A DNA stretch of 33,416 bases from Bacteroidota bacterium (GTDB taxonomy: Bacteria > Bacteroidota > Bacteroidia > Chitinophagales > Chitinophagaceae): positions 1 to 33,416 of the forward strand of contig JAKAKY010000005.1 in NCBI GenBank assembly GCA_021824365.1, in the 5' to 3' direction. The position numbers and the translations under genes were made by a program. Shown here piece by piece: positions 1 through 33,416 of this stretch; the first letter of the stretch is position 1, and every line of letters starts with the position of its first letter. The notes under the pieces were generated by a model that worked only from the letters and a program-made list of their open reading frames with translations, did not search any database and was not told where the DNA came from.

Positions 1-610
1 TGCACCCGGCGGCGGTAATCCTGCCGATGAAATTGTACCCTATTTATCTGACCCTCATGCCCCGGTAATGATGACAAGGGCGGATGGCATTCCGGAAAAA
101 TACAGACATCCCATAGTATATTTTAAGCCGGCTTATGGATTGGTGTTGTTGTGTGAAGTGATATTAGGCCATGAAAGATTTGATGCTGCATTCAAACATT
201 ATATTCAGCAATGGGCATTTAAACATCCGGCACCATTCGATTTTTTTAATACCATGAATAATCTGGGTGGAGAAGACTTATCGTGGTTTTGGAAAGAATG
301 GTTTTTTGAGAATCAGCCACTCGACCAATCCATTGAAAATGTAATATATACCCATCAAAATCCCGCCAATGGCATTGATATTACTTTGGTAAACTTACAA
401 CCTATGGTAATGCCCATACCATTAGAAGTGGAATATGCCAATGGCGAAAAATTACAAATGCAATTACCTGTTGAAACCTGGTTGCAGGGTAATATTCGGA
501 AAGTACATATTGCTACCGTTGGCAAAGTAAAAAGTGTTAAGATTGACCCCAAACAATTATTGCCCGATGCAAACAGGAACAACAATGTATTTACAATGCC
601 TGCGTTGTAA
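1..610 (+). CDS. M1-family aminopeptidase, C-terminal fragment
   Basis: The open frame enters from the left edge (first full codon at base 2) and stops at 608-610, so about 202 C-terminal residues are visible. The Met at 68 is internal: the frame stays open to the edge. The segment has the helical pattern and the WFWKEWFF motif (around bases 285-310) that I associate with the C-terminal part of gluzincin M1 peptidases, followed by a beta-rich end (VNLQPMVMPIPLEVEY) like that of secreted Bacteroidota M1 proteins. The zinc site HExxH lies upstream of the window and cannot be checked. No hydrophobic anchor or sorting domain is seen at the C terminus. The gene is followed by an 86-base gap before the sigma factor and is probably unrelated to the polysaccharide locus. 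Alternatives within the M1 clan cannot be excluded. Confidence 0.75.
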   Translation, partial: APGGGNPADEIVPYLSDPHAPVMMTRADGIPEKYRHPIVYFKPAYGLVLLCEVILGHERFDAAFKHYIQQWAFKHPAPFDFFNTMNNLGGEDLSWFWKEWFFENQPLDQSIENVIYTHQNPANGIDITLVNLQPMVMPIPLEVEYANGEKLQMQLPVETWLQGNIRKVHIATVGKVKSVKIDPKQLLPDANRNNNVFTMPAL

Positions 611-696
611 TTGATAAAGGCAGAATAAAAAAATTTAACCGGAGCCAAAGGAATACATAAAAAATAGTAGCAGTAATTCTAACTGAATGAATAACT

Positions 697-1302
697 TTGG
701 TTGTAAATCTGCTGAAATTGGCTGCTCAAAATCACATATTCAATTGTAATATTGCTGAATTGCAGTATCAGATTGCATCTTATGAAGATGAAACTGCTTA
801 TAAAAAGTTGTTTTATTGTGTATTTCCCTCCCTTCAAAATCATGCCTTTGCTATTCTTCAATCCCGGCAATTAGCCGAAGAAGTAGTTTCTGATGTGTTA
901 ATTGAAGTTTGGAAGCGAAGAGCCACCCTGATGGAAATTGAAAATTTGCGGCTTTACCTGTTTGTGAGTGTTAGGAATGGCGCCATAAAAAAATTACAGC
1001 AGGAAAAAAAATCAACCCGTCAACAACCCATCTATGAGTTAAAAGTAGAATTGATTTCGGAATATATTCAGCCGGATGCAATAGTGCAACTATCTGAAAC
1101 TACCCAGCAAATAAAAGAGGCTGTGCAACAATTGCCGCCACAATGTAAATTGATTTATAAATTGGCGAAAGAAGATCAGCTAAAGTATCGCGATATTGCT
1201 GCTTTATTGCAAATCAGCGTAAAAACAATTGACCATCAGTTGGCCATTGCATTAAAAAAACTGGCTGAGAAACTATCCCTTCCCCGTAAACAAAAAAAAT
1301 AA
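697..1302 (+). CDS. ECF RNA polymerase sigma factor of a sigma/FecR pair
   Basis: About 200 residues, the usual size for the Bacteroidota ECF sigma-70 family linked to FecR and SusC genes. The region-2 helices are around residues 25-95 (YKKLFYCVF, LAEEVVSDVLIEVWKRR), then a charged linker, then a region-4 helix-turn-helix around 140-195 (IKEAVQQLPPQCKLIYKLAKE, LKYRDIAALLQISVKTIDHQ in two parts). It should direct RNA polymerase to the susC operon once FecR releases it. The start is uncertain: no in-frame ATG precedes the conserved part. TTG at 697 is the first possible start, but a TAnnTTTG-like box (TAACTTTG, 692-699) overlaps it; TTG at 718 or 760 would also leave a complete sigma region 2. 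A terminator-like hairpin follows directly, before fecR. Confidence 0.88.
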   Translation: MVVNLLKLAAQNHIFNCNIAELQYQIASYEDETAYKKLFYCVFPSLQNHAFAILQSRQLAEEVVSDVLIEVWKRRATLMEIENLRLYLFVSVRNGAIKKLQQEKKSTRQQPIYELKVELISEYIQPDAIVQLSETTQQIKEAVQQLPPQCKLIYKLAKEDQLKYRDIAALLQISVKTIDHQLAIALKKLAEKLSLPRKQKK

Positions 1303-1305
1303 TGC

Positions 1306-1332
1306 ATCCCCTTTAGGGGATTTTCTTTTTTA
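1306..1332 (+). terminator. Terminator-like hairpin between sigma gene and fecR
   Basis: ATCCCC at 1306-1311 pairs perfectly with GGGGAT at 1316-1321 around a TTTA loop, followed by TTTTCTTTTTT. It has the form of an intrinsic terminator but lies inside the sigma-fecR pair, 24 bases before the fecR start, so it may act as an attenuator lowering fecR expression relative to the sigma gene. Confidence 0.65.
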
Positions 1333-1355
1333 CCCACTCTTATTGAAATAGTACT

Positions 1356-2492
1356 ATGGAGAAAAATGACCGAATATGGCAATTATTGGCACGTAAACTT
1401 GCCAAAGAAGCAACTGATGCTGAATTGGATGAACTGGCTGCGCTATTGAAGCAACAGGAAGGTGATGCGGAAATTGCTGCTATTCTGGAAAAAAACTGGC
1501 AAACTTTTCCTGAAGTAGACATGGAATTTTTAGATGCTACTTATTTATTGCACTTACAACGTATGCAGGAACAGGGCATTGTAATGGGTGCAGCACATCA
1601 CAACGATACCCTGAATGCGCCGGCTGATCATATTCATCCTAAGAAAAGTACTTTCAAAAAATACCTCATCGCAGGTATGTTGCCATTCATTATCATCCTT
1701 CTTGCAGCAGGTTGGTGGCAGTTTTCAAAAAAAGAACAACAAACCATTGTGCTACCTGTCACCCAATCAGTAGAAATACCCAACGAAATTGTTACTAAAA
1801 ATGCCTCAAAAACAAAAATTATATTACCCGATGGCTCTACTGTTTGGCTCAATGCCGATAGTAAATTATGGTATTACAAAAGTTTTGGCAATGTACAACG
1901 CGAAGTGTATTTAACCGGCGAAGCTTTTTTTGATGTAACCAAAAATCCGGCTAAACCTTTCATTATTCATACCAAATTAACTGATGTGAGGGTATTGGGT
2001 ACACAGTTCAATGTGCGCTCTTATCCTAATGATAAAACCGTAGAAACCAGTTTGATAAGAGGGTTGGTACAGGTTACCCTGCATAGCCGCCCCGATGAAA
2101 AATATTTTCTGAAACCCAATGAAAAATTAGTGGTTTTGAATGTGCCTGATTCAGTAAATACCCCGAAAAATATTCAGCCGGTTATAAAAAATTTAGATGA
2201 GAATATTGTTGCCATTAAAAACTTAACCCCATTACAGCAGGATGATTCATTGAAAATAGAAACGGCCTGGACCAAAAACCGCTTGTGCTTTACCGATGAA
2301 AGTTTTGATGAAGTGGCACACCAGTTAGAACGTTGGTACGATGTACAATTTGTATTTAAAAACGATAAATATAAAAATATACGCCTCAATGGTTCTTTTG
2401 TAAATGAAACTTTAACGCAGGCACTTGATGCATTAAAATTTTCAACCAATTTTCATTATGAAATAAAAGACAAAATGGTAACCATTTATTAA
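1356..2492 (+). CDS. FecR-family anti-sigma factor
   Basis: 378 residues, normal for the family. The N-terminal cytoplasmic part (about 1-100) is helical and acidic and should hold the sigma factor. A single membrane segment lies at about 103-122 (YLIAGMLPFIIILLAAGWW). The periplasmic FecR domain follows at about 145-245 (KIILPDGSTVWLNADSKL, YLTGEAFFDVTKN, VLGTQFNVRSY) and a DUF4974-type domain at about 310-376 (FTDESFDEVAHQLERWYDV, ending MVTIY). In the known Fec-type signalling chain the SusC partner's STN domain touches the periplasmic part of FecR when substrate is bound, and the sigma factor is set free. Position between the sigma gene and susC fits this exactly. The ATG at 1356 is the first in frame after the hairpin. 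Confidence 0.93.
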   Translation: MEKNDRIWQLLARKLAKEATDAELDELAALLKQQEGDAEIAAILEKNWQTFPEVDMEFLDATYLLHLQRMQEQGIVMGAAHHNDTLNAPADHIHPKKSTFKKYLIAGMLPFIIILLAAGWWQFSKKEQQTIVLPVTQSVEIPNEIVTKNASKTKIILPDGSTVWLNADSKLWYYKSFGNVQREVYLTGEAFFDVTKNPAKPFIIHTKLTDVRVLGTQFNVRSYPNDKTVETSLIRGLVQVTLHSRPDEKYFLKPNEKLVVLNVPDSVNTPKNIQPVIKNLDENIVAIKNLTPLQQDDSLKIETAWTKNRLCFTDESFDEVAHQLERWYDVQFVFKNDKYKNIRLNGSFVNETLTQALDALKFSTNFHYEIKDKMVTIY

Positions 2493-2563
2493 TTCAAACT
2501 TAAAAACGACTGCCTATGCCCATCTTCAACTCCGGTTAAAAGCAACACTATATTCAAAAAAAA

Positions 2564-2636
2564 GCGGGAAATGCTGCAACATTCCCCGCCGGAAAAACAC
2601 CAGAATGCTTGCTACGGATAGCAGGTTCTTAGCATT
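2564..2636 (+). ncRNA. Structured leader between fecR and susC
   Basis: Two hairpins lie in the 168-base gap before susC. The first pairs GCGGGAAATG (2564-2573) with CATTCCCCGC (2580-2589) with one mismatch and a six-base loop; no T run follows, so it is not a simple terminator. The second is nested: AATGCT (2604-2609) with AGCATT (2631-2636), enclosing TGCTA (2610-2614) with TAGCA (2619-2623) around CGGA. The structure ends 24 bases before the susC ATG. It may be a 5' leader that controls susC translation or stability. This is inference from base pairing only; the ECF promoter itself was not recognised. Confidence 0.45.
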
Positions 2637-2660
2637 ATTCACTTATTCAAACACTAATGT

Positions 2661-5600
2661 ATGAAAAAATCGATTGCTGTTGCAGGGAAGTTGCGTCTTC
2701 CCCTAAAGCCATTAATTTATATGAAACTAACACTACTATTAAGTATTTTTTGCATTTTCAATGCCACTGCCGGTACCCATGCGCAAACGGTTTCTGTAAA
2801 AATGAATAAAACAGAAATAGCCAGAGTATTGGGAAATATTGAGCAACAGGGCGGGTTTAGGTTTTTATTTAACAGCCGCCTTAAAGACCTGAAAGAAAAA
2901 GTAAACTTAGATGTTAACAATGCGGCTATTGAAACGGTACTGAACCAGTTATTTGCCGGCACTAGTTTAACCTATAAGATTTTAAGCAATAATTTAATTG
3001 CTATTCGTTCTGCAAATCCTGATGAGCAGGATATTAAAATAACAGGTAAAATAGCGAACGAAAAGGGGGAGCCGTTAAGTGGTGTAAGTATATCTATTCG
3101 GGGTACATCGAAAGGAACAGTTACTGATAATAATGGTAATTACTCTTTGAACGTTGCACCAAATGCCGTGTTAATTGTATCTTACATTGGATATACTACT
3201 CAGGAGATAAATGTAAATAATCAAAATGTCATTAATGTATCATTGGTGGCTTCTGAAAAGCAGTTAGATCAGGTGGTGGTGATAGGTTATGGTATACAGC
3301 GTAAACAAGATGTAACCGGTTCAATTGCTACCATTAAGGGTTCTGAAATATCAAAGCAGGCTTCCGTTAACCCCATCAGTGCATTACAAGGTAAAGTAGC
3401 CGGCGTGCAAATTACCAACTCTGGCGCACCGGGTAGTGCACCACAAATCAATATTAGAGGCTTGGGAACATATTGGTCAAATACCGGTCCATTATATGTA
3501 GTAGATGGTGTTTGGTTAAATGATGTGAATTTTTTAAACCCGGCAGATATTCAATCTGTCAGTATTTTAAAAGATGCCTCCAGCCAGGCAATTTATGGTA
3601 TTAGAGGTGCTAATGGTGTTGTAATTATTACTACTAAAAAAGGAACCGGTGCCAACAGAAAGCCGGTAGTAAATTATACAGGATATGTGGGTTATCAGAA
3701 AGCTACCAATCAGGTAAAAATGGCTGATGCTTATCAATATGCGGTTTTATTTAATGAATTGGGCAGAATGACCGGTGCTACCAACTTTTTAGATTCTTCC
3801 AAATTTGGCACTGGCACCAATTGGTTTAATCAGGTATTGCGCAATGCCATCATCACCAATCATCAGGTATCTGTTACCGGTGGTTCTGATAAAAACACGT
3901 ATAATTTTTCATTGGGTTATTTATCACAACAGGGAATTTTAAAAGCAAACGATTATACCCGCTATACTGCCAATTTAAGCAATGATATACAGGTGTCTAA
4001 AAACATTAAAGCAGGTTATACGGTAATTGGCAATTTCAATAATTCGCACAATGCGCCCGGTGGTATTTGGCATGCATTGTATGCCGCACCTCCGGTATTA
4101 CCCGTAAAATTTGCTGATGGTGTTACCTATGGCGATCCGGGTTATTATGGTTTGGGTTCTGCAGTAAGCAATCCGCAGGCAACATTAGATTACAATAATT
4201 CTTATAGCCGTGGATACAACTTTACCGGCAATGCTTATGTAGATATTCGTATTGCCAGCCATTTCGATTTCAAATCTACCGTGAGTGGCGTATATGGCAA
4301 TAATGAATCAAAGAATTATGTGCCTGTTTACAAAGCCACTTCTACCCAACAAAACTCAGTAAGTAGCCTGGGCGTGTCACGTGGTGAAAACAGATCATGG
4401 ATTGCTGAAAATACACTTACCTATACCAACACCTTTGCAACCAATCATCGGGTAACTATTTTGGCAGGTCAGCATGCAGAGTGGAATAATTATAATTTCA
4501 TTTCTGCTTCTGCACAAAATGTTCCAAATGTAAATTCAGGTAACTGGTTTTTAGGATTGGGTAATAATCCCTATGTAAATGATGTTGATAATAGCTACAA
4601 TCAACAATATCCGTTACAATCTACTATTTCCTCCTATTTTGGAAGAATTAATTATACATTCAAAAACAAATACATGTTGAATGCCACCATGCGGGCAGAT
4701 GGTTCTTCTAAATTTACCGGAAGTGAAAGATGGGGGTACTTCCCATCCGTAGGCGCTGCATGGGTAGTTTCTCAGGAAAACTTTATGCGCAATCAGCGTA
4801 TATTCAATTCATTGAAACTGAAAGCCAGTTGGGGTAAAGTAGGTAATGCAGGTGTACCCACATTTGTAAGTACCCAACAAACTGTTTCTGGCGGTGCCTA
4901 TAGTGTAATTTATGGCAATAGTGGCACCGTTTCTCAAGGTGTTAGTGTGGCATCCATTCCTCCACCACCATTAAAATGGGAAAAAAGTGTAGGAACAGAT
5001 ATTGGTGTAGAAGCTTCTGTTCTCAATAGCCGTTTAACCATTGAAGCTGATGTGTACAATAAAAAAACACAGGATATTATCATGAATGTGTATCTGCCCG
5101 GTTCTGCAGGATTAGCTAACCAGTTTATTACTACTAACGTTGGTGATGCACAAAACAGCGGTTTTGAATTATCCTTAAACTGGCATGATAATGTAAGTAA
5201 AGATTTCAGCTACTCCATCAGCGGTAATGTTTCATATAATCAGAATGAATTTTTAAGTAACAGTGCAGGCGGACAAAAAATTTATGATGGTGGTTCCGGT
5301 GCAACCGGCGGCCAGTTCACCACATTAACAACTGTAGGCCAGCCCATTGGTGTATTTTATGGTTATAAAGTGCTGGGTATTTTTCAAACAGCCGCCGATG
5401 TGGCTAATTACAAAGACAAATCCGGTAACTTATTCCAGCCCAATGCAAAACCCGGCGATTTTAAATATGCCAGCACTACCGGCGTAGGCCCAATATCTGC
5501 CAATGACAGAGTGGTATTAGGTAATCCTAATCCCAAATATATTTATGGTATTAGCACCAACTTTGTGTACAAACAATTTGATTTGTCGGTAGACTTTCAG

Positions 5601-6014
5601 GGTGTTGCAGGTGTAGATGTGTATAATGCTAATAAAGGTTTGCGTTATGGTGCAGAAAACTGGACACAGGATTTTTACAATAACCGCTGGCATGGTGCCA
5701 ACACCTCTAATAGTTATCCTTCTGTAAACATTGGTGGCGGAAATAATTACTGGCCCAATTCATGGTATGTAGAAAGTGGCAGCTATTTCAGAATAAGAAA
5801 TATGCAATTAGGCTATACATTGCCCAATACCCGTTTACAACACCTTGGTATTCAAACGCTACGTGTGTATGTAAATGCGCAAAATGCATTTAATTTCTTC
5901 AGCTACAAAGGTTTCTCTCCTGAAGTGGGTGGCAGTCCGGGTAATATTGGTATCGACAACAATACCTATCCGTTATCAGCTATTTACAACTTTGGTGTAA
6001 ATCTTTCTTTCTAA
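2661..6014 (+). CDS. SusC/RagA-type TonB-dependent outer-membrane transporter with STN domain
   Basis: 1117 residues. A Sec signal ends near AQ at 41-42; the ATG at 2721 (residue 21) could also start a normal signal peptide, but the long N-region is common in this family, so 2661 is kept. Next come an STN (secretin/TonB short N-terminal) domain at about 45-117, a carboxypeptidase-regulatory-like beta domain at about 126-197 (GVSISIRGTSKGTVTDNNG), a TonB-box-like stretch (LDQVVVIGYG, 202-211), the plug (VSILKDASSQAIYGIRGANG) and a beta-barrel ending in Phe (YNFGVNLSF). It should import glycan fragments across the outer membrane with the SusD partner 14 bases downstream. The STN domain, with the upstream sigma/FecR pair, predicts substrate-induced trans-envelope signalling. 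Confidence 0.97.
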   Translation: MKKSIAVAGKLRLPLKPLIYMKLTLLLSIFCIFNATAGTHAQTVSVKMNKTEIARVLGNIEQQGGFRFLFNSRLKDLKEKVNLDVNNAAIETVLNQLFAGTSLTYKILSNNLIAIRSANPDEQDIKITGKIANEKGEPLSGVSISIRGTSKGTVTDNNGNYSLNVAPNAVLIVSYIGYTTQEINVNNQNVINVSLVASEKQLDQVVVIGYGIQRKQDVTGSIATIKGSEISKQASVNPISALQGKVAGVQITNSGAPGSAPQINIRGLGTYWSNTGPLYVVDGVWLNDVNFLNPADIQSVSILKDASSQAIYGIRGANGVVIITTKKGTGANRKPVVNYTGYVGYQKATNQVKMADAYQYAVLFNELGRMTGATNFLDSSKFGTGTNWFNQVLRNAIITNHQVSVTGGSDKNTYNFSLGYLSQQGILKANDYTRYTANLSNDIQVSKNIKAGYTVIGNFNNSHNAPGGIWHALYAAPPVLPVKFADGVTYGDPGYYGLGSAVSNPQATLDYNNSYSRGYNFTGNAYVDIRIASHFDFKSTVSGVYGNNESKNYVPVYKATSTQQNSVSSLGVSRGENRSWIAENTLTYTNTFATNHRVTILAGQHAEWNNYNFISASAQNVPNVNSGNWFLGLGNNPYVNDVDNSYNQQYPLQSTISSYFGRINYTFKNKYMLNATMRADGSSKFTGSERWGYFPSVGAAWVVSQENFMRNQRIFNSLKLKASWGKVGNAGVPTFVSTQQTVSGGAYSVIYGNSGTVSQGVSVASIPPPPLKWEKSVGTDIGVEASVLNSRLTIEADVYNKKTQDIIMNVYLPGSAGLANQFITTNVGDAQNSGFELSLNWHDNVSKDFSYSISGNVSYNQNEFLSNSAGGQKIYDGGSGATGGQFTTLTTVGQPIGVFYGYKVLGIFQTAADVANYKDKSGNLFQPNAKPGDFKYASTTGVGPISANDRVVLGNPNPKYIYGISTNFVYKQFDLSVDFQGVAGVDVYNANKGLRYGAENWTQDFYNNRWHGANTSNSYPSVNIGGGNNYWPNSWYVESGSYFRIRNMQLGYTLPNTRLQHLGIQTLRVYVNAQNAFNFFSYKGFSPEVGGSPGNIGIDNNTYPLSAIYNFGVNLSF

Positions 6015-6028
6015 ACTCATTAAAGCAA

Positions 6029-7540
6029 ATGATTATGAAAAATATATTGAAAATAAAATGGGCCAACCGGGTGATAAAGCCGGCAATTCTTAGTTTGTTG
6101 ATGGCAGTTATTGTAACCGGTTGCTCAAAAAGCTTTTTAGATGTTCCCGTTCAGGGGCAACAACCGGCTGCACAAATTTGGAAAACAAGCACTGATGCCG
6201 CCAATGCCGTAAATGCTATTTATGCTAATTTACGCAGTTGGAATAATGTAGCTTTTGCGCCGATTTGTGTTGAAAGTGTTGGATCTGACGATGCTGCAAA
6301 GGGTAGTGTACCCAGCGATGCTACTTTTATTAACGCTTATGATAATTTTACCGTTACAGCTACCGATGGCCAGTTGGATGGTTTTTGGACTGGTCAATAC
6401 CAAAACATCAACTTGTGTAATCAGGTATTAGATAATGTGCCCAATATTAATATGGATGCCACTTTAAAAGCACGTTACCTGGCAGAAGCTAAATTTGTAA
6501 GAGCATACTCTTATTTTAGATTAGTACGTGCATTTGGTAATATTCCACTTGTTTTGCATGTTCCATCTAAACCATCTGAACTAAATCCCGTGCAAAGTAA
6601 GTCTGCTGATATATATTCAGCTATTGAAAAGGATTTAACCGATGCTACCGGCGTTTTACCCGCCACCTATGGCCCTGCCGGTATTGGCCGTGCTACCAAA
6701 GGTGCAGCATTAGCATTGCATGCAAAAGTGGCCATGTATCAAAAAAAATGGAGCGATGTAAAAACTTATACAGATCAGATCATTTCATCCGGTACCTATT
6801 CTCTTTTTCCCAGTCCCTATCAGTTGTTTAGAATTCCAAATGAAAACAATGTAGAATCCATTTTTGAAATTCAATGCAATTTTGTGGCAGGAAATGGCGG
6901 CTTATCAAACAGTCAATATTCACAAGTACAAGGAAACAGAGATGCCAATGCAGGATGGGGCTTTAATGTGCCCACCCAAAATTTGGTGAATGAATTTGAA
7001 CCCGGTGATCCGCGTTTAAATGCAAGCATCATGTTTGCCGGTACCACCACACCTGATGGTGACGTAGTGCCATTGCCGCAGGCAGGTGCACCTTCCATGT
7101 ATAACATGAAATCTTATGTGCCTTTTGCTTTGGCATTGGTTGATAATCAGGGTGCCGATCAAAATGTCCGTGTAATTCGTTATGCTGAAGTGTTGTTGAT
7201 GAACGCAGAAGCCAATAATGAATCAGGCAATACGGCTGCAGCATTGGCCTCATTAGAAAAAGTAAGGGCAAGGGCAAGGGCACAAAGCGCTAATCCGGCG
7301 GTTGATTTACCACCTGTAGTAACTACCGATCAGGCTACACTGCGCAATGCCATTTGGCACGAAAGAAGGGTTGAGCTGGCCATGGAATTTGACCGTTATT
7401 TTGATGTAATTCGTCAGGGTCGTGCTGCTACTGTGTTTGGCCCATTGGGTTGGACAGCCGGTAAAAATGAAGTATGGCCCATTCCTCAAAATCAAATTGA
7501 TATTAGTGGTGGGGTATTGGTTCAAAACCCCGGATACTAA
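6029..7540 (+). CDS. SusD/RagB-type glycan-binding outer-membrane lipoprotein
   Basis: 503 residues with a lipoprotein signal ending VTGC (Cys32; Cys30 if the ATG at 6035 is used). The mature protein begins SKSFLDVPV, typical of SusD proteins, continues with the helical TPR-like core (YLAEAKFVRAYSYFRLVRAFG around residues 145-165 is the family's hallmark, seen here nearly complete), and ends with the usual IRQGR...PIPQNQIDIS...LVQNPGY. SusD proteins form the lid on the SusC barrel and bind the oligosaccharide. The gene follows susC by 14 bases and is in the same operon. Substrate cannot be read from the sequence; the neighbouring GH144 genes suggest beta-1,2-glucan. Confidence 0.97.
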   Translation: MIMKNILKIKWANRVIKPAILSLLMAVIVTGCSKSFLDVPVQGQQPAAQIWKTSTDAANAVNAIYANLRSWNNVAFAPICVESVGSDDAAKGSVPSDATFINAYDNFTVTATDGQLDGFWTGQYQNINLCNQVLDNVPNINMDATLKARYLAEAKFVRAYSYFRLVRAFGNIPLVLHVPSKPSELNPVQSKSADIYSAIEKDLTDATGVLPATYGPAGIGRATKGAALALHAKVAMYQKKWSDVKTYTDQIISSGTYSLFPSPYQLFRIPNENNVESIFEIQCNFVAGNGGLSNSQYSQVQGNRDANAGWGFNVPTQNLVNEFEPGDPRLNASIMFAGTTTPDGDVVPLPQAGAPSMYNMKSYVPFALALVDNQGADQNVRVIRYAEVLLMNAEANNESGNTAAALASLEKVRARARAQSANPAVDLPPVVTTDQATLRNAIWHERRVELAMEFDRYFDVIRQGRAATVFGPLGWTAGKNEVWPIPQNQIDISGGVLVQNPGY

Positions 7541-7566
7541 TTTATTCATTCATTAAACCTGTTATT

Positions 7567-8427
7567 ATGAAACGTAATAAAAAATATAACATTTCAACAT
7601 ATATGGCTGTATTGCTTTTATTGGCTTTGGGATTTACTTCCTGCCAGAAATCCTTCGATCCGGCCAGTTATGCACCTGCCCAAACATTTGGTGGATATGC
7701 AGCATCCAGAGAAATTGCAGCTTCCAATCTGGTGGGTTACTGGGGTTTTGAAAATACACTGACTGACAGTGTTTCCAACACCAATGGTAATGGTGTAGGT
7801 ACTTCATTTACCACAGGAATTAAAGGCAATGCCTTACAAGGCGCCAATAATGGTTATTTTATTACCACACCCAGCAGTGCTGTTGTAGGATTGAAAAGTT
7901 TTACTATTTCATTTTGGGTAAATTCTCCACAAAATACAAATGGTACTTTTGGTTTGGTTTGCTTATCAAATACCAAGGATTTTTGGGGAAATATTGATAT
8001 CTTCTTCGAAAATGGCAGCACACCTGCCAATGCCAATTTAAAAGCACACATTGAAAATTGGGTTACCCCAACAACCAATAATGATCAATGGCTGGGAAGT
8101 TTTGCCGCAGGCAATATCTGGAATAAATGGTCGCATATTGTATTAACGTATGATGCAACCACTTCTACCTTTGTTACGTACCTGAATGGCAGTGCCATTA
8201 ATACAAAAGTAAAAGCGGGAAACGGGCCATTAACTTTTCAAAATGCCTCTGCTTTAATTTTTGGCACTATGCAATTTAATACAACCCCATCTTTAGGTAC
8301 GGCTGGTGGCCCCCAGGGTTGGGCCAGTTATATGCCGGGGGCAATGGATGAAGTGCGTATTTATAATAAAGCCATTGTATCAGCAGATGTAAAAGCTTTA
8401 TATCAGTTGCAGAATTTAGGTAAATAA
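7567..8427 (+). CDS. LamG/concanavalin A-like lectin-fold lipoprotein
   Basis: 286 residues. The signal peptide ends with a lipobox LGFTSC (Cys26). From about residue 54 the protein is one LamG/Laminin_G_3-type jelly-roll: LVGYWGFENTLTDSVSNTNG at the start, SFTISFWVNS in the middle, KWSHIVLTYDATTSTFVTYLNG, and the closing MDEVRIYNKAI near the C terminus. No catalytic residues of a glycosidase family are recognised, so a binding role is more likely than hydrolysis. Its place just after susD is the place of SusE/F-like surface glycan-binding proteins, and it could present the same glucan to the SusC/D complex. It lies 26 bases after susD and is followed by a strong terminator-like hairpin. Confidence 0.85.
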   Translation: MKRNKKYNISTYMAVLLLLALGFTSCQKSFDPASYAPAQTFGGYAASREIAASNLVGYWGFENTLTDSVSNTNGNGVGTSFTTGIKGNALQGANNGYFITTPSSAVVGLKSFTISFWVNSPQNTNGTFGLVCLSNTKDFWGNIDIFFENGSTPANANLKAHIENWVTPTTNNDQWLGSFAAGNIWNKWSHIVLTYDATTSTFVTYLNGSAINTKVKAGNGPLTFQNASALIFGTMQFNTTPSLGTAGGPQGWASYMPGAMDEVRIYNKAIVSADVKALYQLQNLGK

Positions 8428-8450
8428 TTCTTTCATTTTTGTAAAATCAG

Positions 8451-8495
8451 AAGTGCATCCTGTATTCATCTTGCCAGCTGCAGGATGCACTTTTT
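8451..8495 (+). terminator. Terminator-like hairpin between the LamG and GH144 genes
   Basis: A perfect 12-base stem, AAGTGCATCCTG (8451-8462) with CAGGATGCACTT (8481-8492), with an 18-base loop and a T run to 8495. It is a good intrinsic terminator. The next ATG is only 9 bases after it and no promoter fits in that space, so the enzyme genes downstream probably depend on read-through. It likely sets high expression of susC/D/LamG and lower expression of the hydrolases. Confidence 0.75.
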
Positions 8496-8504
8496 ACTGT
8501 AAAT

Positions 8505-10187
8505 ATGAAACTTCTCTTTAAAAAAAGTATCATTGTTTATATACTTTTTGCATTTTTTTTTGGATGCAAAAAAAAAGATACACCTATTGCACCAACTCCT
8601 ACACCTGCACCTGCTTCATTTAGCCTCAATAGTTTAAAAGTAAATGGGGCTTACAATGGATTTACCTATTACAATGTAAATCCCAAACCATCTGTTTTAT
8701 TTTCATTTACTGCACCGCTCAGTAATAGCTCGTTGGCAAACAGCATACAATTAGTGGGTAGCAGTGGTGTAGTTATTCCTATCAATACTACATTACAAAA
8801 TAATGATAGTGCCGTTTTAATACAACCCCTTAACAACATCAATCCCATAACGTTATATACCTTAAAAGTTTCTACGGCGCTGCAATCAAAAGCAGGAGGG
8901 AATTTGCAATCACCTGTTTCCGTTAAATTAACCACAGCTATTGATTCAACCGATAAATTTTCGCAAATTGCTGATACAGCCCTGCTCACCTTAATCCAAC
9001 AACAAACCTTCAGATATTTTTGGGATTTTGGCCATCCGGTAAGTGGTATGGCAAGAGAAAGAAATACATCGGGCGATGTGGTAACAACCGGCGGTACCGG
9101 TTTTGGTATCATGAGTATGCTGGCAGGTATTAATCGTGGATTTATTTCCAGAACCGATGGATTGAATCGAATCAATACCATAGTTTCATTTTTGACAAAT
9201 AATTGTACACGATATCATGGCGCTTTTGCGCATTGGATAAATGGTGCTACCGGTGCAACAGTTCCCTTTAGTACCCGGGATAATGGGGCAGATTTAGTAG
9301 AAACCTCTTTTTTAATACAGGGATTATTATGTGCCCGTCAATATTTTAATGGCACCAATACACAGGAAGTGAATTTACGTAACAATATCAATACATTATG
9401 GGATGGAGTGGAATGGAACTGGTTTACACAAAATAATCAACAGGTATTGTACTGGCATTGGAGCCCCAATTATACTTGGGCAATCAATATGCCTATTAAA
9501 GGATGGAATGAAGCATTGATTACATATATATTGGCTGCATCTTCCACTACATCTCCCATTAGTCAGGCAGTATATACCAATGGATGGGCCTCGAATGGGG
9601 GTATGAAGAACGGAAATACTTATTACGGAAATGTATTACCGTTAGGTCCAACATTAGGCGGTCCGTTGTTTTTTGCACATTACTCTTTTTTGGGTATTAA
9701 TCCCAATAATTTGAATGATGCCTATGCTAATTACATGGCGCAAAACACCGCACACGCTAAAATTAATTATGCTTATTGTGTGGCTAATCCTGCAGGTTAC
9801 AATGGATATAGCAGTTCAGTTTGGGGGCTTACGGCCAGCGATGATAATGTTTCCGGCTATTCTGCTCATTCCCCTACTAACGATGTGGGCGTAGTAAGCC
9901 CTACTGCTGCTATTGCTTCTTTGCCTTATACACCAACTGAGTCTATGGCCGCTATCCGTTTTTTTTATTACAAATTAGGCGATAAAATTTGGGGCCAATA
10001 CGGTTTTACAGATGCTTTCAACCTAACTAATATTTGGTTTGCCGGTAGTTACCTGGCCATTGATCAGGGGCCTGAAATTATTATGATTGAAAATTACCGG
10101 TCGGGTTTGTTATGGAACTTATTTACATCCTGCCCCGAAGTACAACAGGGTATGCGTAATTTAGGCTTTACGGCACCTTATCTGTAA
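8505..10187 (+). CDS. GH144-type endo-beta-1,2-glucanase, lipoprotein form with Ig-like N-terminal domain
   Basis: 560 residues. The signal ends FFFGC (Cys21), followed by a basic patch and a Pro/Thr-rich linker (26-37). A Big_5/Ig-like beta domain fills about 38-145 (VLFSFTAPLSNSSLANSIQL, ITLYTLKVSTAL). The catalytic part, about 155-558, is an (alpha/alpha)6-barrel of the 'glucoamylase-like' GH144 type: TFRYFWDFGHPVSGMARER, DVVTTGGTGFGIMSM, RDNGADLVETSFLIQGLL, VLYWHWSPN, AIDQGPEIIMIENYRSGLLW. The founding member of GH144 is, to my knowledge, an endo-beta-1,2-glucanase of Chitinophaga pinensis. The lipid anchor and spacer domain suggest it works at the cell surface, making fragments for SusC/D. 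A close paralogue follows directly. Specificity other than beta-1,2-glucan is possible. Confidence 0.9.
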   Translation: MKLLFKKSIIVYILFAFFFGCKKKDTPIAPTPTPAPASFSLNSLKVNGAYNGFTYYNVNPKPSVLFSFTAPLSNSSLANSIQLVGSSGVVIPINTTLQNNDSAVLIQPLNNINPITLYTLKVSTALQSKAGGNLQSPVSVKLTTAIDSTDKFSQIADTALLTLIQQQTFRYFWDFGHPVSGMARERNTSGDVVTTGGTGFGIMSMLAGINRGFISRTDGLNRINTIVSFLTNNCTRYHGAFAHWINGATGATVPFSTRDNGADLVETSFLIQGLLCARQYFNGTNTQEVNLRNNINTLWDGVEWNWFTQNNQQVLYWHWSPNYTWAINMPIKGWNEALITYILAASSTTSPISQAVYTNGWASNGGMKNGNTYYGNVLPLGPTLGGPLFFAHYSFLGINPNNLNDAYANYMAQNTAHAKINYAYCVANPAGYNGYSSSVWGLTASDDNVSGYSAHSPTNDVGVVSPTAAIASLPYTPTESMAAIRFFYYKLGDKIWGQYGFTDAFNLTNIWFAGSYLAIDQGPEIIMIENYRSGLLWNLFTSCPEVQQGMRNLGFTAPYL

Positions 10188-10215
10188 ACACAAAAGGCTA
10201 TTAAAATAGGTACAA

Positions 10216-11544
10216 ATGAAAAAAACACTATTATTACTATGCTGTATTTGCGCAATATTTTCTTCCAATATTGCACAGCATAAACACATTCAACCAAAAT
10301 TATCTGATACAGCACTTTTAGATTTGGTGCAACAACAAACTTTTAAATATTTTTGGGATTTTGCACATCCTGTAAGTGGCATGGCTCGTGAACGCAGTAA
10401 TGTGGCTTATGACTATGGGGATGAAGTAGTAACTACAGGTGGCACCGGATTTGGAATCATGGCCATGATTGTGGCTGCAGATAGAAAATGGCTGCCACGG
10501 GATACCATTGCTGCACGATTACTGAAAATGATTCGCTTTCTTTCTAAAGCCAATTCTTATCATGGTGTATTCCCGCATTGGATGAATGGCAGTACCGGCA
10601 TTACAATTCCATTTAGCCGTAAGGATGATGGTGCCGATTTGGTTGAAACAGCTTATTTGTTTCAGGGCTTATTGTGTGCACGACAATACTTCACCAACAA
10701 TAATGCAGTTGAAACAGAAATCAGAAACCGTATTAATTGGTTGTGGAATGATATAGAATGGAATTGGTTTACCAAAGGCGGACAAACAATTTTGTACTGG
10801 CACTGGAGCCCCAATAATGGTTGGGCCATGAATTTTCCTATTCGTGGGTTTAATGAATGTTTAATCACTTATGTGTTAGCAGCATCGGGTAACCGTTATC
10901 CTGTTCCGGCCGATGTATACCATCAGGGATGGGTACAAAGCGATTTTTTTAAAAATGGCAAACAGTTTTATGGTATTACCTTGCCGTTGGGCTTTGATGG
11001 TGGCGGTCCATTATTTTTTTCTCAATATTCTTTCTTAGGTCTTGATCCACGTGGGTTAAAAGACCGTTATGCAGATTACCGGGAGCAAAACCGTAATCAT
11101 ACTTTAATTAATCATGCTTATTGTTTAGCTAACCCAAAGCAATTTAAAGGGTATGGACCTAACTGCTGGGGTTTAACCGCCTGCGATACCTATAATGGTT
11201 ACAACGCATTTTCTCCAACGAATGATGAAGGAACCATAGCGCCTACTGCTGCCTTGTCCGCATTCCCTTACACACCGGAATTTTCTATGCAGGCACTGCG
11301 TTTTTTTTATGATAGCCTTGGTTCAAAATTGTGGGGCGAATATGGGTTTAAAGATGCTTTTAACTTATCCAAAAACTGGTATGCTTCTTCCTACCTGGCC
11401 ATTGATCAGGGGCCTATTGTTGTGATGATAGAAAATTATAGAACGGGATTGTTATGGAAGTTACTCATGAGTTGTAAAGAAGTACAGGGTGGTTTAACGA
11501 AATTGGGTTTTGAAAGTCCGTGGTTGCAACCAAAAAATCATTAA
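10216..11544 (+). CDS. GH144-type endo-beta-1,2-glucanase, secreted form without extra domain
   Basis: 442 residues, close to the single-domain size of the family. The Sec signal (residues 1-20, ending SNIA before QHKH) has no lipobox Cys at its end, so the product is likely periplasmic. The catalytic domain begins at about residue 30 and matches the upstream gene along its length: TFKYFWDFAHPVSGMARER, EVVTTGGTGFGIMAM, RKDDGADLVETAYLFQGLL, ILYWHWSPN, AIDQGPIVVMIENYRTGLLW. The two genes look like an old tandem duplication: motifs are kept but intervening sequence differs. The division into an anchored and a soluble enzyme suggests successive cuts of the same glucan outside and inside the outer membrane. 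The gap to the previous gene is 28 bases, and to the next only 3. Confidence 0.9.
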   Translation: MKKTLLLLCCICAIFSSNIAQHKHIQPKLSDTALLDLVQQQTFKYFWDFAHPVSGMARERSNVAYDYGDEVVTTGGTGFGIMAMIVAADRKWLPRDTIAARLLKMIRFLSKANSYHGVFPHWMNGSTGITIPFSRKDDGADLVETAYLFQGLLCARQYFTNNNAVETEIRNRINWLWNDIEWNWFTKGGQTILYWHWSPNNGWAMNFPIRGFNECLITYVLAASGNRYPVPADVYHQGWVQSDFFKNGKQFYGITLPLGFDGGGPLFFSQYSFLGLDPRGLKDRYADYREQNRNHTLINHAYCLANPKQFKGYGPNCWGLTACDTYNGYNAFSPTNDEGTIAPTAALSAFPYTPEFSMQALRFFYDSLGSKLWGEYGFKDAFNLSKNWYASSYLAIDQGPIVVMIENYRTGLLWKLLMSCKEVQGGLTKLGFESPWLQPKNH

Positions 11545-11547
11545 ACC

Positions 11548-13314
11548 ATGAAGAAAATTTTTATTTTATTTTTCATAACAGTTGGCTGTATAAATGGGGT
11601 GCAGGCACAGGGTCAGCAAGCAACCTTTTGTAACCCCATTAATATTGATTATGGTTATACCCCCATTCCCAATTTCAGTGAAGCCGGCCGGCATCGCGCT
11701 ACTGCCGATCCGGTAATTGTTCGCTATAAAAATGATTATTATTTGTTTTCTACCAATCAATGGGGATATTGGTGGAGCAATGATATGTTGAAGTGGAATT
11801 TTGTTTCCCGAAAATTTTTACGTCCATGGAATGCCGGCTATGATGAGCTTTGCGCACCTGCAGTAGGCGTATTAGGTGATACGATGATTGTATTTGGCTC
11901 AACCTACACCACTAATTTTTCTGTTTGGATGAGTACTAACCCTGAAGCTAATGAATGGAGGCCTTTGGTTGATTCTTTTTCGATAGGCGGATGGGACCCC
12001 GATTTTTTTGTAGATACCGATGGTAAATTATACATGTATAATGGCAGCAGCAATCGGTATCCATTATACGGCATTGAGTTAAACAGAAGTAATCTTGCTC
12101 CCATAGGTACCAGAAAAGAAATGTATTTATTAGAACCCTGGCGTTATGGGTGGCAGCGTTTTGGCGAATTTATGGATAACACATTTTTAGATCCGTTTAT
12201 TGAAGGTGCCTGGATGACGAAACACAATAATAAATATTATTTACAATATGGTGCACCCGGCACCGAAATGAGTGGTTATGCCGATGGTGTAGTGGTAGGT
12301 AATCATCCTTTAGGCCCATTTACGCCGCAATCTGATCCGCTTTCATTTAAACCCGGTGGCTTTGCACGTGGCGCCGGGCATGGCAGTACTTTTCAGGATC
12401 CATGGAATAACTGGTGGCATGTTTCCACCATGGTAATCAGTGTGAAGAATAATTTTGAACGAAGGCTGGGTATTTGGCCTGCCGGTTTTGATAAAGATGA
12501 TGTGATGTATTGTAATACTTCATTTGGCGATTATCCGCATTATCTGCCACAGGTTGTACAAAATGGTAATCATGCTACACTTAACGGTAGTGGCTTTACG
12601 GGATGGATGCTCTTAAATTATAATAAACCTGTTCAGGTTTCTTCTACTTTAGGTGGTTTTGAACCCAATAATGCTGTGGATGAAAATATTAAAACCTATT
12701 GGAGTGCTGCTACAGGCAATAAAGGCGAATGGATTCAAACCGATTTGGGCGCTATTGATTCGGTATTTGCTATTCAAATTAATTATGCCGATCAGGATGT
12801 GGATAGTAATTTCCTGGGTAAACAATTAGGCACTTTTCATCAATATAAATTATATCAGTCGGTCGATAGTAAAAACTGGTCGGTATTGGTGGATAAATCA
12901 AATAACAAAACCGATATATCGCAGGAATATGTAGAGTTACCTTATCCTGTAAAAACCCGATTCATCAAATTGGAAAACATACACATGCCTACCGGAAAAT
13001 TTGCCATTAGTGGATTGCGTGTTTTTGGAAAAGGAATGGGTAGTGCTCCTGATTCTGTTAAAAACTTTATTGTTTTACGAACAGAGAAAGACAAGCGAAG
13101 TGCCTGGCTGAAATGGCAAACAGTTGATAATGCTTATGCGTATAATATTTATTTTGGAACACTGCCCGATAAGCTATACAACTCCATTATGGTATATAAC
13201 CAAAATGAGTATTGGTATAAAGGAATGGATAAAGAAAAACCTTACTATTTTTCCATTGAAGCCATCAACGAAAATGGCATTTCAAAAAAAACAAAGCCTG
13301 TTCGGGTAGAATAA
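11548..13314 (+). CDS. GH43-type glycosidase with discoidin (F5/8C) and FN3-like C-terminal parts
   Basis: 588 residues with a Sec signal ending VQAQ (about residue 21). A five-bladed propeller of the GH43 type covers about 28-330. The three expected acidic residues are in place: Asp54 in ATADPVIV (base), Asp150 in GGWDPDFFVDTDGK (pKa modulator) and Glu219 in FIEGAWMTKHNNKYYLQYG (acid). A discoidin/F5-8C-like domain follows at about 365-495 (NAVDENIKTYWSAATGNKGEW, RFIKLENIHMP), then an FN3-like module at about 500-588. GH43 enzymes usually remove arabinose, xylose or galactose, so its presence beside two GH144 and one GH3 is odd for a plain beta-1,2-glucan locus. It may act on a side group or have a specificity not yet known. 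Assignment to GH43 proper versus a related propeller family needs a profile search. Confidence 0.82.
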   Translation: MKKIFILFFITVGCINGVQAQGQQATFCNPINIDYGYTPIPNFSEAGRHRATADPVIVRYKNDYYLFSTNQWGYWWSNDMLKWNFVSRKFLRPWNAGYDELCAPAVGVLGDTMIVFGSTYTTNFSVWMSTNPEANEWRPLVDSFSIGGWDPDFFVDTDGKLYMYNGSSNRYPLYGIELNRSNLAPIGTRKEMYLLEPWRYGWQRFGEFMDNTFLDPFIEGAWMTKHNNKYYLQYGAPGTEMSGYADGVVVGNHPLGPFTPQSDPLSFKPGGFARGAGHGSTFQDPWNNWWHVSTMVISVKNNFERRLGIWPAGFDKDDVMYCNTSFGDYPHYLPQVVQNGNHATLNGSGFTGWMLLNYNKPVQVSSTLGGFEPNNAVDENIKTYWSAATGNKGEWIQTDLGAIDSVFAIQINYADQDVDSNFLGKQLGTFHQYKLYQSVDSKNWSVLVDKSNNKTDISQEYVELPYPVKTRFIKLENIHMPTGKFAISGLRVFGKGMGSAPDSVKNFIVLRTEKDKRSAWLKWQTVDNAYAYNIYFGTLPDKLYNSIMVYNQNEYWYKGMDKEKPYYFSIEAINENGISKKTKPVRVE

Positions 13315-13339
13315 ATCTGCGAAACCTAAATAAAATTGT

Positions 13340-15628
13340 ATGAAAAAAACGTATTTATTATTTGTTGCTTTGATGGCGTTCAGTTATACAGCCATTGCAC
13401 AAACTGTAGCTGCTACTGCTAAAATGAATCAATTCATTGATCAATTAATGCAAAAAATGACCCTGGATGAAAAAATTGGTCAGCTAAATTTATTAACCCC
13501 CGGTGGTGGAATTCCTACCGGTTCTGTTGTAAGTACCGATGTTGAAACCAAAATTAAAAAAGGCCAGGTGGGTGGTTTGTTTGGTGTAATTGGTGCCGAT
13601 AAAGTATTACAGGCACAACGGCTGGCAGTGGAAAAATCCAGGTTACATATTCCCTTAATTTTTGGTTCTGATGTGATTCATGGCCATAAAACAACATTCC
13701 CCATTCCTTTAGGGCTGGCTTGCAGTTGGGATACCACTTTAATTAAACAAACTGCACGTGCTGCAGCGGAAGAAGCTACTGCCGATGGATTAAGTTGGGC
13801 TTTCTCACCCATGGTAGATATTTGCCGCGACCCCAGATGGGGGCGTATTGCCGAAGGTGCAGGCGAAGATGCTTTTTTAGGTAGTGCTATTGCCGGTGCC
13901 ATGGTGCGTGGTTATCAACAGAATAATCTTCGGCAGGATAATACCGTTATGGCTTGTGTAAAGCATTTTGCCTTATACGGCGCCGCGGAAGGTGGCCGCG
14001 ATTATAATACAGTAGATATGAGCCGGATCAGAATGTATAATGAATATTTGCCGCCATATAAAGCCGCTATTGATGCCGGTGTAGGTAGTGTAATGAGTTC
14101 ATTCAATGTAATTGATGATATTCCGGCAACGGGTAACCGTTGGTTGTTAACCGATTTATTGCGAAAGCAATGGCAATTTAATGGGTTTGTGGTGAGTGAT
14201 TATACTTCAGTAAATGAAATGGAAGCGCATGGCTTAGGTAATTTGCAACAGGTTTCTGCATTAGCACTAAAAGCAGGTTTGGATATGGATATGGTGGGTG
14301 AAGGATTTCTAACTACTTTAAAAAAATCATTGCAGCAAGGTAAAGTAATCCTAAATGATATTAATACTGCCTGTAGAAGAATACTGGAAGCCAAATATAA
14401 ATTGGGATTATTTGAAAATCCATATCGTAATGTTTCATCCGAAAGGGCTGCTGTTATTTTATCACCCGATCATTTAGCGCTTTCCAGAAAAGCAGCTGCC
14501 AAAGCCTGTGTATTATTAAAAAACAACCATAACGTATTGCCTTTGCAACGTAAAGGTACCATTGCATTGGTTGGACCATTAGCCGATAGCCGCCGCAATA
14601 TGTTGGGTACCTGGAGTGTGGCAGGCGATTGGCATAAAGCGATAACATTGAAAGAAGGAATGGAAAAATTAGCTGCGGATCAGGTGAAAATAATCTATGC
14701 CAAAGGTGCTAATATTTCTGATGATACCCTGTTCAATCATAAAGTAAATGTGTTTGGTCCCGAAATTGAAATGGGAACCGCTTCATCCGATGCCATGATT
14801 CAGGAAGCAGTGGCTGCTGCGCAAAAGGCAGATGTAGTAGTAGCTGCATTAGGTGAAGCCGCCGATATGTCGGGCGAATCATCCAGCAGGGCAGATATAG
14901 GGTTGCCGGAAAGCCAGCAAAAACTTTTAAAGGCTTTAGTACAAACCGGAAAACCGGTCGTAATTGTGTTGTTTAACGGCAGACCATTGACGTTAGTAAA
15001 AGAAAGCCAAATGGCTACCGCTATACTCGATGCATGGTTTGGCGGCACCGAAGCCGGCAATGGCATTGCAGATGTTTTATTTGGTGTAGAAAATCCTTCC
15101 GGTAAATTAACCGCTTCTTTTCCCTATAGTGTAGGTCAAATTCCGGTGTATTACAATCACTTAAATACTGGCAGACCTTATGTTTTAGGTGGCCCAACCA
15201 AATTCAAATCAGATTATTTGGATATTCCCAACGCACCCCTGTTTCCGTTTGGTTATGGATTAAGTTATACCCGGTTTCTATATTCACCCATCACCTTATC
15301 TGATACTATTTTAAAAAATGGCACTACCATTCATGCCATGGTGAAGGTGACCAATTCCGGTAATTACGATGGTGAAGAACTGGTACAATTGTATCTGCGC
15401 GATGAAGTGGCTTCTATTAGCCGCCCGGTTAAAATGCTGAAAGGATTTCAAAAAATAGTTTTGAAAAAAGGTGAAACCAAAACAGTTGATTTTCCCATAC
15501 AGGTAGATGCTTTAAAATTTTACAACAGTCGTTTAGAACCTGTTGCCGAACCCGGGAAATATGAAGTGATGATTGGTACGAATAGTGATGTGGTACAAAC
15601 TGCTTCGTTTACTTTCAATAATCGATAA
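13340..15628 (+). CDS. bglX: GH3 beta-glucosidase (BglX-like)
   Basis: 762 residues, typical for BglX. A Sec signal ends AIAQ (about residue 21) without a lipobox, so the enzyme is likely periplasmic. The N-terminal TIM barrel holds SDVIHGHKTTFPIPLG (110-125) and the nucleophile Asp287 in GFVVSDYTSVNEM. The alpha/beta sandwich holds VCLLKN-like and ALGEAADMSGESSSR motifs, with Glu513 the likely acid/base. A fibronectin III-like domain ends the protein (GEELVQLYLRDEVASISRPV). It should release glucose from the non-reducing end of short beta-glucans. GH3 enzymes act on sophorose and its oligomers in known beta-1,2-glucan loci, so it is the natural last step here. It is the final gene of the locus; a strong terminator follows. 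The symbol is given by similarity only. Confidence 0.93.
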   Translation: MKKTYLLFVALMAFSYTAIAQTVAATAKMNQFIDQLMQKMTLDEKIGQLNLLTPGGGIPTGSVVSTDVETKIKKGQVGGLFGVIGADKVLQAQRLAVEKSRLHIPLIFGSDVIHGHKTTFPIPLGLACSWDTTLIKQTARAAAEEATADGLSWAFSPMVDICRDPRWGRIAEGAGEDAFLGSAIAGAMVRGYQQNNLRQDNTVMACVKHFALYGAAEGGRDYNTVDMSRIRMYNEYLPPYKAAIDAGVGSVMSSFNVIDDIPATGNRWLLTDLLRKQWQFNGFVVSDYTSVNEMEAHGLGNLQQVSALALKAGLDMDMVGEGFLTTLKKSLQQGKVILNDINTACRRILEAKYKLGLFENPYRNVSSERAAVILSPDHLALSRKAAAKACVLLKNNHNVLPLQRKGTIALVGPLADSRRNMLGTWSVAGDWHKAITLKEGMEKLAADQVKIIYAKGANISDDTLFNHKVNVFGPEIEMGTASSDAMIQEAVAAAQKADVVVAALGEAADMSGESSSRADIGLPESQQKLLKALVQTGKPVVIVLFNGRPLTLVKESQMATAILDAWFGGTEAGNGIADVLFGVENPSGKLTASFPYSVGQIPVYYNHLNTGRPYVLGGPTKFKSDYLDIPNAPLFPFGYGLSYTRFLYSPITLSDTILKNGTTIHAMVKVTNSGNYDGEELVQLYLRDEVASISRPVKMLKGFQKIVLKKGETKTVDFPIQVDALKFYNSRLEPVAEPGKYEVMIGTNSDVVQTASFTFNNR

Positions 15629-15656
15629 ATTTTTTAGCAGTCGTTTTTGTTAGATT

Positions 15657-15692
15657 GGGCCTATTGCAATTTTTTGCAATGGCCCTTTTTTT
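15657..15692 (+). terminator. Intrinsic terminator at the end of the polysaccharide locus
   Basis: GGGCCTATTGCAA (15657-15669) pairs with TTGCAATGGCCC (15674-15685) with a single bulged T, followed by seven Ts (15686-15692). It lies 28 bases after the GH3 stop codon and should end the susC-GH3 transcript. It also rules out the upstream start proposed by the longest open frame of the next gene. Confidence 0.88.
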
Positions 15693-15757
15693 GCTGTATT
15701 CATAACAGCATGGTTGTTAGCCGTATTTTGTTTATCTTTTCTTTGAAATTAAAAGGT

Positions 15758-17137
15758 ATGCAACCAAATTATCTGCCGCTGCTGCAACATTTAAAAGCCC
15801 ATTATCAAACCGGCATTACAAAGGATTATGTTTTTAGAAAAAACCAATTAGAACTTTTAAAAGCAGCTATTCTGGCAAATGAGCAGGAATTATATGCTGC
15901 TTTGCAAGCTGATTTGAAGAAAAGCAAAGAAGAGGCCTGGGTAACGGAGATGGGTATGTTGATTGCTGAAATTAATCATGCACTGCGGCATTTGAAACAA
16001 TGGATGAAACCAAAAAAAGCAGGTACCAATTTGGCTAACTTACCTTCGGTGAGTAAGGTTTATGCTGAACCCTGGGGCGTTGTGTTGATTATTTCACCTT
16101 GGAATTATCCGGTGCAATTATTATTAAGTCCTTTAGTGGGTGCTATTGCAGCCGGTAATGTGGCGGTTGTAAAACCCAGTGAATTTGCCGCCGCAACAGC
16201 AAACGTATTGCAAAAAATAATTGATGCAACATTCCCACAAAATTATATCTGCTGTGTGCAGGGCGATGGTGCTCAGGTAGTACCTGCATTATTGCAGGCA
16301 TTTACATTCGATTATATTTTTTATACGGGCAGCACGGCCGTGGGTAAAATTATTTACAAAATGGCTGCTGAAAATTTAGTACCTGTTACATTAGAATTGG
16401 GTGGTAAAAGCCCTTGTGTGGTGGATAAAGATGCCAGTATTGCTGTTGCGGCAAAACGGATTGCGGTTACCAAATTTTCAAATTGCGGACAAATGTGCGT
16501 GGCACCGGATTATATTTTGGTACATGCATCTATATATGATGCATTTGTGCAGGAAATGAAAAAAGTGATTCTACAATTTTTTGGAGATGATGCTGCCAAC
16601 AATGCCGATTATGGTAAAATGATGAATGAAAAACAATGGAATAGAGTAGTGGGTTATTTACAACAGGGAACAGTATTAGCTGGAGGGGCCTTTCAAAAAG
16701 AAAATTTATTCATTGCACCTACATTGTTAGCGGTATCTGATTTGAATGCTGCCGTAATGAAAGAAGAAATTTTTGGTCCGGTATTGCCGATACTTTCTTT
16801 TTCATCACCTGCAGAGGTAGAATCGATTGTTTCCGCTAATCCTAATCCGTTAGCCTTTTATATATTCACACAATCGCAAAAAAATGGGGAATACTGGATA
16901 CAAAAAATACCTTCCGGCGGTGCTTGTATTAATAATGCCAGTTGGCATTTAACCAATCCTGATTTGCCTTTTGGCGGAAGGGGGAATAGTGGTTTAGGCG
17001 CTTATCACGGCCAATATTCTTTTGATACGTTCAGTCATCAAAAAGCAGTGATGCAAACACCGGTTTGGTTTGATCCGGCTATAAAATATCCGCCTTTTAA
17101 AGGTAAACTGAAATTGTTTAAATGGCTGATTAGATAA
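15758..17137 (+). CDS. Aldehyde dehydrogenase, class 3-like (NAD(P)-dependent)
   Basis: 459 residues from the ATG at 15758. The longer open frame from 15647 is rejected because it runs through the preceding terminator. ALDH landmarks are clear: SPWNYP (Asn117 region) for the oxyanion, FYTGSTAVGK for the cofactor site, LELGGKSP with Glu213 (general base) and NCGQMCVAPDY with Cys247 (nucleophile), and the C-terminal PFGGRGNSGLG. Length and the GQxCVAPDY form fit the class 3 / fatty-aldehyde group, often membrane-associated; a hydrophobic-basic tail (GKLKLFKWLIR) is present. It oxidises aldehydes to acids; the natural substrate is not evident. A possible weak promoter is TTG (15714-15716), 16 bases, TATCTTTT (15733-15740), giving a short leader. 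It is not obviously linked to either neighbouring locus. Confidence 0.93.
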   Translation: MQPNYLPLLQHLKAHYQTGITKDYVFRKNQLELLKAAILANEQELYAALQADLKKSKEEAWVTEMGMLIAEINHALRHLKQWMKPKKAGTNLANLPSVSKVYAEPWGVVLIISPWNYPVQLLLSPLVGAIAAGNVAVVKPSEFAAATANVLQKIIDATFPQNYICCVQGDGAQVVPALLQAFTFDYIFYTGSTAVGKIIYKMAAENLVPVTLELGGKSPCVVDKDASIAVAAKRIAVTKFSNCGQMCVAPDYILVHASIYDAFVQEMKKVILQFFGDDAANNADYGKMMNEKQWNRVVGYLQQGTVLAGGAFQKENLFIAPTLLAVSDLNAAVMKEEIFGPVLPILSFSSPAEVESIVSANPNPLAFYIFTQSQKNGEYWIQKIPSGGACINNASWHLTNPDLPFGGRGNSGLGAYHGQYSFDTFSHQKAVMQTPVWFDPAIKYPPFKGKLKLFKWLIR

Positions 17138-17148
17138 TTCTTTCATTT

Positions 17149-17182
17149 TTTGAACATCTAATCACAAGTTTTGTTACGCTTG
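17149..17182 (+). promoter_or_regulatory. Possible promoter for the peroxidase gene
   Basis: TTTG at 17149-17152, a 22-base spacer and TACGCTTG at 17175-17182 (seven of eight positions of TAnnTTTG). Transcription would begin a few bases before the ATG at 17193, giving a very short leader. The match is imperfect. Confidence 0.35.
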
Positions 17183-17192
17183 AAATGAATGT

Positions 17193-17783
17193 ATGACCAT
17201 TAAACAAAGTTTTTTGAAATGGATATACCCGGTTACCATGCAATTGGGTAAATGGCTGCCCACTCAAATAAATAGTTTGGAAAATGTGGAGCAGGTAGTA
17301 CCGCCCGAAAATTTTTATGCCTTACACGCCCAAACAACGGATGGTACTGTTGTTGATTTTTCCATTTTAAAAGGTAAAAAAGTGTTGATAGTAAATACAG
17401 CCAGTTTTTGCGGATTTACTGCGCAATATGCTGAATTGGAACAACTATATGAACAATACCGTGATAAATTGGTGATTCTGGGTTTTCCATCGAACGGTTT
17501 TAAAGGGCAGGAGCCGGATACCAATAATGAGATTGCGCAATTTTGTACCCTGCATTACGGGGTGCAATTTCCGTTGATACAAAAATCGGTGGTAATCAAA
17601 TCAACACAACAGCATCCTGTATTTCAATGGCTGAGTGATGCGCATAAAAATGGATGGAACAATCAGGCACCGGTGTGGAATTTCAATAAATATATAGTGA
17701 ATGAAAAAGGTGTTTTAATGCATTACTTTTCTTCGTTTGTTTCGCCTTTATCTCCAAAATTATTGGCTGCTATTGAACAATGA
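17193..17783 (+). CDS. Glutathione peroxidase family protein
   Basis: 196 residues, slightly longer than the usual 160-185 because of an N-terminal stretch of about 40 residues that may be a weak membrane or signal region. The thioredoxin-fold core starts at about residue 42. The peroxidatic Cys is Cys73 in NTASFCGFTAQYAELEQLY. The second motif, normally FPCNQF or FPSNQF, reads FPSNGFKGQEP, so the usual Gln of this motif is Gly here and the resolving Cys is not at that place. The third motif WNFNKYIVNEKG carries the expected Trp and Asn. It should reduce hydroperoxides, probably with thioredoxin as donor in bacteria. The changed second motif could alter efficiency. It is convergent with dusB. 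Confidence 0.88.
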   Translation: MTIKQSFLKWIYPVTMQLGKWLPTQINSLENVEQVVPPENFYALHAQTTDGTVVDFSILKGKKVLIVNTASFCGFTAQYAELEQLYEQYRDKLVILGFPSNGFKGQEPDTNNEIAQFCTLHYGVQFPLIQKSVVIKSTQQHPVFQWLSDAHKNGWNNQAPVWNFNKYIVNEKGVLMHYFSSFVSPLSPKLLAAIEQ

Positions 17784-17876
17784 GGCAGTTATTGCCATTT
17801 GCTGCCCAGCGATACGAACGTACAAGAGTGCGACGCAGGGAACGATGCACAATGTGATACAGCCGGTAACATAACC
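17784..17876. repeat. Noncoding GC-richer element between convergent genes (possible dispersed repeat)
   Basis: The 93 bases between the peroxidase and dusB stops are about half GC, higher than their surroundings, and hold several short inverted pairs: GGCAG (17784-17788) with CTGCC (17802-17806), the near-palindrome TGCGACGCA around 17829-17837, and CCGGT/ACCGG near 17862-17886. No reading frame of note and no T-tailed hairpin are seen. The composition and mosaic of small stems resemble a dispersed intergenic repeat or a two-way termination region. No second copy was noticed in the window, so the repeat call is a guess. Confidence 0.3.
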
Positions 17877-18914
17877 CTACACCGGGCATTTTTCATGATA
17901 GTTGATCAGTTCAATAGGCGTACGCTCAAAACTATAACCTGCATAATTCTGTTCAATCCCGGTTAAAATGGACAGCACTTCTTCGGTTTCTTTTACGGTA
18001 ACCAACCTGTTTCTGTAATCTTTAATGCCGGGTAAGCCTTTTAAATAATTGGCATAGTGGCGGCGCATTTCATTAATGCCCACAATTGGACCTTTCCATT
18101 CTACCGATTTCAGTAAATGTTTTTTACAAACGTCAATGCGTTCCCGTATGGTTGGTGAAGGTAATAGGGTTTTTGTTTCGAGATAATGTTTAATTTCCCT
18201 GAAAATCCAGGGATAACCAATGGCAGCGCGGCCAATCATAATGCCATCTGCGCCATAACGGTTTTTGTATTCAAACGCTTTTTCAGGTGAGTCAATATCG
18301 CCATTTCCAAAAATGGGTATGTGTATGCGTGGGTTGTTTTTTACTTTGGCAATGAGTGTCCAGTCGGCTTCTCCTTTATACATTTGCGAACGGGTACGGC
18401 CATGAATGGCTAAAGCTTTAATGCCCACATCCTGCAGGCGTTCGGCTACTTCTTCAATATTTTTAGATTGTTCGTCCCAGCCCAAACGGGTTTTTACCGT
18501 TACGGGTAAATGGGTTGATTTGACTACCGATTCAGTTAAACGTACCATTAAATCCACATCTTTCAATACGCCGGCACCGGCGCCTTTACTCACCACTTTT
18601 TTAACAGGGCAGCCAAAATTAATATCTACCAAATCGGGTTGTACGGTTTCAACAATTTTAGCGCTGAGCGCCATGGCTTCTTCATCGCCGCCAAAAATTT
18701 GAATGCCGATGGGGCGTTCATAATCAAATATGTCTAATTTTCTTCTGCTTTTAATGGCATCACGAATCAATCCCTCACTCGAAATAAATTCAGTGTACAT
18801 TAAATCGGCTCCATTCTCTTTACATACTGCCCTAAATGGCGGATCGCTTACATCTTCCATAGGCGCCAGTAATAAAGGAAAGGGCGGTAAGCTGATGTTT
18901 CCTATTTTTACCAT
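17877..18914 (-). CDS. dusB: tRNA-dihydrouridine synthase B
   Basis: 345 residues from the ATG at 18914 (MVKIGNISLPPFPLLLAPM). The longer frame would start with TTG at 18944, close to the putative promoter, and is less likely. The FMN-binding TIM barrel shows LLLAPMEDVSDPPFR, the DINFGCPVKKVVSKGAGAG motif with catalytic Cys102, HGRTRSQMYKGEADW, and the phosphate-binding GNGDIDSPEKA and GADGIMIGRAAIG; a helical RNA-binding domain closes the protein. The enzyme reduces uridine to dihydrouridine in the tRNA D-loop using NADPH and FMN. It is a housekeeping gene, divergent from the CPBP protease gene with 61 bases between them. DusB is preferred over other Dus proteins by its overall form; the exact position modified is inference. 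Confidence 0.94.
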   Translation of the reverse strand: MVKIGNISLPPFPLLLAPMEDVSDPPFRAVCKENGADLMYTEFISSEGLIRDAIKSRRKLDIFDYERPIGIQIFGGDEEAMALSAKIVETVQPDLVDINFGCPVKKVVSKGAGAGVLKDVDLMVRLTESVVKSTHLPVTVKTRLGWDEQSKNIEEVAERLQDVGIKALAIHGRTRSQMYKGEADWTLIAKVKNNPRIHIPIFGNGDIDSPEKAFEYKNRYGADGIMIGRAAIGYPWIFREIKHYLETKTLLPSPTIRERIDVCKKHLLKSVEWKGPIVGINEMRRHYANYLKGLPGIKDYRNRLVTVKETEEVLSILTGIEQNYAGYSFERTPIELINYHEKCPV

Positions 18915-18952
18915 TCCATTAAAAATTAATTGGTTTGTAAACAACCAAAGTG

Positions 18953-18960
18953 CAAATTTA
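18953..18960 (-). promoter_or_regulatory. Probable -7 box of the dusB promoter
   Basis: On the minus strand these bases read TAAATTTG, a perfect TAnnTTTG box, 38 bases before the dusB ATG. No convincing TTTG was found at the -33 distance, so confidence is limited. Confidence 0.4.
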
Positions 18961-18975
18961 CAATCTTAGCAATAA

Positions 18976-19956
18976 ATGAACGATATGTTTGACAATACAA
19001 ATCCCGAACAGGCCGGTTTTGATGCCTTTACGGCTGAAAAGCCTGTTTTACGCAGTGGTAAAATTTCTTATTTTGGGCAATTGGCAATTTTAACAGGCTT
19101 TGCCGGTATTGGCATTGTAATTAGTGGTGTATTGGCGATAATGATTTGGATGATCATGACAAATCAGTCGCTTACCGGCATGGCTACCGGTATTTTATTG
19201 CCTGCTTATGCCAATGCAGCTAAACTCATTCAATTGGTCATGTCGTTTTGTATGTTTTTTTTACCGGCTTATTTTTTAGCGCTCATCATTAGCCGCAAGC
19301 CGCTGCAATACATGCAATACAATCGTCAATTGAATATGCGCCAGGTGTATTTGGTAATTGCCATGGTGTTTGTGGGTTTGTTTTTGAGTGGCGCTTTAAC
19401 AGAACTGAATCAGATTATTCCTATTCCAAAAAAATGGGAAATCAGTTTTAAGGCTATGGAAAAAGCCTATACCGATGGTGTAAAGAGTATGGCATCGATG
19501 AAAAACATGGGCGATTATTTGTATACCTTATTGGTTATTGCCATAGCGCCGGCTATTTTTGAAGAAACCTTTTTTAGAGGAGGCTTACAAAATATTTTGG
19601 TGAAATGGACGAAGAATGCTGCGGTGGGTATTACTATTACCAGTGTTATTTTTAGTGTTGCACATACCAGTTATTATGGTTTTTTACCCCGTTTTGGGTT
19701 AGGCATTATTTTAGGTTACATTTATTACTATGGTAAAAATATATGGCTGAATATTTTATTGCATTTTTTGAACAATGGCTTTGCAGTTACCATGTTGTAT
19801 TTTGCTACCAAAAACGGGCAACTAAAAGAGGATGCGTTGGATGACACCACTTTCCCGTGGTATATTAGTATTGTGGCAGTAATTGTTTTAGTGGCATTAT
19901 TTAAGTATTTTAAACAGGTTACGACACAGCAGCAGGCATTTGATGAAACTTTATGA
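18976..19956 (+). CDS. CPBP-family intramembrane glutamic endopeptidase
   Basis: 326 residues with about eight hydrophobic segments. The CPBP (CAAX protease and bacteriocin-processing, Rce1/Abi-like) motifs are complete: motif 1 FEETFFRGG (Glu196, Glu197, Arg201), motif 2 with His230 in FSVAHTSYYG, and motif 3 LLHFLNNG (His263, Asn267). These residues form the active site in the membrane. In bacteria such proteins process peptides or protein termini, but the substrate here is unknown. The N-terminal 28 residues are hydrophilic. The stop overlaps the start of the next small gene by four bases (ATGA), and cdsA follows, so the three form one operon. An older name for the fold is Abi; nothing here points to phage defence. 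Confidence 0.92.
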   Translation: MNDMFDNTNPEQAGFDAFTAEKPVLRSGKISYFGQLAILTGFAGIGIVISGVLAIMIWMIMTNQSLTGMATGILLPAYANAAKLIQLVMSFCMFFLPAYFLALIISRKPLQYMQYNRQLNMRQVYLVIAMVFVGLFLSGALTELNQIIPIPKKWEISFKAMEKAYTDGVKSMASMKNMGDYLYTLLVIAIAPAIFEETFFRGGLQNILVKWTKNAAVGITITSVIFSVAHTSYYGFLPRFGLGIILGYIYYYGKNIWLNILLHFLNNGFAVTMLYFATKNGQLKEDALDDTTFPWYISIVAVIVLVALFKYFKQVTTQQQAFDETL

Positions 19957-20168
19957 AAGATAAAACTACCTGGTATTTGTTGTTCAGTACAAAGAATGTT
20001 CCGAAAGCCAGTATTATTAAAGGAGTTTTGGAGGAAAATAGTATTCCTGTTCAGGTGCTGAATAAATTAGACAGTAGTTACCTGATTTTTGGCCAAATTG
20101 AAATATATGTGCCTTTGCATTTAAAAGATGTGGCCCAACATTTATTACAACAGTCACTTTTAAACTAA
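19953..20168 (+). CDS. Small DUF2007-like putative signal-transducing protein
   Basis: 71 residues, soluble. It reads as a short ferredoxin-like beta-alpha-beta fold: WYLLFSTKNVPKASIIKGVLEENSIPVQVLNKLDSSY in pieces, then GQIEIYVPLHLKDVAQHLLQQ. This matches the pattern of DUF2007 proteins ('putative signal transducing protein', GlnB-like in shape), which often lie next to membrane protein genes in Bacteroidota. No catalytic residues are visible. The start codon overlaps the stop of the CPBP gene by four bases, so translation is likely coupled. A role in regulating one of its neighbours is possible but unproved. Confidence 0.8.
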   Translation: MKDKTTWYLLFSTKNVPKASIIKGVLEENSIPVQVLNKLDSSYLIFGQIEIYVPLHLKDVAQHLLQQSLLN

Positions 20169-20186
20169 TATTTTGAACCTATTGCT

Positions 20187-21077
20187 ATGGCATTGAACCT
20201 GCAAACCTTTAAAACCCGAACGTTAACTGCATTGCTGTTTGTGATCATCATGCTGGCAGGATTACTCATTAATCAATGGAGTTTTTTTATATTGTTTACC
20301 ATTATTCATTTTGGCTGCTGGCACGAGTATCAGCAATTAATCAAAAAAATATACCCTCCTTATAACGGTATTGGCCTGGTGCATGAGTATGGTATTATGT
20401 TTTTAGGCTGGTGTTTTATGGTGTGGCGTTTTCATAAACCTTATCCATTAGGTCAGGTAACCCTATATGGTTTGGGTTGGTATTTGTTTTTACTCATGGC
20501 TGTTTTTTTAATGGCTAAAGAAATTGTGTTTAAAAAGCAAATTGATTTGAAAATAATTGGCTACTCCACATTAGGGCTATTATATATTTCATTGAGCTGG
20601 AGTTTAATGATGGATATTCGTATTGGTTTTTGGCCGGTTGCAGGTATAGATAGTTTACAAATATTTCCAGGGTTAGCTGTTGTGTTGTTATTAATTGCTA
20701 CCATTTGGATCAATGATACGATGGCCTATCTGGTTGGTTCTTTCATTGGTAAAACACCACTTTCCGCCATCTCACCCAAAAAAACCTGGGAAGGTACCAT
20801 TGGCGGTGCAGTTATAGCCATTATTTTGGCTACTTTTTTGGCCGTACAATTTACAGGTATCTTGCTCAACATAGCATGGGGTATCACCATTATTGCAGCT
20901 GTGGCAGGAACATTAGGCGATTTATGGGAAAGCAAATTAAAACGCATGGCCGGGGTAAAAGACAGTGGACAAATTATGCCCGGACATGGCGGGTTTTTAG
21001 ACCGGTTTGATTCTTTGCTGTTAGCCACGCCGATAATTTGGTTGTTTTTATGGGCCATGAGCGGATTTCCACTTTAA
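20187..21077 (+). CDS. cdsA: Phosphatidate cytidylyltransferase
   Basis: 296 residues with about eight membrane segments. The CDP-diglyceride synthetase signature near the C terminus is intact: LGDLWESKLKRMAGVKDSG followed by QIMPGHGGFLDRFDS (about residues 240-275), with the conserved Lys-Arg, Lys-Asp and HGGxxDR residues. The enzyme joins CTP and phosphatidic acid to give CDP-diacylglycerol, the branch point of phospholipid synthesis in the inner membrane. It starts 18 bases after the DUF2007-like gene and is probably cotranscribed with it and the CPBP gene. The motif IWINDTMAYLVGSFIGKTPLS, seen around residues 172-193, is also typical of CdsA in this phylum. Confidence 0.96.
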   Translation: MALNLQTFKTRTLTALLFVIIMLAGLLINQWSFFILFTIIHFGCWHEYQQLIKKIYPPYNGIGLVHEYGIMFLGWCFMVWRFHKPYPLGQVTLYGLGWYLFLLMAVFLMAKEIVFKKQIDLKIIGYSTLGLLYISLSWSLMMDIRIGFWPVAGIDSLQIFPGLAVVLLLIATIWINDTMAYLVGSFIGKTPLSAISPKKTWEGTIGGAVIAIILATFLAVQFTGILLNIAWGITIIAAVAGTLGDLWESKLKRMAGVKDSGQIMPGHGGFLDRFDSLLLATPIIWLFLWAMSGFPL

Positions 21078-21097
21078 ACTAACAGTTACAACTTCTG

Positions 21098-21128
21098 TTT
21101 GCTGCTAACGTTAGTTAGTGTATTTTTG
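21098..21128 (+). promoter_or_regulatory. Promoter of the tetR gene of the phenylacetate cluster
   Basis: TTTG at 21098-21101, a 19-base spacer and TATTTTTG at 21121-21128 match the Bacteroidota housekeeping consensus fully. The expected start point falls about at the ATG (21133), so the transcript may have no leader. The whole operator palindrome lies in the spacer. Confidence 0.82.
21105..21118. promoter_or_regulatory. Operator 1 for the TetR regulator (CTAAC-N4-GTTAG)
   Basis: CTAACGTTAGTTAG holds two inverted half-sites CTAAC and GTTAG with a four-base gap, placed between the -33 and -7 boxes of the tetR promoter. The same 14-base pattern occurs before paaA. Binding here would block RNA polymerase, which predicts autorepression. 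Confidence 0.78.
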
Positions 21129-21132
21129 TGCA

Positions 21133-21723
21133 ATGGGAAGAATTAAAACCGATACCAATAACTCTCGCAAAGCAGTAATTGTAGCCAAAGCAGCTACTTT
21201 ATTCAAAGAAAAAGGTTATAAAGCTGCCAGCATGCGTGAACTGGCTGATATAGTGGGTGTAGAAGCAGCCAGCCTCTATAACCATATAAAAAGCAAAAGT
21301 GAATTGCTACATGAAATATGTTTTAGTGTAGCCAATCGCTATGGCCATTTTATGGAATCAGTTGAGGCAGAATCGTGCAGTAGCATTAAAAAAATTGAAA
21401 AAATACTGCGTTTCCACATCCATGGCATGATTGAGCATTTTGATGAAGTATATGTGAGCGATAGGGAGTGGAAATATTTGGAAGACCCCTATTTGTCTAA
21501 TTTTCAAAATCAACGGCGTACCTATCGCAAACGTTTTGCTGCCATTATAGAAGCCGGTATTCAAAAAAAAGAAATAAAATCCATTGATGCCACTACTGCT
21601 GTACTCATTATGCTACACGCCATTAGCGGTATTGAAAGCTGGCACCGAAGTAAACAACGCATTAGCGGTGATGCATTAGAAGAAAATATGATTACCATTT
21701 TGGTAGGCGGTTTGAAAAACTAA
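21133..21723 (+). CDS. paaR: TetR-family repressor of the phenylacetate genes (PaaR-like)
   Basis: 196 residues from the ATG at 21133. A GTG five codons upstream overlaps the -7 box and is rejected. The N-terminal TetR helix-turn-helix is clear (AATLFKEKGYKAASMRELAD followed by IVGVEAASLYNHIKSKSELL, residues about 20-60); the rest is the helical ligand domain. TetR-type PaaR proteins in other bacteria repress phenylacetate genes and let go when phenylacetyl-CoA binds. Two things support that role here: the gene heads the paa cluster, and identical palindromes lie in its own promoter and before paaA. The symbol rests on context. The gap to paaE is 45 bases with no promoter or terminator seen, so tetR and paaE are probably cotranscribed. 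Confidence 0.88.
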   Translation: MGRIKTDTNNSRKAVIVAKAATLFKEKGYKAASMRELADIVGVEAASLYNHIKSKSELLHEICFSVANRYGHFMESVEAESCSSIKKIEKILRFHIHGMIEHFDEVYVSDREWKYLEDPYLSNFQNQRRTYRKRFAAIIEAGIQKKEIKSIDATTAVLIMLHAISGIESWHRSKQRISGDALEENMITILVGGLKN

Positions 21724-21768
21724 TGGCTGCTTTACAATAAACTAATTTTTTCATTTAAAACATTTACT

Positions 21769-22842
21769 GTGTCACATTTTTATCCGGTAAAAGTGAATGA
21801 AGTGTACCATGAAACCGATTCGGCAGTGGTAATTGGTTTCGATATTCCCAATGAATGGAAATCCATTTTTGCCTATAATGCCGGTCAATATATTAACCTG
21901 CGCACATGGATAAATGGTAACGAAGTGCGAAGAACCTATTCATTATGTACACCACCTTCTGAGCAACGGTGGTGCATTGGCGTTAAACTATTGCCCGACG
22001 GTGTTTTTTCCAATTATGTCTTTCGTCATTTACAACCCGGCGATACGATTGAATTAATGCCGCCAATGGGTAAATTCTATACGCCGTTACATGCTGAGCA
22101 ACAAAAAAATTATGTAGCATTTGCTGCAGGCAGTGGCATTACGCCCATTTTGGCTATTATTACTGCTACCCTGCAAACTGAGTCTAAGAGCAACTTTACA
22201 TTAGTGTATGGCAATAAAAGCCGTACCGATATGATGTTTAAGGAGAGATTAGAAGCATTGAAAAATAAATATATGGAACGTTTTGTACTCATTCCCGTTT
22301 TTAGCCGCGAACGAGTGGAAGCTCCATTAAACGAAGGGCGTATTGATGCAGAAAAATGTGCAGTGTTAACCAGGCAGTTGGTGGATCTTTCTGCCGACGA
22401 ATTATTTATTTGTGGCCCATCTGAAATGATTACGGCGGTAAAAGATTTTCTTGTACAAAAAGGAATTTCCGAACAACATATTCATTTTGAATTGTTTACT
22501 GCATTGAATGCTAAGCCCAGAACTGCAACTGCCATCAATCCGGTTATTGCTAATAACACCGAAAGTAAAATCACCATTCAATTAGATGGGCATCGCTTTT
22601 ATTTTCCATTGGCAGCTAATGGGATGAGTATTTTAGATGCAGCCCGCCAACAGGGTGCCGATGTGCCTTATGCCTGTAAAGCGGGGGTTTGTTCTACCTG
22701 CCGGGCTAAATTAATAAAAGGTAAAGTGAATATGGAGGTAAATTATGCTTTAGAACCCGATGAAGTGGCGGCCGGTTTCATCCTCACTTGCCAAAGTCAC
22801 CCTGCTTCTGATGGAGTTTGGGTAGATTATGATGTTAAATAA
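21769..22842 (+). CDS. paaE: Phenylacetyl-CoA epoxidase reductase subunit PaaE
   Basis: 357 residues starting with GTG at 21769 (MSHFYPVKVNEVYHETDSA), the first sensible start after the tetR stop. Domains in order: FAD-binding barrel with RTYSLC (55-60), NAD-binding domain with GSGITP (121-126) and CGPSEM (215-220), and a C-terminal plant-type 2Fe-2S ferredoxin with Cys303, Cys308, Cys311 and Cys341 (C-x4-C-x2-C-x29-C). It passes electrons from NADPH to the di-iron oxygenase PaaABC, which adds oxygen to the ring of phenylacetyl-CoA. The usual order in other bacteria is paaABCDE; here paaE precedes paaA and is separated from it by an operator and promoter, so it is expressed with tetR. Confidence 0.95.
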   Translation: MSHFYPVKVNEVYHETDSAVVIGFDIPNEWKSIFAYNAGQYINLRTWINGNEVRRTYSLCTPPSEQRWCIGVKLLPDGVFSNYVFRHLQPGDTIELMPPMGKFYTPLHAEQQKNYVAFAAGSGITPILAIITATLQTESKSNFTLVYGNKSRTDMMFKERLEALKNKYMERFVLIPVFSRERVEAPLNEGRIDAEKCAVLTRQLVDLSADELFICGPSEMITAVKDFLVQKGISEQHIHFELFTALNAKPRTATAINPVIANNTESKITIQLDGHRFYFPLAANGMSILDAARQQGADVPYACKAGVCSTCRAKLIKGKVNMEVNYALEPDEVAAGFILTCQSHPASDGVWVDYDVK

Positions 22843-22858
22843 GCTAACAATTGTTAGC
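22843..22858. promoter_or_regulatory. Operator 2 for the TetR regulator, before paaA
   Basis: GCTAACAATTGTTAGC is a perfect 16-base palindrome that begins directly after the paaE stop codon. It contains CTAAC-N4-GTTAG, the same pattern as in the tetR promoter, and covers the TTG that serves as the -33 element of the paaA promoter. Confidence 0.82.
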
Positions 22859-22884
22859 AAGCAACGGGTATTTTCTTATTTTTG
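22851..22884 (+). promoter_or_regulatory. Promoter of the paaA-paaY genes
   Basis: TTG at 22851-22853, a 23-base spacer and TATTTTTG at 22877-22884, a perfect TAnnTTTG box. The spacer is at the long end of the accepted range. Transcription would start around 22888-22890, just before the first paaA ATG. Confidence 0.65.
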
Positions 22885-22892
22885 AAATCTAA

Positions 22893-23882
22893 ATGGTTGT
22901 GGTTATGGATACAACAATGTTGTTTGCACAATTTCAAAAAAAAATTGACCAGGACATAAAAATTGAGCCTCAGGATTGGATGCCCGATGAATATCGTAAA
23001 ACACTCATTCGTCAAATTTCGCAACATGCGCACAGCGAAGTAGTAGGTATGTTACCGGAAGGGAATTGGATTACCCGGGCACCCTCACTAAGGCGTAAAG
23101 CCATTCTGTTGGCTAAAGTGCAGGATGAAGCCGGCCATGGCCTGTATTTATATTCCGCTGCCGAAACCCTGGGTATTACCCGCGATGAAATGTACCAACA
23201 GTTACATAGCGGCAAAGCAAAATATTCTTCCATTTTCAATTATCCCACCATTAGTTGGGCAGATATGGGTGCCATTGGCTGGTTGGTTGATGGAGCTGCC
23301 ATTATGAATCAGGTACCTTTATCGCGTTGCTCTTATGGCCCTTATGCCCGTGCCATGGTGCGTATTTGTAAAGAGGAAAGCTTCCATCAGCGTCAGGGTT
23401 TCGAAATTTTATTAACTTTATCAAAAGGTACCAAAGCACAACGCAAAATATGTCAGGATGCCATTAACCGTTGGTGGTGGCCTTCTTTAATGATGTTTGG
23501 CCCTACGGATAATGATTCACCCCATACCGCACAAAGCATGCTTTGGAAAATTAAACGTTTTACCAACGATGAACTCCGCCAAAAATTTGTGGATGTATGT
23601 GCCGAACAAGTTAAATTTTTAGGGATGACACTACCCGATAAAGATTTAAAATGGAATGAAGAAAGACAACATTATGATTTTGGCCCCATTAACTGGGAAG
23701 AATTTTGGAATGTGGTAAAAGGGAATGGCCCCTGTAATAAAGAAAGGCTGGCCACCCGTGTACAGGCATGGGAAGATGGTGCATGGGTGCGTGATGCAGC
23801 TTTGGCATATGAAGAAAAAAAAGCAGTAAGGCAGTACCGTTATGATGCTGAAAATGAAAACACTAAAATGCCTGTATCGTAA
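22893..23882 (+). CDS. paaA: Phenylacetyl-CoA epoxidase catalytic subunit PaaA
   Basis: 329 residues, near the usual 310-330. The ATG at 22905 (MDTTMLFAQ) may be the true start, since the first ATG lies only a few bases after the expected transcription start. The ferritin-like di-iron site residues are present: Glu in [28 protein letters not shown] (Glu79, His82), and [12 protein letters not shown] (Glu162, His165), numbered from 22893. With PaaB, PaaC and PaaE it turns phenylacetyl-CoA into the ring-1,2-epoxide, the first committed step of aerobic phenylacetate breakdown. It is the first gene after operator 2 and is followed by paaB after 30 bases. Confidence 0.97.
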
Positions 23883-23912
23883 TTCATTTGGATAGTTTAT
23901 AAAATAACAAGT

Positions 23913-24269
23913 ATGTTAACATTGATACGAAAATATTTTTATGGAGATTATGGTGAGATTGAAAATGGTGCGCCACCTGCTCCTCCATCACGTGAATGGC
24001 CATTGTGGGAAGTATTTATTAGAAGCAAACAGGGACTTGACCATAAGCATGTAGGTAGTTTGCATGCCACTGATGCTGCCATGGCTATTGAAAACGCAAG
24101 GGATGTATATACCCGCAGAATGGAAGGAGTGAGCATTTGGGTAGTGGAAAGCAGGCATATTCATGCTTCCAATCCCGATGAAGCAGAAGCTTTGTATGAT
24201 CCTGCCAACGATAAAATTTACCGGCATCCAACTTTTTATCAACTGCCCGATGAATTGAAATACATGTAA
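23913..24269 (+). CDS. paaB: Phenylacetyl-CoA epoxidase subunit PaaB
   Basis: 118 residues; many PaaB proteins have about 95. The core matches the family: WPLWEVFIRSKQGLDHKHVG, SLHATDAAMAIENARDVYTR, and GVSIWVVESRHIHAS. The extra length is an N-terminal stretch of about 28 residues (MLTLIRKYFYGDYGEIE then a Pro-rich GAPPAPPSREW), which is either real or includes a wrong start, but no other ATG is in frame before the core. PaaB has no metal site; it holds together the PaaA/PaaC complex. Spacing (30 bases before, 27 after) fits a single operon. Confidence 0.95.
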   Translation: MLTLIRKYFYGDYGEIENGAPPAPPSREWPLWEVFIRSKQGLDHKHVGSLHATDAAMAIENARDVYTRRMEGVSIWVVESRHIHASNPDEAEALYDPANDKIYRHPTFYQLPDELKYM

Positions 24270-24296
24270 TTACTTTACCGGTTTAATTTAAAATGA

Positions 24297-25136
24297 ATGA
24301 ATGCTGAATCAATGATACCAAATCATAATGCAGTTACCGATACAACCATTAATGCTATGCTGCAATTAGCAGATGATAACCTGATCATGGGGCATCGGTG
24401 CAGTGAATGGTGTGGACATGGCCCCATTTTAGAGCAGGATATTGCATTAACCAATATTGCATTAGATTTTGTTGGGCAAGCTCGCAACTTTTATCAATAT
24501 GCTGCAACTATATTACAACAAATGCCCAACGAAAAGGCATTAGCGTTGGTTGATTTTGATATGGTACCCGAACAAATTACCGAAGATAGCCTGGCCTGCT
24601 TACGCGATGCAGGTGCTTTTAAAAATCATTTATTGGTTGAGTTGCCTAATGGCGATTGGGCGCAAACCATGCTTAAAATATTCTTCTTTAGCGCTTATCG
24701 TTTCTATCTGTTTCAATTATTACAAAAGAATACCGATACACAATTGGCCGGCATTGCTGAAAAGTCGATCAAAGAGGTACAATACCATTTAAAGTGGAGT
24801 AGTGAATGGGTAATTCGGTTAGGAGATGGTACCGATGAAAGCAAAAACCGTATCCTGAAAGCGATGGATACTTTATGGCCTTATGCAGGTGAGTTATTTG
24901 GGCCTGCGAAATATGAATTGGAATGTTACCAGTTAGAGTCAATTGCATTCGAAACGCTTCGCGTAAACTGGCTTGAAAAAGTGAATCAAATTTTCGAAAT
25001 GGCTACACTTCCGGCTCAGTCTTTTACCCAATGGCACCAGTCCGGTGGCAAGCAGGGTATACATACAGAATATCTGGGATATATATTAGCTGAAATGCAA
25101 TTTTTGCCCAGAACTTTTCCCAATGCAACATGGTAA
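24297..25136 (+). CDS. paaC: Phenylacetyl-CoA epoxidase structural subunit PaaC
   Basis: 279 residues, within the normal range for PaaC. It has the ferritin-like helices of the subunit (DDNLIMGHRCSEWCGHGPIL, DIALDFVGQARNFYQY-like region, AEKSIKEVQYHLKWSSEWVI, LDDGTDESK-like turn). PaaC is related to PaaA but does not carry the catalytic di-iron centre; it is needed for the complex to be stable and active. The ATG at 24297 is chosen; a second ATG at 24312 is possible. The end overlaps the paaD start by seven bases, so these two are translationally coupled. Confidence 0.95.
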   Translation: MNAESMIPNHNAVTDTTINAMLQLADDNLIMGHRCSEWCGHGPILEQDIALTNIALDFVGQARNFYQYAATILQQMPNEKALALVDFDMVPEQITEDSLACLRDAGAFKNHLLVELPNGDWAQTMLKIFFFSAYRFYLFQLLQKNTDTQLAGIAEKSIKEVQYHLKWSSEWVIRLGDGTDESKNRILKAMDTLWPYAGELFGPAKYELECYQLESIAFETLRVNWLEKVNQIFEMATLPAQSFTQWHQSGGKQGIHTEYLGYILAEMQFLPRTFPNATW

Positions 25137-25636
25137 ATGATATTCAACATACCGAAGCATCAGTTTGGCAACTATTGGCCACGGTGAGAGACCCGGAAGT
25201 GCCCGTTTTATCGGTGGTTGATTTAGGTATTGTAAGAAAAGTGGTTATCGTAAATGCAAACACTATTTCGATCATTATTACGCCCACTTATAGTGGTTGC
25301 CCGGCTATGGATGTAATCAACATGCAATTGCGTATGGTATTATTAGAGAATGGGTTTAAACAAGTGCATATTGAGCAGGTGCTTTCACCTGCATGGACAA
25401 CAGGTTGGATGACAGAAGAAGGGAAAGAAAAATTAAGAGCTTACGGTATTGCACCTCCGTTACCCAAACAAACCGTTTGCCATCCCGATGTATTCCAGGA
25501 GGAAGAGGCGATTCAGTGTCCACATTGCTTGTCTTACCATACCCGATTAGTTTCCCGTTTTGGAAGTACGGCATGCAAAGCATTATATCAATGCTTAGAT
25601 TGCAGGGAACCATTCGATTATTTTAAATGTCATTAA
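25130..25636 (+). CDS. paaD: PaaD, iron-sulfur maturation factor of the epoxidase
   Basis: 168 residues. The N-terminal half is a MIP18/DUF59 domain (VRDPEVPVLSVVDLGIVRKV, PTYSGCPAMDVI with Cys57). The C-terminal half is a small Cys-rich ribbon: Cys130 and Cys133 (QCPHC), Cys149, Cys155 and Cys158 (QCLDC) and Cys167, as in PaaD (called PaaJ in some species). DUF59 proteins help assemble iron-sulfur clusters, so PaaD is thought to mature PaaE or the oxygenase. It overlaps paaC by seven bases and stops nine bases before paaG. Confidence 0.95.
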   Translation: MVNDIQHTEASVWQLLATVRDPEVPVLSVVDLGIVRKVVIVNANTISIIITPTYSGCPAMDVINMQLRMVLLENGFKQVHIEQVLSPAWTTGWMTEEGKEKLRAYGIAPPLPKQTVCHPDVFQEEEAIQCPHCLSYHTRLVSRFGSTACKALYQCLDCREPFDYFKCH

Positions 25637-25645
25637 TATAACTAC

Positions 25646-26419
25646 ATGGCCGAAATTATTTTTGAAATCAATAACGGTATTGCCTTTGTTACGCTGAACA
25701 GGCCTGAAAAACTGAATGCTTTTAACAGGCCAATGGCTTTGTTATTACAGGAAAAACTAACTGCCTGTAAAGATGCCGCTGTTCGTTGTGTGTACCTTAC
25801 CGGTACAGGAAAAGGCTTTTGTGCAGGCCAGGATTTAGAAGAAATACCTGACCCCACTGGTACGGGAATGAACCGTATTTTAAAAGAACAGTTTAATCCA
25901 ATTATTATTCAATTGCAGCAATTGCAGAAACCGGTGGTGGCTGCCGTAAATGGTGTAGCGGCCGGTGCCGGTGCTAATATTGCGCTGGCATGTGATATTG
26001 TGGTTGCGCATGAGCAGGCAACATTTATTCAGGCATTTTCTAAAATTGGTTTAATACCAGATAGTGGGGGCACTTATTTTTTACCCCGGTTAATCGGCTA
26101 TCAGAAAGCAATGGCTTTGATGATGTTGGGCGATAAAGTTTCAGCAACCGAGGCTTGTACTATGGGTATGATTTATAAAATTTTTCAGGCAGGAGAATTT
26201 GAAACAGCCTCAAAACAATTGGCTAATACCCTGGCTGCCATGCCTACGCAGGCATTGGCATATATTAAACAAGCCTTGCAAACATCAGCAGATCAAACAC
26301 TGGAAAAACAATTGGCATTAGAAGATGAGTTACAACAAAAAGCCGCTGCTACGCACGATTTTAAAGAAGGTGTAGCGGCATTCATGCAAAAACGGGCACC
26401 TCATTTTAAAGGCCATTAA
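25646..26419 (+). CDS. paaG: 2-(1,2-epoxy-1,2-dihydrophenyl)acetyl-CoA isomerase PaaG
   Basis: 257 residues of the crotonase fold. Landmarks: LNRPEKLNAFNRPM, GFCAGQDLEE (CoA and oxyanion loop), VAAVNGVAAGAGANIALACD (oxyanion glycine), and FSKIGLIPDSGGTYFLPRLIG, where Asp139 matches the essential Asp of PaaG. It turns the ring epoxide into the seven-membered oxepin-CoA, which PaaZ then opens. The IPDSGG motif with Asp and without a Glu at the hydratase position favours isomerase over enoyl-CoA hydratase PaaF. It is nine bases after paaD and eleven before paaI, clearly in the operon. Confidence 0.93.
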   Translation: MAEIIFEINNGIAFVTLNRPEKLNAFNRPMALLLQEKLTACKDAAVRCVYLTGTGKGFCAGQDLEEIPDPTGTGMNRILKEQFNPIIIQLQQLQKPVVAAVNGVAAGAGANIALACDIVVAHEQATFIQAFSKIGLIPDSGGTYFLPRLIGYQKAMALMMLGDKVSATEACTMGMIYKIFQAGEFETASKQLANTLAAMPTQALAYIKQALQTSADQTLEKQLALEDELQQKAAATHDFKEGVAAFMQKRAPHFKGH

Positions 26420-26430
26420 AATTAATAACC

Positions 26431-26853
26431 ATGCCGGAACACAATCCATTTGAACAGGTAGTAGCACAAATGATGAAAGATGATCTCTTTTCTCAATGGC
26501 TGGGTATTCAGGTATTGGAGATAAATGAGGGATATAGTAAAATAACTATGCAGGTACGGCCTGAAATGGTGAACGGACTGGGTATTGTGCATGGCGGTAT
26601 TGCTTTTTCATTAGCCGATAGTGCTTTTGCCTTTGCCTGTAACAACCGCAATCAATTATCGGTGGCATTAGATACTTCAATTCAGTTTTTGAAGCCGGTG
26701 CATGTACATGATACATTAACCGCAGAGGCTATGGAATTACATAACGGAAAAAGTACGGGATTGTATCTGATTAAAATTTTTAATCAACATCAACACATGA
26801 TTGCTTTGTTCAAAGGAACTTGTTTCAGAACCACCAAAAAAATTGTGGCATGA
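26431..26853 (+). CDS. paaI: Hotdog-fold acyl-CoA thioesterase PaaI
   Basis: 140 residues, the usual size. The hotdog motif is well kept: MVNGLGIVHGGIAFSLADSA, with Asn48, His54 and Asp63 in the places of the PaaI active site. It cleaves phenylacetyl-CoA derivatives that accumulate in the pathway and frees CoA. The stop overlaps the ATG of paaY (ATGA at 26850-26853), so the two are coupled. In many bacteria paaI also lies among the paa genes, which supports the name. Confidence 0.94.
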   Translation: MPEHNPFEQVVAQMMKDDLFSQWLGIQVLEINEGYSKITMQVRPEMVNGLGIVHGGIAFSLADSAFAFACNNRNQLSVALDTSIQFLKPVHVHDTLTAEAMELHNGKSTGLYLIKIFNQHQHMIALFKGTCFRTTKKIVA

Positions 26854-27455
26854 TTTATCGTTTTCGTCAACACATACCCGTTATTCATCCTTCTGCATTT
26901 GTACATCCACAGGCCGCTGTAACCGGAAATGTAGTGATAGGGCATGATGTGTATGTTGGTCCGGGTGCTTCCATTCGGGGCGATTGGGGTAAAATTCTGA
27001 TTGAAGATGGTTGCAATGTGCAGGAAAATTGTACTATTCACATGTTCCCCGGTGTAACAGTTGTTTTAAAACAAGGTGCCCATATTGGGCACGGCGCTGT
27101 TATTCATGGCGCTGCCATTGGGGCCAATTGCTTAGTGGGGATGAATGCGGTAATTATGGATAATGTTGTTTTGGGGGATGAATGTTTTGTGGGGGCATTA
27201 GCTTTTATAAAAGCCGATTCCGTATTTGAACGTAGAAGTTTAATTGTTGGCAATCCTGCCAAAAAAATAAAAGAGGTAAGTGATGAAATGATGCAATGGA
27301 AAACAGAAGGAACAAAATTATACCAATCCCTGCCCAATCAAATGAGAGAACACTGGGAAGCTTGCGAACCTGTCACCGAACTTCCATTAGCGGATCCTGA
27401 CAGCGAACCTATTGTGGTTTATAAAACCTGGAATGAATCAAAACCGCATCAGTAA
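26850..27455 (+). CDS. paaY: PaaY, hexapeptide-repeat thioesterase
   Basis: 201 residues from the ATG at 26850, which overlaps the paaI stop; the longer frame from 26820 would start with TTG inside paaI. The left-handed beta-helix of gamma-carbonic anhydrase type shows repeated I/V-G-x4 turns (VTGNVVIGHDVYVGPGASIRG, in two parts). The zinc ligands are likely His64, His81 and His86 (CTIHMFPG, HIGHGAVIH). The end, QMREHWEACEPV, is typical for PaaY. PaaY hydrolyses dead-end CoA thioesters made when the ring intermediate decomposes, which protects the CoA pool. It is the last recognised paa gene here. Confidence 0.93.
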   Translation: MIYRFRQHIPVIHPSAFVHPQAAVTGNVVIGHDVYVGPGASIRGDWGKILIEDGCNVQENCTIHMFPGVTVVLKQGAHIGHGAVIHGAAIGANCLVGMNAVIMDNVVLGDECFVGALAFIKADSVFERRSLIVGNPAKKIKEVSDEMMQWKTEGTKLYQSLPNQMREHWEACEPVTELPLADPDSEPIVVYKTWNESKPHQ

Positions 27456-27497
27456 ATACATTGCCGTACCTTCGCTCTTCAATCATGCTGTTATATA

Positions 27498-28505
27498 GTG
27501 TCTGAAAAAAACAATTTTATAGATTATATCCGGGTTTTTTGCCGTAGTGGCCATGGTGGAGCCGGCGCCAAACATTTTATGCGTAATAAATTAACCGCAA
27601 AGGGAGGACCTGATGGGGGCGATGGTGGCCGCGGCGGACATATTATTTTACGCGGTAATGCCAATTTATGGACGTTACTGCATTTGCGTTATTATAAAAA
27701 TGTATTGGCCGAAAATGGTGAACCCGGTTCAAAAAACAATTGCACCGGCCATGATGGCGCCGATATTATTTTGGAAGTGCCATTAGGTACCATTGCCAAA
27801 GATGAATTAACCGGTAAAATTGAAGCTGAAATTTTAGAAGATAAACAGGAAGTAATTTGGTTGCGAGGGGGTAGAGGCGGTTTAGGTAATGCCAATTTTG
27901 CTACACCTACTAATCAGGCTCCGGAATATGCCCAACCCGGTGAACCGGGAACGGAGGGTTGGAAGTATTTAGAATTAAAAGTATTGGCTGATGTAGGGTT
28001 GGTGGGTTTCCCTAACGCAGGTAAATCTACCTTACTCAGCGTAATTACTGCTGCCAAACCTAAAATAGCCAATTATGCATTTACTACTTTAATTCCACAA
28101 TTAGGGATGGTAGAATACCGCGATGGCAAAAGTTTTTGTATTGCCGATTTACCTGGTATTATTGAAGGTGCTGCTGAAGGAAAAGGGTTAGGCCATCGTT
28201 TTCTCAGGCATATTGAGCGCAATTCTGTATTGCTTTTTCTAATACCTGCCGATAGCAATGACCATGCATCAGAGTTTAAGATTTTATTAGATGAGTTAAC
28301 TGCTTATAATCCTGAAATGCTGCAAAAAGATTTTATAATTGCCATTAGTAAGGCCGACATGTTGGATGATGAATTAAAAGAAGCCATCAGCCGGCAGTTA
28401 CCAACACATATTCCTCATTTGTTTATTTCATCTGTTACCGGTCAGGGTTTAATGGCTTTAAAAGATGCACTTTGGCAAATGCTGAACAAGCCTGTTTCAG
28501 CTTAA
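27498..28505 (+). CDS. obgE: GTPase ObgE/CgtA
   Basis: 335 residues starting with GTG at 27498 ([20 protein letters not shown]); the ATG at 27484 is out of frame. The Gly-rich OBG domain fills about 1-158 ([20 protein letters not shown]). The GTPase domain follows with G1 GFPNAGKS (170-177), [14 protein letters not shown] (G3, switch II), and a C-terminal SKAD and SSVTG (G4/G5). No C-terminal OCT domain is present, as in many Bacteroidota. Obg is an essential GTPase that binds the large ribosomal subunit and links growth to stress. It lies 42 bases after paaY on the same strand without clear promoter or terminator in between, so read-through from the paa operon is possible. Confidence 0.96.
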
Positions 28506-28838
28506 ATGGGTTATCATTTTTATTTGAAAATTATTATTTTAAAATAAAAATATATGTATATTTTAGAAGAATTTCAACTCATAAACAAACAAACGTTTGT
28601 ATTTTATCTGGTAACAATTCGTTAATCTCATAATTTTTGATGCGGCGGGTTACCTTTTTTCTATTTTTGTATTAATGTTTGTATACAGTAGGCCTTACTG
28701 AATTTTTCTTCAACGCACCGCTTGCCTACTATGAAATAACCTATCTGGTTGGTTGTCAAATGAAATCAATTTTTTAAAAATCAAAAATGATGTTTCGGCA
28801 TCAGCGGTACAGTATTGTTTCATTTAAAACCAAAAAAC
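28506..28838 (+). other. 333-base gap with palindrome, promoter and structured leader
   Basis: No gene is seen here. From left to right: an AT-rich inverted repeat (28516-28551) that is too weak to call a terminator; a perfect 12-base palindrome ACAAACGTTTGT (28589-28600); a promoter, TTTG at 28636-28639 plus TATTTTTG at 28662-28669; and a leader of about 165 bases before the ATG at 28839. The leader has AGTAGGC (28687-28693) pairing with GCCTACT (28734-28740), and TGATG (28788-28792) pairing with CATCA (28799-28803) around a six-base loop. Confidence 0.55.
28636..28669 (+). promoter_or_regulatory. Promoter of the small secreted protein gene
   Basis: TTTG at 28636-28639, a 22-base spacer and the perfect -7 box TATTTTTG at 28662-28669. 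Transcription would start near 28673, leaving an unusually long untranslated leader. Confidence 0.6.
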
Positions 28839-29258
28839 ATGAAAAAAGCAGCATTAAACAAAGTAGCGAACAAATTTTTTGCAGGTAGTTTAGTAGCAGC
28901 AGCATTATTTTTATCAGTAAATGCCCATGCTGCTAATCACATCACCAAAGTTGAAAACAACGACAACAAAGTTCAAATTAAATATACCGGTAGCAATGAT
29001 GAGTATTTGAATTTTACTGTATCATACAGCAACCCCACCGGTAACAAATTTGATTTAACTTTTTATGATGAAAGTGGTGATGTAATTTATTCTAACACTT
29101 TTAAAGATCAAAATTTTGTAAAACGTTTCAGCGTTCCAAAATCAGCTTATCAAAAATTAACAGTGGTAGTAAGCAATGCCAATGGGGTTGACCAAAAGAA
29201 ATTTGACATTGCCATTCGCACCAAACAAGTGGATGACGTAAAAATCAGCCAACTTTAA
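28839..29258 (+). CDS. Small secreted beta-rich protein of unknown function
   Basis: 139 residues from the ATG at 28839; the longer frame from a TTG at 28815 is unlikely. A Sec signal is clear (MKKAALNKVANKFFAGSLVA then ALFLSVNAHA, cut near residue 31), with no Cys at the cut site, so the product should be periplasmic or exported. The rest is short and beta-rich with many Asn, Lys and Asp (VENNDNKVQIKYTGSNDEY, NPTGNKFDLTFYDESGDV, DQKKFDIAIRTK) and looks like one small beta-sandwich of about 108 residues. No family is recognised. It has its own promoter, a long leader and a strong terminator, which suggests an independent, probably well-expressed transcript. Confidence 0.85.
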   Translation: MKKAALNKVANKFFAGSLVAAALFLSVNAHAANHITKVENNDNKVQIKYTGSNDEYLNFTVSYSNPTGNKFDLTFYDESGDVIYSNTFKDQNFVKRFSVPKSAYQKLTVVVSNANGVDQKKFDIAIRTKQVDDVKISQL

Positions 29259-29278
29259 TTCATCTCAATTTTTAAATG

Positions 29279-29315
29279 AAAAAGCTATTGCATCAGATGT
29301 ATGCAATAGCTTTTT
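29279..29315. terminator. Two-way intrinsic terminator between convergent genes
   Basis: A perfect 15-base stem, AAAAAGCTATTGCAT (29279-29293) with ATGCAATAGCTTTTT (29301-29315), and a 7-base loop. The A run on one side and T run on the other let it work for both the secreted-protein gene (plus) and the helicase gene (minus). Confidence 0.9.
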
Positions 29316-29336
29316 AAGCATATGGATAGCAATAAT

Positions 29337-32300
29337 TTAGCTGAATAAGTATTCCAAATCCTCTCTGCTCAATGATTTTACAAAGCCCTCATCGTCCGTA
29401 ATTAAATCTCTGGCTAAGGTTTTTTTCCTTTCCTGTAAGTTTAAAATTTTATCTTCAACGGTATCGGTACAAATCATGCGATAAGCAAAAATATTTTTAG
29501 TTTGGCCAATGCGGTGCGTACGATCAATAGCTTGTTGTTCTACCGCCGGATTCCACCAGGGGTCAACAATATACACATAATCGGCAGCTGTTAAATTTAA
29601 ACCAACGCCACCGGCTTTGAGTGAAATAAGAAATACCCTGCAACTTTCTTCATTTTGAAAACGTTCTATTGCTTTTTGTCTGCCATCTGCTGAAGTGCTT
29701 CCATCAAAATACTCGTAATCTATTCCCAGCTCATTTAATTTTTCTTTGATTAGTGCCAGCATACCCAAAAACTGAGAAAAGATCAATGCCTTATGGTTAC
29801 TGATGTTTTCAGTAATTTCTCGGCCTAACTCTTCTAACTTTACTGAAACATTGGGGTATTTTTCATCTTCTTTAATAATAGCAGGGCTATCGCAAATTTG
29901 CCTGAGTTTCATTAACCCCTGCAAAATGGTTAGCTGCGATTTTTGAACACCTTGTGTATCTACCACGCCTAATATTTTTTCGCGAAAATCATTTCTATAC
30001 GCATCGTAAATTTTTCTTTGTTCTGCACCCATTTCACAAAATAATACCATCTCTTGTTTTTCGGGCAAATCTTGAGCCACCTGTTCCTTAGTTCTTCTTA
30101 AAATAAAAGGATATAATAGTTTGCGAAGATGATCTTTCTGTTCTTTTTCATTGAATTTATCAATTGGTATGGCAAATTCCTGTTTAAAAAATTCAACGGT
30201 ACCCAGCATGCCCGGGTTTAAAAAGTTCATTTGTGCAAAAATATCGAAGGTGTTGTTTTGAAGAGGTGTACCACTTAAACAAAGCCTGTTTTTTGCCTTT
30301 AATAAACAAGCTGCTTTTGTTACTTTACTGGAAGGATTTTTAATAGCCTGGCTTTCATCTAATACCACATAATCAAAGGGTATTTCAATGAATTGCTTAA
30401 TATCGCTACGTAAAGTACCATACGTTGTAATAATGATATCATAATTACTATTGGTTAATGATTCTTTTTCTCTTGCCCCGCCGTGGTGTACATAATGCGA
30501 TAATTCCGGTGTAAATTTTTTAATTTCATTTTGCCAGTTAAACATTAACGTAGTGGGGCATACCACTAAAGTTCTTAAATGGCCCTGGTTTTTTTTGATG
30601 TGATACATAAATGCCAATGCCTGTATGGTTTTACCCAAACCCATATCATCTGCTAAAATGCCACCCCACTGTACCTCTCTTAAATAATTGAGCCACTGAA
30701 AGCCACTTTCCTGATAAGGCCTTAACACACTTTGTAAATGTGTGGGTGCCGGTGTGGGTTGAATAGTATGATTCTCCTTTAATTTTTCGTATTTTTCTTC
30801 TAATTGTATAATTAATTCTTCATCATTTCGCCGGGCATACAATTCCTCAATTACACCAAAATGATACTTACTCAGTTTCATATTGGCATTCTTACCTTCT
30901 CCAATTCTAAATAACAGTGCATATTTTTTTAACCACTCTTCCGGTAAAATACCCAAAGTGCCATCGGTTAATTGTACAAACTGTTGTTTGTTGGCCAATG
31001 CTTTTTTTACGTCTGCCACCGTAATTTTTTGTTCGCCAAACTGAATCTCAACTTTTGCATCAAACCAGTCAGTGTGGGAACTGATAAAAATTTTGGTGGA
31101 TGGTTTGGCTGTATTGAATCTGAATTTTTTCAGGTTTTCAAAACCATAAATGGGTGTTGCCCTGTCTTTCAGCGTATCTATAAACAGAAAGAACCAATTG
31201 TTTTTCAGTACATCAGTACCTTTTAACGCCAACGCAGTACCGTTACCTGATGGTAAAAAATGGGAATGCAGTTTTTCTATTTCTTTAATGAATGCTTGTT
31301 CTGCCTCTGTATTTCTGTAAATCATTAAAATGGTATCGCCCTGGGGTATAATGATTTTTTCATTATCGCCGGGTTTTACCTGATATCCCTGATAAGTGAA
31401 TATGGGTTGAAACAATAAGTAATCGCCTTTTTCTTTGAGTAATACACCTGTTTCGGGTTTACTGTCTTTTATTTCTTTCCTGCGAATATTGCCAAACTGA
31501 ATATTGTATTGTTTAGAAAGCGGAATGATAAATTGCTCTAATTTGGTTTTCCAATCCTCTGCTTCAATTACCATCTCGCCATTGGGTAAAAATTGTTCAA
31601 TCAATAAAATATCTTCCGGTTTTTCCCAATTATAAAACCTGCCATTATTCAAAAATAAAAATGGGGTATTCATTTCGTTTTCATGTACGGCAATTTTACC
31701 TACCGGTAATTTGGCGTAACATGCTATACTGTATTGATTGTTTTTTTGTTGAATAAAGAATTCGGGAACCAATGTTTGTTGTTCAAACTCTGCAGGTTCA
31801 ATATTGGCAGTAGTAAAATTTTTTCCGACCGGTAAATAGAAAGTGAAATTACTTTCTGCCAGTTCAACAAATAATTTTTTGAATTTAGGGTGCAGGTATT
31901 CATTAATGAGATGCTTGGTTTCTTCCGGCAATTCATCGCCATGTTGCTGAATAATATTGTCCCAAATGCCACTGAAGGGTGAGTTTCTCGTTAAATATCT
32001 GCTTACCTCAGTGGGTAATAATTTGCGTAATTGTTGTACCAGAATTTTATCTTCTTCATTAAACAATTCTGTGTTTACAAATTTGTTTAAATCAATCTTT
32101 TCTATTTTACCGGTGTATTTGCTGAAGTCTTCATCAATCTCTCCCTGAATGGCATCAATTTGCAGGTATGGATATTGCGGTTGGTTGAGCACTATAACGG
32201 TACCCAATTTTAGTTGTGCTTTGTTTATCGTTGTAGTTTCCGGTGCGGCCTGTTCTGTCACCATATTTTGTTGCCGGTTTCGCTCAATCAGATAGGAGGG

Positions 32301-33125
32301 TTGCGGTGCAGGTTCGGTGTTGATGTTTTGAGCAATACGTTTAATGCCTGGGTCTAAAACTTTTAAAAATGGTTTTCCATTGGTATAAGTAAATTCAAAT
32401 TTGCCAGACAAATCATCGGTTAAGGAATAGCCGTATATGGATAATAATTTATTTTTTTCTTTGTCCCAGTTGCGGATGGTATCAAAATAATTAGGCCCGT
32501 AATTATTGAGTAATTGCAATAATACAATGGTTTTATGAACGCATAAGGGATGGTGGGTGTCGCTATTGCAATTACATCCCGTATCAAAATTGCGTTCTTC
32601 ATTTTTTTGCAAAAAAATGGTGAACTTTTGTTCATCCATCAACAAATCAGCCACCACTTTTTCATCTTTTGCCTCAATAATATTGGCAGTATTGGAACGC
32701 ACAAAGTTCTCAGCAAACGAATGATTTTCCTGACCGGTCAGCATTTTAATAAGCTTTACATCCAAAGCTTTCATTTTAACTACCGTATGCTTTTGGTTGT
32801 AGCTGATGTCTTTCTCGCCCAATACATTTTTATCAATCATTTCCTGTAATTGAAACAGGGCGCCTGCTTTGTGCCTGCATATTTCAGTTAAATTGTATGG
32901 ACAGGTGCAGCGCAACGAAAGTGATTGCGGGTCTTTATAATGTTGTATATACACTTTATAAAAAGTGCCGTAAGTATCATCTTTTACTCTAAATACCACA
33001 CTATTCATTAAAGCATCATGTTCAATCAGCTCTACATTTCCTAAAGCGTGAATTTTTTTTCCACGGCGTATCACTTCTTCTGCGCCATTATTGTAAATAT
33101 GCTTAATTAAATAGGGTAATGCCAT
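29337..33125 (-). CDS. SNF2-family DEAD/DEAH-like helicase with SWIM zinc finger
   Basis: 1262 residues from the ATG at 33125 (MALPYLIKHIYNNGAEEVIRR given in part); the longer frame from 33197 begins at the -7 box of the promoter and is rejected. A SWIM finger lies at 73-85 (Cys73, Cys75, Cys83, His85) and a second CxC-x8-CxH cluster at 184-197 (Cys184, Cys186, Cys195, His197). The middle is a long poorly known part. The ATPase is C-terminal: Walker A DDMGLGKT near residue 827, DESQ near 921, LSGTPLQNN, then the helicase C domain with FDGSTSADGRQ, GGVGLNLTAADYV and QAIDRTHRIGQ. SNF2 proteins move along double-stranded DNA; the bacterial SWIM-containing group's target is not known. All motifs are intact. 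Confidence 0.95.
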   Translation of the reverse strand: MALPYLIKHIYNNGAEEVIRRGKKIHALGNVELIEHDALMNSVVFRVKDDTYGTFYKVYIQHYKDPQSLSLRCTCPYNLTEICRHKAGALFQLQEMIDKNVLGEKDISYNQKHTVVKMKALDVKLIKMLTGQENHSFAENFVRSNTANIIEAKDEKVVADLLMDEQKFTIFLQKNEERNFDTGCNCNSDTHHPLCVHKTIVLLQLLNNYGPNYFDTIRNWDKEKNKLLSIYGYSLTDDLSGKFEFTYTNGKPFLKVLDPGIKRIAQNINTEPAPQPSYLIERNRQQNMVTEQAAPETTTINKAQLKLGTVIVLNQPQYPYLQIDAIQGEIDEDFSKYTGKIEKIDLNKFVNTELFNEEDKILVQQLRKLLPTEVSRYLTRNSPFSGIWDNIIQQHGDELPEETKHLINEYLHPKFKKLFVELAESNFTFYLPVGKNFTTANIEPAEFEQQTLVPEFFIQQKNNQYSIACYAKLPVGKIAVHENEMNTPFLFLNNGRFYNWEKPEDILLIEQFLPNGEMVIEAEDWKTKLEQFIIPLSKQYNIQFGNIRRKEIKDSKPETGVLLKEKGDYLLFQPIFTYQGYQVKPGDNEKIIIPQGDTILMIYRNTEAEQAFIKEIEKLHSHFLPSGNGTALALKGTDVLKNNWFFLFIDTLKDRATPIYGFENLKKFRFNTAKPSTKIFISSHTDWFDAKVEIQFGEQKITVADVKKALANKQQFVQLTDGTLGILPEEWLKKYALLFRIGEGKNANMKLSKYHFGVIEELYARRNDEELIIQLEEKYEKLKENHTIQPTPAPTHLQSVLRPYQESGFQWLNYLREVQWGGILADDMGLGKTIQALAFMYHIKKNQGHLRTLVVCPTTLMFNWQNEIKKFTPELSHYVHHGGAREKESLTNSNYDIIITTYGTLRSDIKQFIEIPFDYVVLDESQAIKNPSSKVTKAACLLKAKNRLCLSGTPLQNNTFDIFAQMNFLNPGMLGTVEFFKQEFAIPIDKFNEKEQKDHLRKLLYPFILRRTKEQVAQDLPEKQEMVLFCEMGAEQRKIYDAYRNDFREKILGVVDTQGVQKSQLTILQGLMKLRQICDSPAIIKEDEKYPNVSVKLEELGREITENISNHKALIFSQFLGMLALIKEKLNELGIDYEYFDGSTSADGRQKAIERFQNEESCRVFLISLKAGGVGLNLTAADYVYIVDPWWNPAVEQQAIDRTHRIGQTKNIFAYRMICTDTVEDKILNLQERKKTLARDLITDDEGFVKSLSREDLEYLFS

Positions 33126-33194
33126 AATTCCCGAACACTGATAAATGAATAAATTGCTTTTCAAGGATGCCTTTTTACTGAAAAGGGCAATTTG

Positions 33195-33229
33195 CAAATT
33201 TATAACTTTGTGGCGTGGCAGGCGTCAAA
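33195..33229 (-). promoter_or_regulatory. Promoter of the SNF2 helicase gene
   Basis: On the minus strand TTTG (33229 to 33226), a 23-base spacer and TAAATTTG (33202 to 33195). Transcription would start near 33190, leaving a leader of about 65 bases and supporting the ATG at 33125. Confidence 0.55.
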
Positions 33230-33290
33230 AATTTTCGGGGCTATATGAAATGTTTGTTAAGGCCGATGGTTTAGTTTTTGGCTAAAAACT

Positions 33291-33416
33291 TTAATGAAAG
33301 GCAATTAATGCCCCATTTTCGTAACGTGGCAAAATATTGGCCACATTGGGTGTTATACAATATTCTAAATCTTCCTCCAGTCCGTACGCCGAAAGCCGGT
33401 GCCAGTGCGTTGTTTT
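33291..33416 (-). CDS. Unidentified protein, C-terminal fragment
   Basis: An open frame enters from the right edge and ends with TAA (33293 to 33291), giving 41 C-terminal codons: it begins KTTHWHRLSAYGLEEDLE and ends NGALIAFH. It is in the same direction as the helicase gene, with the helicase promoter in the gap between. The composition is that of a normal protein end (charged helix, then hydrophobic tail), and no stop interrupts it. The family cannot be told from so little sequence. Confidence 0.55.
   Translation of the reverse strand, partial: KTTHWHRLSAYGLEEDLEYCITPNVANILPRYENGALIAFH

Follow-up and report, generated by a model that had tools for sequence, protein, structure and literature searches.

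The TetR-family protein encoded beside the phenylacetate degradation (paa) genes of a Hydrotalea species (Chitinophagaceae) is probably an autoregulating repressor, released by a CoA thioester, whose regulon has expanded within Chitinophagaceae. Judging from the sequences and positions of its sites, their conservation and their co-occurrence with the regulator, this reading as a whole, with its predicted binding, repression and effector response, is given a probability of about 0.82. The window, a stretch of 33,416 nucleotides, was assigned to Hydrotalea since its TetR is 95% identical to that of Hydrotalea flava and 93% identical to that of H. sandarakina, its closest named relatives. In the proposed mechanism, a dimer of the TetR protein (21133-21723) would bind the 16-base palindrome RCTAACRnnYGTTAGY. 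Binding at operator 1, flanked by the -33 and -7 elements of the tetR promoter, would cause autorepression together with repression of the co-directional paaE gene, and binding at operator 2 would block the paaA promoter. A CoA thioester would trigger release, phenylacetyl-CoA or a similar aryl- or short acyl-CoA being the likeliest candidate. In other Bacteroidia, the same repressor would guard little beyond the paa operon. In Chitinophagaceae its regulon would comprise acyl-CoA dehydrogenases, acetyl-CoA acetyltransferase, paaZ, isobutyryl-CoA mutase, acyl-CoA carboxylase, proline dehydrogenase and SDR dehydrogenase. The relevant features of the window are as follows.

21076-21084, forward strand: accessory half-site AAACTAACA, 26 bases upstream of operator 1 (start to start)
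21098-21101, forward strand: -33-like TTTG of the tetR promoter, by sequence, with an N19 spacer to TATTTTTG
21104-21119, no strand: operator 1, GCTAACGTTAGTTAGT, core 21105-21118, inside the tetR promoter, after its -33 and before its -7 element
21121-21128, forward strand: -7-like TATTTTTG of the tetR promoter, by sequence, a T-rich box conserved in relatives
21133-21723, forward strand: tetR, PaaR-type proposed repressor of 196 aa (TetR_N 46 bits, TetR_C_24 68 bits)
21769-22842, forward strand: paaE, epoxidase reductase subunit (TIGR02160, 425.8 bits, above cut-off)
22843-22858, no strand: operator 2, GCTAACAATTGTTAGC, perfect 16-base palindrome upstream of paaA, core 22844-22857
22877-22884, forward strand: -7-like TATTTTTG of the paaA promoter, by sequence, with TATTTTTG/A similarly spaced in relatives
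22905-23882, forward strand: paaA, phenylacetyl-CoA epoxidase subunit A (TIGR02156, 535 bits; ORF open from 22893 too)
23913-24269, forward strand: paaB (TIGR02157, 143.8 bits)
24297-25136, forward strand: paaC (TIGR02158, 247.2 bits)
25130-25636, forward strand: paaD (TIGR02159, 188.7 bits)
25646-26419, forward strand: paaG-like enoyl-CoA isomerase (TIGR02280, 311 bits, below the cut-off of 345)
26431-26853, forward strand: paaI thioesterase (TIGR02286, 128 bits, above cut-off)
26847-27455, forward strand: paaY-like hexapeptide protein (TIGR02287, 209.9 bits, below the cut-off of 319.6)

The gene order tetR-paaE-(operator 2)-paaABCD-paaG-paaI-paaY is kept in relatives. Both TetR_N and TetR_C_24 scored above their cut-offs, which places the product of tetR in the TetR family, with an N-terminal helix-turn-helix. 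The gene adjoins the epoxidase cluster, and the tetR-paaA pairing is also found in other families. Elsewhere in the window, positions 697-15628 carry sigma factor-like and FecR-like genes ahead of SusC/SusD-like and several glycosidase-like genes; reading of the ORFs suggests a polysaccharide utilisation locus.

Exactly two copies of CTAAC-N4-GTTAG are present in the window, with the cores CTAACGTTAGTTAG (21105-21118) and CTAACAATTGTTAG (22844-22857) and the inner bases GTTA and AATT, respectively. The preliminary description had located both sites here, placing one inside the spacer of the tetR promoter and the other at the core of a perfect 16-base palindrome (22843-22858), and had noted a box common to both promoters. 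The sequence agrees on each point, the common box being TATTTTTG at 21121-21128 and 22877-22884. The TTTG-N19-TATTTTTG arrangement, followed by the tetR ATG at 21133, is predicted to be a good Bacteroidota-type promoter with operator 1 within its spacer. Operator 1 also holds a 10-base palindrome, CTAACGTTAG, giving two possible reading registers, and has A at position 9 instead of a pyrimidine. Operator 2 is separated by 19 bases from the paaA TATTTTTG and by 46 bases from the likely paaA ATG (22905). Its suggested location over the -33 element of paaA is plausible but weak: the sole -33-like TTG beneath the palindrome (22851-22853) gives a 23-base spacer, a loose geometry.

Conservation was assessed in a set of 80 related loci. 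Upstream DNA was available for 79 tetR loci; 68 of these carry an exact site and 74 a site with no more than one mismatch, usually placed 28-32 bases ahead of the ATG. This supports the earlier view of the two sites as a conserved predicted operator of the adjacent tetR gene. The consensus of 67 distinct tetR-locus sequences, RCTAACRnnYGTTAGY, has nearly invariant arms, a purine at position 6, mostly a pyrimidine at position 9, and two free central bases. At paaA, 30 of the 48 loci with upstream sequence have an exact site: it is present in 30/30 cases where paaA has its own leader and absent in 18/18 where paaE and paaA are closely joined, with gaps from overlap to 66 bases, although the gap ranges overlap slightly, being 18-63 bases in four site-bearing loci. 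Where the two genes are closely joined, the tetR promoter can therefore serve both. The pattern is thus kept at related tetR and paaA loci, and the possibility raised at the outset that it might be absent from orthologous clusters does not apply.

Many Chitinophagaceae with a TetR less than 68% identical have a tetR promoter without the operator, and their acyl-CoA dehydrogenase and paaA promoters retain it. Autoregulation is consequently not universal and seems, from these promoter sequences, to come and go among Chitinophagaceae. Among 27 genomes with a diverged TetR, 18 carry an exact paaA site and 22 one with no more than one mismatch; these include paaA genes located on another contig or far from tetR.

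An additional element, AAACTAAC(A/G), i.e. AAACTAACR, lies upstream of the tetR operator in 64 loci. Its offset is exactly 34 bases (start to start) in 52 tetR promoters and 26 in Hydrotalea. The element is 95% identical between loci versus 35% for its flanks, and CTAAC is expected in 5% of shuffled upstream stretches. As a guess, it could be a third half-site that might serve a second dimer.

The whole genome (2.90 Mb) contains six exact sites, so that about 0.07 would be expected per 33-kb window. The raw exact count is not enriched genome-wide (6 versus 6 for the reversed control pattern), the one-mismatch count is not in excess (51 versus 120 in the reversed control), and in relatives the raw counts are likewise not above the reversed control. 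Because there is no excess over the control, raw counts are uninformative and positions were used instead. All six exact sites are intergenic and located just before genes: tetR, paaA, two acyl-CoA dehydrogenases (gaps of 30 bases for acyl-CoA dehydrogenase 1 and 15 bases for acyl-CoA dehydrogenase 2), a thiolase best matching acetyl-CoA acetyltransferase models, and an SDR dehydrogenase divergent to kdsA. Random scattering, which would have spoken against an operator, is therefore not observed. On this sequence evidence the two window sites are not chance occurrences. A one-mismatch site occupies a promoter position before paaZ (TIGR02278, 826 bits), so that palindromic sites precede both the regulator's own gene and the paa operons. 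The expectation of sites before further paa genes is borne out for paaZ with this mismatch and fails for paaK, since no PaaK was detected in the genome. Other one-mismatch sites lie at the promoters of an IcmF-like mutase (isobutyryl-CoA mutase), an acyl-CoA carboxyltransferase, proline dehydrogenase (Pro_dh) and an aminotransferase; the remaining copies are mostly within genes. Extending the target list with the 16-letter pattern and two mismatches gave 77 sites and was abandoned as too unspecific.

Twelve relatives contain 73 exact sites, and 54 of them precede members of nine gene families fixed beforehand from the window's genome: tetR (10), paaA (8), paaZ (2), acyl-CoA dehydrogenase 1 (11), acyl-CoA dehydrogenase 2 (8), thiolase (9), SDR dehydrogenase (4), carboxylase (1) and PEP carboxykinase (1). 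The naive binomial p of 9e-157 for 54/73 is not used as a probability, as relatives are not independent. Although the search pattern left positions 6 and 9 free, R is found at position 6 in 54/54 target sites and Y (T/C) at position 9 in 51/54. Further exact sites in the relatives precede genes for proline dehydrogenase, an E1 dehydrogenase component and cystathionine-beta-synthase-like proteins, the last identified by sequence reading. The "full regulatory model for the paa cluster" of the preliminary description is thus too narrow: four of the six exact genomic sites, and most sites in relatives, stand before acyl-CoA or amino-acid catabolism genes outside paa, and this broader target set is kept within the family. 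Two distant genomes, one of them outside Chitinophagaceae, also have operators ahead of 2-oxoacid dehydrogenase E1-like genes, a hint that branched-chain or aromatic keto-acid oxidation may have joined the regulon more than once.

Sites outside paa are linked to this particular TetR by co-occurrence. The acyl-CoA dehydrogenase 1 site, counted when it lay within 120 bases and had at most two mismatches, occurs in 28 of 29 genomes with this TetR and in none of 12 without it (Fisher 1.6e-9, ignoring relatedness). The acyl-CoA dehydrogenase 1 gene tree implies about three losses of the TetR, and independent pairs agree in 2/2 cases, too few for significance.

These data bear on the alternatives. 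The regulon could be confined to paa, with chance matches or decayed copies making up the other genomic sites; it appears to be so confined in ten genomes of other Bacteroidia families, where the pattern occurs only once or twice each and nine have a copy at tetR. Such confinement is very unlikely for Chitinophagaceae, in which the site recurs at non-paa target genes, no further than about 100 bases from the start, in as many as 11 of 12 relatives, and the acyl-CoA dehydrogenase site vanishes along with the TetR. It is also quite unlikely that the acyl-CoA genes answer, through this palindrome, to some other TetR or an unrelated factor, with the paa TetR confined to a local role. Repressors with related sites are common, and the genome encodes four other TetR proteins. 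However, only the paa TetR closely matches the query, and the four other TetR genes, considered as cognate regulator genes, have at least three mismatches in their best upstream sites and were rejected on that ground. In addition, the sites and the paa TetR are gained and lost together, though this co-loss amounts to few events.

Activation or dual regulation at some targets, from a site upstream of or over the -33 element and with help from the accessory half-site, is unlikely. It would fit the relatives whose paaA operator is placed at the -33 region or above it, and also the CTAAC half-site found 34 bases further up in 14 of 30 paaA promoters. The tetR operator within the promoter spacer, by contrast, has the arrangement of classical repression, and known PaaR proteins repress. 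That the palindromes act as RNA hairpins (attenuators or terminators) instead of DNA operators is hardly credible: they are inverted repeats near gene starts, but their arms are 99.6% identical among loci, compensatory changes are absent and the centre varies freely, and the tetR repeat lies upstream of the -7 element and would not be transcribed. The hairpin interpretation was accordingly rejected.

For the repressor favoured here, phenylacetyl-CoA is the presumed effector by analogy with Thermus and Burkholderia, whose PaaR proteins it releases (review PMC9493321). No homologue of PaaK (phenylacetate-CoA ligase, TIGR02155) was detected in the genome, and none above the family cut-off in the 12 relatives; the epoxidase cluster and PaaZ are present despite this. 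Since PaaK was not found, phenylacetyl-CoA may come from phenylpyruvate, with the pathway starting at phenylacetyl-CoA; a diverged ligase is also possible. A broader proposal is made tentatively: in Chitinophagaceae the local phenylacetate repressor may have grown into a wide-ranging regulator of both amino-acid and acyl-CoA catabolism (phenylalanine, branched-chain, proline, possibly threonine, and thiolase). Phenylalanine-derived phenylacetyl-CoA, formed without a recognisable PaaK, would serve as a general signal of amino-acid burning, and at the tetR and some paaA promoters the operator would be composite, with a third half-site held in fixed phase.

Homologues of the TetR at E <= 1e-25 are encoded by 39 of 247 genomes of the class, mostly at 27-41% identity. 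Even where identity is only 31-38%, tetR still neighbours paaA, and both the recognition helix and the site are preserved. In most class-wide loci read, tetR adjoins paaA and an exact site stands at the very start of tetR; several of these sites are CTAACGnnCGTTAG, letter for letter the Thermus consensus (PMC6651687). The recognition helix VEAASLYNHIKSK (E-A-A-S-L-Y-x-H-I-x-S-K) is almost invariant across the class and the rest of the protein diverges. The simplest history suggested by these comparisons is a local paa repressor throughout the class, followed by an expanded regulon in Chitinophagaceae, the direction of change being itself a reconstruction.

No description of such a regulon was found in open-access literature text. 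RegPrecise lists PaaR and a Bacteroidaceae collection, and its paper describes none for Chitinophagaceae. The system offers a regulator with a sequence-defined operator, RCTAACRnnYGTTAGY, and a target list for Bacteroidota, whose catabolic repressors are largely uncharted. It may also represent the passage, within one family, from a local, often single-operon repressor to a multi-pathway regulator, of which living relatives would preserve intermediate and ancestral-like states.

The PaaR proteins described in the literature are TetR repressors that phenylacetyl-CoA releases (PMC9493321, PMC2770484). The closest known system is PaaR (TTHA0973) of Thermus thermophilus HB8, likewise a TetR protein in a paa cluster with autoregulation and a 14-base operator, published as CNAACGNNCGTTNG (PMC6651687). 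The form CNAAC-N4-GTTNG, given in the preliminary description, was right in length and ends, and its outer bases are matched by both window sites and the 67-locus consensus. The inner G at position 6 and C at position 9 of CNAACGNNCGTTNG are not matched by the window sites (GTTA, AATT), while R at 6 and Y at 9 are conserved and exact CTAACGnnCGTTAG occurs in several Bacteroidia. Unlike that of Thermus, the Chitinophagaceae regulon extends far beyond paa, and the inner C/G pair is not kept in the window. The closest solved chains to the window TetR by sequence include none named PaaR. Because the inner C/G positions differ and the comparison with TTHA0973 covered operator form and gene place, the system is best described as PaaR-like by form and place and was not filed as Thermus PaaR. 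PfmR (TTHB023) of T. thermophilus, a protein distinct from PaaR, has a different operator consensus.

PaaR (BCAL0210) of Burkholderia cenocepacia is similarly a TetR repressor, acting at the paaA, paaZ and paaH promoters through an inverted repeat between -10 and -35 (PMC2770484). Its operator, however, is the 15-base ACCGACCGGTCGGTT (PMC9493321), another sequence, and its regulon is described as paa only. In breadth, the Chitinophagaceae regulon resembles those of LiuR/LiuQ and PsrA/FadP of Proteobacteria and BkaR of mycobacteria, small repressors, several of them TetR, that control degradation of branched-chain amino acids, keto acids or fatty acids (PMC5343134, PMC3920632). Those regulators differ in belonging to other phyla, in lacking a link to the paa operon and in using other operators, the BkaR core, GTTA-N-T-N4-A-N-TAAC, being distinct from the operator of the window.
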